A DNA stretch of 50,222 nt from Candidatus Dadabacteria bacterium. Its GTDB lineage: Bacteria > Desulfobacterota_D > UBA1144 > Nemesobacterales > Nemesobacteraceae. Location of the stretch: positions 4,185 through 54,406 of the forward strand of contig JAPPFE010000033.1 of assembly GCA_028823955.1 (NCBI GenBank), given 5' to 3'. How positions within the stretch are numbered: the stretch's first letter is position 1; each line of letters begins with the position of its first letter. The position numbers and the translations under genes are program-made. The notes beneath the pieces are model-generated. The model did no database searches. It was not told the DNA's origin and saw only the letters and a program-made list of their open reading frames with translations. Of the stretch, positions 1 through 50,222 are shown in pieces.

Positions 1-2
1 CT

Positions 3-668
3 TACGGTTTTCCGATGATGGACCTTGTTCAGGAAGGTTCGATAGGACTGATGCGTGCCGTTAAGAAATTCAATCCCTACAGGGGCTACAGGCTCATATC
101 CTATGCCGTCTGGTGGATCAGGGTAAGGATCCAGAACCATATAATGAAGTTCTGGAGCAACGTAAAGATCGGAACAACGCAGTCCCAGAGAAAGCTTTTC
201 CAGAGAATAGAAGGGGCGAAGCGCAAGCTCGGGATAACAGCCGCTAGCATGGAAGATGACGACATAAGCCGTCTTGCGGACCATTTCGGCGTCAAGGAAG
301 AGGAAATCTCAGAGATGCATGTTCGTGCTTCCAAAAGAGATCTTTCCCTCTCGGAACGTCCCGCAGGGGACGATTCCTCAGTCACTTACGCGGAGTTGCT
401 CCCTGATCCGTCGGATAACCAGGAACAGGTGCTCGGTGAGCTCGGGTTTGACAGCCTTGCCAGGGAGAATCTGCGCGAAGCTCTCGAGACGCTCTCCGCA
501 AGGCAGAAAAAAGTGATAAACGAGAGGTATTTCACTGAACCTCCAAGAAAACTCCACGAAATAGCCCAAGATCTCGGGGTTTCCCAGGAGAGGGTAAGGC
601 AGATACAGGCCGAGTCCATAGGGAAACTCAGGGGATACATGGCCGAAAGACTTGAAACTCACCCCTAA
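3..668 (+). CDS. rpoH: RNA polymerase sigma-32 (heat-shock sigma factor), 5'-truncated by window edge
   Basis: The reading frame is open to the left edge, so the N-terminal part is missing; the first visible residues are LYGFPMMDLVQEG. Visible are sigma region 2 (DLVQEGSIGLMRAVKKFNP, then a YAVWWIR segment corresponding to the region 2.4 helix) and a C-terminal region 4 helix-turn-helix ending in the QERVRQIQAESIGKLR recognition helix. The variant TTQSQRKLFQ after region 2 is typical of RpoH rather than RpoD. It directs core polymerase to heat-shock promoters. Only 26 bp separate it from dnaK, so the two are probably co-transcribed; sigma-32 activity is classically controlled by DnaK, which makes the pairing meaningful. 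RpoH family membership is clear; the missing part is only region 1.2 and the start of region 2. Confidence 0.9.
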   Translation, partial: YGFPMMDLVQEGSIGLMRAVKKFNPYRGYRLISYAVWWIRVRIQNHIMKFWSNVKIGTTQSQRKLFQRIEGAKRKLGITAASMEDDDISRLADHFGVKEEEISEMHVRASKRDLSLSERPAGDDSSVTYAELLPDPSDNQEQVLGELGFDSLARENLREALETLSARQKKVINERYFTEPPRKLHEIAQDLGVSQERVRQIQAESIGKLRGYMAERLETHP

Positions 669-694
669 CAAGAAGAAAACCCAGGAGGAATTAA

Positions 695-2614
695 ATGGCT
701 TCTAAGATAATAGGAATAGACCTTGGAACAACTAATTCATGCGTAGCCATCGTTGAGGGCGGCGAGCCAAAAGTGATAATCAACGAGGAAGGCACGAGAA
801 CCACCCCTTCGGTAGTCGCGTTTCTAAAAGGCGGAGAAGAGGTTCTGGTTGGCGGACCGGCGAAGCGCCAGGCCGTCGCCAATCCCGAGAACACCGTCTA
901 CTCTACCAAAAGGCTTATGGGCAGAAGGTTCGAGGAGATATCGAGCGAAGCTGACAGCCTTGCCTACAAAGTAGTGAAATCAGGCAAGTCGGACGCGTGG
1001 GTCGAGGTTGAGGGAAAAGAGTACTCTCCCCCGCAGGTCTCAGCGCATGTGCTCATGAAGCTTAAGAAGGCCGCAGAGGATTACCTGGGTTCAGAAGTCA
1101 CAGAAGCCGTTATCACCGTTCCCGCGTATTTTAACGACAGCCAGCGTCAGGCCACAAAAGATGCCGGGAAAATAGCCGGCCTTGACGTAAAGCGCATAAT
1201 AAACGAACCGACCGCGGCGGCTCTTGCCTACGGATTCGATAAGAAGAAAGAAGGCATGATAGTTGTCTACGATCTCGGAGGCGGAACTTTCGACGTGTCG
1301 GTGCTCGAGGTCGGAAACAACGTCATAGAGGTTAAGTCCACAAACGGCGATACCCATCTCGGAGGAGATGACTTTGACAAGAGGGTGATCGACTACATCA
1401 TCTCCGAGTTCAAAAAGGATTCAGGAATAGACCTCGGGGCGGACAAAATGGCCGTGCAGAGGCTCAGGGAAGCCGCCGAGAAGGCCAAGATCGAGCTTTC
1501 AAACACCGTCGAGACGGAAATAAACCTGCCGTTTATAACGGCTGACGCGAGCGGTCCCAAGCACCTAGTGATGAAGATAACGCGCTCAAAGTTCGAGCAG
1601 TTGATCGAGGATCTCGTAAAGGGCACTTTGAAGCCCTGCGAGCAGGCCCTTAAGGATGCGGGGCTTCGCCCGGGCGAAATAGCCGAGGTGATACTGGTCG
1701 GCGGATCGACCAGAATTCCGCTTGTGCAGAAAGTCGTTACTGACTTCTTCGCAAAGGATCCGAGCAGGGGGATAAACCCTGACGAGGTGGTTGCCATGGG
1801 AGCCGCGATACAGGCGGGTGTCTTGGGAGGAGACGTAACCGACATGCTTCTCCTCGACGTGGTACCGCTCTCACTTGGCATAGAAACCTTGGGAGGGGTC
1901 ATGACCACCATCATCGAGAGAAACACGACCATTCCCACCAAGAAAAGCCAGATCTTCACAACGGCAGAGGACAACCAGAATTCGGTTGAGATCCACGTGC
2001 TTCAGGGAGAGCGGCAGATGGCTAACGACAACAGGACGCTTGCCAGGTTCATTCTGTCGGGTATTCCCGCGGCGGCAAGGGGAATTCCGCAGATAGAGGT
2101 AACTTTCGACACCGATGCCGATGGAATACTCCACGTATCCGCCAAGGACAACGCAACCCAGAAGGAGCAGAAAGTGAAGGTCGAGGCCTCAAGCGGGCTA
2201 AGCAGCGACGAGATCGACTCCATGGTAGAGGAAGCCGAGAAGATGTCCGAGAAGGACAAGGAAAAAAGCGAGCAGGTTCAAAAGAGAAACCAGCTTGACG
2301 AGCTTGTCTACAGGACCGACAAGAGCTTCCAGGAGCTTGGCGACGGTCTCTCCGAGGATGAGAAAAAGGAGCTAGAACAGGCTCTTGAGGAGGGAAGGGA
2401 AGCCCTTAAGTCGGATGACTTGGCCAAAATTGACCTTGCGACGGAGAAGATAACCGCCGTCTCTCACAAACTTGCCGAACTTATGTACAAAAAGCAGCAG
2501 GAAGAAGCCTCTGCGGGTGCCGGGGAGGGTGGACAGGAGAACCCGACGTCAGAGCAGGGGAATTCCACCTCGGGCGACGACGTTATAGACGCCGAGTTTA
2601 CCGAGCAGAAATAA
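695..2614 (+). CDS. dnaK: Molecular chaperone DnaK (Hsp70)
   Basis: A 639-residue Hsp70, full family length. It opens with [18 protein letters not shown], the first phosphate-binding loop of the actin-like ATPase domain. It contains the second loop [16 protein letters not shown], the adenosine motif [13 protein letters not shown] and a substrate-binding domain, and ends in a Gly/Ser/Glu-rich tail with [12 protein letters not shown], close to the classic EEVD-like bacterial end. A strong ribosome-binding site AGGAGG lies about 8 bases before the ATG. It folds cytoplasmic proteins with DnaJ and GrpE. Neither partner gene is next to it here: the gene after dnaK is the start of the defence island, where dnaJ might be expected. 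Co-transcription with rpoH is likely. Confidence 0.98.
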
Positions 2615-2666
2615 GCTTTGGGTTCTTAATTAGTCTTCCATTCTTTTTCTTAATCTGATTCTTAAC

Positions 2667-5600
2667 TCAAATAAACCAAGGGGTGCGCTCCAATACATCA
2701 TGGAGCCTGAACTCACCCTGCTGTTGACGCTGAAAGGCAGCTGTTAGATATGCAATATCTTTAGCGTATTTTGTAGTGATTGGCTCTGCGCACAGTGAGT
2801 CAGTGGATGCCCAGTTGAGCTTTGTCAGGCTCAAGATTTGGCGAGCGAGTGCATGATGATCAATCGGAGTTCGTGTCCTGTTAGTTGCCGGATGATCGAC
2901 ATAGACATTAACCTCCAAAGCCTGAGGAGTGCCCCGAATCTTACGATACTGATTATAGCCAGTTGTAGAAATATATATCTGATTGGGTGAACTAATTACA
3001 TAACGCCCACGTGCAACTGAACCATCCGTTTCGGTTCGCTGATCAAACAAGCGCACAGGGTGGTGTGAATTGATCCAGACGAAGACATATTTCCCGTTTG
3101 GTCGAATCTTACGTGCACCTCGTAGGATTGCGTCGCGGTCAGTTCGGCTGAATCGAGCCGAATAATGGAACCACACAGTAGGATGTTCTGACAGGTTGAG
3201 TTTCTCCATAGTCGATGATACGAGTTCCTCATAGTGATGTTCTCTTTCTGTATAGGGCACTGCACCATTACCACCAGAATAAAATTCCCACCGTCCATAG
3301 TGGTTAAACACATTGGCAAACCCCAGCATTCGGTCGTCTAATTGCTCCCGGCTACTCGTATAAGATAATCCGATGAAAAAATCCGCGTCAGGGATGGACT
3401 CCGGTAGTACCCAAGGAGTGACCCCGGTTTTAGCAACGATGTTGAGTGCGAGGTTGAGATCCTTGAAATCTGGATTCTGAAGCGTTGGAGTATCTACCAT
3501 CTGGCACGGTACGCCCGATTCAAGTAGTACACGTTTTGCTTTATAGTAAGGCGAATTCATATCATCGAGGGCGAATCCAGCTTCCGGCGTGTGAACCAGC
3601 ATCACTCGGTTAAGATTTGCGTTGCCGGTCCAAGACGGATACTCGCGGATCAGACGTCGGCATTCTTCATCAACGCTAATTCCGTTTGCGCTTGACACTT
3701 GGGCAAGTTTTATCCGCGTTGAAAATGTTCTTTCCGCACCACGATATCTATAAGTACCCGACTGAAGCCGGGAAACGAGATTACGCATCTGGCTTTCGAA
3801 ACCAGGCTTGACTACTGCGATGATGTCAAGGTCTCGTGGACTGTCTTCATAAGCACCAAATGAGGTGATTCCGTCGCGAATATTTGCTGTCGTCCGTCTC
3901 TTGGCGAACTCAACATCAGGTTCTTGTGTCTCCTGAATACGCCAAGCTCTTTTGCCGTCTCCATGCTCAAGCAGCTTGAGCGGCTTTGTATCAAGTAAGA
4001 TCTTTTTGTCGCCAAGGACCAACGGAAAAATTGTCTTTGCGAGATTAGAAACCGTGGAACTTATCCGTGATGCCCGAATTCGTGCGGCGCCCACTTCGGT
4101 TGACAACGCGGCCTTCTTGATTGCCTTGGAAAGGTTAAAAGCGGGAGCAGCCTCCTGAACAATTTCATCAATCATGTCACGCCGCAAGCTTGGAAATACG
4201 TGCTTTGCTGGCAAAGTATATTGTTCATCGCTGTCAAACAAACAAAGGGTTACATATTCAGTGTCTGCTTCGACTATTTGTCCCCTTATTAGCTTGCCAT
4301 TTAAAGATGCGAATGCTTTTAGTCCTTGCAACGGACTCGAACCGTACTTCGCAATAACTTTCTGAGCTGTCCAGATGCTTTGCACCTGCAATTTGTAATC
4401 AACGACGAGATAGTAGTTCCCATGATAAGATCTGATGCTTAAGGAATAAGCGGGAATATTTCTCAATATGTGCTTTAAAGAGGATGGCAGTTGCTCTTGG
4501 GTGTTTTTGAGATGAACTACGGCTTTTCCCTTGTCAAGACTGTCAATCACCCAGTTGTTTTCCTCCAGCTTATTGCAAAGCGCTTTAAGAAATATCTGGC
4601 GTTGTTCGTAACTGCCGTTCTTAGATGTATTTACTTTTAATCCCCTTAATTGATAAAGGTTTGAAAACTCATCAGAGACAATATCTTGTTCACTAGCTAA
4701 TCCTGTTGGTTTAACTTCACGACGCGACGCATCATTGCGCAGAACAACAATGGTTTCAGTCTCTTTCAAAACGTAGGTAGGGGATGGAAGACCAAGTTCT
4801 TTCATCTCGTCACGCATTCGGCGAGTGCCCTCACGGATTGCTTTGACGTAAGGATTACCCCTTGCATCTTTCATTGATCGGAACCAGTCTATGATCTTCC
4901 GGTTTCTCGGGAAACTCTCGAGCATCTGTTCAGTTAAAGAAAACTCTGCCGGTATGGATCTGGGCTGCAGCAGTCGTCCCGGACTCTTCACGACGAACGA
5001 GTCTGTGTATTTTTCACATGTGATCGGTTGCTGTGAGATTCCGTAGTCGCGATGTACTACCGCGTTTACTACTGCTTCGTCAATTGTTATATTGGGATAT
5101 TCTGGTTCTGAGGTGAATCCACCTTCAGTTGAACGGACTTCATATTTTTTGAAGAATCCCGATTCAGTTATAAAAACCCGAAAGTCGCGTATCTGTTTAG
5201 TCAGGGATCCATCAAAGTCTTTTTCAAAAGAGGGTGTCGGGCGTTCATCCTCATCTTCATACGAGCATTCAAAGCGCAGAAGACGTATATAGGACTGGGG
5301 TAATACACGTTGCGGATTGTAAGTAAAGAACAATAACCCGGCGTTTGTCCACTGGTAATCGTTAGGATTCCCGTTCACAGCGCCTGCATCTCGCAGTACC
5401 TGCTCTAATGGTCGGTTATCATTTCCTTCTATTCGACTTTTGATAAATTCTTCCAGTACAGCATTGTCTATATCGTCTGGATTAAATACTTCAGTTTGAA
5501 TGCGTTCGAAGTCTACTACTTTTCGATCACGTTTTACCTGCTCAAGCTCCGGTCCGCGCAATTGTATACTGGCGTAACCTCTCCTAAGCCATGCAGCATC

Positions 5601-6053
5601 ATCCTTTATGCGGTAACAAAATGTTCGCTCATTCGATTCAACCATGAACAATGCGATATTGACAGTGCTTCCCTTAACCGTCACCGGGTGCAGTTTTGAT
5701 TTTATCATGATTCCCGCCATGCCCTGCGGATTTAGAAGAGCGTTTTTCTCACCTTCACCGAGAAAATCAACGCCAGTAATTTGACCTGTCTTGCTGATTC
5801 CGAGAATGAGAAGACCACCATTGGCATTAGCAAATGCCGACATAGTTTTTTCAACGTGTTCCAAAACAGTTTGGAAACTTGTTTTTTGCATTTTTCCCTT
5901 ATTGTCAATTTGTCCCACCTGTTTGCGGTCGAAATGTTGACCTTCAAATTCATTGTCATCCGATACGCAGATGAAGTCCAGATGAGAGGTTGGGTCCGCA
6001 AAAACAGCTTTGAAGTCAGGTTTCAACATTCTATCGAGATGTTTTTCCGGCAA
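2667..6053 (-). CDS. Schlafen/AlbA_2-GHKL-Argonaute (MID-PIWI) fusion protein, probably non-slicing
   Basis: 1128 residues counted from a TTG at 6053; an ATG eight codons on (6029) is an equally good start, and a stop codon lies just upstream. Residues about 35-175 look like the AlbA_2 (Schlafen) domain, with E37, the FDRK motif at 41-44 and ANANGGLLILGI at 75-86. Residues about 180-430 resemble the COG2865 region, with E326, N330 and HRDYG at 334-338 as in GHKL-type folds. Residues 460-800 look like an Argonaute N/L1/PAZ-like segment. MID follows, with YYK at 836-838, Q851 and K875, matching the Y-K-Q-K 5'-phosphate pocket. PIWI runs from 884 to 1128, with the signature end LTKLNWAS and PITTKYAKDIAYL. 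The expected first catalytic Asp is Ser897 (IGLSY) and the second appears to be Asn995 (WINSHH), so slicing is probably lost. Inferred role: guide-loaded sensor with an attached Schlafen-type nuclease effector. The Argonaute assignment is from motifs by eye. Confidence 0.75.
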   Translation of the reverse strand: MPEKHLDRMLKPDFKAVFADPTSHLDFICVSDDNEFEGQHFDRKQVGQIDNKGKMQKTSFQTVLEHVEKTMSAFANANGGLLILGISKTGQITGVDFLGEGEKNALLNPQGMAGIMIKSKLHPVTVKGSTVNIALFMVESNERTFCYRIKDDAAWLRRGYASIQLRGPELEQVKRDRKVVDFERIQTEVFNPDDIDNAVLEEFIKSRIEGNDNRPLEQVLRDAGAVNGNPNDYQWTNAGLLFFTYNPQRVLPQSYIRLLRFECSYEDEDERPTPSFEKDFDGSLTKQIRDFRVFITESGFFKKYEVRSTEGGFTSEPEYPNITIDEAVVNAVVHRDYGISQQPITCEKYTDSFVVKSPGRLLQPRSIPAEFSLTEQMLESFPRNRKIIDWFRSMKDARGNPYVKAIREGTRRMRDEMKELGLPSPTYVLKETETIVVLRNDASRREVKPTGLASEQDIVSDEFSNLYQLRGLKVNTSKNGSYEQRQIFLKALCNKLEENNWVIDSLDKGKAVVHLKNTQEQLPSSLKHILRNIPAYSLSIRSYHGNYYLVVDYKLQVQSIWTAQKVIAKYGSSPLQGLKAFASLNGKLIRGQIVEADTEYVTLCLFDSDEQYTLPAKHVFPSLRRDMIDEIVQEAAPAFNLSKAIKKAALSTEVGAARIRASRISSTVSNLAKTIFPLVLGDKKILLDTKPLKLLEHGDGKRAWRIQETQEPDVEFAKRRTTANIRDGITSFGAYEDSPRDLDIIAVVKPGFESQMRNLVSRLQSGTYRYRGAERTFSTRIKLAQVSSANGISVDEECRRLIREYPSWTGNANLNRVMLVHTPEAGFALDDMNSPYYKAKRVLLESGVPCQMVDTPTLQNPDFKDLNLALNIVAKTGVTPWVLPESIPDADFFIGLSYTSSREQLDDRMLGFANVFNHYGRWEFYSGGNGAVPYTEREHHYEELVSSTMEKLNLSEHPTVWFHYSARFSRTDRDAILRGARKIRPNGKYVFVWINSHHPVRLFDQRTETDGSVARGRYVISSPNQIYISTTGYNQYRKIRGTPQALEVNVYVDHPATNRTRTPIDHHALARQILSLTKLNWASTDSLCAEPITTKYAKDIAYLTAAFQRQQQGEFRLHDVLERTPWFI

Positions 6054-6067
6054 AAATTAACCGGAAA
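6044..6067. promoter_or_regulatory. Inverted repeat overlapping the start region of the Argonaute fusion gene
   Basis: Perfect 7-bp arms TTTCCGG (6044-6050) and CCGGAAA (6061-6067) flank a 10-base AT-rich loop. The element covers the TTG start codon at 6053 and lies 15 bases before the alternative ATG at 6029. It could be an operator or a hairpin in the 5' end of the mRNA. No clear Shine-Dalgarno sequence is seen for either start, which fits translation being weak or controlled. Confidence 0.45.
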
Positions 6068-6202
6068 GGTAGTGCCCAAAGTAAAACAAGCTCCTCCCAA
6101 ATTTTCTATATGTTGTGTTAAAGAACAACTGGTCACATATATATTGAATGTGCGTCTTAAAAAGGAAATGTCAAGAGATATTAATAAAACTGGTTAGCAT
6201 CA

Positions 6203-6240
6203 TGCACTATTATGTGCAATGCAGAGATCAGAGAGATCAG
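6203..6240. repeat. Small inverted and tandem repeats between the divergent island operons
   Basis: The gap between the Argonaute gene and the DUF4143 gene (6054-6321) holds an inverted repeat TGCAC-N6-GTGCA at 6203-6218. It is followed at once by a perfect tandem 9-bp repeat AGAGATCAG (6223-6231 and 6232-6240). Such elements between divergent genes are often regulator sites, but no regulator gene lies next to them. The rest of the gap is AT-rich, with no convincing ORF or RNA gene. Confidence 0.35.
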
Positions 6241-6285
6241 ATGCTCTCGTAACGGAATATTGTTTTTGTTTAATAAAATGTTCTC

Positions 6286-6314
6286 TTGACTATTTTTACT
6301 CAATAATGTAATTT
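6286..6314 (+). promoter_or_regulatory. Possible sigma-70 promoter for the plus-strand island operon
   Basis: TTGACT at 6286-6291 and TAATTT at 6309-6314 are separated by 17 bases. The predicted transcription start would fall at or just before the ATG at 6322, giving a leaderless or nearly leaderless mRNA; consistent with this, no Shine-Dalgarno sequence precedes the ATG. The -10 match is modest. Confidence 0.4.
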
Positions 6315-6321
6315 TATACAT

Positions 6322-7575
6322 ATGAAATCTTTTCAGCGTTCTCAGGTTGCAGTGCTTTGCGACCGATTAGCCGAACCTCCCCACCATATTATTACCATTT
6401 TCGGGCCTCGCCAGACCGGAAAAACCACCATCGTGCAACAGGCGCTTCGGCGGATAGATGTCGGGAGCCGTTACTTGGCGGTTGATGAACCCCGGCCTCC
6501 AGGGCCGCGTGGTTCATACGATGAATCAGAAACAATCCCGGTTTTTTCATATGAGCGCGGCACGGACTGGCTGGTGCGAGTCTGGGAGGAAGCCCGCCGC
6601 GAGGCACAGCGATCCGGACGGGGATTCGTTCTGGCACTGGATGAGATTCAGAGAATTCCCCAGTGGTCACAGACCTTAAAGGGGCTCTGGGATGCCGACC
6701 GCGCCCAGGATTGTCCTCTGCACGTAGTTATTCTGGGTTCGGCGCCTCTGCTCATGCAGTCAGGACTTAACGAGAGTCTTGCTGGTCGTTTTGAACCTAT
6801 ACGCGTTGCGCACTGGTCCTTTGAGGAAATGTCCAATGCCTTCGGTTTTAGTTTGGATGAATACTTGTATTTCGGCGGCTACCCGGGCTCAGCCAAGTTC
6901 GTTCAAGATCTGGACCGGTGGCGCGCTCATATTCTCCAGGCTATCGTCATGTCTAGTATCGGCCGGGATATTCTCTCCATGACGCGGGTGGACAAGCCGG
7001 AACTGCTCAAACGGCTTTTCGAGCACGGAGCGGATTATTCAGGGCAGATTCTTTCGTACACCAAAATGCTAGGTCAACTTATGGATGCCGGCAACACGAC
7101 CACCTTAGCGCGTTACCTTGACCTGCTGTCGGATGCCGGTCTGCTCGTGGGTTTCGGGAAATACCATAATAAATCTCATCTTCGTAAGGGGTCAAGCCCC
7201 AAGTTAAACGTGCTCAACACCGCTTTGATGACGGTCGGTTCTGGGTATTCCTTTGAAGAAGCTATGGCAGACCGGACATTCAGGGGGCGCATAGTCGAAA
7301 GTGCGGTCGGTGCTCACCTGTCAAACACCGCGACACCCGATATCAGTGTTTATTACTGGCGGGACAAATCGCTTGAGGTCGACTTTGTCCTCAGGCGCGG
7401 CCCTCACCTTATTCCCGTTGAAGTGAAAAGCGGCCGGAAGTCTGTGCATCTCGGGGGGATTGAAGCGTTTAAGCGGAATTTTGGTGCCCGTCGTTCGCTT
7501 CTTGTCGGAGAAGGTGGCATACCGCTTCATGAGTTTTTCACGGTGCCCGTGAATCAATGGTTTGAGGAAAAATGA
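6322..7575 (+). CDS. AAA_14/DUF4143 family ATPase
   Basis: 417 residues. Walker A GPRQTGKTT (28-36) and Walker B FVLALDEIQ (102-110) form an AAA-type ATPase core. The C-terminal DUF4143 part carries an EVDFVL...PVEVKSG pattern with D354, E367 and K369, the arrangement of a PD-(D/E)XK nuclease-like fold common in this family. Proteins of this type are widespread and poorly understood, and often sit in defence or toxin-antitoxin neighbourhoods. The stop codon overlaps the start of the next gene by 4 bp (ATGA), so the two are translationally coupled and probably act together. It may be the first gene of the plus-strand island operon. Family assignment is firm; the role is unknown. Confidence 0.85.
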   Translation: MKSFQRSQVAVLCDRLAEPPHHIITIFGPRQTGKTTIVQQALRRIDVGSRYLAVDEPRPPGPRGSYDESETIPVFSYERGTDWLVRVWEEARREAQRSGRGFVLALDEIQRIPQWSQTLKGLWDADRAQDCPLHVVILGSAPLLMQSGLNESLAGRFEPIRVAHWSFEEMSNAFGFSLDEYLYFGGYPGSAKFVQDLDRWRAHILQAIVMSSIGRDILSMTRVDKPELLKRLFEHGADYSGQILSYTKMLGQLMDAGNTTTLARYLDLLSDAGLLVGFGKYHNKSHLRKGSSPKLNVLNTALMTVGSGYSFEEAMADRTFRGRIVESAVGAHLSNTATPDISVYYWRDKSLEVDFVLRRGPHLIPVEVKSGRKSVHLGGIEAFKRNFGARRSLLVGEGGIPLHEFFTVPVNQWFEEK

Positions 7576-10500
7576 ACAAAATCGTCCCACGCACGTGCAA
7601 GGAGGTTCTGCCACCGGATTCGGACCAGGATAAGGGTTCCCTGCCCCTGAAGGAATTTCGCTCCGCTATGGCCTATGTGCTGCTGGGCAACCCCGGTTCT
7701 GGCAAAACGACCGTGTTTGAGACTGAATGCAAAGCACTCGGAGATGACGCGTGTTTTATCACTGCGCGCGATTTTCTCGCTCTTGACCCGGACAGTCATC
7801 CCGAGTGGCGGGGTAAGACTCTTTTTATTGACGGACTTGATGAAATTCGCACCAGCGCGTACGACGCGCGCAGGCCTCTGGACAAAATCCGCAACCGCAT
7901 TGATAAGCTTGGAAAACCGCGCTTTCGCATCTCATGCCGCAGTGCGGACTGGCTGGGGGAAAACGATCTGAAACACTTGGCGCGTGTGTCGAAAGATTCC
8001 GCAGTAACTGTCCTGCTCCTTGATCCCCTGACGGACTCGGATGTCGTCAGTATTCTGGACAGGCATCCAGACATCCACGACTCTCAGGAATTCATCGCAT
8101 CGGCTTGGAAATGGGGGGTGAAAGGACTGCTGGCAAACCCACAGAATCTTAAATTGCTGATCAGGAGTGTAGTCAAAGATGGCAGGTGGCCGGAAAACCT
8201 TCTTGAGACTTTTGAGAAGGCCTGTTCACAGATGATCCGAGAGCACAATGAAGAACACAGGGAGGAGCAACAGTACACCACTTGCCAGCTTCTTGATGCC
8301 GCTGGATATCTCTGCGCCGTTTCGCTGGTTTGCGGGTCTGCCGGATTTGCGCGGGGTTGTGATTCCGCGGATGAAGATTATCTGGATCTTGACCGTTTGA
8401 ACTACGACCACCACGAGGCGCTCGGCGCTGCACTTTCAACTAGGTTGTTTGAGGCGGAATCCGATAATCGTCGTTTTGTTCCCGTTCATCGATACATTGC
8501 TGAATTTCTCGGCGCGCGCTGCCTCGCCCGCCTGATTGACAAAGGAGTTCCGCCCCGGCGGATACTCGCTCTGGTTACCGGAGAATACGGAGTCGTGGTC
8601 ACGCAGATGAGAGGTCTTTGCGCGTGGCTCGCAGTTCATTGCGAGAAAATCCGCGTGAACCTCATCAAGCGCAATCCTATCGGCATCTTTCTGTACGGAG
8701 ATATCAGCGTATTCTCGAATGAAGAGAATATGGCGCTCCTGGAAGCCCTGTGCCGTGAGAGGTACCGACCGGGTTCCGCATTCACGGTGGTCGATGTGTA
8801 TAGGACGCTTACCGCTCCTAAAATGGAATCTATCTTCAGAGATGTCCTGACTAGTCCCCGCCGTAGCGAACAGCATCAGGCATTAACCGAGTTTATATTA
8901 GACGTTTTGAAACAATATGAATTCATGCCGGGTTTTTCCGAGATTCTGCTAGAAATCGTCCGTGATAACACTTGGCTGCCTTACATTAATAAATTAGCCC
9001 TTGATACATTTATCTCTACTTGTCCGAAAGATTCGGAAATTAGGGGCGAACTCAAAGCATTACTGGCGGATATTCACGACGGAAGCATCTCCGATCCTGA
9101 CAACGAACTCCTCGGGACGTTGCTTTTGAAACTCTACCCCCGACAATTGCCTCCATCTGAGATTTGGGATTACCTTTACGAGCCGGTAGGTCGGGAGTCA
9201 GAAGGTACATACTGGCAGTTCTGGCAATCTGCTTTTTGCGACAGATTTTTAGAGAACCCAGAGGTGGAGGAACTTGAGGTGGAGGAACTTTTAGACAGTC
9301 TGTGGCGGCGGATTTCCGGTTTGCGAACCGCTTTTGATACTTGGCTCCTGAATGATCTTCCCCTCAGACTTTTGCTTTGCGGCCTACAGATGCATGGAGA
9401 CCGAATAGGCCGGGAACGTCTTTATGACTGGCTCGGTGTCGGATTGTCTGAGAATGTAAAGCATGACGAATATTGTCTGGAACCGATTAGTCAGATACGT
9501 GCTTGGCTTGAACAGTCTCCTGAGATTCAAAAGACTATTTTTGAAGAAGGTCTGAACCGATGTTCCGAATCCACTGAATTCAGTTATCACGCACTCAATA
9601 TACAAAGGCGGCTGTATGGAGCGACTCCTCCACCTGATTTTGGTCTCTGGTGCCTGAAAAAAGCTGTTGCAATGCCAGAGAGCAGGTCGCAAGCCTCCCG
9701 GTTTTTGCTCATACAGGCCGTTGAAGCGCACAAGTATCAAAACGGCAACGAAGGATTATCCCTTGAAGTCTTGGGGGAAACCACGAAAAACAGCGGAAAT
9801 TTATCTGACGCCCTGAAGTGCCTGATCGTGGAACCGGAGGTTCAGAATGAACTTCCGTGGAGAGACGGCGGACAAAGCCGTGAAGAAAAAGAGGAGAATG
9901 AAGATAGGCAATGGATAGACCATGTTTATACCAACAAGGATGCTTTGTGCGCAAACGTTGCCCACCCGGGACTGCTTCACGAAATCGCTGAGATATATTT
10001 TGGAAACTACTACTCCTGGCAGGATTACTACGGTCCGGAGAATATAAGGAAATGGCTTCCAGGCCACGGCGACTTGGTCAAGGCTGCACTTGTGGGACTT
10101 CGCAGGACAATTGAACGGGAGGATGTTCCTTGCACCGATGAGATTTTCGATCTTCTAGGTGAAGGCAGGACGCACTCTATAGGACTGCCTTTTCTTGCGG
10201 GCTTAGCAGAAGTCGAAAGAACGGAGTCGCAAGACTCCTCGCTATGGGAAGAGACCTGTATTCGCAGGGCGCTTCTTTTTTATTATCTTGCGCGCGTCAA
10301 CAATAGCTATGAGCCCAAATGGTACCTGCGGCTTGTTAAGACGCATCCTGAGATCGTGGCCGATACTCAGGCACGGTTTGCCGTTTTCGGTTTTCGAGGC
10401 GGCATAGAGGATATTCGCAAGCTTCGGGAGCTTGCCCGAAATAACAGGCATGCTCAAGTTGCCCACATCATAAGTTTGCCCTTGCTTCAATCTTTCCCGG

Positions 10501-11636
10501 TTCAGTGCACTCTGAAACAGATTCGGAATATGGACTATTTGCTCTGGGCGGCTCTGAAGTATGCCGACAGGGATGCCCTTGGGGAACTTATCGTCAGGAA
10601 GCTCAAGCTCGGGAGCTTGAACGTTGCCCTGCGCTCGCGCTGGCTTGCGGCGGGTCTGATTGTCAGCCCGGAAATATATAAAGACCAGTTAGAGGATTTT
10701 GTGCGAGGTCGGGAAGCCAGGGTTCAGCATCTAGCGACCTTTTTGACACTTGGGAATCCTCGGTGGTTCTTGTTGGATGAACTTGAAATTCCCGAATTGG
10801 AATTGCTGATCCGCCTTATCGGAAGTTACTTTGAACCTGTCTTAAGTCCCGGACTTGGGATCTCTGCGCCTGAAAAGCAGTTTTCCGGCCTTGTTTACGA
10901 CCTGATAGAACACCTTGCTACTGATGAGAGATCAGGCGATGCGCTTGACAGACTTCAAGCCGACCCGATGTTGGAACGTTGTCATTACATTCTGGCTAGG
11001 ATGTCGGAAGTTCATCGAACAAGCCGCAATGATGCCGGTTACCGACATCCTGACATCGTGCGGGCTTGCCAGACGTTCAGTAACGGAGCACCGGCCAACG
11101 CTGCTGACCTTGCGGCTCTTTTGGTGGACCGGCTGAGTGAGATCGCTGAAAAAGTTCAAACGGACAATGCGGATGAGTGGCGCAAGTACTGGAACGAAGA
11201 TTCCCATGGACAACCAGTTAGTCCCAAGCACGAAAATTCCTGTCGCGATATTCTACTCTCGGATCTGCGAGGACTTCTTCCGAAGGGCCTGGATGCCCAG
11301 CCCGAGGGTCAGTACGTCAGGGACAAGAGAACCGATATACTAGTTTTTTCATACGGAGATTTTCGTGTTCCCATAGAGATTAAAAAGAACGGAAGCAAGG
11401 ATTTGTTGAGTTCGCTCAGAGACCAGTTGATTGCTTTGTATACAAAAGATCCTGCCACCAGTGGGTACGGTATCTACTTGGTACTCTGGTTCGGAAAGAA
11501 ATACTCTAAACCACTGCCTTCCGGTAGGCGGCCGCACGATTTTCAGGAACTGCGGGAAAGGATTGAGTCCGTTTTGTCGGAAGATGAATCACTCAGGATA
11601 TCGGTCTGTGTCATTGATGTAAGCGAAGGCGAGTAG
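7572..11636 (+). CDS. Large STAND/NACHT-like NTPase with C-terminal PD-(D/E)XK nuclease domain
   Basis: 1354 residues. An N-terminal P-loop GNPGSGKTT (39-47) and Walker B TLFIDGLDEIR (83-93) resemble NACHT/STAND NTPases. A very long helical middle region without recognised motifs follows, of the size expected for a sensor of repeats. The C-terminal ~110 residues hold D1255, E1269 and K1271 (TDILVFSYGDFRVPIEIKK), a PD-(D/E)XK nuclease signature. A known plan in bacterial STAND immune proteins is sensor, NTPase switch and effector; here the effector appears to be at the C-terminus and the NTPase at the N-terminus, an uncommon order. A perfect 15-bp tandem duplication at 9261-9290 encodes EVEEL twice. 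The gene is coupled to the DUF4143 ATPase upstream and lies 12 bp before the radical SAM gene. The exact family is not recognised. Confidence 0.75.
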   Translation: MNKIVPRTCKEVLPPDSDQDKGSLPLKEFRSAMAYVLLGNPGSGKTTVFETECKALGDDACFITARDFLALDPDSHPEWRGKTLFIDGLDEIRTSAYDARRPLDKIRNRIDKLGKPRFRISCRSADWLGENDLKHLARVSKDSAVTVLLLDPLTDSDVVSILDRHPDIHDSQEFIASAWKWGVKGLLANPQNLKLLIRSVVKDGRWPENLLETFEKACSQMIREHNEEHREEQQYTTCQLLDAAGYLCAVSLVCGSAGFARGCDSADEDYLDLDRLNYDHHEALGAALSTRLFEAESDNRRFVPVHRYIAEFLGARCLARLIDKGVPPRRILALVTGEYGVVVTQMRGLCAWLAVHCEKIRVNLIKRNPIGIFLYGDISVFSNEENMALLEALCRERYRPGSAFTVVDVYRTLTAPKMESIFRDVLTSPRRSEQHQALTEFILDVLKQYEFMPGFSEILLEIVRDNTWLPYINKLALDTFISTCPKDSEIRGELKALLADIHDGSISDPDNELLGTLLLKLYPRQLPPSEIWDYLYEPVGRESEGTYWQFWQSAFCDRFLENPEVEELEVEELLDSLWRRISGLRTAFDTWLLNDLPLRLLLCGLQMHGDRIGRERLYDWLGVGLSENVKHDEYCLEPISQIRAWLEQSPEIQKTIFEEGLNRCSESTEFSYHALNIQRRLYGATPPPDFGLWCLKKAVAMPESRSQASRFLLIQAVEAHKYQNGNEGLSLEVLGETTKNSGNLSDALKCLIVEPEVQNELPWRDGGQSREEKEENEDRQWIDHVYTNKDALCANVAHPGLLHEIAEIYFGNYYSWQDYYGPENIRKWLPGHGDLVKAALVGLRRTIEREDVPCTDEIFDLLGEGRTHSIGLPFLAGLAEVERTESQDSSLWEETCIRRALLFYYLARVNNSYEPKWYLRLVKTHPEIVADTQARFAVFGFRGGIEDIRKLRELARNNRHAQVAHIISLPLLQSFPVQCTLKQIRNMDYLLWAALKYADRDALGELIVRKLKLGSLNVALRSRWLAAGLIVSPEIYKDQLEDFVRGREARVQHLATFLTLGNPRWFLLDELEIPELELLIRLIGSYFEPVLSPGLGISAPEKQFSGLVYDLIEHLATDERSGDALDRLQADPMLERCHYILARMSEVHRTSRNDAGYRHPDIVRACQTFSNGAPANAADLAALLVDRLSEIAEKVQTDNADEWRKYWNEDSHGQPVSPKHENSCRDILLSDLRGLLPKGLDAQPEGQYVRDKRTDILVFSYGDFRVPIEIKKNGSKDLLSSLRDQLIALYTKDPATSGYGIYLVLWFGKKYSKPLPSGRRPHDFQELRERIESVLSEDESLRISVCVIDVSEGE
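9261..9290 (+). repeat. 15-bp perfect tandem duplication inside the first STAND-like gene
   Basis: GAGGTGGAGGAACTT occurs twice in a row (9261-9275, 9276-9290), adding five residues in frame (EVEEL repeated). It looks like a recent slippage duplication in a variable helical region. Confidence 0.8.
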
Positions 11637-11648
11637 GGGAGATATTTT

Positions 11649-12557
11649 ATGAAAATACGAAAAGGGCCGGATGGCATCCATTTTTTTGATAGGACCTCAG
11701 GCACTAATCTGTTGTTGGATGAATTTGTTCCTTCTCCTGAGACTTGGAGCAAATCTCCAAGGCAAGTGTCCATTGCACTAACTAATGCGTGTGATCTTAC
11801 CTGCCCGCACTGCTACGCTCCAAAAACAAAAGCGATACTGGACAGCCAGCTTGTTAAACGATGGATGTCCGAGTTAGATGAACAAGGCTGTTTTGGTGTC
11901 GGTTTTGGCGGCGGGGAACCAACTTTGCATCCCGAATTGGTCGATATTTGCAATTATGGACACTCGGAAACCGGTTTGGCGATTACGATAACTACTCACG
12001 GGCATCATTTAAGCGATGAACTGTTGTCCCAGATTTCCGGAAGCGTGAATTTCATCCGCGTGAGTATGGATGGAGTGGATTCAACCTACGAATCGATCCG
12101 TAACCGTCCCTTTAATCGATTGCTTGTAATTCTAAAAAAGCTGGGTTGCTTTGTGCCATTTGGAATTAATTACGTGGTCAATTATAGAACTATTGATGAC
12201 ATTGATAAGGCTGCCCTTGTTGCTGAAGATTATGGAGCAAACGACCTTCTCTTGCTTCCCGAAGAACCGTTTGGCAGAGGCATGAGAATCGATAGCCAGT
12301 CGCTTGAACGGTTAAAGAAGTGGGTGCATGCGTATAAGGGAAACCTTCGGTTGTCTGTTAGTTCTAATTACGCAGCCGAGTTCTCAAGCATTATGCCACT
12401 TGAGAAAGAGCCCCTGGAAATGGCTTTTTCTCATATTGATGCTGAAGGTGTTCTGAAACGAAACTCCTTCGAGAATACTGGTTGTAAAATTAACGGCCTT
12501 GGTGTTATAGCTGCATTTAGGTTGTTGAATAAATACATGATAGGAGGTTATGCATGA
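11649..12557 (+). CDS. Radical SAM enzyme, island-associated
   Basis: 302 residues. The C-x3-C-x2-C cluster motif is at 48-55 (CDLTCPHC), followed by the GGGEP SAM-binding motif at 87-91 and a SMDG segment, all standard for the radical SAM superfamily core. The C-terminal part is short, with a single Cys in NTGCKING, and lacks a full SPASM cysteine set. The reaction and substrate cannot be told from sequence; plausible roles are peptide or protein modification or nucleotide-analogue synthesis as in viperins, although the viperin motif is not seen. Its stop overlaps the next small gene by 4 bp, so the two are coupled. The next gene could be a partner or a substrate. The gene is visibly more AT-rich than the STAND gene before it, suggesting a different origin. 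Confidence 0.85.
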   Translation: MKIRKGPDGIHFFDRTSGTNLLLDEFVPSPETWSKSPRQVSIALTNACDLTCPHCYAPKTKAILDSQLVKRWMSELDEQGCFGVGFGGGEPTLHPELVDICNYGHSETGLAITITTHGHHLSDELLSQISGSVNFIRVSMDGVDSTYESIRNRPFNRLLVILKKLGCFVPFGINYVVNYRTIDDIDKAALVAEDYGANDLLLLPEEPFGRGMRIDSQSLERLKKWVHAYKGNLRLSVSSNYAAEFSSIMPLEKEPLEMAFSHIDAEGVLKRNSFENTGCKINGLGVIAAFRLLNKYMIGGYA

Positions 12558-12946
12558 AAATTTGGCAGAGTTACGGTTCTGAACACTCAATGAATCTCGT
12601 GATGATTGGCAGGTTCAAACAGGAAAGCGATGCTGAAAGGATCAAGGGGGTTTTTGATTTCTTACTTGAGAAACTTCGGGACTTGCCTGATTCTGATATT
12701 AAAGAAGATCGATTTACCAGTGATGTAAGAGATTTGCTGCGTTCAAAAAATATACACTATCTGTATCCAAAGGAATTAACACAATTCTTGTACGATGTTT
12801 CTTTTGAGCACAATGGTAATGAGATACGAATCACCACCGACGAGGACGATGTTTCAGCAATGCTGAAAATCATGCTTGTGGAAGGGGCAAAGGTAGAAGT
12901 GTTTTCAGCGCACGATTATCCGGAATCCGATACGCCGAAGCGATAA
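12554..12946 (+). CDS. Small protein coupled to the radical SAM gene (possibly DUF6375 family)
   Basis: 130 residues, acidic, no signal peptide or membrane segment. The opening MKIWQSYGSEHSMNLVMIG recalls a small uncharacterised family that I believe is DUF6375, but I cannot confirm this. The start overlaps the radical SAM stop by 4 bp, and the next gene follows within 10 bp. Tight placement between the radical SAM enzyme and a nuclease-STAND protein suggests it is an obligate component, for example an adaptor or the substrate modified by the radical SAM enzyme. It contains no cysteines or extended glycine core like RiPP precursors. Confidence 0.7.
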   Translation: MKIWQSYGSEHSMNLVMIGRFKQESDAERIKGVFDFLLEKLRDLPDSDIKEDRFTSDVRDLLRSKNIHYLYPKELTQFLYDVSFEHNGNEIRITTDEDDVSAMLKIMLVEGAKVEVFSAHDYPESDTPKR

Positions 12947-12954
12947 AGTTGACC

Positions 12955-15900
12955 ATGCTTGATTGGCAGAAATTCAAAGAACTTACTGGAGATGACGCTA
13001 AAAACTTCGAGAAGTTATGCCGAGGCATTGTGCGCAGAAGATTCGGGAAGTTTGGGCCGCTTATTGAACGAAAGAATCAACCGGGTGTCGAGTTCTATAT
13101 CCGCCTTGATCGAGATTGTTCTGAGTTAGGTGATTCTGGGGACAAGATCGGATGGCAGTGTAAGTGGTTCAAGCTAACAGTAGACGGGAAATTAACTTCT
13201 TCTGCAAAGAGCCAGATTCTACATTCCCTTGATATGACGAATAAGCACGTTGAAGGTTTAAATAGTTGGATACTCTGGACTCCCTTCACTTTAGCTAGAG
13301 CAGACCAAGAATGGTTTTATCGTCTACAATCTGGTTACAGTTACAAGTTGTGTTTGTGGAACCACGATGACGTTAATAGTTATTTGCAAGGTCCGGCGCT
13401 TGAGCTAAGGAATGCATACTTTGGCGAACTCGCGTTAACTGAAGATCTTTTAAAAGATCGGCATTGTTTGTCCGTGGCTCCAATAAAAGGACGATGGATT
13501 AAAGAGGTTCATCATCAGGTTCGGGTCGAAAGACAGTTGAGGCAATACCTCGGTGAACCTTCAGCTTGGGATGAGTTCAAAGAAGCTGGTGCTTCACTGT
13601 CAGAAGCTTATGAGACGATAAAAAGAGATGTTAAAGAAGCTGTTTATTCCGATTGGTCTGAAGACCTGAAGAGTTTTCTGCTGTTTTGCTCAGAGTGCTT
13701 GAAGTTCACTGAATATTTTACAAATACTCTAAGTGCGGAGGACATCGAATCTGTTAACACCATGCTTGATCAGGTTAAATTGCTTGATGTACAGATTCAT
13801 ACCGTCCTACGGCAAACAAGAAGTAGGAATTTGCCACTTGCCATAGAAATTACTAACTCTCTTGCTTATATAAAGGACATTAAGAATCTGCTGGAAGAGG
13901 CATCGGAATATTTGTCCTGCTCTTTTGTCGCCGTGCTAGCGGATGCAGGGGGTGGAAAAACCCAGATGGCGGCTGAACTAACAGCGGTTCAGTCGGACCG
14001 CCCTGCGGGAATTTTATTGCATGGGCGTCGCTTTAAGAAGGGGGGTAGTTTGAATGATCTTGCTAGGGACATCTCATTTTATGGAAAAGAGGTGCCAAAT
14101 TTTCAGGCGTTGCTTGTTGCCCTTGATGCTGCGGCTGATCGAGGCAACTGCCGTTTACCCATTATTATCGATGGTCTGAGCGAGGCAGAAGAACCCCGGG
14201 AATGGAAACCAGAGCTTGAAACAGCGCTGGAATTGCTCAAGGATTATCCAAATGTATTGTTTATATGCACATTAAGAACTGGTGAGCGGGAGCGACACAA
14301 GTTTGTCCCTCGCCGTTCTAATGAAGTGCGTAGCCGAGAAGTTTTCGCGCAGATGGCTTTGCCTGAAGACTGTGTTTGTCTTGAGTGTGAGGGCTTTGGT
14401 GATTTAACCATGAAGGCTGTCAAAAGCTACTTTCAACATTATAAGATCAAGGCTGATTTAATCCAGATCCCGAAAAATTTCTTTGGACACCCCTTGAACT
14501 TGCGGATTTTTTGCGAGGTCACTAATAGAAAGGCCGACAAGACAGTAACCGTTACCAGCTTCCCTGCCTCGATCACAACCTTATTTAGTAAGCAAATCGA
14601 ATACGTAGCTAAAAGGATATCTGAGTTCACTAATTTCCAACAACCTTATAGTGAAGTTAACGTTCAGTCGGCTGTTTTCCATCTTGGCAAGAAGTTATGG
14701 GAGTCGAGGGAGAGGCAGATTCCTGAGGCGGATTTGCTTCATTCACTTGATCAGTTAGGCAGAAGCTGGGATGAGAATATTATCAATTTACTGGCACAAG
14801 AAGGAATAATATTTCGCGATCCAGGCAATATCCCTGGTGTATATTCAATCACCCCGGTTTTTGATCAACTGGGCGGATATATCATTGCTGATGCTCTGTT
14901 GAGGGAAAACCAAGATGATCCCACTTTTGATTGGATACAGAATCAAACCAGCTTAGACATGCTGTTTGGAGAAGGCGAGTCAAATCATAGCTTGTCCCAA
15001 GATATTTTACATTCCTTAGCAGCCCTTGTTCCTCGATATTCAAATAATCAGAAACAATTGTGGATGATTGTTCCGAATGAATACAAAGAAACAGTAGTTG
15101 AGTTATCAACATTGATTGATGTTGATAACTTCTGTGATGAAACCAAAGAAGAATACAGAAAGCAGATGTTACAAAAGGGACTAAGTTATCCTACACTACG
15201 TCGTTTAGAAAGGGTTCGTACTTCCGGAAATCACCCGCTCAACGCAGATTTCCTGAGTGATTTATTAAAAGATCTATCCGTGGCGGAAAGAGACCTTTCA
15301 TGGACTGAGTTTCTCAGAAGAAATCCTGATTATTCTGATTATATGTTGTCCGAAATCAAATATTTTGAGCAACGCTGGAAGTCTGACGACATACTTAAAA
15401 CTGAAGGAGACAGGCTTCAGGCTGTATGGGTTAGCTGGCTACTTACGTCAACATCTATAGAAATACGAGACCGTTCTACAAGAGCTCTTTATTGGTATGG
15501 TAGAAGCTGCCCGAAAAATTTGTTCGAAATGACTATTTCTTCGCTAGACATCAATGATCCCTATGTTCCTGAAAGACTTCTAGCCGCTAGCTACGGTGTC
15601 GTTATGTATTTTGTTTATAAAGAGATATGTATGGAAGAAATGAAATGGCTGGTCACCCGTCTATACGAGCATATGTTCTACGAGCCGGCGAAAAACCCGA
15701 CAACACACCTCTTGGCTCGGGACTACGCAAGCAAAATAATAAACATAACAAGGGACCTGCTGCCGGAAGCATTATCCGAAGAACAACTGGCAGATTCTTT
15801 ACCTCCCTATGCTTCCATGCCGAGACAGAAGTGGGGCTCCGCAGATAAGAGTGCGTTAGGACTTGGATATATGTCTCCTTTGGGGATGGATTTTGAAAAC

Positions 15901-17109
15901 TATACCATTGGAAGATTAGTCCCAGAACGTTCACCTTACGATTTTGACCATCCTGATTACCAAGACGTTCGAGCAAAGATATTGTGGCGTGTAAAGCAAC
16001 TTGGATGGGACAAGGAGAACTACGCCGAGGTTGATAACCGGATCGCAACTAGTTCCATGTATAACAGTCGAATGAACCGTCCCAAAACCGAGCGCTACGG
16101 GAAGAAATACTCTTGGATTGCGTATTATGAAGTAGCAGGCCAACGCCTTGATGAAGGGATCTTAGAACTATGGGGAGAGCGATTTGCCGCAGACATCGAT
16201 CCAAGTTTCCCGGAACCAATTTATGAGAAAGAGTTACAAACGGCAGGATACTTAGGTAGTTCTGGAGTGGACACGTCGGATTGGATAGAAAACTCGGGTT
16301 TACCTGAGATAAGCGACCTGACAAAAATAGAGACTCTCAATGGTGTATCTGGGCCGTGGATTCTGTTAGATGGTTATGTTTCTGAAGAATCAGGAGAAAT
16401 GGACAGAAACTTTTATTTTACTTGTAGGGCATTTTTGGTTGAGGAGGAGTCTTCAAAGAAATTAGTTTCTTACTGGGAAGATACTGAACAGCGAAAAATT
16501 AGACTGCCAGAGCAAATTCAGACTGGATATTTATATTCTGGGGAATTGAACGGATTGTTCAATAGCTACCCTGACTCAGATGCAGAGATCGAACTTTTTG
16601 TAGGCACAAAAGTTAAAAAACGAAAACAAAGGATATTTATTGAGAAAAAGGGAATTCCGACCTTAACAGATAAAGAAAAACTGATAGATGTCGAGATTCC
16701 AGTCAAAGAGTCAATAGAAGTGTGTAATCCAGTGGCTAGGTTCTTTTGGAGTGGAGAAGATACTGCTATGCCGAGTGTTGGAGCAGACGTTCTGACTTCA
16801 AGACTTACGAAGACGCTCGGTCTTAAAATTGACCCAGTATCTTTAGATTTTTTAGATATTGAGGGCAATCTAGCCGCACGAAACATATCTTTAAAAGGTC
16901 GGGTGGATGATAACCGTCGGAGTTTGTTCTACATTCGTGAAGATTTGTTAATTAAGTTTATGACCGAAGCAAAACTGGACTTGGTTTGGTTCGTGCGAGG
17001 AGAGCGAAGAATTGCCAAATTTTATCGTGTCCATACATCAGATGATGTAGATGTTACATATAAGGAGTTTAGGTTTTGCAATACAATGAGAAGGGGACTA
17101 TGTACTTAG
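12955..17109 (+). CDS. STAND/NACHT-like NTPase with N-terminal PD-(D/E)XK (Mrr-like) nuclease domain
   Basis: 1384 residues from the ATG at 12955; a TTG two codons earlier is possible. Residues about 5-150 look like a restriction-endonuclease fold: NFEKLC near 17-22, PGVEFY at 43-48 and GWQCKWF at 66-72, where QxK forms the last part of the active site. The P-loop ADAGGGKTQ (329-337) and Walker B LPIIIDGLSEAE (401-412) follow, then a NACHT-type segment with GHPLNLRIF. A long C-terminal half, probably the sensor, has no recognised repeats. This nuclease-NTPase-sensor order matches the general plan of Avs-type antiphage STAND proteins. No Avs subtype is assigned. It follows the radical SAM and small-protein genes directly. 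Low GC and many ATA/AGA codons set it apart from housekeeping neighbours. Confidence 0.75.
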   Translation: MLDWQKFKELTGDDAKNFEKLCRGIVRRRFGKFGPLIERKNQPGVEFYIRLDRDCSELGDSGDKIGWQCKWFKLTVDGKLTSSAKSQILHSLDMTNKHVEGLNSWILWTPFTLARADQEWFYRLQSGYSYKLCLWNHDDVNSYLQGPALELRNAYFGELALTEDLLKDRHCLSVAPIKGRWIKEVHHQVRVERQLRQYLGEPSAWDEFKEAGASLSEAYETIKRDVKEAVYSDWSEDLKSFLLFCSECLKFTEYFTNTLSAEDIESVNTMLDQVKLLDVQIHTVLRQTRSRNLPLAIEITNSLAYIKDIKNLLEEASEYLSCSFVAVLADAGGGKTQMAAELTAVQSDRPAGILLHGRRFKKGGSLNDLARDISFYGKEVPNFQALLVALDAAADRGNCRLPIIIDGLSEAEEPREWKPELETALELLKDYPNVLFICTLRTGERERHKFVPRRSNEVRSREVFAQMALPEDCVCLECEGFGDLTMKAVKSYFQHYKIKADLIQIPKNFFGHPLNLRIFCEVTNRKADKTVTVTSFPASITTLFSKQIEYVAKRISEFTNFQQPYSEVNVQSAVFHLGKKLWESRERQIPEADLLHSLDQLGRSWDENIINLLAQEGIIFRDPGNIPGVYSITPVFDQLGGYIIADALLRENQDDPTFDWIQNQTSLDMLFGEGESNHSLSQDILHSLAALVPRYSNNQKQLWMIVPNEYKETVVELSTLIDVDNFCDETKEEYRKQMLQKGLSYPTLRRLERVRTSGNHPLNADFLSDLLKDLSVAERDLSWTEFLRRNPDYSDYMLSEIKYFEQRWKSDDILKTEGDRLQAVWVSWLLTSTSIEIRDRSTRALYWYGRSCPKNLFEMTISSLDINDPYVPERLLAASYGVVMYFVYKEICMEEMKWLVTRLYEHMFYEPAKNPTTHLLARDYASKIINITRDLLPEALSEEQLADSLPPYASMPRQKWGSADKSALGLGYMSPLGMDFENYTIGRLVPERSPYDFDHPDYQDVRAKILWRVKQLGWDKENYAEVDNRIATSSMYNSRMNRPKTERYGKKYSWIAYYEVAGQRLDEGILELWGERFAADIDPSFPEPIYEKELQTAGYLGSSGVDTSDWIENSGLPEISDLTKIETLNGVSGPWILLDGYVSEESGEMDRNFYFTCRAFLVEEESSKKLVSYWEDTEQRKIRLPEQIQTGYLYSGELNGLFNSYPDSDAEIELFVGTKVKKRKQRIFIEKKGIPTLTDKEKLIDVEIPVKESIEVCNPVARFFWSGEDTAMPSVGADVLTSRLTKTLGLKIDPVSLDFLDIEGNLAARNISLKGRVDDNRRSLFYIREDLLIKFMTEAKLDLVWFVRGERRIAKFYRVHTSDDVDVTYKEFRFCNTMRRGLCT

Positions 17110-17139
17110 CTAGCCAAGCTTTTCGGGAGGAATATTCTA

Positions 17140-17679
17140 ATGTCCAAGAGGGGATTCGACCATTTCTTTGGTATGCAAAGGGCAAAATCTATGCTATTCC
17201 TTGCAAGAGAACTAAAAGAGACTACCGATATCAAAAAGCAAGACCCTCTCTTGTATGAGGGAAGAATAGTAACAACTCCAGCTCTTTTCACACTAGCTAC
17301 AGAGCTTGCACTTAAAGCACTGTATTGCCAAGAAACAAAGAGCAATAAAGCTGAAGCCACTCACGACTTGATAAAGCTGTTTGAGCAACTAGAGGAAAAT
17401 ACACAAGAAGAACTTGAAGCAACATTCGAAGAGTTAGGGAGAAACACGCGAGGACGACTTGAAGCAGAGTGGCCGAAGCCACCATCAAAGATACGATATG
17501 TTTTGCACGAGAGCAGAAGAACCTTCGTCTCTTGGCGGTATCCTTCTAGATCTTCTCTTACATGTTACACTGGGGAACTCGATGAAGTAATTTCTACAAT
17601 AATCAAGATTTATGACAAAAGAGAGAGGGATTCTCGGCCAAGCATATATTATAGTTCCCACCTAAGAGTATTGGTTTAA
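17140..17679 (+). CDS. HEPN-domain protein (first of two)
   Basis: 179 residues, all predicted helical. The segment LATELALKALYCQ...THDLIKLFEQL (about residues 51-83) is the pattern of HEPN domains that accompany nucleotidyltransferases and Abi systems. No classic R-x4-6-H RNase motif is seen, so it may be a non-catalytic or partner HEPN. A ribosome-binding site GGGAGGA lies before the ATG. It follows the second STAND gene by 30 bp on the same strand and is probably the last gene of that operon. Its end overlaps by 4 bp the end of a second, oppositely transcribed HEPN gene. Confidence 0.65.
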   Translation: MSKRGFDHFFGMQRAKSMLFLARELKETTDIKKQDPLLYEGRIVTTPALFTLATELALKALYCQETKSNKAEATHDLIKLFEQLEENTQEELEATFEELGRNTRGRLEAEWPKPPSKIRYVLHESRRTFVSWRYPSRSSLTCYTGELDEVISTIIKIYDKRERDSRPSIYYSSHLRVLV

Positions 17680-18503
17680 AACAGCGTTTTAGTAAGTTTC
17701 ATAACACCATTGATAAGGTCAGTTACTTCATCTTCTGAAGGTTCTTTTTTCTTGTTGTGGTCACATAAATTTCTAAGGTCACTGAGATATTGATTTGATC
17801 TCCATTGAGGAAGATCAATTACATTGGCATTTTTCAGTGCTTCATTAAAGTCTGCAATTGTAGGGGTCTTTTTCTTGATTTCGATTTTATGGTTTTTGCA
17901 GACCTCTGCAAGGTGCTTTTCCATTACAACCCCAGCTATTGCACCCCCCGCCCTGAGAAAACCATGATTCACCAATGCCATTGCGGCTTCCAATTCAGAA
18001 TCGAATAGATTTGCCTGGACAATTTGTTTGATATTGAAGAGCGAACTTTCAAAGCGTTTACTACTGGCTTTGACTATAGCAAGTTGCTGTTTGAACCGGG
18101 GGATTGCTGCGTCTATGCCAACGATAACTTCCTTAACTTCCTTTTTTGTCCCACTACCACGAGTTTCCACAAGCTGAAGTCCCATAAGATAGTCGGATAT
18201 CCGATAGCTTTCATAGGTTACATTATTACGTGTCTTTGGATTCTCGTAATGGCCAACGAAATCATCTAGACGATCTGGAAGTAATTGACGTATAAATGTC
18301 TTCGCTTCTGAATACCAAGTTTCGTATTCCTCAGAAAAATTCGGCAAACTATCTAGGAACTCTGAGGCTTTATCTTTTAATTCTTGTCTAACAAGATTTC
18401 GATAACCTTCTGGATCACATTCATAACGCATAGCGCGAAATAAATCTTCGCCCGTTTTTATAAGCTTTTCTAGATCATTCTTGTGCCGTTCTAAGTTTTT
18501 CAA
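17676..18503 (-). CDS. HEPN-like protein with R-x4-H motif (second of two)
   Basis: 275 residues. The N-terminal half is helical and unrecognised. The C-terminal ~100 residues (AGGAIAGVVMEKHLAEVC, then LRNLCDHNKK with R244 and H249) match the HEPN/DUF4145-type fold, including the R-x4-H motif that forms the RNase active site in catalytic HEPN proteins. It is convergent with the other HEPN gene (4 bp overlap), has its own promoter side at 18504 onwards, and forms the right-hand end of the island. HEPN RNases commonly act as toxins in abortive defence. Whether it belongs to the STAND system or is independent is not known. Confidence 0.65.
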   Translation of the reverse strand: MKNLERHKNDLEKLIKTGEDLFRAMRYECDPEGYRNLVRQELKDKASEFLDSLPNFSEEYETWYSEAKTFIRQLLPDRLDDFVGHYENPKTRNNVTYESYRISDYLMGLQLVETRGSGTKKEVKEVIVGIDAAIPRFKQQLAIVKASSKRFESSLFNIKQIVQANLFDSELEAAMALVNHGFLRAGGAIAGVVMEKHLAEVCKNHKIEIKKKTPTIADFNEALKNANVIDLPQWRSNQYLSDLRNLCDHNKKKEPSEDEVTDLINGVMKLTKTLF

Positions 18504-18824
18504 TGGTGAGATTCCCCTCGAAGATTGTTTGGAATAAAGCTACTGGATCAGTTGTTTTCCTGTGACTATATAAAGATAATGGAAATCTTCACAACAGTGA
18601 AATACATACAAGAACCTCCGACTAGCTATGTATATAATTCCCTTGCGGGAGTAGTGATATTTTTTCCCCTGCGGTTAAACTGCTTTTCCGAATCCGGGCT
18701 TGCGCTCCGGGTCCAAAGCACCTTTTTGAGCGTCTGAGGCCGGATTCCAGATTGCAAGGACAGCGTGGCTGCTCCATGTTGCAAATTTCCCCGTGGCCCC
18801 GCTTCGCCACGTTTTGCATGGATA
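18504..18824. other. Intergenic region between island and pyruvate dehydrogenase operon
   Basis: A 321-bp gap. The left part is AT-rich like the island, while the right part (from about 18660) has the composition of the chromosome, so the island edge probably lies near 18650. No tRNA, integrase or clear direct repeat matching the sequence after dnaK (2615-2666) is seen. The right end holds the hairpin described separately. Confidence 0.4.
18792..18815 (+). terminator. Hairpin with short T-run just upstream of aceE
   Basis: CGTGGC (18792-18797) and GCCACG (18806-18811) form a 6-bp GC-rich stem with an 8-base loop, followed by TTTT (18812-18815). It ends 9 bases before the aceE ATG. It could be a weak intrinsic terminator or a leader hairpin controlling aceE. 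Confidence 0.35.
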
Positions 18825-21494
18825 ATGGAAGAAGATCCTCAAGTATCGGAAGAAGAAGCTGAAGACCGGGAATGGATCGAATCGCTTGAATACGTGATTG
18901 AGAACTCCGGGCGCGAGAGGGCAGCCGAACTGCTGAGAAAACTCAGGATTTATTCCCAGAAAAAAGGCGTGCAGATTCCCTACGCCGCGAACACCCCTTA
19001 CGTGAACACCATTGCCCTCGAGGACCAGCCTCCTTACCCCGGAAACTACGAAATAGAGCGCAACATAAGAAGCATAATAAGGTGGAACGCCATGGCCATG
19101 GTCGTCCGCGCAAACAGGATAAGCGACGGCATCGGCGGACACATCTCAACCTACGCCTCCGCCGCCACGCTCTACGAGATAGGCTTTCACCACTTCTTCA
19201 GGGCCGGCGACGAGGGCCGGGAAGGGGACATGATCTACTTCCAGGGGCACGCCTCGCCGGGCATATACGCAAGGGCGTTTCTCGAAGGTGCGGTCTCTAT
19301 CGAGCAGATGCGCAATTTCAGGAGGGAACTGGGCGGAGACGGCCTCTCCTCCTATCCCCACCCCTGGCTCATGCCGGACTTCTGGGAGTTCCCGACGGTC
19401 TCGATGGGACTTTCTCCCATAATGGCGATCTACCAGGCCCGTTTCAACAGATATCTCGAGGACAGGGGGCTCAAGCCCAGAACCGATGCCAAAGTGTGGG
19501 CCTTTATCGGGGACGGAGAAACCGACGAACCAGAAACCTTGGGAGCCATCACCCTCGCTTCGAGGGAGAGGCTTGACAACCTCATATTCGTGATCAACTG
19601 CAACCTGCAGCGCCTTGACGGTCCCGTCAGGGGAAACGGCAAGATAATACAGGAACTCGAAAGAATCTTCAGAGGGGCCGGCTGGAACGTGATAAAGGTT
19701 GTCTGGGGAGGGACCTGGGATCCGATCCTGGCGCAGGATAAAGACGGATTTCTGGTCGAGAGGATGGAAGCGGCCCTTGACGGTGATTACCAGAGATACA
19801 CCATCTCTCCCGGGAAATACATAAGGGAGCATTTTTTCGGTACCCGCCCCGAGATCCTCAAGATGGTCGAGGGACACACGGACGAGCAGCTTGAGAAGCT
19901 CGCAAGAGGGGGCCACGACTCAGAGAAGGTCTACGCCGCCTACAAGGCCGCGGTTGAGAACACCGGTTCTCCCACTGTGATTCTTGCGAAGACCATAAAG
20001 GGTTACGGCCTCGGGGAAGCGGGGGAGGGCAAGAACATAACCCACCAGCAGAAAAAACTTAACGAGGAAGAGCTCAAGCGCTTCCGGTCCCGGTTCTACA
20101 TACCGATTACGGACCAGGAAATCAGAAGAGCTCCCTTCTACAGGCCCGCTCCGGACAGCCCGGAGATGAAGTATCTGCGCAAGAGAAGGGATGCCCTCGG
20201 CGGATCGGTCCCGAAGCGGACCGTACGGGCAAAGCCCCTTCGGAAGATCCCGGAGCGAGTGTTCGAGGAGTTCAAAAAGGCTTCCGGATCCAAGAGGAAA
20301 GTGGCTACGACCATGGTAATCGTCCACATGCTCTCAAGACTCATGCGGGACAAAGACATCGGGAAGCTCATAGTCCCCATAGTTCCAGACGAGGCGAGAA
20401 CTTTCGGAATGGAGGCGCTTTTCCGCCAGGTGGGCATCTACTCAAGCGTGGGACAGCTCTACGAACCCGTTGACGCGGACACCCTTCTTTACTACAAGGA
20501 GGCAAAGGACGGACAGATACTCGAAGAGGGCATAACAGAGGCGGGCAGCATGTCTTCCTTCATAGCGGCCGGCACGGCCTACTCAACGCACGGCATAAAC
20601 ACCATCCCCTTTTTCATTTACTACTCGATGTTCGGTTTTCAGAGAATAGGGGACCTTATCTGGGCCGCCGCCGACATGAAATGCAGGGGTTTCATGGTGG
20701 GGGGCACGGCGGGGCGGACCACCCTTGCGGGCGAAGGTCTTCAGCACCAGGACGGAAACAGCCATCATTTCGCCTACGCCTATCCGAACCTAAAGGCCTA
20801 CGATCCGGCTTTCTCCTACGAGATAGCCGTGATAGTCAGGGACGGGATAAAGAGGATGTACCAGGACGGGGAGGAGATATTTTACTACATAACGGTGATG
20901 AACGAGCGCTACGTGCAGCCCGCCATGCCGGAGGGGGTCGAGGAAGGTATAATAAAAGGGATGTACAGGTTTGCGTCTTCTTCGCTCAAGGACTCGGGGA
21001 AGAAGGTACATCTTTTCGGAAGCGGCGCCATCATGAACGAGGTTCTTTGGGCAAGGGAGGTTCTTGAGAGCGGCTACGGCGTCCCGACCGACGTCTGGAG
21101 CATCACGAGCTACAAGGAGCTTTACCAGGACGCGAAGGAAGCGGAAAGATGGAACCGCCTCAATCCCGGAGAGAAGAGAAAAAAAAGCTACATCTCAGAG
21201 TGCATGGAAGGGGAAGACGGGGTCTTTGTTGCCGCGACAGACTATCTTAAGAGCCTCCCCGATTCGATTTCCTCCTATTTCCCCAAGCCCCTTGTGTCTC
21301 TCGGCACCGACGGGTTCGGGAGAAGCGACACCCGCGAGGCGCTTCGCGACTTCTTCGAGGTCGACTACCGTCACATCGCGATCGCGGCGCTCCATGAACT
21401 TGCGAGGGAAGGCAGGATTGACGAAGAAACCGTCAGCGAGGCGATAAGCGAATTTGGAATCGACCGGGGGAAGCCCAACCCCGCGGTCACGTGA
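18825..21494 (+). CDS. aceE: Pyruvate dehydrogenase E1 component (homodimeric type)
   Basis: 889 residues, matching the 887 of E. coli AceE almost end to end. It decarboxylates pyruvate with thiamine diphosphate and passes the acetyl group to the E2 lipoyl arm. The TPP/Mg motif GDGETDEPETLGAI, the segment INCNLQRLDGPVRGNGKI, REHFFG, IYYSMFGFQRIGDL and LGTDGFGRSDTREALR are all present. The ATG at 18825 gives the N-terminus expected for the family (EEDPQ...REWIESLEYVIE). An in-frame GTG at 18765 has a better ribosome site (AAGGA) but would add 20 residues unlike AceE. aceF and lpd follow directly, forming the full pyruvate dehydrogenase operon. Confidence 0.97.
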   Translation: MEEDPQVSEEEAEDREWIESLEYVIENSGRERAAELLRKLRIYSQKKGVQIPYAANTPYVNTIALEDQPPYPGNYEIERNIRSIIRWNAMAMVVRANRISDGIGGHISTYASAATLYEIGFHHFFRAGDEGREGDMIYFQGHASPGIYARAFLEGAVSIEQMRNFRRELGGDGLSSYPHPWLMPDFWEFPTVSMGLSPIMAIYQARFNRYLEDRGLKPRTDAKVWAFIGDGETDEPETLGAITLASRERLDNLIFVINCNLQRLDGPVRGNGKIIQELERIFRGAGWNVIKVVWGGTWDPILAQDKDGFLVERMEAALDGDYQRYTISPGKYIREHFFGTRPEILKMVEGHTDEQLEKLARGGHDSEKVYAAYKAAVENTGSPTVILAKTIKGYGLGEAGEGKNITHQQKKLNEEELKRFRSRFYIPITDQEIRRAPFYRPAPDSPEMKYLRKRRDALGGSVPKRTVRAKPLRKIPERVFEEFKKASGSKRKVATTMVIVHMLSRLMRDKDIGKLIVPIVPDEARTFGMEALFRQVGIYSSVGQLYEPVDADTLLYYKEAKDGQILEEGITEAGSMSSFIAAGTAYSTHGINTIPFFIYYSMFGFQRIGDLIWAAADMKCRGFMVGGTAGRTTLAGEGLQHQDGNSHHFAYAYPNLKAYDPAFSYEIAVIVRDGIKRMYQDGEEIFYYITVMNERYVQPAMPEGVEEGIIKGMYRFASSSLKDSGKKVHLFGSGAIMNEVLWAREVLESGYGVPTDVWSITSYKELYQDAKEAERWNRLNPGEKRKKSYISECMEGEDGVFVAATDYLKSLPDSISSYFPKPLVSLGTDGFGRSDTREALRDFFEVDYRHIAIAALHELAREGRIDEETVSEAISEFGIDRGKPNPAVT

Positions 21495-21507
21495 CGAGGA
21501 ACGTAAG

Positions 21508-22806
21508 TTGATAGAATTCAAACTTCCCGAACTTGGAGAAGGAATTGAATCCGGGCAGGTGATAGAGGTTTTCGTTTCGCCCGGAGACAGGGTCACGCTC
21601 GAGCAGCCCCTGCTTGAGGTGGAAACGGACAAGGCCGCCGTTGAGATCCCTTCCCCGGCCGACGGAACGATTGTCGACGTGTGCGTAAGCGCCGGGGACA
21701 CGGTGGAGATAAGCCAGGTCCTTGTGAGAATGAACGGGGACGACGGGGGCAGGGAACCCCCGGAAGATGCTCCCGCGGCCGAAGAAGAGGAAAAACCCGC
21801 GGCGGCGCAAGCGCCCCTCCCCGAGAAAGAACCCGAGGAAGAGAAAAAACAGACCCCACCACCCGAAAGCGCGACCGCGGACGATATCGCCCCGCCTGGA
21901 CCTCTTGGGGTGGCGGCGGCACCTTCTGTGAGACGTCTTGCGAGGGAGCTCGGCGTAGAGCTTTCATCCGTTTCGGGAACGGGTCCCCGCGGGAGGATAC
22001 TTGAGAGGGACGTAAAGGCTCACGCAAAGGCCATAATAAAGTCCGCTTCATCCGCCCAGCCGGCAGCGCCCGAGGAACCCGGGCTCCCTGATTTTTCAAG
22101 ATGGGGAGAAACGGTTACCGAGAGTTTCTCGACCGTGAGGAAGCTTACGGCCGAGCGCCTTTCCCAGGCGTGGGCGGCCCCGCACGTAACGCAGTTTGAC
22201 AAGGCGGACGCCACGCGGCTTGAGGACCTCAGAAAGATTAACAGGGACAAGGTGTCGGAAGCCGGGGGAAACCTTACCGTGACCGCGATCCTGGTAAAGG
22301 CCCTTTCCCGGGCGCTACTTGAGTTTCCTAAGTTTAATTCGAGCATACATATGGGCAGCCGCACGATTGTTTACAAGAAATACATAAACATAGGGGTCGC
22401 GGTGGATACGGAAAGAGGACTTCTTGTTCCGGTGATAAGGGATGTCGACAAAAAAGACATAACGCAGATATCGGTTGAGTTAACGGAGATATCTTCTGCG
22501 GCGAGGGAGAAAAAGCTCTCTCCTGACAGGCTCAAGGGAGGTAGCTTCACCATAACCAACCTCGGAGGAATCGGGGGGACCTTCTTCACGCCGATTCTCA
22601 ATCCGCCCGAGGTGGCCATACTGGGAGTCTCAAGATCTTCCTTTGAGCCTGCGTATGTAGACGGGGAGTTCGTGCCGAAGTTCATGCTCCCGCTTTCGCT
22701 TTCCTACGATCACAGGATTATAGACGGGGCGGAAGCCGCCAGGTTCCTAAGGTGGCTCTGCGAGATGCTTGAGCGCTCTCCCGAGAGCATATTCGAAGGG
22801 GTGTAG
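21508..22806 (+). CDS. aceF: Dihydrolipoamide acetyltransferase, E2 of pyruvate dehydrogenase
   Basis: About 433 residues from the TTG at 21508, which has GAGGA seven bases upstream and puts the lipoyl domain (IEFKLPELGEG) right at the N-terminus. An upstream in-frame TTG at 21454 would overlap aceE. A single lipoyl domain carries the ETDKAAVEIPSP motif with the lipoylated lysine. An acidic Pro/Glu/Ala-rich linker follows, then the E1/E3-binding domain (PSVRRLARELGVELSSV). The catalytic domain ends with LSYDHRIIDGAEAARF, including the H-x3-DG active site. It transfers acetyl groups from lipoamide to CoA. The E. coli enzyme has three lipoyl domains; this one has only one. It is in an operon with aceE and lpd. 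Confidence 0.95.
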   Translation: MIEFKLPELGEGIESGQVIEVFVSPGDRVTLEQPLLEVETDKAAVEIPSPADGTIVDVCVSAGDTVEISQVLVRMNGDDGGREPPEDAPAAEEEEKPAAAQAPLPEKEPEEEKKQTPPPESATADDIAPPGPLGVAAAPSVRRLARELGVELSSVSGTGPRGRILERDVKAHAKAIIKSASSAQPAAPEEPGLPDFSRWGETVTESFSTVRKLTAERLSQAWAAPHVTQFDKADATRLEDLRKINRDKVSEAGGNLTVTAILVKALSRALLEFPKFNSSIHMGSRTIVYKKYINIGVAVDTERGLLVPVIRDVDKKDITQISVELTEISSAAREKKLSPDRLKGGSFTITNLGGIGGTFFTPILNPPEVAILGVSRSSFEPAYVDGEFVPKFMLPLSLSYDHRIIDGAEAARFLRWLCEMLERSPESIFEGV

Positions 22807-22812
22807 CGGGCG

Positions 22813-24246
22813 ATGGAGAGAATAACGACGGAAGTAGCGGTAATAGGAGCTGGCCCCGGGGGATATCCCGCGGCGTTTGCGCTTGCCGACAAGGGAAAGA
22901 AAGTAACGCTTATAGATCCCGAGCTTAACCCCGGAGGAGTCTGTCTCTACAGGGGATGCATACCTTCAAAGGCACTTCTTCACGCGGCAAAAGTGGCCGA
23001 GGAGGCAAGGGACGCAGCGGATTTCGGCCTTAGCTACGGGGAACCGGAGATCGACCCCGAAAAGCTTTTTTCATGGAAAGACGAAGTGGTCTCAAAGCTA
23101 ACGGGCGGGCTCCGCACGCTTGTTAGGGCGAGAAAAGTAAATTACCTGCGGGGAAGGGCGTCTTTTACCTCTTCCGGCACCCTTTGTGTCGTAACGGCTT
23201 CCGGCGAGGAGAGGGAAGTCGAGTTTCAAAACGCCGTTATCTCCACAGGTTCTGTTTCGAGGAGAATACCGGGAGTGGATTTCGGTTCCCCGAACGTTGT
23301 CGATTCAGACGGCGCTTTGTCCCTGGGGGAGATTCCGAAGAGCCTGCTTGTGGTTGGCGGAGGCTACATAGGCCTTGAGCTTGGAACGTTTTTCTCTTCT
23401 CTGGGTACCGAGGTCACGGTTGTCGAGATGCTTCCCGGTCTCGTCCAGGGGGTTGACAGGGACCTTGCGGCGGTCCTTAAAAAGAGGCTCGACCGGAAAT
23501 TCCGCTCCATAATGCTTGAAACAAAGCTGCTTTCTATCAACGAGTTAGACAACGAAGTTGAAGTTCTATTTGAAGCCGATGGGAAAAGCTTCCAGGAGAG
23601 ATACGAAAAGATTCTGATCTCGGTCGGAAGGGTGCCGAACACAGAAGGTCTCGGCCTTGAAAACACCCGGGTCGGGATTGACGGCAAGGGCTTTATAGAG
23701 ACGGACTCCCAGAGAAAAACGGCCGATCCGGCGATCTTTGCAATCGGGGATGTTGCCGGGGAACCCATGCTTGCCCACAAGGCGACGTATGAAGCCAAGA
23801 TCGTGGCCGAGGTTATAACCGGGGCCAAGACCCAGTATGATCCCAGGGCCGTTCCGGCGGTAATATTTACCGATCCCGAAATCGCTTGGTGCGGGATTAC
23901 CGAAAGCGAGGCCAGGGAGGCGGGGATGGAAGTGAATGTGTCTAAGTTTCCGTGGGCAGCCTCTGGAAGGGCCCTCACGCTTAACAGAACCGACGGCCTG
24001 ACGAAGCTCATAACCGATAAGGGGACCGGGAGGGTGATCGGCGTCGGAATTGTCGGACCGCAGGCGGGGGAGTTAATATCGGAATCCGTGCTGGCAATTG
24101 AAATGGGCGCGACTGCTGAGGATATAGCTTTTTCAATACATCCTCACCCGACCTTGACCGAGACCATTATGGAGGCGGCGGAAGGCATATACGGGGCAAG
24201 CACTCACATTAAGAAAAGGCGTCTGGGCAAAGCTTCACGCAAGTGA
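22813..24246 (+). CDS. lpd: Dihydrolipoamide dehydrogenase (E3)
   Basis: 477 residues, full length. The N-terminal FAD-binding GAGPGGYPAA, the redox-active disulfide GGVCLYRGCIPSK (C-x4-C), the NAD-binding GGGYIGLELG and the C-terminal HPHPTLTE with the catalytic His-Glu pair are all visible. It reoxidises dihydrolipoamide on E2 and makes NADH. It starts 6 bp after aceF, so it is co-transcribed. With its neighbours it forms a complete pyruvate dehydrogenase complex; it may also serve other 2-oxoacid dehydrogenases. Confidence 0.97.
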   Translation: MERITTEVAVIGAGPGGYPAAFALADKGKKVTLIDPELNPGGVCLYRGCIPSKALLHAAKVAEEARDAADFGLSYGEPEIDPEKLFSWKDEVVSKLTGGLRTLVRARKVNYLRGRASFTSSGTLCVVTASGEEREVEFQNAVISTGSVSRRIPGVDFGSPNVVDSDGALSLGEIPKSLLVVGGGYIGLELGTFFSSLGTEVTVVEMLPGLVQGVDRDLAAVLKKRLDRKFRSIMLETKLLSINELDNEVEVLFEADGKSFQERYEKILISVGRVPNTEGLGLENTRVGIDGKGFIETDSQRKTADPAIFAIGDVAGEPMLAHKATYEAKIVAEVITGAKTQYDPRAVPAVIFTDPEIAWCGITESEAREAGMEVNVSKFPWAASGRALTLNRTDGLTKLITDKGTGRVIGVGIVGPQAGELISESVLAIEMGATAEDIAFSIHPHPTLTETIMEAAEGIYGASTHIKKRRLGKASRK

Positions 24247-24273
24247 CGGTGGAATTTCCATTGAACCGTTTTT
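24246..24273 (+). terminator. Possible terminator after lpd
   Basis: ACGGT (24246-24250) can pair with ACCGT (24265-24269), followed by a run of T residues (24269-24273). The inner sequence can also form TGGA-ATT-TCCA. The position, directly at the lpd stop, fits the end of the pyruvate dehydrogenase operon; the stem is short. Confidence 0.4.
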
Positions 24274-24318
24274 ATTCCCTTGGTTTATATGTGCGGTAGC
24301 TGGCAAATAAAAAGTTTC

Positions 24319-24348
24319 TTGACTTTTTTCAATCCGGACTGTTATAGT
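24319..24348 (+). promoter_or_regulatory. Sigma-70 promoter of the poly-C surface-protein gene
   Basis: TTGACT (24319-24324) and TATAGT (24343-24348) are spaced by 18 bases. Transcription would start near 24355, about 43 bases before the ATG at 24398. An in-frame ATG at 24356 would be nearly leaderless. Confidence 0.65.
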
Positions 24349-24397
24349 ACTGACTATGCATTTTGAGAACGAAAAGTCCGACCCAAGAAAAATCTTC

Positions 24398-25977
24398 ATG
24401 AAGTCGGTTAGTTCTGCTCTACCCCCCCCCTAAAAAATTGTTGGCATAGCTTTCGTAGCGCCGGTTTTTTCCGTTTCCTTCTCCCGTTTCTTGTTGTCCT
24501 ACTGTTATTAGGCACCGGGACCGCGGCGGCACAAACCACTGTCTGGTCTGCCACGCTGACTGTGAAGAACTTAGCGGGATCCCACGGTTGCAGCGATGCC
24601 GGGGGTGGTTTACTCACCTGCTCCTCTTCGCTCACAAACAACACTTTCACATATGGTGGTACAACTTATCGGATGACCGAGATTTCGACTGCCGTCAATC
24701 GTGGAGGCCAGCAAATTCTATCCTTCTCCCTCGACAAACAGATTCCCCAGGGTTTGACGTTCCGTGTGGGCAGTAGTTCGTTCTCCCTCGCCAACGCAAC
24801 TCTTACCAACAGCAATAAGGCGGCGACATGGACCAACACCGGCCTGTCTTGGAGTGCGGGAGATACAGTTTCACTAAGCCTGACGGTACCGTCGGCACCA
24901 CCTCCCCCACCACCACCTCCGCCTCCTGTCATTACTTCCGCAGAAGGGGTTACCTACAGTGGGAACGCAACTGAGGGTTTTTCTCTCACTCCCCTTGGAG
25001 AAGGAGGAAACATAGTCTACAGAAGAAGAACTATAGATCTCCCCGTTACCCGGGATGAATGTCCCTTACCCGGCAATCCTGCAGTGATCATATCCCGAAG
25101 CACTCTTGACCGTATACGGGAAATAACCTTCGAGCTTAAAGAGCTCTCTCCCCACGACCCCCCTCCCGGGTTTCGCATGGAGGGCTGCACAGCGGAAATA
25201 GATCCGGGAGTAAGACTCGGACAAACAGAGACAGTTACTGTATGCCTGCCCCCGGCTGAAATTGAAGGGGAATCGCATATTCACCGTTACGACGGGGAAT
25301 GGGAACGTCTTCCCTCACGACTTGATGAGGTTAACGAAAAAGAGCTTCTCTGCGGGGAAACCGACTCGTTTTCCCTGTTCGGAGTTTTCATTCCTGTTAT
25401 TGAGTCAGCAGAAGGGGTTTCCCACAGTGAAGACGAAGAAGCTTTCTTTCTTACTCCCCTTGGAGTGGGAGGAAGCATAGTTTACGGAGACAGAACAATA
25501 GATATTTCCGTTACAGGGGATGTAGCGTCAGACAATCCTGCGGTGATAGTACCCCGCAATGTTCTTGACCGCGCCCGAGAAATAACCTTCGAGCTTCAGG
25601 AAGTTTCTCCTCATGACCCGCCCCAAGGGCTTCGTCTTTCGGGTTTCGCTGCGGAGATAGATCTGGGAGTCACGCTTGGAGAAGAAGAGACGGTTACGGT
25701 GTGTCTGCCCCAAGCCGGGGGAGATATTTACCGTTATAACGATGACCTGGGGGAGTGGGAGGTTCTTCCCTCGCAGCTTGAGACGGTTAACGGAGAGGAG
25801 CTTCTTTGCGCGGAGACGGGAGGGTTTTCCCTGACAGGGGTTTTCGTAGAGGAAACGGGAGGGTGCGCTGTTGCCGCAAGTGGGGAAGGATCACTCCGGT
25901 GGCAGGGAGCCCTGTTTAATCTTCTCCTTACCATATCCGTGCTGCTGCTTCTTCCAGGGAGGAGCAAACTAAAATGA
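24398..25977 (+). CDS. Exported two-repeat protein with C-terminal sorting tail; start out of frame across a C9 tract
   Basis: From ATG 24398 translation reads MKSVSSALPPP and stops at 24431, right after a run of nine C. One extra C (or two fewer) would join this start to the open frame that follows. That frame encodes a typical signal peptide (FFRFLLPFLVVLLLLGTGTAAAQ) and then the mature protein to 25977. The first in-frame alternative start, GTG 24562, would lose the signal peptide. The mature part has an N-terminal TTVWSATLTVK domain of a type seen in many exported bacterial proteins, a Pro-rich linker, two tandem ~150-residue repeats, and a tail GGCAVAA, hydrophobic segment, GRSKLK. Probable cell-surface protein of unknown function. 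Either phase-variable, recently broken, or a homopolymer sequencing error. Confidence 0.7.
24422..24430 (+). repeat. Poly-C tract (C9) between start codon and signal peptide
   Basis: Nine consecutive C residues lie 24 bases after the ATG at 24398. The tract sits exactly at the frame break, so changes in tract length would switch the downstream protein on or off. Confidence 0.85.
24937..25860 (+). repeat. Tandem duplicated ~150-residue domain
   Basis: Two copies begin with EGVTYS (about 24937) and EGVSHS (about 25405). They share LTPLG-GG-IVY, the AREITFEL/IREITFEL segment, SPHDPP-G, TVTVCLP, the W-LPS motif and the ending LLC-ET--FSL-GVF. The copies have diverged clearly at DNA level, so the duplication is not very recent. 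Confidence 0.75.
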
Positions 25978-26028
25978 CCGGCAGCTTTTATTGGATTAGT
26001 TTATTGCTGACACCCCCTTATTCGTGTG

Positions 26029-26056
26029 TTGACAACATGCAGAGAAGATGTAGACT
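26029..26056 (+). promoter_or_regulatory. Promoter of rpsT
   Basis: TTGACA (26029-26034) and TAGACT (26051-26056) with a 16-base spacer; the start of transcription would be about 26 bases before the rpsT ATG. Confidence 0.55.
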
Positions 26057-26088
26057 TAGACGCTCATTTACAGACCCCGGAGGATTTT

Positions 26089-26370
26089 ATGGGCCTTAGA
26101 ACGAAATCGGCGCAGAAAAAGCATCGCCAGAACCTGAAAAGACGGGAGAGAAACAGGTTCGTGACGTCCACTCTTAAAACCAAGATCAAGCGTTACTCGG
26201 AAGCTCTCGGGAACGAGGATATCGAGAAATCCCAGGCTCTTCTCAAGGAGCTGGTTTCCCTTACCGACAGGGCCTCCACGAAAGGGGTTATCCACAAGAA
26301 AAAAGCCTCAAGATACGTATCGAGGTTCTCAAAGAAGCTTTCGGATCTCAGCCAAAGCGCTAGCTCCTAG
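26089..26370 (+). CDS. rpsT: 30S ribosomal protein S20
   Basis: 93 residues, very basic. The N-terminal KSAQKKHRQNLKRRERNR is the S20 signature, and ASTKGVIHKKKASRYVSR is the conserved second half. The start at 26089 is set by GGAGG five bases upstream. It binds 16S rRNA and is needed for early 30S assembly. It stands alone with its own promoter and overlaps by 4 bp the end of convergent holA. Confidence 0.96.
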   Translation: MGLRTKSAQKKHRQNLKRRERNRFVTSTLKTKIKRYSEALGNEDIEKSQALLKELVSLTDRASTKGVIHKKKASRYVSRFSKKLSDLSQSASS

Positions 26371-27329
26371 GTTTCCCGCGCGCAGATTCCGAGAAGAAGT
26401 TTTTCAAGAAGTATGTAGTTGTTCCCCGAGCTGTTTTTTATCCCGAAGTCCGTTTCCTCTATAAGCTCCAGTATTCTGCCGAGATCGTTTTCCCTGAAGT
26501 TCCGCACGCTTTTTTTAAGGTAAAAGACGGCCCCGCGGGACGTTTTTATGGCCTTGGCGATGGCTTCATCGGACTTCCCTTCCCGAAGATGCTGCGACAC
26601 CTTGAATATCTGGCGGAATCTCCAGGCTATCATGTAGAGTATGGAGAGGGGGTCCTCCCTGTTTCTCTCAAGTTCCCGCAGTATCCTGAGAGACCCCTTG
26701 AGGTCCCTGTTTGAAAGCGCGGTCGAGAGGGAAAACACGTTCTCGGTGCTGCGTTTCTCGATAAGCCCCCTTAACTCCTTCTCGCCCACGGGTTTTTTCC
26801 CGTCAACGTAAAGGGAGATCTTCCCAAGCTCGTTCTTGATGAGGTTCATGTCTTCGCCGAGCATGGTTTTTACGAAACTCACCGCCCCGGGAGTAAGGGA
26901 GATCCCGAGTCTCTCTCCGAGGCGCCTTATTTCCTGCTCGGGCTTGCTCCCGCCGTCAAGATCGACAAGCTTTATCCCTTTTGCGGGCTTTGTCTTGGCC
27001 TTCCGGGTCCCCCCGGAGAGCAGGACCAGCACGGAGGAAGAGGCCGGGGCCCCGGCGTATTCGTTAAGCAACGCGAGATCGTCCTTTCCGAGGCCGTCAT
27101 ATCCCTTCGCCACGATCAGTTTTCTCTCGTGAAACATGGGCAGCGTCCTCGCGTCCTCGACTATTTCCTGAAGTGACGTATCGTCGAGGTTTTTGCTCTC
27201 GACCAGCAGCTTGGGAGAGCCCGCCGAGAGTTCTTCTGTCAGTTTTTCGATAAAATCCTCGACGAGAAGGGACTGCGCGCTTTTAAGTACGGTGACCGGA
27301 TGAATGTCGATGCTTTTCTCAGAAGGCAC
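26367..27329 (-). CDS. holA: DNA polymerase III delta subunit (clamp-loader)
   Basis: 320 residues, close to E. coli HolA (343). The pattern KLLVESKNLDDTSLQEIVEDARTLP...RKLIVAKGYD and the C-terminal SILYMIAWRFRQIFKV segment are typical. It is the clamp-loader subunit that opens the beta clamp. The start is a GTG, with AGGAG about 12 bases upstream. It lies downstream of ndk on the same strand and is convergent with rpsT; rpsT and holA are neighbours in many bacteria, which supports the call. Confidence 0.9.
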   Translation of the reverse strand: MPSEKSIDIHPVTVLKSAQSLLVEDFIEKLTEELSAGSPKLLVESKNLDDTSLQEIVEDARTLPMFHERKLIVAKGYDGLGKDDLALLNEYAGAPASSSVLVLLSGGTRKAKTKPAKGIKLVDLDGGSKPEQEIRRLGERLGISLTPGAVSFVKTMLGEDMNLIKNELGKISLYVDGKKPVGEKELRGLIEKRSTENVFSLSTALSNRDLKGSLRILRELERNREDPLSILYMIAWRFRQIFKVSQHLREGKSDEAIAKAIKTSRGAVFYLKKSVRNFRENDLGRILELIEETDFGIKNSSGNNYILLEKLLLGICARET

Positions 27330-27373
27330 GACCTGCTTTTTCTCCTCGGCCGAGGGGGCCCGCGGGCGGAACC

Positions 27374-27793
27374 CTACCGGCTGTTTATCTGAAGCTCGCT
27401 GAAGAAATATCCTATTTCATAGGCGGCCGATTCCGGGGAATCTGACCCGTGCACTATGTTCTTTTCTATGCCGGACGCGAAATCCTTTCTTATGGTTCCG
27501 GGCTCCGCTTCCTCCGGGTTCGTGGCGCCCATGATCGCCCTTACCCTGGATATGGCGTCTTCCCCCTCAAGGACCATTACCACGCACGGTCCCGAGGACA
27601 TGAAGTCCGTGAGGCTTGAGAAAAAAGGTCTTTCCCTGTGCACGTTGTAGAACCCCTCTGCCTGTTTTTTTGAAAGGTGTATCATCCTGAGCGCGACGAC
27701 GCTTATTCCGTTCTCCTCGAACCTTCGAAGAACTTCACCAATGAGGTTCGCTCCGACTCCGTCGGGTTTTACTATTGACAATGTTCTTTCCAT
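27374..27793 (-). CDS. ndk: Nucleoside diphosphate kinase
   Basis: 139 residues, standard length. [13 protein letters not shown] at the start and the active-site [12 protein letters not shown] with the phosphorylated His are conserved. It exchanges the gamma-phosphate between nucleoside triphosphates and diphosphates. A good ribosome site GGAGG precedes the ATG, and holA lies 44 bp downstream on the same strand. The stretch before it (27794-27897) holds a weak GCGGCG/CGCCGC hairpin that may end transcription of the RHH gene upstream. Confidence 0.97.
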
Positions 27794-27897
27794 CTCTTGC
27801 CTCCGTGTTTATGTGGTTCTAGTGACTGTTTGAATATCAGCTTTGCGGCGGGGCCTAAAACGGATACGCCGCTTCAAGTGGACTCTCTATCGTATAT

Positions 27898-28329
27898 CTA
27901 GTATTCCTTCTCAAGCTTCCCTACCAGGTTTTTTCTTCTCCTTCGGCTTTTTATCCTGAGATACACCTTGTGCTTAAGATCAAGATCGATCGGGAGGTCA
28001 AATTCCTCGCTTACCATTTTACAGAGTTCTTTTCCCTTGATGCCGGGCTTTCTGGAGATCGCATCGTTTATGAAAGATCTTATTTTCCTTTTCCGGGCAC
28101 CCTCCGCCTTGTCTATGATCTCGTCTCTTTCCGAGGCCTTTAGGTTTTTCAGATAAGCAATTACCTCGGACGCGGTAGGTTCGCTGCTTTCGTTACGAAA
28201 CTTTTCTATTGCTACTCTTATAATTTCGCTTGAGCTTACGTCTTTGCTTCGTGCGGTGGCGCATACGTAGCGATGATCACTTTCGGGAATCCTGAAACTC
28301 ACAAGCTTGTCTTTGATTTTAGAAGCCAT
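27898..28329 (-). CDS. Small ribbon-helix-helix-like regulator
   Basis: 143 residues, basic. The N-terminal ~45 residues (VSFRIPESDHRYVCATARSKDVSSSEIIRVAIEKF) have the beta strand-helix-helix pattern of CopG/Arc-type DNA-binding domains. The C-terminal ~90 residues are charged and unrecognised, ending with a basic SRRRRKN cluster. There is no toxin partner next to it. It has a plausible promoter (TTGATT/TAGAAT) and a 9-bp perfect inverted repeat in its leader, which suggests autoregulation. Divergent from the metallopeptidase gene, which it might also control. Confidence 0.6.
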   Translation of the reverse strand: MASKIKDKLVSFRIPESDHRYVCATARSKDVSSSEIIRVAIEKFRNESSEPTASEVIAYLKNLKASERDEIIDKAEGARKRKIRSFINDAISRKPGIKGKELCKMVSEEFDLPIDLDLKHKVYLRIKSRRRRKNLVGKLEKEY

Positions 28330-28346
28330 AAATTACTCCGGAAAAC

Positions 28347-28374
28347 CGGATTCCGGCCATTTGAGCGGAATCCG
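28347..28374. promoter_or_regulatory. 9-bp inverted repeat in leader of the RHH regulator gene
   Basis: CGGATTCCG (28355 end) and CGGAATCCG (28366-28374) are perfect reverse complements separated by 10 bases. A second, overlapping palindrome TCCGG-AAAA-CCGGA covers 28337-28350. Both sit 8-45 bases upstream of the ATG, after the predicted promoter: a likely operator or a leader hairpin. Confidence 0.5.
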
Positions 28375-28408
28375 CAACAAATAATCCCGCCTCCGGTTTC
28401 GGAACTAG

Positions 28409-28437
28409 ATTCTAATTATTAGGATATTAAGAATCAA
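28409..28437 (-). promoter_or_regulatory. Sigma-70 promoter of the RHH regulator gene
   Basis: On the minus strand, TTGATT (28437-28432) and TAGAAT (28414-28409) are 17 bases apart, giving a leader of about 70 bases. Confidence 0.5.
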
Positions 28438-28565
28438 GAGTTTGTTATTATATGGTTTTCAATGCATGCTTGGAATTCCGTCTCTGCTCTGCGGAGATTA
28501 ACTGCTCTTCCGTGACAAAAAAAACAGGAATTTCCCTGCAGGCGAAACAAAGGGGCGGTCTGATT

Positions 28566-30203
28566 ATGACGCTTAAATCGGGATTACACTTCACTGGGCG
28601 AAACGGGACGAACAAGTTTCCCATCGGAGTTCTTTTCTTTCTGCTGACCGTTTTTTCCGCGGTTCCCTATAGCGGGGCGATTACGATCAAGGCGATATAC
28701 GCTGACGTTCCCGGGGTGGGGTTTAATGATACGGCCGCGTTGACGGAGGAGGAAAGGGCGCTGCTCGCCGATAACGGCAATAACGCGAGCACGCTCGGGG
28801 AAGCGAGAAGAAACGCCTTTGAGCACGCCGCCGGTCTGCTTGAACGGAAGTTGCCGGGTCAGAACACGATCCGGGTTGAGGTGTCGTTCGGGTCCTTTCA
28901 GGATGAAAACACGGTTGCCACAACTTATATGAGAAAGCCAGTAAGCTTCGGTCCCGAAGAGCTGCTGCACATAGCGTACACGCCGGCGCTTGCGGAGGAA
29001 ATCGCGGGAAGAGCCTTGATAGATGAATCTGTGGCTCATTTCATTGTGAAATTCTCAAGGCACTTGGACTTCTACTACGGCTTTCGCGGGGAGGTGCCGC
29101 CGTTTTCAATAGATTTCGTTGCCCTCGTCACACACGAAATTATTCACGGGCTCGGGTTCCATTCCTCCCTTGAGGAAGATGGTTCTTTTCCCAGTGCGAC
29201 CCTTGATGTGACTGACGGAACCCGGAATTTTTCACTTGACGTACCGGAGTGGCAGAGAATCTACGACGTGCAGATGTATTCGGAGGAAGACGCTGAATTT
29301 ATCGTCGAACTTGAGCCTCAGGACAGGGAGCGGGCCATTACTTCTGACACCGGCCTTCTGTGGGACGGAACCGCGCGGCCCGGAGGGGAGAATTCGTGCA
29401 GCTACGGACAGCGCATGGCCGAACTTAAGTCTACGGGCGTAGCCCCCGACGGAAAACCCCAGCTCCACGCTCCCCCGACCTTTGAGGAGGGCAGTTCCAT
29501 AACCCATGTTCATACGGACACGGAGGATATCATGGAATACCTCTATCCCTTTCCCGTGGACATGGACCTTAGTCTTGCCATGCTTAAGGACATGGGCTGG
29601 GAAGTAAGCAATGAGGGCTTTCCGCCTTCCTGCGTGCCGACCGGAATAAGCGTTACGCCCACTTCAGGGCTTGTGACCACGGAGGGGGGCGGAACGGCTG
29701 CGTTTCGGGTGAAGCTTGAATCGGAACCGATAAGCGAGGTCGTAATTCCCCTGCGAAGCAGCCATCCGTCAGAGGGAACGGCCGACACCCGGGCGCTTCG
29801 GTTCACGCCCGATGACTGGGAGGCTGCGAAGACAGTGACGGTAACCGGCACAAACGACAGCGAAGAGGATGGTCCCAGGCGCTACGCTATCGTGCTTGAG
29901 CGGGCGCGGAGCCAGGACAGGTTCTATGACGGCTTTGACCCTGACGACGTGTCGTTAACCAACCGGGACAATGATCCGGAACCGGACACCCCTTCGCCGG
30001 GTTCCATGCCGCCACAGGGGGAGGAGACGGGACAAGGCGGTTCCGGATGCGCAATTGCCACGGAAGAGCAGGCGCGGGATACGTCTCGAAGCGGGATGCT
30101 TGCCCGGTTTTTGCCCGCCGCGCTCCTTGTTTTCGCAATTTCATGCAGAAGCCTGCGAAGAGAAAAGCGGCACCTCATCCGGGCGGATTTTCTCTCTGAT
30201 TAA
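28566..30203 (+). CDS. Exported zinc-metallopeptidase-like protein with C-terminal sorting tail
   Basis: 545 residues from ATG 28566, which has AGGGG ten bases upstream and puts a signal peptide (FPIGVLFFLLTVFSAVPYSGA) near the N-terminus. An earlier ATG at 28452 would place 38 extra residues before it. The first ~350 residues look like a secreted peptidase with THEIIHGLGFH (H190, E191, H194), a gluzincin/metzincin-like zinc motif, though the third ligand is not in the standard H-x2-G-x2-H position. A GLVTTEGGGTAAFRVKLES...TPDDWEAAKTVTVTG domain follows, common as a repeat in surface proteins. The tail has GSGCAIA, a hydrophobic helix and SLRREKR, the same plan as the poly-C protein. Substrate unknown. 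Confidence 0.75.
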   Translation: MTLKSGLHFTGRNGTNKFPIGVLFFLLTVFSAVPYSGAITIKAIYADVPGVGFNDTAALTEEERALLADNGNNASTLGEARRNAFEHAAGLLERKLPGQNTIRVEVSFGSFQDENTVATTYMRKPVSFGPEELLHIAYTPALAEEIAGRALIDESVAHFIVKFSRHLDFYYGFRGEVPPFSIDFVALVTHEIIHGLGFHSSLEEDGSFPSATLDVTDGTRNFSLDVPEWQRIYDVQMYSEEDAEFIVELEPQDRERAITSDTGLLWDGTARPGGENSCSYGQRMAELKSTGVAPDGKPQLHAPPTFEEGSSITHVHTDTEDIMEYLYPFPVDMDLSLAMLKDMGWEVSNEGFPPSCVPTGISVTPTSGLVTTEGGGTAAFRVKLESEPISEVVIPLRSSHPSEGTADTRALRFTPDDWEAAKTVTVTGTNDSEEDGPRRYAIVLERARSQDRFYDGFDPDDVSLTNRDNDPEPDTPSPGSMPPQGEETGQGGSGCAIATEEQARDTSRSGMLARFLPAALLVFAISCRSLRREKRHLIRADFLSD

Positions 30204-30220
30204 GCGAATTTCGGCTAGTG

Positions 30221-30250
30221 TAGACAACCCTTGTTTCCGTGCTGTATAAT
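30221..30250 (+). promoter_or_regulatory. Promoter of cysC
   Basis: TAGACA (30221-30226) and a perfect TATAAT (30245-30250) are separated by 18 bases. The leader to the cysC ATG is about 115 bases and begins with a small hairpin (CCCAA-GAGCT-TTGGG). Confidence 0.65.
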
Positions 30251-30371
30251 GTTGCCCCAAGAGCTTTGGGAAGAAAGAGGAATTAGCGCGAAAAGCTTGA
30301 CTGTCTTAATCTGCTTTCCCTTCTCTTTTTTTAATCATATCCGCATCTTACAATCATTGGAGGCAACATAA

Positions 30372-30974
30372 ATGGAAAGGTTTGTTATTCCCCATCAGCA
30401 TGAAATCACTAAAGAGGACAGAAGAAGGCTGAACGGCCACGGTTCCTTGATTCTATGGTTCACCGGACTTCCGAGTTCCGGAAAATCCACTCTTGCTAAT
30501 GAAATCGAAAAAGAACTCATACAGCGAAACCACCGCACCTACATACTGGACGGAGACAATGTCAGGATGGGTCTCTGCAAGGATCTTGGTTTTTCCGCCG
30601 AGGACCGCGAGGAGAACATAAGGAGAATAGGGGAGGTGTCGAAACTTTTCATGGACGCGGGAGTTCTTGTCCTTTCCGCCTTTGTTTCTCCTTACCGAGC
30701 CGACCGTGACGCGATAAGGGAGCTTGTGGAGGAAGGGGAATTCGTCGAGGTATTCGTCGACTGCTCCGTTGAGCAGTGCGAGCAGCGCGACGTAAAGGGG
30801 CTTTACAAGAAGGCGAGAGAGGGCGTTATAAAAGGATTTACGGGAATTGACGATCCGTACGAGGAGCCTTCAAGCCCCGAGATCGTGGTTGATACGGAGA
30901 AACACTCAATCGAGGAGTGCAAGCAGCAGATACTCGATTATCTGGTCGCGCGCGACGCGGTGAACATGGGATAG
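30372..30974 (+). CDS. cysC: Adenylyl-sulfate kinase
   Basis: 200 residues. The P-loop GLPSSGKST near residue 34, LDGDNVRMGLCKDLGFS, RRIGEVSKLF and FVSPYRADRD are the classic APS kinase motifs. It phosphorylates adenylyl sulfate to PAPS in the cytoplasm. A GGAGG ribosome site is 8 bases before the ATG. No sulfate adenylyltransferase (sat or cysDN) is next to it, so it stands alone. PAPS may serve sulfate assimilation or sulfotransferases; the window does not show which. Confidence 0.95.
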   Translation: MERFVIPHQHEITKEDRRRLNGHGSLILWFTGLPSSGKSTLANEIEKELIQRNHRTYILDGDNVRMGLCKDLGFSAEDREENIRRIGEVSKLFMDAGVLVLSAFVSPYRADRDAIRELVEEGEFVEVFVDCSVEQCEQRDVKGLYKKAREGVIKGFTGIDDPYEEPSSPEIVVDTEKHSIEECKQQILDYLVARDAVNMG

Positions 30975-31070
30975 GGGGAATCCGGGCGCCGTCTCTGCTA
31001 GCCGCTTCTTTTATTCGCGTTTATAGATCATAATAATAAGATTGCGTTAAAGTTTTTTTCGGAAACACGG

Positions 31071-32366
31071 ATGTCTGTTTCAAACAATGAATCGGGGTCT
31101 TCTCCTTCAATGAGTCCTGCCGAACTGATCAGCGGTATTGCGGAGAATTCAAGAAAAGCCTCAAGAACCTTGGCTTCCGCCCCGTCTTCCCAGAAAAACG
31201 ACTTTCTTCTGCGCTTCGCGGAACTTCTGGTCGGGGAAACCGATAATCTGCTCTCGGAGAATGCAAAGGACGTTTCCGACGCCGAGGAAAAAGGTCTCTC
31301 GGCCGCCCTCGTGGACCGCCTGAGGCTTAACCCCTCGAGGATAAGTTCCCTGGCCGACGGACTGCGGGAGATAGCGGAGCTTCCCGACCCCGTGGGCAAG
31401 ATCTCGGCAAAGTGGGACAGGCCGAACGGGCTTTCCGTTGAGAAAAAAAGAATTCCCCTAGGCGTTATAGGGATTATTTATGAATCAAGGCCGGGTGTTA
31501 CGGCCGACGCCGCGGGACTCTGCGTGAAATCCGGTAATTCCGTAATTCTCCGCGGCGGTTCGGAAACGATAAGATCGAACCTCGCCATTTCCCGGCTCAT
31601 GGCCGATTCCCTTTCCCAAAGCGGCCTTTCGCCGTATACGGCCCAGGTCGTCCCGGTTGCCGACAGGGATGTCGTGACCGAGATGCTCAAGCTTGAGGAC
31701 AAAATAGATCTCATTATTCCCAGGGGAGGGGAGGGGCTTATAAGGTTTGTCGCGGAGAACTCAAGGATCCCGGTTCTTAAGCACTACAAGGGGGTCTGCC
31801 ACGTTTACGTGGACGAGCATGCGGACCTCGGGATGGCCGAGGAAATCTGCCGGAATGCGAAGGTCCAGAGACCCGGCGTGTGCAACTCAATGGAGACAAT
31901 GCTTGTACATTCCTCCGTGGCGCGTGACTTCCTGCCGGCCGCGATAGAAAGGCTTGAGGGAGAAGGAGTCACAATAAAGGGCTGCGAGAACACCAGAAAA
32001 CTTATTTCCCACGTGGCCCCGGCAACGGAAGAGGACTGGTACGAGGAGTATCTTGACCTTGTCCTTAACGTAAGGGTCGTTTCGACGATTGACGAGGCTA
32101 TAGGCCATATACAGACTTACGGCTCCATGCATACGGACGCCATAGTTACGAAAGACGCTGAAAACTCTTCGAAATTCATAAAAGAAGTGGATTCCTCCGC
32201 GGTCATGGTCAATACCTCGACCAGGTTCAATGACGGTTTCCAGCTGGGTCTTGGCGCTGAAATAGGCATAAGCACTTCAAAACTGCACGCGTTCGGTCCC
32301 ATGGGGCTTGAGGAACTGACCACTTCGAAATTCGTGGTAACGGGAACTGGCCAAGTAAGAAACTGA
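31071..32366 (+). CDS. proA: Gamma-glutamyl phosphate reductase
   Basis: 431 residues, full length. GVIGIIYESRPGVTADAAGLCVKSGN and the active-site Cys region AKVQRPGVCNSMETMLVH are characteristic, as is the C-terminal FGPMGLEELTTSKF. It reduces gamma-glutamyl phosphate to the semialdehyde in proline biosynthesis, using NADPH. The partner proB (glutamate 5-kinase) is not in the window. recN follows 78 bp downstream on the same strand. Confidence 0.97.
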   Translation: MSVSNNESGSSPSMSPAELISGIAENSRKASRTLASAPSSQKNDFLLRFAELLVGETDNLLSENAKDVSDAEEKGLSAALVDRLRLNPSRISSLADGLREIAELPDPVGKISAKWDRPNGLSVEKKRIPLGVIGIIYESRPGVTADAAGLCVKSGNSVILRGGSETIRSNLAISRLMADSLSQSGLSPYTAQVVPVADRDVVTEMLKLEDKIDLIIPRGGEGLIRFVAENSRIPVLKHYKGVCHVYVDEHADLGMAEEICRNAKVQRPGVCNSMETMLVHSSVARDFLPAAIERLEGEGVTIKGCENTRKLISHVAPATEEDWYEEYLDLVLNVRVVSTIDEAIGHIQTYGSMHTDAIVTKDAENSSKFIKEVDSSAVMVNTSTRFNDGFQLGLGAEIGISTSKLHAFGPMGLEELTTSKFVVTGTGQVRN

Positions 32367-32444
32367 ACCTTTCTCGATGGCTCGGGGGGATTTTCGCGGA
32401 ATTGCCCGGTTCCGCGAAGCTATGGCGGGGGGCTTTGGAAACAG

Positions 32445-34106
32445 ATGCTTGTTGAACTCAGGCTTAAGAATTTTGCCATAATAGACGAAATTTCCATCAA
32501 TTTCGGGGCAAACCTGAACATAATTACAGGAGAGACGGGCACGGGGAAGTCCCTTATTGTTGACGCCATAAACATAATCCTCGGTGACAAGTTTACTGCG
32601 GACCACGTAAAATCAGTCGACAGGCAGACATCGGTAGAAGCCCTTTTTGAGGTTCCCGGCGATTGCGGTATCGGTAAGAAGCTTGAGCAACTGGGTATCG
32701 GGGACCAAGAAGGCGAGCTTGTCATAAAAAGGGTCTTTAACCCGGGCGGAAGGAACAGGATTTATATAAACGGTTCGATGGCGACGCTCGGGACGCTCTC
32801 TGAAGTGACCGACGGACTTGTTAACATGTTCGGTCAGCATGAACACCAGAGCCTTCTCAAGAAAAGCAATTATTTAAGTTATATAGACTCTTTTTCTCAA
32901 CTTGAACATGAAGTCTCCGAATACAAAGCCTCCTACGCAGAACTCGTGCGCGCGGAGAATGAACTTGAGGCACTCAGGAAAAAAGAACGGGAGGGGGCGG
33001 AAAAAGAGGATTACCTAAGATTCCAGGCTGAAGAGATAAAAAAGGTATCCCCGACGCCGAACGAGGATTCCGAGCTTGAGGCGGAGAGGGTGAGGCTTGA
33101 GAACTCAGAGAAGTTTTCATCTTCACTTGCAAGCGCGACCGGGCTTGTGTACGAGGGAGAGAACTCGGCGATTGGTTTTCTAAAGCAGGCCCTCTTGGAT
33201 CTTGAGCGGGTTTCAGACCTTGATTCATCTCTCGGGGAGCTTTGCGACAGGATCGCGGCCATACTGATAGAAACCGAGGATGTCTTCTACGGTCTGAGTG
33301 AATTCGCGGGAAAGATAGAACATAACCCCCAGAGGCTTGAAGAGGTACTCTCGAGACTTGAAGAGATAAGCAGGCTTAAGAGGAAGCACGGGGGTTCGAT
33401 CGAGGAGATAATAAAAAAACAGCACGAGATCGAATCCGATCTTGAAGGCCTTGAGAATTCGGCCGAGATGCTTGAGGAGGTCAAGCGAAGAAGGGATTCC
33501 CTGAGGGAGAAGGTTTCCGCTGTCGCTTCTTCGATTTCGGCCGCAAGAAAAGCGGGAGCCGGGCGGCTTCAGGATCTTTTCTCTGGGCAGGCCGAGTCTG
33601 TCGGGCTTAAAAACGCCCGTTTCGAGGTGGAATTCTCGGAAAAGGACCTCTCGGGGGACGGCAAGGACAGCGCCCAGTTCCTTTTCTCCGCCAACCCGGG
33701 CCAGGCTCCTAGGCCCGTTAACAGGGTAGCTTCCGGCGGAGAACTCTCAAGAATAATGCTTCTGCTTAAAAGCTTCGTTTCCACCGGCGATGCCGGCTCG
33801 ATCTTCATATTCGACGAGGTGGATGCCGGTATAGGGGGAGTCGTGGCCGAAAGCATAGGAAGGAAAATAAAGGATCTCTCGGACCGAAGCCAGGTAGTGT
33901 GCATAACGCACCTCCCTCAGGTTGCGAAGTTCGCGAACACCCATCTGCTGGTTGCGAAGGAATTGGGCGAGAGTGAAACGGATGTCTCGGTGGATGCCCT
34001 CGGTGAAGAGGAGAGGGTAATGGAAATCGGCAGGATGCTTGCCGGAAAAAGCGTGTCCGAAAAAACCTTTGAAGTCGCCCGCGAACTGATAAAGGGAGCT
34101 AGCTGA
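32445..34106 (+). CDS. recN: DNA repair protein RecN (SMC-like ATPase)
   Basis: 553 residues, matching E. coli RecN (553). N-terminal [20 protein letters not shown] and Walker [10 protein letters not shown]; long coiled-coil arms of Glu/Leu/Lys-rich sequence in the middle; the C-terminal signature [16 protein letters not shown] and Walker [15 protein letters not shown] complete the ABC head. It acts in double-strand break repair. The 3' end overlaps by 8 bp the end of the convergent arginine decarboxylase gene. Confidence 0.97.
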
Positions 34107-34662
34107 TCGTATTTGCCTCGTAGGAGCAGAAAACCACCGCGGTGAGAACCGTTGTCCAGAGTCCGTTTTTATCTCCTACGGCCGTCTGCGTTATGTTTCT
34201 GCTTTTTACCTTGTGTCCGCTTATCTCCCATATGTCTTTCTGTTCGTCATAGCTTTTATCGGGGTCAAAGGGAGCGCCTAGCGTGGTAGCGAGCATGTAG
34301 GCGGCTAGATCTTCAGCGTACTCTCCCGCGATGGCTTCCTTCTGGCCGTAGCTGTGATGTTCCGAAATGTATCCGTAGTGTGTCTTGTCTTTCGGGATCG
34401 CGAGGCCGGTGGATGCGGCGATCAGTCTGCTGGGCTCGTTTGTGGAATTCTCGCTCATTACCACAAACGCTATCTGCCCGGGAGAGAGCATAGTGAGTCC
34501 CTGCTTTCTGCTTACTAGCTGGCAGCCTGGGGGGAATATGCTTGAAACCTTGACCAGATTGAACTCTGCGATCCGCGCATTCCTTAAGGCGAGCTCAAAG
34601 CTTGAGAGCCTTTCCTTGTGCTTGCCCACGCCCTTGGTTACAAAAGCTTTCGTAGGGGTCAA
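34099..34662 (-). CDS. Pyruvoyl-dependent arginine decarboxylase
   Basis: 187 residues. The motif [13 protein letters not shown] carries the Ser-Ser self-cleavage site (Ser40-Ser41), which yields the pyruvoyl cofactor in this family. [31 protein letters not shown] is also well conserved. It converts arginine to agmatine, the first step of one route to polyamines. This enzyme class was first described in archaea and is also found in some bacteria such as chlamydiae. It stands alone: no agmatinase or speE-like gene is next to it. It is convergent with recN, and its upstream side faces divergent nfo. Confidence 0.9.
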
Positions 34663-34734
34663 CTACCCACTCCTTCTAAGTCTGCATTCAAGTTATATTT
34701 ACGGGGTGAATTTGTCAAACGGGGGTAAAACGCG

Positions 34735-35571
34735 ATGAAATTCGGAGCGCATGTTTCAATAGCCGGCGGGATTGAGAATGCCCCGCTGAGAGCGAAGCAG
34801 CTCGGCTGCGAATGTTTTCAGATGTTCACCCGTTCGCCAAGGGGCGGCAAACCCCCGGAACTTGAAGATCGCCTGCTTGAAGCTTTTTTTCTTAACTGCT
34901 CCGAGGTCTCCATAAGCGATTACTACGTTCACACTCCTTACTTCATAAACCTGGCTTCAGGAAAAGAGGACCTGAGAGAAAAAAGCGTGGATCTGGTAAG
35001 AGAAGAACTTGAGAGATCGAGCACCCTGGGGGTGAAATACATGATGACCCACATAGGAAGCGCAAAGGGACTGCAAAGAGAAGTGGCTATACACAACGTG
35101 GTCGACTCCCTTTTGAGGATTCTCGGGAACTACGGCGGCACGACGCAGCTTCTGCTTGAGAACACTGCGGGGCAAGGGCATACCATAGGCGCTAGCTTCG
35201 AGGAAATTTCTCTCATACTGAGGCGCGTTGCATATGGCGATCTCGGGGTCTGTATAGATACCGCCCACATGTTCGCTTCCGGATACGATATAAGGACCCG
35301 TGAGGGCGTAGAGGAACTGGTAGAGAGCATCGGCGCCGCGTTTGCCCCCGAAACGGTGAAACTTGTTCACGCGAACGATTCCAAGGCCGAGTTCAATTCC
35401 AGTAAGGACCGCCACGAACATATAGGAGAGGGGAAGATAGGTATTGACTGCTTCAGCGCTATGATCGGGAACCCGTTTTTCGAAGATCTTGACATGATAG
35501 TGGAAATGCCTCCTCCCGAGGTGGCAAAGGACGTCGCGCTTCTTAAGGAGCTGAGAGACGGAGGCATCTGA
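34735..35571 (+). CDS. nfo: Endonuclease IV (AP endonuclease)
   Basis: 278 residues, close to E. coli Nfo (285). The zinc-binding motifs LLENTAGQG, CIDTAHMFASGYD, LVHANDSKAEFNS-DRHEHIGEG and the final VEMP-PP are all in place. It cleaves the DNA backbone 5' of abasic sites in base-excision repair. It is divergent from the arginine decarboxylase gene with a 72-bp shared upstream region. Confidence 0.97.
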   Translation: MKFGAHVSIAGGIENAPLRAKQLGCECFQMFTRSPRGGKPPELEDRLLEAFFLNCSEVSISDYYVHTPYFINLASGKEDLREKSVDLVREELERSSTLGVKYMMTHIGSAKGLQREVAIHNVVDSLLRILGNYGGTTQLLLENTAGQGHTIGASFEEISLILRRVAYGDLGVCIDTAHMFASGYDIRTREGVEELVESIGAAFAPETVKLVHANDSKAEFNSSKDRHEHIGEGKIGIDCFSAMIGNPFFEDLDMIVEMPPPEVAKDVALLKELRDGGI

Positions 35572-35573
35572 TT

Positions 35574-36293
35574 TCAGGGCGATAGAGAAAAGCCTCTTTC
35601 ACCTGTCCGTCGACCGTCAACGTAGATACTGTCTTTCTCGTCAATTGCCACCCTTGCGTTTGCGATCAGGTCATGGACCACGAAGGGAAAAAGCTTCCAT
35701 TCCCCCTGTTCTCTGATTTTCTCTTCCATCGCCGCCACGTCCCCCATACCGAAGCCCTCAAGGGATATATCGGCTGACTGGGCGATCACGGTTCCGAACC
35801 TTGTTTCGGGGTTGTTTTCAAGATAGACGGTGCATCTTATGGTCTTCTCCCCGTTCTCTAACGCCTGGACGCATGCGATTTTGCCTCTTACGAGGTAGTT
35901 CTTGGTCGTGTCCCCGGGGTAGAGGTTTAAGATCCTGTTTGCGAATCTATCGGTAAACAGTCGGCTTAGCCTCCTCCTGTAACCCGCCAATACCACGAGA
36001 TCGGGCTCAAGAACCTCTTCAATAAGGGAAATCACTGCCGAATCGTAAAGAATCCGTCCGCCTTCATCCGAAGGGGGCTTCCCAAGATCTGCGAAGAACT
36101 TCTCGGAACTTATGGAGGAGGTTTCGATCTTTAGCGCTTTCGCCTTTGCGAGAACCGGGGCCTCGGGGTCGTTTGAAAAGACATGCTTTATGGTTCCATA
36201 ATTTTTTCCGCCGTTTTGCTCAAGCTCCATCTGCCTTGAGTGTATTTTCTCGAAGTTTGTTCCTCTGCCCGAGGCAAGAATGAGAATTTTCAT
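35574..36293 (-). CDS. Divergent PurN-like formyltransferase-fold protein, catalytic residues altered
   Basis: About 239 residues from the ATG giving MKILILASGRGTNFE, the GAR-formyltransferase start; a longer frame reaches 36347. The fold markers LASGRGTNFE and PDLVVLAGYRRRLS are present. The N-x-H-P-S active-site loop of PurN is changed to NLYPGDTTKNY, so the catalytic His appears to be Tyr. The later Asp that is catalytic in E. coli PurN also seems absent (NNPETRFGTVIAQ). It may be a non-catalytic or differently acting member, or a lineage-specific enzyme. It ends 2 bp from nfo's end and is divergent from cdsA. A normal PurN must be sought elsewhere in the genome. Confidence 0.7.
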   Translation of the reverse strand: MKILILASGRGTNFEKIHSRQMELEQNGGKNYGTIKHVFSNDPEAPVLAKAKALKIETSSISSEKFFADLGKPPSDEGGRILYDSAVISLIEEVLEPDLVVLAGYRRRLSRLFTDRFANRILNLYPGDTTKNYLVRGKIACVQALENGEKTIRCTVYLENNPETRFGTVIAQSADISLEGFGMGDVAAMEEKIREQGEWKLFPFVVHDLIANARVAIDEKDSIYVDGRRTGERGFSLSP

Positions 36294-36387
36294 CGGGCGG
36301 GCGTTGTCTGAGTAAAGTGGCGTTATTTGCATTGATTGCTTTATCATTTAATTTTTATGTGATTTCACGTAAGTGTGTGACGCCAGT

Positions 36388-37269
36388 ATGACAGAAAGCA
36401 GAAACCTGATCATGAGAATCGTTACGGCCATCGTGGCCGTACCGATACTTCTTCTCATATTCTACCACGGGGGAGTGTACTATCTCGCTTTGATGTGCCT
36501 GATCGCGGCTCTTTGCTCCGTTGAGTTCTTCGCGCTTGCGGGCCCGGACATACGGAAGACGAGAAAGATTTATATTACGGCCATCTCCCTGCTTCTGATC
36601 GTGAGCGCGTTTTTCGACTTCAGGCTCATGAGTCTTTTTTTCACCTTCCTGATATTTCTCTCCATAATACTCGAATTCCGCAAAAAGGATTTCAGCGACT
36701 GCCTGCGGGACCTGGGCATGACCCTTCTGCCGCTTATATATTTCGGCTGGATGCTTGCTCACGGGGTGTTGCTTAGAAATATCCCGGGCGGCGTGGACGT
36801 GGGGGACTACGGTTTCTTCAACGGGGGTCCCGGGGATGTCGGCTTTTTCCTCGTGGTGCTTGCGGTTTCATGCACTTTTCTTAACGACGCCGGAGCGTAT
36901 TCCTTCGGAAAAGCTTTCGGGAAAAAGAAGCTTGCCAGTCATATAAGTTCAGGCAAGACCGTGGTGGGGCTCATCGGGGGATTCTTTGTTTCGGTCGTAA
37001 GCGCCTTCGTGGTGAATTTCATATTCAGCAATCCCCTTCCTTCTCTCTGGGTGGTTCTTTACGCAGTAATAATAGCCGCGGCCGCGGTTGCGGGAGACCT
37101 TTTCGAATCCACCATAAAAAGGGGGGCGGGGGTAAAGGATTCCGGCTCCCTGATTCCCGGACACGGCGGGGTGCTTGACAGGTTCGACAGCCTGATATTC
37201 GTCTTTCCTTGTACATACTATACTTCCCTGGTTTTCTTTCACCTGAGTGAGACAGGTGCCGTCCTGTAA
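36388..37269 (+). CDS. cdsA: Phosphatidate cytidylyltransferase
   Basis: 293 residues from the ATG at 36388; a GTG at 36373 is also possible, and neither has a clear ribosome site. Eight or so membrane segments run through the protein. The C-terminal signature GDLFESTIKRGAGVKDSGSLIPGHGGVLDRFDSL is diagnostic. It makes CDP-diacylglycerol from phosphatidic acid and CTP in the inner membrane, the entry to phospholipid synthesis. ybeY follows 11 bp on, suggesting co-transcription. Confidence 0.95.
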   Translation: MTESRNLIMRIVTAIVAVPILLLIFYHGGVYYLALMCLIAALCSVEFFALAGPDIRKTRKIYITAISLLLIVSAFFDFRLMSLFFTFLIFLSIILEFRKKDFSDCLRDLGMTLLPLIYFGWMLAHGVLLRNIPGGVDVGDYGFFNGGPGDVGFFLVVLAVSCTFLNDAGAYSFGKAFGKKKLASHISSGKTVVGLIGGFFVSVVSAFVVNFIFSNPLPSLWVVLYAVIIAAAAVAGDLFESTIKRGAGVKDSGSLIPGHGGVLDRFDSLIFVFPCTYYTSLVFFHLSETGAVL

Positions 37270-37280
37270 GGAGGGTGAAA

Positions 37281-37709
37281 ATGGAAATATCTATAGTGGA
37301 CAGGGAGGAATTCATTGACGAACCGGGGAAGGAGGAACTGGTGCACCTGATTGAAAGAATACTTGCGTATCTTGATCTCTCCGCCCGAAGCGAGCTCTGC
37401 GTCTCGCTTGTGAGCGACGTCGACATGCGGGAACTTAACCGGCGTTACAGGCAGATTGATGCGACTACGGATGTTCTCTGCTTTCCGCAGAAAAGTGATG
37501 TAAGCCCCGATCTTCTAGGCGATATAGTGATATCCCACCAGACCGCTGCCCGTCATGCCCGGAAGCTTGGGATCACAGTGGACGAGGAACTGCGTCTGCT
37601 TATAGTTCACGCGGTCCTGCACCTGCTGGGGTTTGATCACAAGAAGAAAAAAGAAAGAGAGACAATGCGCAAGAAGGAGAAAGAGGTGCTTAGCTACCTT
37701 GCTGATTAA
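37281..37709 (+). CDS. ybeY: Endoribonuclease YbeY (16S rRNA maturation)
   Basis: 142 residues. The zinc-binding H-x3-H-x5-H motif is seen as HAVLHLLGFDH, with the upstream NRRYRQIDATTDVLCFP block. It acts in 16S rRNA 3' end processing and ribosome quality control. AAGGAGG six bases upstream sets the ATG at 37281 over the GTG at 37275. It is the last gene of the cdsA-ybeY unit, followed by a terminator-like hairpin. Confidence 0.95.
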   Translation: MEISIVDREEFIDEPGKEELVHLIERILAYLDLSARSELCVSLVSDVDMRELNRRYRQIDATTDVLCFPQKSDVSPDLLGDIVISHQTAARHARKLGITVDEELRLLIVHAVLHLLGFDHKKKKERETMRKKEKEVLSYLAD

Positions 37710-37726
37710 GACGCAAGCAATTTTTT
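37699..37726 (+). terminator. Rho-independent terminator candidate after ybeY
   Basis: TTGCT (37699-37703) pairs with AGCAA (37716-37720), followed directly by six T. The stem is short and overlaps the ybeY stop codon. Confidence 0.5.
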
Positions 37727-37767
37727 GTCAGATTGACAGGTAGTACCATAAGAGTTACCAATATGTC

Positions 37768-38070
37768 ATGGCATTAACGCGTAGCTTCAAGGAGACCGTA
37801 AAGGAACGAGCTATTAGAGACCCCGAGTTCCGCATCGGACTTCTGACCGAAGCGATTGAGTGCGTACTCAATGATGAAATCGACGTGGCAAGAGTATTGC
37901 TGCGAGACTATGTTAACGCGACAGTCGGTTTTCAGGAACTTGGACTCTTACGCGAAAAACCCCGAAGAGCCTGAGGCGCATGCTCAGTCCGAGAGGAACC
38001 TCGAGTCTTAAGAATATTTCCTTCCCGCTAGCATCTTTAAAAGAATGTGGTTTCAAGCTCGAAACACAAC
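37768..38070 (+). pseudogene. Frameshifted HigA-type addiction-module antidote gene
   Basis: The first frame encodes MALTRSFKETVKERAIRDPEFR...LLRDYVNATVGFQELGLL, the N-terminus of the putative addiction-module antidote family, and stops at 37974. The helix-turn-helix end of the family continues in another frame as PKSLRRMLSPRGTSSLKN. The break lies in the AAAAACCCC run at 37955-37963; adding one base there restores EKPPKSLRRM. No RelE/HigB toxin gene lies upstream (37710-37767). A decayed orphan antitoxin is the best reading; a sequencing error in the run is possible. Confidence 0.65.
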
Positions 38071-38142
38071 TATATTCTGCATTGCGGGTGTTGTTCCAAA
38101 GAGCAAACGTTTGGTCTTCAAAAAAAAGCTTCCCAACCGATA

Positions 38143-38171
38143 TTGCCATGTGTCGCCACATGGTATATATC
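38143..38171 (+). promoter_or_regulatory. vapB promoter with operator palindrome
   Basis: TTGCCA (38143-38148) and TATATC (38166-38171) are 17 bases apart. A perfect inverted repeat CCATGTG-TCGC-CACATGG (38146-38163) fills the spacer. Placement between -35 and -10 is typical for autoregulation by VapB/VapBC complexes. Confidence 0.55.
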
Positions 38172-38187
38172 AATGCAGGAGGTGACC

Positions 38188-38427
38188 ATGCCCACTGCAA
38201 AAATCTTTAAAAATGGTCGTAGCCAAGCCGTTCGCATTCCGAAGGATTTTGCTTTTGAGGGAGTGACCGAACTGACCGTGAGGAAGGTGGGTCAGAAACT
38301 GATCCTGGAACCCGTACGCAAGTCCTGGTTGACTCTGAATGAAGAAAGCGAACCGCTAGGCGATGATTTCCTGGCAGAGCGTCCAGATTTGTTTGCGATT
38401 GACGAAAGCCGGGGAAAATTTGAATGA
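38188..38427 (+). CDS. vapB: VapB-type antitoxin (AbrB/MazE fold)
   Basis: 79 residues. N-terminal AKIFKNGRSQAVRIPKDFAF is the swapped-hairpin AbrB DNA-binding domain of VapB antitoxins, and the C-terminal acidic part would bind the toxin. AGGAGGTGA just upstream is a near-perfect ribosome site. The stop overlaps the vapC start by 4 bp, as in intact modules. Because vapC is truncated, this antitoxin has no working partner here and may be a relic or an anti-addiction factor. Confidence 0.85.
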   Translation: MPTAKIFKNGRSQAVRIPKDFAFEGVTELTVRKVGQKLILEPVRKSWLTLNEESEPLGDDFLAERPDLFAIDESRGKFE

Positions 38428-38567
38428 CCTACATGCTTGACACCAATATCTGCAGTTACATAATGCGGCAGCATTCGCGGTCTATTCTGGAGACCCTTGA
38501 GAACAGGGTCGCTGAGGGCCACATTCTCTGCATGTCAGTCATCCGGATTCTTTCATATCTTCCTTAA
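38424..38567 (+). pseudogene. vapC: Truncated VapC toxin (PIN domain fragment)
   Basis: 47 codons: MTYMLDTNICSYIMRQ is the VapC/PIN start with the first catalytic Asp (LDTN). Similarity runs to CMSVI, after which the frame continues into unrelated DNA and stops at 38567. Intact VapC has about 130 residues and three more acidic active-site residues, so this one cannot be an active RNase. The break at about 38540 coincides with the stop codon of convergent scpB. Confidence 0.75.
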
Positions 38568-39090
38568 TTTTCTCGATTTCCTTTACTGTAGGGAGGTCCT
38601 TCAGGTTCTTAAGGCCGAACGTCTCGAGAAAAAGATTCGTGGTTTTGTAGAGAAAAGGCTTTCCCGGAACTTCCTTTCTTCCCGCAATCTCGATAAATCT
38701 TCTATCAAGGAGCATGCTTACGCTGCTTGAGCAGTCCACCCCTCTTATTTTTTCAACCTCGATCTTCGTAACGGGTTGCTCATAAGCCATTATGGCAAGC
38801 ACTTCGAGGGAGGCTTTCGAAAGCCTGAACTTCTTTATTTCCTTGTTAAACTCGACTATGTACTGCGAATACTCGGGGCGGGTCCTGAACTGATATCCCT
38901 CGGCGACGCTGCTTAGGAAGAAACTTCGTCCCATCTCCTCCCAGCGCCCCTGGAGTTCGCTCAGGGCGTCGGTTATCTCTTTTTTCTCGACGTCCTTCAG
39001 AAACTCGGAAATTTCCTGAATGGTTAGGGGGTGTTTAGAAACGAATATCAAGCATTCTATTATATTTTCAAGAGAACTTCTATCGTCCAT
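38539..39090 (-). CDS. scpB: Segregation and condensation protein B
   Basis: 183 residues, two winged-helix domains. IIECLIFVSKHPLTIQEISEFL, QFRTRPEYSQYIVEF and the long ASLEVLAIMAYEQPVTKIEVEKIRGVD are typical of ScpB. With ScpA it binds SMC to form the bacterial condensin. The start overlaps the scpA end by 11 bp, showing coupling. Its final residues (KEDMKESG) and stop codon lie at the junction with the vapC fragment, so its original C-terminus may have been changed. Confidence 0.93.
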   Translation of the reverse strand: MDDRSSLENIIECLIFVSKHPLTIQEISEFLKDVEKKEITDALSELQGRWEEMGRSFFLSSVAEGYQFRTRPEYSQYIVEFNKEIKKFRLSKASLEVLAIMAYEQPVTKIEVEKIRGVDCSSSVSMLLDRRFIEIAGRKEVPGKPFLYKTTNLFLETFGLKNLKDLPTVKEIEKIKEDMKESG

Positions 39091-39829
39091 TTTCCTCCCT
39101 CAGAATTATCTTTATGGGTTCTTCGAAGGTCGGCTGAAAAACATCCAGAATGCCGTCTTTCAGCAGCTCCAGTATCGAGAGAAAGGTTACCACGAGTTTC
39201 ATGCGGTTTTTATCCCCTTCGAAAAGATCCTCGAAGAGAACCTCTTTTTCCATTCTCATTATTTCGATTACCTGGTTTTTTCTTTCATCAACGGTGTAAG
39301 TCTGCGGGGCAAGGGATATTTCTCTTGTCTCGGCCTTCTCTATGTCCTCGCACATCTTAGAGAAGGTGTCCACCAGGGACCAGAGGTCGAATTTCACGAA
39401 TTCCGTCTCTTCTTCCGGTTCTCCGAACATTTCCCTGCGGTCGTAACCCGCCAGGAAAACGTCTTTTCCGAGAATTTCCATTCCCCCGAGTTCCGCCGCC
39501 GCGCTTCTGTACTTCTCATACTCAAGCAGGCGCCTTACGAGTTCCTCCCTGGGGTCCTCTTCTTCCTCTTCGCCTTCCTCCTTTATCCTGGGAAGAAGCA
39601 TGCGCGACTTTATGTACCCCAGTTCGGCCGCCATGGCCATGTAGTCCCCGACGATCTCGAGGTTCACGTCCTTTAGGAACTCAAGATATTCAAGGTACTG
39701 CTCGGTTATGAGCGCGATGGGTATGTCGTAGATGTCCACCTCGTGTTTCTTTATGAGGTGAAGCAGCAGGTCAAGCGGGCCGTTAAATATCTCGAGCTGT
39801 ACGCTGTAGGCTGACTGAGGGTCTTCCAT
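39080..39829 (-). CDS. scpA: Segregation and condensation protein A
   Basis: About 249 residues from the ATG at 39829, which gives MEDPQSAYSVQLEIFNGPLDLLLHLI; a GTG at 39907 would add 26 residues overlapping the M50 protease gene. The kleisin N-terminus (FNGPLDLLLHLIKKHEVDIYDIPI), a Glu-rich linker and the C-terminal winged-helix VVTFLSILELLKDG are visible. It bridges SMC heads and binds ScpB. The order M50 protease-scpA-scpB is common in bacteria and supports the call. Confidence 0.93.
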   Translation of the reverse strand: MEDPQSAYSVQLEIFNGPLDLLLHLIKKHEVDIYDIPIALITEQYLEYLEFLKDVNLEIVGDYMAMAAELGYIKSRMLLPRIKEEGEEEEEDPREELVRRLLEYEKYRSAAAELGGMEILGKDVFLAGYDRREMFGEPEEETEFVKFDLWSLVDTFSKMCEDIEKAETREISLAPQTYTVDERKNQVIEIMRMEKEVLFEDLFEGDKNRMKLVVTFLSILELLKDGILDVFQPTFEEPIKIILREENGR

Positions 39830-39852
39830 TTCTTCGTTTCTCTCGGCAATCA

Positions 39853-40515
39853 CTACGGGTTCATCGCCCGGATCACGATCTCGAGTTCGCTCGGGCTGAA
39901 ATTGCACATCTGTATAAAGATAACCACAGGAACGCGTATGAAGTAACCCAGGAATTGCCCGCCGAACAGGAAAAAGGCGAAAAGAATGAATATTCCGTAA
40001 GTTTCAAATCTTGCGTACCTGTAGGCGAGACTGTCGGGAAGCAGCCCGTAAAGCACCCGCGAGCCGTCAAGCGGCGGAACGGGGATCATGTTGAAAACGG
40101 CAAGCACTATCCCTATGTACATGAACCACACGAGCATCCGCGCTGCGACGTCGGCCCCGCTTCCCGGGGGTATGGCCGCGAAGTTCTCAAACAAGGCCTT
40201 TAGAATCACAGCCGCCGCAATCGCGGTCAGAATGTTGGATATGGGACCCGCAATCGCGACCATAAGCATGTCTTTTTTCGGGTTCCTGAAGTTCCTCGGG
40301 TCAACGGGAACCGGTTTCGCCCATCCGAAATGCACGATGAAAAGCAGCAGGGTTCCGAGAACATCAAGGTGAACGAGAGGGTTAAGCGAGAGTCTTCCCT
40401 GTCTCTTCGCCGTGTCGTCTCCTAGCCTGTAGGCCACAAGCGCGTGGGCGTACTCATGTATGGTAAGGGAAAAAAGGATTACGGGGACCAGTATTATGAG
40501 AAATTCGTAGTTCAT
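39853..40515 (-). CDS. Site-2 protease family membrane metallopeptidase (M50)
   Basis: 220 residues with about six membrane segments. The zinc motif HEYAH is at residues 20-24 (LTIHEYAHALVAYRLGD), and NPLVHLDVLGTLLL and PPLDGSR (NMIPVPPLDGSRVL) supply the third ligand region. This is the YwhC-like small branch, with no PDZ domain. It cleaves substrates within the membrane; the substrate is unknown. It lies between the Xer recombinase and scpA on the minus strand and is probably part of their transcript. Confidence 0.9.
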   Translation of the reverse strand: MNYEFLIILVPVILFSLTIHEYAHALVAYRLGDDTAKRQGRLSLNPLVHLDVLGTLLLFIVHFGWAKPVPVDPRNFRNPKKDMLMVAIAGPISNILTAIAAAVILKALFENFAAIPPGSGADVAARMLVWFMYIGIVLAVFNMIPVPPLDGSRVLYGLLPDSLAYRYARFETYGIFILFAFFLFGGQFLGYFIRVPVVIFIQMCNFSPSELEIVIRAMNP

Positions 40516-40524
40516 ATCGATAGT

Positions 40525-41418
40525 TTACGCTCTTGGATGAGATTTTTCGTGTATGCGTTTAAGCCTTTCCTTTTCGACATAAGTGTATATCTGGGTCGTG
40601 GATATGTCCGAGTGACCGAGCATGGCCTGTATGGACCGCAGGTCGGCCCCCCGCTCAAGCAGGTGCGTGGCGAAGGAGTGACGGAGCACGTGGGGGGTTA
40701 TGTGGGAGTGTATGCCCGCGGCGAGCGCGTAGTTCTTTATCATTCGCCAGAAGCGCTGGCGGCTCATCTTGGAGCCGGTTCTGGAGGTAACGAAAAGGTA
40801 CTCCGAAGTTCTTTCGCGAAGAAGTTTCGGTCTTGAGTCTGAAAGGTAGTCCCTTGCTTTCCTGATGGCGGCGTCGCCTATGGGGACTATTCTCTCCTTG
40901 CTCCCTTTGCCGAGGGTGATGACGTAGCCGTGGTCAAGATTGACGCGGTTGAGCTCAAGTGAGATCAGTTCCGATACCCTGACCCCGGTGGCGTAGAGAA
41001 CCTCGAGCATCGCGCGGTCCCTGAGCGCCTCGGCGGACTTGCCTTTCTCGGGCTCCCGGAGGAGCCTCTCGACCTCTTCCAGTGAAAGAGTGTGGGGGAG
41101 GGTTTTCGCGGGCTTGGGAGAGACGGTGTTTCTTAGCGGATCCTCGGTTATGACGCTTTCTGTGAGAAGGAACCTGAAGAACTGCTTTATGGAAACTATG
41201 TTTCTCGCCACGCTTCTCGGGGAGAGCTTCTTTTCCCTCAGGTGGTCGAAAAAAGCGGCTATTTCGTCTTCGCTTACGGCGGCGGGGTCGTATATACCCC
41301 TTTTGTCTAGAAAGGCCACGAGGGATGATATGTCCCTTGAATATGACTGAATGGTGTTTTTCGAAAGGCCCCTGTTCACCGTAAGATATACAAGGAACGA
41401 ATCGAGGTGCTCATCCAT
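40525..41418 (-). CDS. xerD: Tyrosine recombinase XerC/XerD type
   Basis: 297 residues, standard Xer length. The N-terminal core-binding SAM-like domain (FLVYLTVNRGLSKNTIQSYSRDI) is followed by the catalytic domain with Arg in YATGVRVSELISL, HVLRHSFATHLLERGADLRSIQAMLGH and the nucleophile Tyr in TTQIYTYV. It resolves chromosome dimers at dif. Lying in a housekeeping operon beside ahcY, it is a chromosomal Xer protein and not the integrase of the island at 2.7-18.5 kb. XerC and XerD cannot be told apart with certainty; XerD is slightly favoured. Confidence 0.9.
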   Translation of the reverse strand: MDEHLDSFLVYLTVNRGLSKNTIQSYSRDISSLVAFLDKRGIYDPAAVSEDEIAAFFDHLREKKLSPRSVARNIVSIKQFFRFLLTESVITEDPLRNTVSPKPAKTLPHTLSLEEVERLLREPEKGKSAEALRDRAMLEVLYATGVRVSELISLELNRVNLDHGYVITLGKGSKERIVPIGDAAIRKARDYLSDSRPKLLRERTSEYLFVTSRTGSKMSRQRFWRMIKNYALAAGIHSHITPHVLRHSFATHLLERGADLRSIQAMLGHSDISTTQIYTYVEKERLKRIHEKSHPRA

Positions 41419-41423
41419 TAATC

Positions 41424-42704
<1,281 letters not shown>

Positions 42705-42729
42705 TCAGAAGCCCCGAGCGTGTTTCGGC

Positions 42730-43878
42730 TCAGGCGTTCTCCAGGGCTTTTTTAAGCTCCGCGACTCTGTCTGTCTTCTCCCATGAGAAAGTTTCTTCGT
42801 TTCTCCCGAAATGGCCATAGGAAGCGGTTTTCCTGTAGATGGGTCTTCTTAGTCCGAGGTGCGTTATTATTCCCTCGGGAGTGAAGTCGAAAATCTCCCT
42901 TACTGCTTCCGAGATCTTCTCTTCCGCCACGGCGGCCGTGCCGAACGTGTCGATCATTACCGAAACCGGTTCCGCAACTCCGATGGCGTAGGCAATCTGC
43001 ACCTCGCAGCGCGAGGCCAGGGAGGCCGCGACTATGTTCTTTGCCACGTACCTTGCCATATAGGTTGCGCTCCTGTCGACCTTTGAGGGGTCTTTTCCAG
43101 AAAACGCCCCGCCGCCGTGTCTTGACCATCCGCCGTAGGTGTCGACTATGATTTTTCTTCCCGTAAGGCCCGTGTCTCCCATGGGCCCCCCGGTTACGAA
43201 GTTCCCCGTAGGGTTTATATGAATTTTCGTGCTCTCGGAAACAAGAGTTCCAATGCAGGGATTTATTACGTTCTCCCTGATTCCCTCCATTAGGTCACCG
43301 CGCGAGACTTCCTTTGAGTGCTGCGATGATATGACTACCGCGTCCACTCCGACCGGTTTCCCGTCCTCATACCTGAAGGTGACCTGGCTTTTTCCGTCTG
43401 GCCTCAGAAACGGCAGGGTGCCGTCTTTCCTTACCTCGGAGAGGCGCTTTGCCAGATTATGGGCATAGAGTATGGGGGAGGGCATGAATTCCGGGGTCTC
43501 ATCGCACGCGTAGCCGAACATGAGCCCCTGGTCGCCGGCTCCTTTCTTGTCGACTCCAAGCGCTATGTCCGGGGACTGCCTGTCGATCGTTAGGAGGACC
43601 GAACAGGTATCCGCGTCAAATCCCATCGTGCTGTCCGTATAGCCGATCTCTCTTATCGTGTCCCTTGCTATCTGCCGTATGTCGACTTGGGCTTTTGTCG
43701 TTATCTCGGCGGAGATCACCACGAGGCCGGTTGTGATCAGTGTCTCGCACCCGACCCTGCTGCCTGGATCCTGCTCGATCATGGCGTCTAGTATCGCGTC
43801 TGATATCTGATCCGCAATCTTGTCAGGATGGCCTTCCGTTACGGATTCTGAAGTGAATATGAAGTTTTTAGGGGGCAT
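42730..43878 (-). CDS. metK: S-adenosylmethionine synthetase
   Basis: 382 residues, full length. The N-terminal [24 protein letters not shown], the [21 protein letters not shown] signature and the P-loop-like [16 protein letters not shown] are all present. It makes SAM from methionine and ATP. The ATG is preceded by GAGG seven bases away, and a good promoter lies just upstream; the leader is only about 17 bases, so no riboswitch fits there. First gene of the metK-ahcY-xer-M50-scpAB run. Confidence 0.98.
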
Positions 43879-43901
43879 TAAGCGACCTCAAAAGTCCAAG
43901 T

Positions 43902-43929
43902 AATATAATTATTCTGGTTTTCCTGTCAA
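43902..43929 (-). promoter_or_regulatory. Promoter of metK
   Basis: On the minus strand, a perfect TTGACA (43929-43924) and TATATT (43907-43902) are separated by 16 bases. The start point would be about 17-20 bases before the metK ATG. Confidence 0.65.
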
Positions 43930-44009
43930 CAATGCGTTGCTTTGTGGTTGCGGGTTTACTATCGGGTAAAATACAAGGGAATCCCACTGTGCTTTGCGGA
44001 GAAAGTTAG

Positions 44010-44690
44010 ATGAAAAAACTCTTGGCTCCTTCAATACTCTCGTGCGACTATCTTCGCCTTGAAGACGAAGTAAATGCCGTCTGCCAGGCGGGCGCCGATC
44101 TTATACACGTGGACGTGATGGACGGGCATTTCGTTCCGAACATAAGCATAGGAATACCCATAGTGGAGGCGATTGCCCGGATGGAATCGCCGCCCCAGAT
44201 GGATATACACCTGATGATCGATAGTCCCGAGAAATTCACGGAGAAATTCATAGACGCGGGTTCTCCTCACGTGAAGATCGTCACGGTCCAGATGGAGGCC
44301 TGCAACCTTCTCTACAGCGCCCTCTCATCCATAAGGTGGAGAGGGGTTATGACCGGGGTGGCCCTTAACCCCGCGACCCCGATCGGCGTGATCGAGGAAA
44401 AGCTGATGGAGCTTATAGACGTGATAGTGATAATGACCGTGGAGCCGGGATTCGGGGGTCAGAAATTCATTCCCGAGATGCTGTCGAAAATAAGGGATCT
44501 GAGGTCCCTTCTTGACAAGATGGATGGAGATGGAAAGAAGCCGCTTATTGAAGCTGACGGCGGGATAAATCTCGGGAACATAAGGGAAGTGATCGAGGCC
44601 GGAGCGGACATAGTGGTAACGGGATCCGGAATATACAAGACGGAAAACTATGCCGATACGATGTCGGCCATGCGCGAGATGATGGAGTAG
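44010..44690 (+). CDS. rpe: Ribulose-phosphate 3-epimerase
   Basis: 226 residues. SILSCDYLRLEDEV, IHVDVMDGHFVPNISIG, DIHLMIDSPEKF, VEPGFGGQKFIPEML and the final EADGGINLGNI mark the TIM-barrel epimerase with its metal-binding His/Asp residues. It interconverts ribulose-5-P and xylulose-5-P in the pentose phosphate pathway. It is divergent from metK with a 131-bp shared region; TAAAAT at 43967-43972 is a possible -10 box for it, with no convincing -35. Confidence 0.96.
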   Translation: MKKLLAPSILSCDYLRLEDEVNAVCQAGADLIHVDVMDGHFVPNISIGIPIVEAIARMESPPQMDIHLMIDSPEKFTEKFIDAGSPHVKIVTVQMEACNLLYSALSSIRWRGVMTGVALNPATPIGVIEEKLMELIDVIVIMTVEPGFGGQKFIPEMLSKIRDLRSLLDKMDGDGKKPLIEADGGINLGNIREVIEAGADIVVTGSGIYKTENYADTMSAMREMME

Positions 44691-44728
44691 GGGCCAGATC
44701 CGAGGGCTGCGTGTTTTTCCGGGGGAAG

Positions 44729-45385
44729 ATGAAGTCTCAAGAGCGAAACTACATAGCCGACATAGAGCGGTATTTTCTCGGGCTTGCGGGAAAGGGCCTG
44801 ATGCTTTCGGCCAGGGACTACAGTTTTATAAGGGAACTTGGCGAAAGATCCGTCTCAAAGGAAATGGTAATTAAGGCTATAGCCTACGGCTTTGAGCAGA
44901 AGAGGCAGAGGGGAGCCCAGGAGCCGAGGGGGCTTTTTAACATAAGGCATGAAATTGAAGATTACCTGAGAACGCATTCGGTAGAACGGGAATCGAAACA
45001 GGCAACACCCCGGAACGCCGCTTTTACGAGAAGCAGTATAATAGAACAGGTCCTAAAGAGGCTTGATGGGATCATAGTTGAGGAAAAAAGAGAGGATATA
45101 CGGGGGAAATACGAGGAACTCAGGCGCAGGGTTGGAGAGACGGACGGCGCGGGGTCCGCTAACATATACAAACAGTTTGATTTGTTGTGGCGGGATTTCA
45201 TGGGGGGTGTTTTCTCAGGTCTTTCCGCCGAGAGGCAAAAGCAGATAACCGATGCCGCGCTGAGCAGGATTCCCGCCAAGGCGAAACTCTACGACGAGGA
45301 TGCCAGGAGAAAGACCCTTAACGCCTTCAGGGATGAAATCGTATGCGAGACTCTCGGCATAAATAATGTTTTCACGATGAAGTAA
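44729..45385 (+). CDS. Conserved protein paired with DnaC-like loader, possibly primosomal
   Basis: 218 residues from the ATG at 44729; a GTG at 44711 is also possible. The N-terminal ~70 residues (YIADIERYFLGLAGKGLMLSARDYSFIREL, then KEMVIKAIAYGF) resemble a helical domain that I have seen next to DnaC-type genes in deltaproteobacteria-like genomes, but I cannot name it. The rest is charged and helical with no catalytic motif. The next gene, a DnaC-like ATPase, starts 1 bp after it, so the two are coupled and may act together in loading the replicative helicase. Function not established. Confidence 0.6.
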   Translation: MKSQERNYIADIERYFLGLAGKGLMLSARDYSFIRELGERSVSKEMVIKAIAYGFEQKRQRGAQEPRGLFNIRHEIEDYLRTHSVERESKQATPRNAAFTRSSIIEQVLKRLDGIIVEEKREDIRGKYEELRRRVGETDGAGSANIYKQFDLLWRDFMGGVFSGLSAERQKQITDAALSRIPAKAKLYDEDARRKTLNAFRDEIVCETLGINNVFTMK

Positions 45386-45386
45386 C

Positions 45387-46208
45387 ATGGCCAGAAGAAA
45401 ACGGATCATTATGGATTGTCGAAAATGTTCCGGCGGCGGGTACATGATCTCACCTGAGAACGGTCAGTACGCCCGCGCGGAGGTCTGCGACTGCGTTTCC
45501 GAATGCAGTGACTGCGGGGGGACCGGAACGGTATTTTTGGTGAACGAAAGGGGCTACAGGTATCTTGAGCGCTGCGGGCTCTGCGGAATGGTGAGGCTTA
45601 AGGTCAGAAGGTACAACAACGCGAAGATTCCTTCAAAGTACGCCGGCGTTCTTCAGTCAGACGATATAGACCCCCGTGACAACAGCCAGTTTGAGGCAAT
45701 GACCTACGTGAAGTCGTTTGTCGACAAGTACCCGGAGGAAAAAGGCTTTCTGCTTATGGGAGGTCCCGGGCTTGCCAAAACACGCCTGGCAGTAGGGGCC
45801 ATAGCGGAGCTTACGCTTCAGAAAGCCGTTGAATGCGTGTTTACCGATTTCTTCTTTTTGCTTGGAGACCTGCGGAAGGCGTATTCCGAGGGAATTCCCG
45901 AAAACGAGATAATAGGACCGCTAATAAGCGCGGAAATTCTGGTTATAGACGAGATGGGAAAAGGCAAAAGTTCCGAATGGGAGCAGAACATCCTCGATCA
46001 GCTTATCTCCAAGCGTTACAACTCCTCAAAGAAAACTCTTGTTACCACCAACTATGTGGCTAGGGAGTCACTGCCTAAGAAATCTAGGAATAAAACGGAA
46101 ATACTTGAGGACAGGGTGGGAGAGAGGATAGCTTCAAGACTTTATGAGATGTGCACCCCGCTTTTCATCGAGGGGAGCGATTACAGGAAAAGCGAAATCT
46201 CCTCGTGA
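45387..46208 (+). CDS. DnaC/DnaI-like helicase-loader ATPase with Cys-rich N-terminus
   Basis: 273 residues. The N-terminus has eight cysteines in C-x2-C and similar pairs (C11, C14, C34, C36, C40, C43, C63, C66), likely two zinc sites similar to the DnaJ-type CxxCxGxG pattern. The AAA+ core has Walker A GGPGLAKT (125-132), Walker B ILVIDEMG (184-191) and the RVGERIASRL box with the arginine finger, as in DnaC, DnaI and IstB. It probably loads the replicative helicase. It is not next to a transposase, which argues against IstB. It is coupled to the preceding helical gene. Confidence 0.8.
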   Translation: MARRKRIIMDCRKCSGGGYMISPENGQYARAEVCDCVSECSDCGGTGTVFLVNERGYRYLERCGLCGMVRLKVRRYNNAKIPSKYAGVLQSDDIDPRDNSQFEAMTYVKSFVDKYPEEKGFLLMGGPGLAKTRLAVGAIAELTLQKAVECVFTDFFFLLGDLRKAYSEGIPENEIIGPLISAEILVIDEMGKGKSSEWEQNILDQLISKRYNSSKKTLVTTNYVARESLPKKSRNKTEILEDRVGERIASRLYEMCTPLFIEGSDYRKSEISS

Positions 46209-46325
46209 GATGTCGCCCGGTTCAACCGGGAGATTGGAAGCTATTGTCACTCCGGCATGGTTTCAATAAGAATTTACTGTGGGGATTATTGATGTTTGTT
46301 TTTCTTTAGTGGCGGAGGTGATGTT

Positions 46326-46592
46326 ATGGGAAAGGTGAAGGACAGGTCATCAGGCATGGTAAATATCTCCGTGAAGGTTCCTGCTGAAATTGCCGAAATA
46401 CTGGGCAAGGTATCGAAAGCGGAGGAAAGGCCAAAAAGCTATTACGTAAGGAAGGGATTGGAACTGTTTTTGATGGCTAGGCTGGAGAATTTGGAGGACC
46501 ATGAAGAGGCTGCCGAAGCTTACAAGGAATTTATGGCCTCAGGGGAAAAATCGGTTTCCTTTTCTGAACTCAAGGAAGAACTGAACCTTTAG
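46326..46592 (+). CDS. Orphan RelB/CopG-like antitoxin
   Basis: 88 residues from the ATG at 46326, set by GGAGGTG just upstream. The N-terminal NISVKVPAEIAEILGKVSKAEERPKSYYVRKGLELF is a ribbon-helix-helix DNA-binding domain; the C-terminal DHEEAAEAYKEFMASGEKSVSFSELKEEL is the acidic toxin-binding part typical of RelB/StbD proteins. No RelE-like toxin follows: the next gene, 26 bp on, is a convergent deacetylase gene. Either a leftover antitoxin or a stand-alone regulator. The small hairpin before it (46216-46230) has no T-run. Confidence 0.75.
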   Translation: MGKVKDRSSGMVNISVKVPAEIAEILGKVSKAEERPKSYYVRKGLELFLMARLENLEDHEEAAEAYKEFMASGEKSVSFSELKEELNL

Positions 46593-46617
46593 AGTTATAC
46601 CACTGCCTCTGGCTGAT

Positions 46618-47652
46618 CTAAAAGTTCCAATATTTCGAATAAATTCTTCTGATTTCCGAGACGGTATGTTCGCAGGTTGTCCGCTTGGGATTAAAACTGG
46701 TATCCGACACCTTAAGATCGAGTATCTCTTCTATGACCGACTTCATGATCAGTCCCATCTCCGCCGTGTTATAGCCACCCTCGAGCAAAAAGGCAATGTT
46801 TCCATGGCAGTGTTTTTCGGCGAGTTGCATAACGAATCTTGTAAGCCTGGCGAAACCTTCCGAGGTAACCAGCATTCCTCCCAGCGGGTCAACCTGGTAA
46901 GCGTCAAAGCCCGCGGATATGAGAATGAATTCCGGGGAGTACTGCTCCACCACGGGTTCGAGTATCTCGGCGAAGATTCTGAGATAATCTTCATCTCCCA
47001 GCATCGCAGGGCAGGGGACGTTAACCGTGTACCCAAGCCCCTCTTTGTACCCGAGTTCCTTAAGGCTTCCGGTGCCGGGATAAAACGGAAACTGGTGCAG
47101 AGAGAAGAAGAGCACGCTGCTTGAATCATAGAAAATGTGCTGGGTGCCGTTTCCGTGGTGCACGTCCCAGTCTATGATCAGGACTCTCTCAAGACCGCAG
47201 TTGGCTAACAGATGGGCCCCGGCGACCGCCACGTGATTAAACAGGCAGAACCCCATCGCCCTGTCGTGTTCAGCGTGATGTCCGGGAGGGCGGGGGAGTA
47301 CGAACGCGGTATCGATTTTCCCTGAAAGAATATCGTTTACAGAGCATATAAGCCCCCCGGAGCCCGCAAGCGCGGCGTCAAAAGAAACTTCGCACGTAGA
47401 GGTGTCGGCATCAAGCTGCGAGAACTCCTTGCCGGAGGTGCTTTTGACCATATCGAAATAGGGCTTGCTGTGTACGAGGGTGATCTCTTCCTCCGTCGCG
47501 GGCCTCGTGTCGGCGGGAACCGTTTTCTCCATAAGACCCGAGCTCTCAAGCGCCCCCAGAATGCTGGTCAGTCTTTCCGGACACTCCGGATGTCCGGGAG
47601 GGTTCTGGTGAGCCAGGAAAAGATCGTTACTTACTATCGAGAGTCTCTTCAT
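46618..47652 (-). CDS. Histone deacetylase family protein (AcuC/HDAC-like)
   Basis: 344 residues. The N-terminal HPECPERLTSILGAL, the RPPGHHAEHDRAMGFCLFNHVAVA block with the catalytic HH pair, and IDWDVHHGNGTQHIFYDS with zinc ligands Asp and His are diagnostic, as is the final SAGFDAYQVDPLGG. Bacterial members deacetylate acetyl-lysine, acetyl-CoA synthetase or acetyl-polyamines; with an arginine decarboxylase elsewhere in the window, acetylpolyamines are one possible substrate, but this is only a guess. Its start overlaps the end of folC by 26 bp, so it is probably co-transcribed with it. Confidence 0.9.
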   Translation of the reverse strand: MKRLSIVSNDLFLAHQNPPGHPECPERLTSILGALESSGLMEKTVPADTRPATEEEITLVHSKPYFDMVKSTSGKEFSQLDADTSTCEVSFDAALAGSGGLICSVNDILSGKIDTAFVLPRPPGHHAEHDRAMGFCLFNHVAVAGAHLLANCGLERVLIIDWDVHHGNGTQHIFYDSSSVLFFSLHQFPFYPGTGSLKELGYKEGLGYTVNVPCPAMLGDEDYLRIFAEILEPVVEQYSPEFILISAGFDAYQVDPLGGMLVTSEGFARLTRFVMQLAEKHCHGNIAFLLEGGYNTAEMGLIMKSVIEEILDLKVSDTSFNPKRTTCEHTVSEIRRIYSKYWNF

Positions 47653-48901
47653 TTTGGATCACCTCTTTAAGATAACCTATGAGATAAAAGGAACCACAAA
47701 CACAGGCTGCTTCTCCGTAACCAAGAAGTTTTTCATATGCCTCCAGAGGGTCTTTTACCGTCTCGACCGAGTCGAATTGTCCCCGGGTAAGCGCCAGAAT
47801 TTTTTCCGTTCCCAAAGACTTCCTGACTCCGGCAAGTTCCGTTATGATCAGTTTTCCCGAAACACGGGAGAGCGTTTCGGTGAACCCTCCGATGTCTTTG
47901 TTCTCAAGCATCGTTATCAGGAAATTGAATTTTCTCCCCGGATGATAAAACTCAAGGGACTTAACAAGGTTCTCCCCAGCGGCGAGGTTGTGCGCGCCGT
48001 CGATTATAACGGGAGTTTCCCTGTTTAAGTATTCCATTCGCCCCCCCAGGCTGACTCCCGCAAGAGCCTTTTTTATTTTTTCAGGGTCCGTTTTGTAGCG
48101 GGTATGCATTGTCAGCAACTCGGCTGCCGCTATGGATATAACGGCGTTTTCCACCTGGTGCGTGCCCGCGAGGGAGATTCTGAGTCCCGGAATGTTCCAC
48201 TTGGGCCCCATGTAATCGAAGCTCAGATCTTCTTTTTTCCCGTAAGTGAACTCTGCTCCGATTCTGTGGCATGTTGAGGAGTTCTCCTGGACCCTGCGCT
48301 CGATTACCGAGAGGGCCTCGCCCGTGCATCCTGTCACCACGAGGCCGTTTTTTTTGATTATTCCGGCCTTTTCCCCGGCAATCTCACCCAAAGTGTTTCC
48401 CAGGTATTCGGTGTGGTCAAAGGACACGTTCGTTATGACGCCTGCCAGGTGATCGCATACGTTTGTCGAGTCCCATCTCCCGCCCATTCCCACTTCAAGC
48501 ACGCCTACATCTATTGACTTGCCGTTGAAGTGAAGAAATGCGGCTGCGGTGAGCGTTTCGAAATAACTGAGTTCCACGTCAATCCTGGCGCAGGCGGCAA
48601 AAACAGTGCCGAGGGTCTCTTCAAGCTGCTCCCTGGTTATTTCCTCTCCGTCCACCTTTATTCTTTCCGTGACGTCGATTAGATGAGGGGAGGTAAAGAG
48701 GCCTGCGCGATAGCCGTTCGCCTTGAGTATTGACGCGATACAGGCCGCCACGGACCCCTTGCCGTTAGTTCCGGCAACGGCGACGTAATCCTTTTTCCTG
48801 TGAGGAGATCCCAGTTCTTCAAGAACCGCGGTGATTCTGCCGAGCCCCGGTTTTACGCTGTCCACTCCCTTTAGGCGGAGTTTTTTCAGATTCTCAAACA
48901 T
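47627..48901 (-). CDS. folC: Bifunctional folylpolyglutamate/dihydrofolate synthase
   Basis: 424 residues, usual length. The P-loop VAGTNGKGSVAACIASIL, SPHLIDVTERI, VGMGGRWDSTNV and IDGAHNLAAGENLVKSL are the Mur-ligase-like motifs of FolC. It adds glutamate to dihydropteroate and to folates in the cytoplasm. The 3' end overlaps the start of the deacetylase-family gene, and acpS lies 112 bp upstream on the same strand. Confidence 0.95.
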   Translation of the reverse strand: MFENLKKLRLKGVDSVKPGLGRITAVLEELGSPHRKKDYVAVAGTNGKGSVAACIASILKANGYRAGLFTSPHLIDVTERIKVDGEEITREQLEETLGTVFAACARIDVELSYFETLTAAAFLHFNGKSIDVGVLEVGMGGRWDSTNVCDHLAGVITNVSFDHTEYLGNTLGEIAGEKAGIIKKNGLVVTGCTGEALSVIERRVQENSSTCHRIGAEFTYGKKEDLSFDYMGPKWNIPGLRISLAGTHQVENAVISIAAAELLTMHTRYKTDPEKIKKALAGVSLGGRMEYLNRETPVIIDGAHNLAAGENLVKSLEFYHPGRKFNFLITMLENKDIGGFTETLSRVSGKLIITELAGVRKSLGTEKILALTRGQFDSVETVKDPLEAYEKLLGYGEAACVCGSFYLIGYLKEVIQNEETLDSK

Positions 48902-49012
48902 TTTGGGTTTACCGGGTTAAGGATAGCACATGCCGGCTTGATATCCCTTCTAGGTTGCGGGAGCGGTTTTTTCGAATCCGCAAGGGCGGGACGGAGATCC
49001 GAGTTTAGGTGA

Positions 49013-49390
49013 TCAGTCCTCAAGTATAACTACGGCGACGGAGTATTCCCCGTCGTGTGATATGGTGGTATGAATTCGGGTCAGGCCCCTTTGTTCGGCG
49101 ATTTCCTTTGTGCTTCCCCTGAGGTCTATGAAGGGTTTTCCAAGCTCGTTGCGCTTGACCGCTATGTTGTGAAATTTTATTCCCCGTCTGAACCCGGTGC
49201 CTAGCGCCTTCACGAAGGCTTCCTTGACCGCGTAGTTGGCGGCATAGCTTATGTTTCTGTTTTTGCCGTCACCGTTTTGCGCGAGTTCATCATCGGTGAA
49301 GACTTTTCGAAGGAATTTCTCCCCCCACCTCTCAATAAGGTTCTCTATGCGACTGTTGCGAACCATATCGATGCCTATGCCTGAAACCAT
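49013..49390 (-). CDS. acpS: Holo-[acyl-carrier-protein] synthase
   Basis: 125 residues. N-terminal GIGIDMVRNSRIENLIERWG with the metal-binding Asp, FTDDEL, and AANYAVKEAFVKALGTG with the catalytic Glu/Lys are the AcpS signature. It moves phosphopantetheine from CoA onto ACP for fatty acid synthesis. It lies 34 bp downstream of pdxJ, a common bacterial pairing. Confidence 0.95.
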   Translation of the reverse strand: MVSGIGIDMVRNSRIENLIERWGEKFLRKVFTDDELAQNGDGKNRNISYAANYAVKEAFVKALGTGFRRGIKFHNIAVKRNELGKPFIDLRGSTKEIAEQRGLTRIHTTISHDGEYSVAVVILED

Positions 49391-49424
49391 ATCTTTTTGC
49401 CTTATTCCCTGCTGTAGAAAAATA

Positions 49425-50138
49425 CTATAGCAGATTGATCATGTCTCTTACGGCTTCCTCCATTCCGGAGAGAACCGCCCGTGAAATTATGCTGTGGCCG
49501 ATGTTGAGTTCCTCAATCCCGTCTATCTGTGAAACCGCGGTCACGTTAACGTAGTTAAGCCCATGACCGGCGGATACCCTGAGTCGGTGGGAGAGGGCGT
49601 CTTCCGTTGATTTTCTGATCTTATCAAGTTCCATCATCATCCCGGTCTCGTCGCGGGCGTTTGCGTAACTTCCGGTGTGGAGTTCAACCATATGAGCGCC
49701 AGTCTGCGCGGAGGCGCTTATCTGTTCGGGGTCAGGGTCTATGAAAATGCTTACGAACAGCCCGGAGCTCTTCAGTTTTTCAATCCCCGCGGCAATTCTC
49801 TCCGTATCCCCGCGCACGTCAAGTCCTCCTTCAGTGGTTATCTCCTGCCTTTTTTCCGGAACGAGAGTCACGACGTCGGGAAGCGTCTCGCACGCAATCT
49901 CAATCATTTCGTCCGTTACGGCCATTTCCATGTTAAGTTTCGTCCGCACCGTCTGTCTCAGCAGAAGAAGGTCCCTTTCCTGAATGTGTCGACGATCTTC
50001 ACGAAGGTGGACCACTATTCCGCTCGCTCCGGCGAGTTCAGCCTGCGCGGCTGCGGTCACGGGGTCGGGCTCGTCTCCCATCCTTGCCTGTCTCAGGGTT
50101 GCTACGTGGTCAACGTTTACGTTCAGTCTGGTTTTCAT
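49425..50138 (-). CDS. pdxJ: Pyridoxine 5'-phosphate synthase
   Basis: 237 residues. [49 protein letters not shown] and the late [11 protein letters not shown] and [15 protein letters not shown] motifs are diagnostic. It joins 1-deoxyxylulose-5-P and 3-amino-2-oxopropyl phosphate to form PNP in the DXP-dependent vitamin B6 route. It follows glmM directly and precedes acpS. Confidence 0.97.
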
Positions 50139-50222
50139 CTACAGATTTCCTGTTCCGATGTTCTCGCTTATTACGGAAGATACGCGGGAAGCGATTCCGT
50201 TTATCAGGGTTTCATCCTCTCC
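50139..50222 (-). CDS. glmM: C-terminal end of probable phosphoglucosamine mutase, cut by window edge
   Basis: Only the last 27 codons are in the window, reading GEDETLINGIASRVSSVI and ending GTGNL before the stop at 50139. The EGEDE-type end followed by a helix is usual for GlmM, and glmM-pdxJ-acpS is a common gene order. It would convert glucosamine-6-P to glucosamine-1-P. The identity rests on a short tail plus position. Confidence 0.55.
   Translation of the reverse strand, partial: GEDETLINGIASRVSSVISENIGTGNL

Follow-up and report, generated by a model that had tools for sequence, protein, structure and literature searches.

On the margin of a defence island of low GC content, the window (the whole analysed stretch of 50,222 nucleotides) contains one open frame of 1128 codons on the minus strand, which encodes a protein with the domain order AlbA_2 (Schlafen), GHKL, N/PAZ*-like region, MID and PIWI (Table 1). 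The start codon is TTG, the next in-frame methionine being residue 9. A sequence-only reading had placed the gene at the same borders without giving a strand; its domain list, the loss of slicer residues and the single-chain interpretation hold. The PADLOC pAgo profile PDLC02394 matches residues 12-1128 over profile positions 2-1121 of 1121 (1405 bits). An assembly artefact was rejected, as the same fusion occurs on five replicons, and the fusion goes beyond chance, because the same domain order recurs on four other replicons at ~37-47 % identity.

Table 1 Features of the fusion gene and its product (positions in the window)
Feature	Position	Strand	Basis
Whole gene, AlbA_2-GHKL-N/PAZ*-MID-PIWI fusion, 1128 aa	2667..6053	-	open frame; PADLOC PDLC02394 end to end
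TTG start of fusion gene	6051-6053	-	next in-frame ATG 6027-6029
AlbA_2 / Schlafen domain, residues 37-161	5571..5945	-	Pfam PF04326; structural match to SLFN11
Active-site-like motif E37-x-Q-H-x-D42-R-K44	5922..5945	-	alignment of 5 fusions
Linker, residues 162-252, border approximate	5298..5570	-	between two folds of model
GHKL / HATPase_c_4 domain, residues 253-445	4719..5297	-	Pfam PF13749; structural matches
GHKL N-box, E326..N330..H334-R-D-Y	5043..5078	-	alignment
Region at the N-domain position, residues 446-589, weak support, border approximate	4287..4718	-	PADLOC PDLC02379
PAZ*-L2-like region, residues 590-706, border approximate	3936..4286	-	hhalign
MID domain, residues 707-885, border approximate	3399..3935	-	EcAgo and 6d95/5awh matches
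Predicted guide 5'-end pocket Y836, K840, Q851, K875	3429..3548	-	alignment to 6d95 and 1yvu
PIWI domain with lost catalytic residues, residues 886-1128	2670..3398	-	alignments
Ser897 at GID Asp position	3363..3365	-	1yvu alignment; Ser in 4/4
Ser965 at HRDG Asp position	3159..3161	-	1yvu alignment; Ser in 4/4

The architecture is already on record, both as the full-length PADLOC profile and in Ryazansky 2018, the accessible part of which describes AlbA_2 fused to several long-B pAgos. These Schlafen-fused long-B pAgos and PDLC02394 equal the present fusion in length and architecture, and at a guess the profile stems from the proteins of that study. Nothing was found in the accessible part of Ryazansky 2018 on GHKL, the lost carboxylate described below or a tested function. 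The earlier statement that this form is uncharacterised therefore stands in one respect, since no experiment on the AlbA_2-GHKL-Argonaute architecture was found in the literature searched, but not in the other, the architecture having been reported in 2018 and modelled by PADLOC. For Schlafen-ATPase fusions, the review PMC10573157, in its accessible part, cites Makarova 2009; the word Schlafen was not found in the accessible main text of the latter.

The AlbA_2 and GHKL domains

The AlbA_2 domain scores 38.8 bits with Pfam SLFN_AlbA_2 (PF04326; cut-off 25.3), and an AlphaFold model of residues 1-450 (pLDDT 88) combines the Schlafen lobe that bears the RNase site with a histidine-kinase-type ATP-binding fold, so that the AlbA_2-like N-terminus proposed from the letters is present as a fold. 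Model residues 12-149 superpose on SLFN11 188-327 (Z 11.0, rmsd 2.6), and the fold is common to the lobe of SLFN5/11/12/13/14 carrying the RNase carboxylates and to the tRNase domain of SAMD9 (Z 9.5-11.2; rmsd 2.6-4.9 among the Schlafen matches listed). Mammalian SLFN11-14 and SAMD9, however, lack the GHKL-Argonaute arrangement. SLFN13, according to the accessible part of its description, has two lobes and a full carboxylate triad, whereas the fusion has one AlbA_2 lobe followed by GHKL as second domain, i.e., no two-lobed pseudo-dimer in the chain.

The motif E37-K44 aligns with ESTHVEIK of SLFN12; E37, Q39, D42, R43 and K44 are invariant in 5/5 fusions and H40 is present in 4/5. As judged by alignment rather than superposition, the three-carboxylate E-E-D site is incomplete: E37 and D42 are kept, and the third position is Ser-Lys or Ala-Ala in all five fusions. 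Of 28 stand-alone AlbA_2-GHKL proteins, which are related sequences and not independent events, 23 have an acidic residue at this third position. The E..D/E.K motif positions are retained in 28/28, 28/28 and 27/28 of these stand-alone relatives and thus do not represent a nuclease signature. These counts cover 28 of 40 stand-alone ORFs, the 12 others being partial, weak or redundant (L007, L010, L011, L012, L015, L016, L021, the second ORF of L027, L049, L054, L056 and L057). Two later stand-alone relatives (L077, L078), inspected by eye, both have an acidic third position. Of the proposed Schlafen-like nuclease, the fold of the RNase-site lobe and two of three carboxylates are thus borne out; with the third lost in every fusion, an RNase role of AlbA_2 is putative only. 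SLFN5 keeps the triad and yet does not cleave ssDNA or dsDNA, according to the accessible part of PMC8789055; the title of PDB 7cux (SLFN5) mentions ssRNA cleaving. The family of the protein's N-terminal half is labelled 'DNA helicase' in PHROGs.

Pfam HATPase_c_4 (PF13749) matches residues 343-438 (29.4, cut-off 26), and histidine-kinase catalytic domains match model residues 253-446 (Z 8.2-8.9 among the matches listed). Of the N-terminal parts, GHKL is conserved best, with pairwise identities among the fusions of 47-56 % versus 32-44 % for AlbA_2. Its N-box is kept in 5/5 fusions, and among the stand-alone relatives N330 is found in 28/28 and E326 in 27/28. These regulators, presumably of the COG2865 type, likewise have AlbA_2 followed by HATPase_c_4, but carry a C-terminal winged helix where the fusion has Argonaute: the end of a group profile including them matches winged-helix regulators, and in one member the winged helix gives weak Pfam matches below cut-off. 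DIP2311 (PDB 3LMM), an uncharacterised protein without Argonaute, shares AlbA_2-GHKL over model residues 12-445 (Z 21.4); the rmsd of 15.4 indicates that the domains sit differently.

The Argonaute half

In hhalign, seven free-standing long pAgos align over the whole stretch of residues ~590-1128 (prob. 99.6, E 1.5e-23), while short pAgos give a weaker match confined to MID-PIWI (E 2.1e-18). The PADLOC class II pAgo profile PDLC02379 aligns over residues 519-1127, and MID-PIWI resembles EcAgo (profile E 4e-18). This half is described from sequence profiles, the structure model being limited to residues 1-450; a full-length AlphaFold model built from three sequences (pLDDT 43) was left out. A mixed 26-row alignment was discarded, as free-standing pAgos had their N/PAZ parts wrongly aligned with the Schlafen half. 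Pfam PF02171 (Piwi) was silent in the own genome, hence this model misses the PIWI domain of the fusion.

The Y-K-Q-K pattern noted earlier in MID was recovered by alignment: Y836, K840, Q851 and K875 correspond to Y, K, Q and K of PDB 6d95, which we take to be RsAgo and whose positions are presumably those of the guide 5'-end pocket. PDB 6d95 itself is labelled 'Uncharacterized protein'. All four residues are invariant in the 4/4 full-length members (window included), and with this pocket intact the protein can probably hold a 5'-phosphorylated guide. In PIWI, Ser897 aligns, as previously read, with the GID-motif Asp of Aquifex Argonaute (1yvu), assumed here to be catalytic. The second replacement had been assigned to Asn995, which lies in the following FVWIN strand; the Asp of HRDG in 1yvu falls instead on Ser965. 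Both serines recur in all full-length members, and the YAx position, taken as the fourth catalytic one, is occupied by K1098 in this protein and by Gly in the three others. With serine at two catalytic Asp positions, the PIWI domain is predicted to be unable to cut.

Long-B features of the fusion are the PAZ*-MID-PIWI order, the MID pocket residues and the lost catalytic residues, with the N domain weakly supported. The long-B systems BPAN and BPAS (EcAgo and others, Song 2023) likewise have an intact MID next to a dead PIWI, but their effector is a separate gene, whereas the fusion has its module, of another kind, in the same chain. Two long-B systems are triggered by plasmids with the CloDF13 origin, according to PMC10620215. 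A MID-PIWI tree of 17 sequences, including four fusions, seven long pAgos in one clade and four short pAgos, places the fusions outside both the long clade and the short pAgos, adjoining an Adhaeribacter sequence (L024) with weak support (60; FastTree 0.708). In this small tree, the MID-PIWI of the fusions is a branch of its own; in a separate analysis the fusions form a single group with support 1.0. Among partial PADLOC profiles, the best match is PDLC02436 (460 positions, given without a class; E 8e-71), which two SPARTA-type pAgos match strongly as well, and by sequence the MID-PIWI part may branch closer to short pAgos than assumed. Short pAgo systems (SPARTA, SPARSA) lack PAZ, and the fusion's PAZ*-L2-like stretch, which aligns with long pAgos, speaks against membership there.

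Relatives, neighbour genes and a SIR2 parallel

Four relatives share the architecture (a Rubrobacter plasmid, a Bryobacterales MAG and two viral contigs), one of them ending early, in MID. The full-length homologue on plasmid 3 of the actinomycete Rubrobacter radiotolerans (WP_200805567.1, annotated as RNA-binding domain-containing protein) is 46.7 % identical over 99 %. Full-length fusions were detected in 1/57 genomes of the source phylum (the own genome), in 1/396 Acidobacteriota genomes (a carrier already found) and once among the best 30 of 49 matches in a plasmid collection. None of 15 matching records in a phage collection covers 80 % of the query, and scans of viral contigs yielded two fusion contigs in all, two of the scans being without any. 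In the phylum of G059 (17 genomes) and in that of G057 (1 genome), no full-length member was detected, a result of little weight, as controls were silent there too.

No neighbour gene is common to the four fusion loci compared (E 1e-3, frames of at least 60 aa; for L035 the upstream side is barely covered, with ~700 bases only), and a shared operon partner was rejected. Free-standing long pAgos, by comparison, have an overlapping or abutting downstream open frame in 8/8 cases, encoding a DpnII-MboI nuclease in 4/8.

In a related short-pAgo operon (L072/L074; PADLOC PDLC02402/02418), the gene for a SIR2_2-HATPase_c_4 protein overlaps the short-pAgo gene. Here SIR2 occupies the slot of AlbA_2, and HATPase_c_4 lies, as in the fusion, between the N-terminal domain and the Argonaute-side part, the end of the protein being PADLOC PNTD1-PNTD2, taken as APAZ. 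The SIR2 system differs in its two genes, its SIR2 effector and its short pAgo. SIR2 in place of AlbA_2 beside GHKL in a short-pAgo system is new here and supports an effector-switch-Argonaute reading. The comparison furthermore provides a testable rule, namely that GHKL would be an interchangeable relay between effector and Argonaute. Together with the lack of a common neighbour in four loci, it strengthens the earlier proposal of a self-contained device with a GHKL switch.

Possible mode of action

A dead PIWI combined with an intact MID calls for another output. The preferred reading, given an even chance, is a long, slicer-dead Argonaute that carries effector and switch of its own within the same chain, guide recognition by the dead Argonaute releasing the AlbA_2 effector. 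In the mechanism that we infer, from guide and target type to defence role, a guide held by Argonaute would pair with invader nucleic acid, and pairing would change the shape of Argonaute. The GHKL domain, in an ATP-bound or ATP-gated state, would relay this change to AlbA_2, which would then attack nucleic acid of the cell or the invader, with RNA such as tRNA as the likeliest substrate, leading to growth arrest (abortive infection). The fusion protein may thus be a self-contained antiviral alarm. Counted in favour of the effector reading were the fusions without common neighbour as against free-standing long pAgos with adjoining frames, the Schlafen and SAMD9 fold matches, the invariant E37, D42 and K44, SIR2 in the AlbA_2 slot, the conservation of GHKL, the low-GC defence-island setting and the relatives on plasmid and viral contigs; counted against it were the loss of the third carboxylate, the occurrence of the E..D/E.K motif in nearly all stand-alone relatives, the single lobe, the SLFN5 result, the DNA-binding view of AlbA_2 and the PHROGs label.

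More tentatively, one may speculate that the guide-loaded Argonaute gates, via ATP-binding GHKL, a Schlafen-fold RNase whose remodelled E-Q-H-D-R-K site cleaves tRNA or rRNA, making a one-gene immune device. If so, a bacterial protein would join target recognition by Argonaute to the fold that antiviral Schlafens of mammals use as effector, tying two antiviral arms of animals together, and would constitute a compact programmable switch for translation shut-off.

A rather doubtful alternative is that Argonaute replaced the winged helix of an AlbA_2-GHKL regulator, yielding a programmable binder for guided silencing or marking of invader DNA or RNA, in which AlbA_2 is an extra nucleic-acid-binding surface without nuclease step. 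The winged-helix end of the group profile, the third carboxylate lost in 5/5 fusions and the treatment of AlbA_2 as DNA-binding in the accessible part of Ryazansky 2018 agree with such a binder, but the kept E37/D42/K44 cluster, SIR2 in the same slot and the toxic effectors with which known long-B pAgos work (PMC10620215, accessible part) argue against it. Improbable is an N-terminal module making or loading guides (ATP-driven RNA processing or remodelling) with the output encoded elsewhere: GHKL motifs kept in 5/5 and a chain without slicer would suit it, but no neighbour is common to the four loci, and the same unlinked partner would be required for every member, on replicons that are unrelated. 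A degraded or neutral fusion carried as mobile cargo, for which the rarity and the one early-ending member could be cited, is very unlikely in view of the invariant guide pocket, the single supported group and PIWI domains that are 60-71 % identical among the four full-length members.

Domain organization and relatives of the fusion protein

In one open reading frame, the fusion gene encodes a protein matched end-to-end by the PADLOC pAgo profile PDLC02394 (residues 12–1128 versus positions 2–1121 of 1121, 1405 bits), in which Pfam detects SLFN_AlbA_2 (residues 37–161) and HATPase_c_4 (343–438), each above its cut-off; the single-chain Schlafen-GHKL-Argonaute architecture proposed in the sequence-only reading is thereby borne out. 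Other pAgo profiles followed, PDLC02436 first (460 positions, residues 706–1113, E 8e-71) and then the class II profile PDLC02379 (residues 519–1127, E 9e-38). The SIR2 profiles PDLC02402 (residues 211–363) and PDLC02418 (named SIR2-Kinase, 228–363) also match. Among PDB sequences, matches were obtained with EcAgo (residues 751–1098; E 4e-18 once a four-member profile was used) and with 6d95, 5awh and 6d8a (residues 728–1108), labelled uncharacterized, which we take to be RsAgo. The PHROGs family of the N-terminal half carries the name DNA helicase.

Features of the window and of related loci
Feature	Location	Strand	Remarks
Fusion gene	window 6053 down to 2667	minus	1128 aa
Defence island	window 6322–17679		genes in the following order
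PDC-S01 candidate			DUF4143 ATPase
EruA-like NACHT protein			842 bits, below NCBI cut-off 1000
Radical-SAM protein			weak likeness to viperins
DUF6375 gene
Avs2-like protein			1386 aa; PADLOC 372 bits; NCBIfam 274 bits, below cut-off 1000
Small HEPN protein	island ends at 17679		21.7 bits, slightly below cut-off 22
Full-length relative, Rubrobacter radiotolerans plasmid 3	L023 3640–7056		46.7 % identity
Full-length relative, Bryobacterales (Acidobacteriota) MAG			43 %
Full-length relative, IMG/VR contig 3300035010_000006	L035 699–6512 (with the adjoining serine recombinase)		45 %
Fifth fusion, IMG/VR contig 3300027863_001680	L040 2986–5499		838 codons open, ends early in MID; near end of 67-kb viral contig
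SIR2-HATPase_c_4 gene overlapping short pAgo gene, acidobacterial genome	L072 1417–4119; L074 2486–6671

The fusion gene of the window is thus a genuine single-gene Argonaute system, rare and apparently mobile, and belongs to a kind already on record. Of 57 genomes of the phylum, the window's own alone holds a full-length fusion (11 others gave partial matches only); of 396 Acidobacteriota, the Bryobacterales genome alone does (one further match spans just 61–450). The Rubrobacter homologue is annotated as RNA-binding domain-containing protein only, and its Argonaute half is therefore invisible in the record. The Bryobacterales fusion is flanked by a pair of genes (5204–7048 and 12628–13860 of that locus) that share an enolase-like domain, as if inserted among metabolic genes, and the fusion of contig 3300035010_000006 adjoins a serine recombinase close to the viral contig end, a position expected of cargo carried at an integration site. 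A continuation of the fifth fusion was sought in the last 134 bases of its contig and not found. Since the N-terminal modules of all five fusions group together (support 1.0) when placed in one tree with 28 stand-alone AlbA_2-GHKL proteins, a single fusion event is the simplest reading. Pairwise identities among the four full-length members are 60–71 % for PIWI, 52–61 % for MID, 47–56 % for GHKL, 32–44 % for AlbA_2, 25–40 % for N and 24–38 % for PAZ-L2.

The Argonaute half

With the four-member profile, the C-terminal half aligns with seven free-standing long pAgos over residues ~590–1128 (probability 99.6, E 1.5e-23), and with four short pAgos over MID-PIWI only (probability 99.0, E 2.1e-18); the stretch before MID therefore looks like a PAZ*-L2 region of the long pAgo type. 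Residues 446–589 may, by position, represent the N domain, an assignment that is weakly supported. Y836, K840, Q851 and K875 align with the guide pocket and are unchanged in all four full-length members, in agreement with the intact MID pocket claimed from sequence. The claimed loss of slicer residues holds for Ser897 but not for Asn995: alignment to the Aquifex Argonaute places Ser897 at the GID Asp and Ser965, rather than Asn995, at the HRDG Asp, both being Ser in 4/4 full-length members. The YAx position, taken as the fourth catalytic one, is Lys in the window protein and Gly in the other three. The comparison covers these three catalytic positions of PIWI, GID Asp, HRDG Asp and YAx; the glutamate finger is the remaining one.

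In a MID-PIWI tree of 17 sequences (4 fusions, 8 long, 1 archaeal and 4 short pAgos), the fusions form a single group (support 100) outside both the clade of seven long pAgos with the archaeal one (100) and the short clade (100), adjoining the Adhaeribacter plasmid protein with weak support (60; FastTree 0.708). AlbA_2 fusions were placed in long-B by Ryazansky 2018 (PMC6299218), which this tree neither confirms nor refutes. The Adhaeribacter pAgo, the nearest free-standing one in this tree, carries an N-terminal topoisomerase-type zinc ribbon and overlaps a 504-aa gene without Pfam match, possibly a new kind of effector (locus L024 4884–8716).

The N-terminal half and its possible function

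An AlphaFold model of residues 1–450 (21-row alignment; mean pLDDT 87.8, pTM 0.80) superposes with residues 12–149 on SLFN11 188–327 (Z 11.0, rmsd 2.6, 122 residues) and matches SLFN5, 12, 13 and 14 (Z 9.5–11.2), supporting the AlbA_2 fold. The SAMD9 tRNase domain gave Z 10.9 (rmsd 4.7) with 164 residues scattered across 10–371. The GHKL assignment is likewise upheld, by HATPase_c_4 and by residues 253–446 superposing, among the best 50 rows, on branched-chain ketoacid dehydrogenase kinase and the catalytic domains of histidine kinases (Z 8.2–8.9, middling by itself but in accord with Pfam). DIP2311 (PDB 3LMM) superposes on the entire model (Z 21.4, 369 residues), but relative domain positions differ, as the rmsd of 15.4 indicates. 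The GHKL N-box (E326, N330, HRDY) is complete in 5/5 fusions.

The SLFN13 RNase site comprises Glu205, Glu210 and Asp248 in the C-lobe, according to PMC5862951. Profile alignment to SLFN12 (ESTHVEIK) identifies E37 and D42 as counterparts of the first two; with K44 they are retained in all five fusions, and in the stand-alone proteins, which contain clusters of close relatives, as E (28/28), E or D (28/28) and K (27/28). The third carboxylate is acidic in 23/28 stand-alone proteins at the K88 column and in 17/28 at S87, versus 0/5 fusions at either (Ser-Lys or Ala-Ala). Thus, the AlbA_2 domain has the fold of the RNase-site lobe without the complete known site. Two stand-alone proteins of viral contigs (L077 5941–7398, L078 5914–7401) have the E-x-Q-Y-F-D-R-K motif in common with the fusion and, unlike it, are still acidic at the third position.

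A guide-triggered Schlafen nuclease device, as envisaged from sequence, is plausible with about an even chance of being correct, the nuclease step being its weakest part. AlbA_2 would serve as effector and GHKL as relay toward the Argonaute side. The SIR2-GHKL member examined (1/347 Acidobacteriota) is a 900-aa protein with SIR2_2 at 102–209 and HATPase_c_4 at 464–556; the N-module profile matches it at 337–489, and its end is PNTD1-PNTD2 (PADLOC naming), taken as APAZ. BLAST identifies the overlapping 499-aa frame as a short pAgo, with E 3e-53 against a member of a SPARTA-type pair. In this operon GHKL lies between SIR2 and the Argonaute side; in the window fusion AlbA_2 takes SIR2's place. 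From this position, in one operon and two profiles, we infer the two roles, for which it is the best evidence. About 1.6 kb upstream of the SIR2-HATPase_c_4 gene there is a second match of the same profile, a short one limited to its first 98 positions. Alternatively, though this seems unlikely, the protein is an AlbA_2-GHKL regulator whose fixed DNA reader was swapped for a guide-programmed Argonaute, without killing: a profile including the stand-alone proteins ends in a winged-helix regulator match (weak in Pfam, one member) where the fusion has Argonaute.

Long-B pAgos act together with separate effectors according to Song 2023 (PMC10620215), in whose main text, as accessible, the words "schlafen" and "alba" are absent. 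In searches of one open-access library, outside which most subscription papers and preprints lie, no experiment on the AlbA_2-GHKL-Argonaute architecture was found.

Gene neighbourhood

Among the four neighbourhoods compared (window 1–20000 and the Rubrobacter, Bryobacterales and 3300035010_000006 loci), a common neighbour gene was sought and only the fusion itself matched, apart from short frames overlapping it and one 32-residue match (E 3e-4). The window fusion has dnaK downstream, pointing toward it, and the PDC-S01 candidate upstream in divergent orientation. GC content is 45.4 % in the fusion gene, 46.3 % in 6054–17679 and 52.3 % from 18001 onward. A sigma-32-like gene and dnaK (window 15–2614) immediately adjoin the island, dnaK having 54 % GC versus 45 % in the pAgo gene.

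All eight free-standing long pAgos examined (L024, L025, L060–L064, L069) have a same-strand open frame overlapping or abutting downstream, which encodes a DpnII-MboI nuclease in four (L025, L061, L062, L069) and has no Pfam match in the other four. Two genomes of the window's phylum, one of the same genus, harbour a two-gene TIR-PNTD1-PNTD2 plus short pAgo system of SPARTA type (L038 4065–6974; L039 5833–8768).

Follow-up and report, generated by a model that had tools for sequence, protein, structure and literature searches.

Three tightly packed genes on the forward strand, at positions 11649–17109 of the window (the whole stretch of 50,222 nucleotides that was analyzed, from a Candidatus Dadabacteria bacterium), encode a radical SAM enzyme, a DUF6375 protein and a STAND NTPase, and form a conserved, mobile and co-evolving unit with an Avs2-like nuclease. 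The cassette is a real and widespread variant of the NLR-like Avs proteins. We judge the chances about even that it is a mobile anti-phage module in which the enzyme acts on the DUF6375 protein and the latter sets the activity of the STAND nuclease; within this model we infer the anti-phage activity, the enzyme-substrate relation and the direction of regulation.

The first gene (11649..12557, + strand) encodes a radical SAM enzyme of 302 aa (Pfam PF04055, 2.5e-15) with a C48-X3-C52-X2-C55 motif and a SPASM/twitch-like C-terminus that lacks auxiliary-cluster cysteines. It shares a 4-nt ATGA overlap with the gene for the DUF6375 protein (12554..12946, + strand; 130 aa; Pfam PF19902, 1.6e-44), which according to an AF2 model and the column entropy consists of a ferredoxin-like body and an invariant, predicted-disordered N-terminal tail with the sequence MKIWxxYGSEHS. 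The third gene (12949..17109, + strand; 1386 aa from a TTG codon) encodes the STAND NTPase, with a predicted N-terminal PD-(D/E)XK nuclease domain of the QxK type (12949..13428, approximately residues 1–160; E21, E48 and Q70-C-K72), an NTPase domain (13849..14628, approximately residues 301–560; K337 in the Walker A motif GGGKT and D408 in the Walker B motif IIIDG) and a least conserved, variable C-terminal region (16429..17106, approximately residues 1161–1386), all on the + strand. The true start of this protein is probably the in-frame ATG at 12955 (MLDW...); a relative (L003) starts its STAND protein at the equivalent position. Counted from this ATG the Walker lysine becomes K335, the number used in the first-pass annotation. 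The coordinates given there for the three genes proved exact, and the AT-rich composition that it described corresponds to a G + C content of 0.41–0.44 at 12–17 kb, against approximately 0.52 in the flanking core genes.

The run of genes on the same strand starts further upstream, at position 6322, with an AAA_14/DUF4143 gene followed by a gene for an EruA-like NACHT protein (842 of 1000 bits), whose end lies 12 bp upstream of the radical SAM gene. As neither is conserved beside other cassettes, the three genes are the right unit, and the EruA-like NACHT gene, which has no homologue near other cassettes, was rejected as a fourth member. The genes downstream, a HEPN gene (17140–17679) and a gene at 17676–18503, were likewise rejected, since the other cassette loci have no homologue of either.

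The DUF6375 gene was chosen as a marker for the cassette because it is specific, and the genome and plasmid scans were both seeded with it. Among the genomes of 84,980 species (one genome per species) we identified 68 DUF6375 loci in 13 named phyla; Deinococcota, added by the plasmids, brings the number to at least 14. A radical SAM gene lies directly upstream of the DUF6375 gene in 67 of the 68 loci and a STAND gene directly downstream in 63; a 4-nt overlap joins the first two genes in 45 of 67 loci. Such adjacency in independently found loci argues that the arrangement is not due to chance. Five loci are without a STAND gene: two stop at a contig edge (L058 and L075), one is a fragment fused to an unrelated gene (L064), and two retain the radical SAM and DUF6375 genes with no STAND gene seen (L067 and L068). 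In the scan of 72,556 plasmids, DUF6375 was found in 16 records (Vibrio, two cyanobacteria and two Deinococcus) and in no others. A related radical SAM gene (46–53% identical) is present upstream in all 16, and a STAND gene is present downstream in 15, with a transposase gene taking its place in the sixteenth.

The full cassette occurs in 26 of 5,426 complete E. coli genomes, in copies approximately 81–82% identical to that of Xenorhabdus. The three E. coli copies inspected occupy three chromosomal sites, one beside yeeN, one at a tRNA-Phe gene with an integrase and one at a tRNA-Thr gene with an integrase. No cassette was found in the phage collection searched, and a single viral contig carries one. 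Correlations between the protein distances of the three cassette members are 0.72, 0.86 and 0.80, with 0.21 as the best of 1000 shuffles, as expected for genes that are inherited as a block.

The host has a genome of 1.68 Mb and belongs to a small phylum, of which 58 species were compared. Among these, DUF6375 and a cassette-type STAND protein occur in this host alone, so the cassette was acquired horizontally. Its nearest relatives are found in a Rhodothermaceae MAG (STAND protein 68% identical) and on the one viral contig. The region of the window bounded by dnaK and aceE (2667–18503) varies among sister species of the genus; the interval measures 226 bp in one (G004) and 13.5–18.4 kb in four others (G006, G007, G002 and G003), with differing contents that include matches to Gabija, Thoeris, Septu and PARIS-type systems. 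Because of this variation in length and defence content we consider the interval a defence hotspot. In a sister genome (L103), the aceE side of the hotspot has a sequence similar to the start of the gene at 17676–18503. Upstream of the cassette in the window lie a Schlafen-pAgo fusion, the AAA/DUF4143 protein (PADLOC PDC-S01) and the EruA-like NACHT; no other cassette has any of these as a neighbour, apart from one weak match to pAgo (L028). Other copies are flanked by type I restriction, GmrSD, YhcG-type PDC-S02, HerA, TIR and AbiC-like families. The cassette thus resides repeatedly in defence islands.

All six PADLOC Avs2 models among the matches listed hit the STAND protein, the best with an E-value of 1.5e-111; one spans residues 4–1358, and model PDLC02162 aligns nearly full length. 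A profile built from 16 cassette STAND proteins matches the Avs2 structure 9o4e at 8e-87, and the protein of the window by itself aligns with 9o4e across residues 479–962 and 1001–1068. Against the NCBIfam Avs2 model (NF041813) it reaches only 274.3 bits of the curated cut-off of 1000 bits, and we therefore classify it from its sequence as Avs2-like rather than canonical Avs2. Among 60 STAND homologues the Walker A GK and Walker B D are invariant, as is the nuclease residue E48, and at the lysine position of the QxK motif 53 proteins carry K and 7 carry R. These conserved motifs provide the predicted N-terminal PD-(D/E)XK effector expected of Avs2. The Avs-like label of the first-pass annotation is right and can be narrowed to Avs2-like. 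Mean conservation in the same 60 proteins is 0.61 for the nuclease, 0.56 for the NTPase and 0.32 for the last 226 residues, a pattern consistent with roles as effector, switch and variable sensor, respectively; by analogy with Avs biology, the variable C-terminal region is probably the sensor.

In a tree, a branch with a support of 100 separates the 60 cassette STAND proteins from seven other Avs2-like proteins. Plasmid relatives at or below approximately 30% identity were inspected and carry neither companion; they come from Haloplanus, Staphylococcus, Moraxella, Rhodothermus, Vibrio (avs2) and Halobacterium, together with a transposon-split fragment from Paraburkholderia. The first-pass annotation had proposed a three-gene cassette, to be abandoned if STAND homologues mostly occurred without the companions. 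The counts above, from scans seeded with DUF6375, bear it out: close homologues are accompanied by both genes, which are missing only from the surroundings of distant Avs2 relatives. A survey of STAND homologues in 387 related genomes gave a match in five only, too few for statistics. One homologue that is fairly close (G096) sits at a contig end.

The AF2 model of the DUF6375 protein has a pLDDT of 85.8, with residues 4–10 below 50, and no remote homology to a known fold family was found below an E-value of 0.01. In 59 sequences, residues 1–12 are the most conserved part of the protein, with K2, W4, G8, E10, H11 and S12 varying in none; the mean entropy is 0.55 bits for residues 2–12 vs 2.11 bits for residues 22–110. 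A low entropy at a pLDDT below 50 implies that the tail is constrained by something besides the protein's own fold. Judging from the model, an invariant but flexible tail would most simply be held constant by a partner, and the radical SAM gene is the companion that almost always accompanies DUF6375, even without the STAND gene. Conservation of the N-terminus through overlapping reading frames was discarded as an explanation, since the overlap is just 4 nt. A role for DUF6375 as a variable phage sensor is also unlikely, as it is the STAND C-terminus that varies, whereas DUF6375 shows high conservation.

The cluster cysteines C48, C52 and C55 (CX3CX2C), already pointed out in the first-pass annotation, are invariant in 58 radical SAM homologues. 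Beyond these, only C101 (98%) exceeds 70% conservation, and no conserved set of cysteines for auxiliary [4Fe-4S] clusters was found in the C-terminal domain of the 58 proteins. The AF2 model (pLDDT 92) has its best PDB fold matches in SkfB and SuiB, at query TM-scores of 0.74–0.78, with DesII, viperin, MoaA and BlsE at lower values; among solved structures, SkfB is also nearest to the enzyme in sequence (5.5e-17). Membership of the viperins, which would imply antiviral nucleotide synthesis, was rejected: the enzyme scores 52.5 bits against a curated cut-off of 180 and aligns over residues 40–148 only, and the PADLOC pVip models align to the generic core alone (residues 40–147, 2e-19). This weakens the suggestion of the first-pass annotation that the enzyme makes a chain-terminating nucleotide, and modification of DUF6375 appears to us the better idea.

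How the module might work can be outlined in part from its homologues. Recognition and nuclease action have been summarized for Avs1–4 (PMC12931631). In the cassette, binding of a ligand, by analogy with Avs a phage protein, to the variable C-terminal region of the STAND protein would lead to NTPase-driven oligomerization, and the oligomer would cleave DNA through its N-terminal PD-(D/E)XK domain. In the most likely arrangement, DUF6375 would be the partner or substrate of the radical SAM enzyme, which probably acts by way of the tail residues M1, K2, W4, G8, E10, H11 and S12, and the processed DUF6375 would then dock on the STAND protein and either license or restrain the nuclease. An action of the enzyme on the tail is suggested by the constraint on the tail beyond its own fold, by the peptide maturases SkfB and SuiB being the best structural matches of the enzyme, and by the pairing of radical SAM and DUF6375 in the two loci where no STAND gene was seen. 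More tentatively, and with somewhat less confidence than in the module as a whole, we propose that a modification installed in the N-terminal tail by the enzyme controls the readiness or target recognition of the NLR-like nuclease. SuiB cross-links a Lys and a Trp within its peptide, and by analogy a K2–W4 cross-link in the tail may be cited as an example of such a modification, as a lead only. It counts against DUF6375 as a substrate that it is a folded protein of 130 aa and no short leader-core precursor, and that its conserved tail is N-terminal. SPASM peptide maturases usually have auxiliary-cluster cysteines; their lack here, together with the lower-scoring fold matches to viperin, MoaA, BlsE and DesII, makes the class of substrate less certain.

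The main alternative to modification of DUF6375 is that the tail completes the active site of an enzyme that makes a small molecule. DUF6375 would then be an enzyme subunit and the product, a modified nucleotide (viperin-like or other), would be read by the STAND protein or a phage polymerase. An invariant, flexible tail could well close an active site, and both the pVip models and the structural matches to viperin, BlsE and DesII accord with such a product. However, the score at the curated viperin cut-off is low, and the viperin matches reflect a generic core with query TM-scores below those of SkfB and SuiB, and we regard this explanation as rather unlikely. Slightly less probable still is that the target of modification is the STAND protein, or else a macromolecule of phage or host, with DUF6375 as a chaperone or targeting adaptor. 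The ferredoxin fold of DUF6375 is adaptor-like and the strongest distance correlation (0.86) is that between the radical SAM and STAND proteins, but this value may only reflect less noisy distances from longer proteins, and radical SAM and DUF6375 are the tighter pair, both in the loci without STAND and in the 4-nt overlap seen in most loci.

Two further explanations question the role of the cassette rather than its chemistry. Its frequent location on plasmids and integrative islands would suit another kind of conflict module, directed for instance against plasmids, or a toxic element that ensures the maintenance of its plasmid; the Avs2 homology and the repeated residence in defence islands make this improbable. 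We give very little credence to the view that the STAND protein is an ordinary Avs2 and its two companions are passengers that defence does not require. The STAND protein does have every part of an autonomous Avs2, and other Avs2-like proteins act without companions (PMC12931631), but near-universal linkage throughout at least 13 phyla, the parallel evolution of the proteins and the strict conservation of both companions would hardly be expected of passengers.

We provisionally regard the cassette as undescribed, in line with the first-pass annotation, which in this respect agrees with the searchable libraries and open-access papers. PADLOC and NCBIfam hold no model for DUF6375 and none specific to the radical SAM family of the cassette. 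In a search of open-access papers, none mentioned DUF6375 and none mentioned Avs2 alongside radical SAM; neither Avs nor rSAM appears in the main text of DefensePredictor (2026). The only radical SAM conflict system that a broader literature search found was a different one. Of the prokaryotic relatives of NLR receptors, the Avs proteins have been studied best, and those that bear a nuclease are described as acting through direct binding of phage proteins. We know of no Avs or NLR system in which a radical-SAM-modified adaptor controls an immune nuclease. The association of a widespread Avs2-like lineage with a radical SAM gene and its specific small partner implies that immune sensing or effector control involves an additional chemical step, and points to an immune receptor dependent on radical chemistry, which we found described nowhere in the searchable literature. 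The close E. coli copies make this question directly testable in standard laboratory hosts, and the cassette suggests where a function for DUF6375 could first be sought.

Among known systems, the vWA-MoxR FtsH ternary conflict systems, in which a radical SAM effector was proposed to modify the product of a neighbouring small gene (PMC7159879), resemble the cassette in combining such a gene pair with an NTP-dependent conflict system. They differ in their core of vWA and MoxR and in having no Avs2-like nuclease, and DUF6375 is absent from their description (PMC7159879). The pVips share the radical SAM fold with its CX3CX2C motif in a defence setting, but the cassette enzyme falls short of the viperin cut-off, aligns with them in the core only, and is invariably paired with DUF6375 and, in most cases, with an Avs2-like nuclease. 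The RiPP peptide maturases SkfB and SuiB are the closest to the enzyme in fold, and SkfB is so in sequence too among solved structures, whereas the enzyme lacks their auxiliary-cluster cysteines, has a folded 130-aa protein as its partner and lies in the context of a nuclease-STAND gene. With Avs2 the STAND protein shares a homologous core and helical arm across approximately 800 residues, a conserved GKKYxWIAYYE region and, as in several Avs2-like relatives, the N-terminal nuclease. It departs from Avs2 in its score below the curated cut-off, its separate clade and its own variable C-terminus, and, where Avs2 acts as a single gene, the cassette brings two companions in nearly all loci.

Comparison with sister genomes identifies the dnaK-aceE interval around the cassette (window 2667-18503) as a variable defence hotspot of the host genus. 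The interval is 226 bp in the sister species G004 and 13.5-18.4 kb in G002, G003, G006, and G007, and the defence genes that it carries differ. In the hotspot of G007 (locus L101, 6060-8054), we observed a gene pair that, judged by sequence alone, resembles the phage Gp37/Gp68-type (DUF5131) protein and its three-Cys-motif partner; this pair is unrelated to the cassette radical SAM enzyme.

Immediately upstream, the cassette starts 12 bp 3' of the end of a gene for an EruA-like NACHT protein (window 7572-11636, + strand; 842 bits, below the NCBIfam cut-off of 1000), which has a 4-nt overlap with an AAA_14/DUF4143 gene (window 6322-7575). On its 3' side, the STAND gene adjoins a gene for a weakly matched HEPN-domain protein (window 17140-17679, + strand; domain match 2.4e-4), of which no counterpart was found near other cassettes. 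The family search gave no confident assignment for the following 275-aa protein (window 17676-18503, - strand). Its start sequence resembles that of a gene in a sister genome (L103, 17339-18142), and both genes lie at the aceE-side edge of the hotspot.

Among the cassette copies from other genomes, the STAND gene is split in E. coli APEC20/16 (L098, 13352-17384) and in L024, and the radical SAM reading frame is split in L047 and L053, reflecting either sequencing error or decay. The radical SAM and DUF6375 genes occur without a STAND gene in a Ca. Uhrbacteria MAG (L067, 10001-10396) and in Ensifer (L068, 10001-10411), the latter with a transposase-like gene downstream. These two loci represent either cassettes that have decayed or a module of two genes that works with another effector. 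DUF6375 copies from Acinetobacter and Sphingobacterium (L043, L054, L058, and L062) carry C-terminal runs of NPE repeats, variable in copy number.

At the dnaK side of the hotspot, one gene (window 2667-6053, - strand) encodes an Argonaute PIWI region joined to a Schlafen AlbA_2 and a RecG-C-like domain. As the product matches PADLOC pAgo PDLC02394 over its full length (1405 bits), this Schlafen-PIWI fusion represents an already known pAgo architecture.
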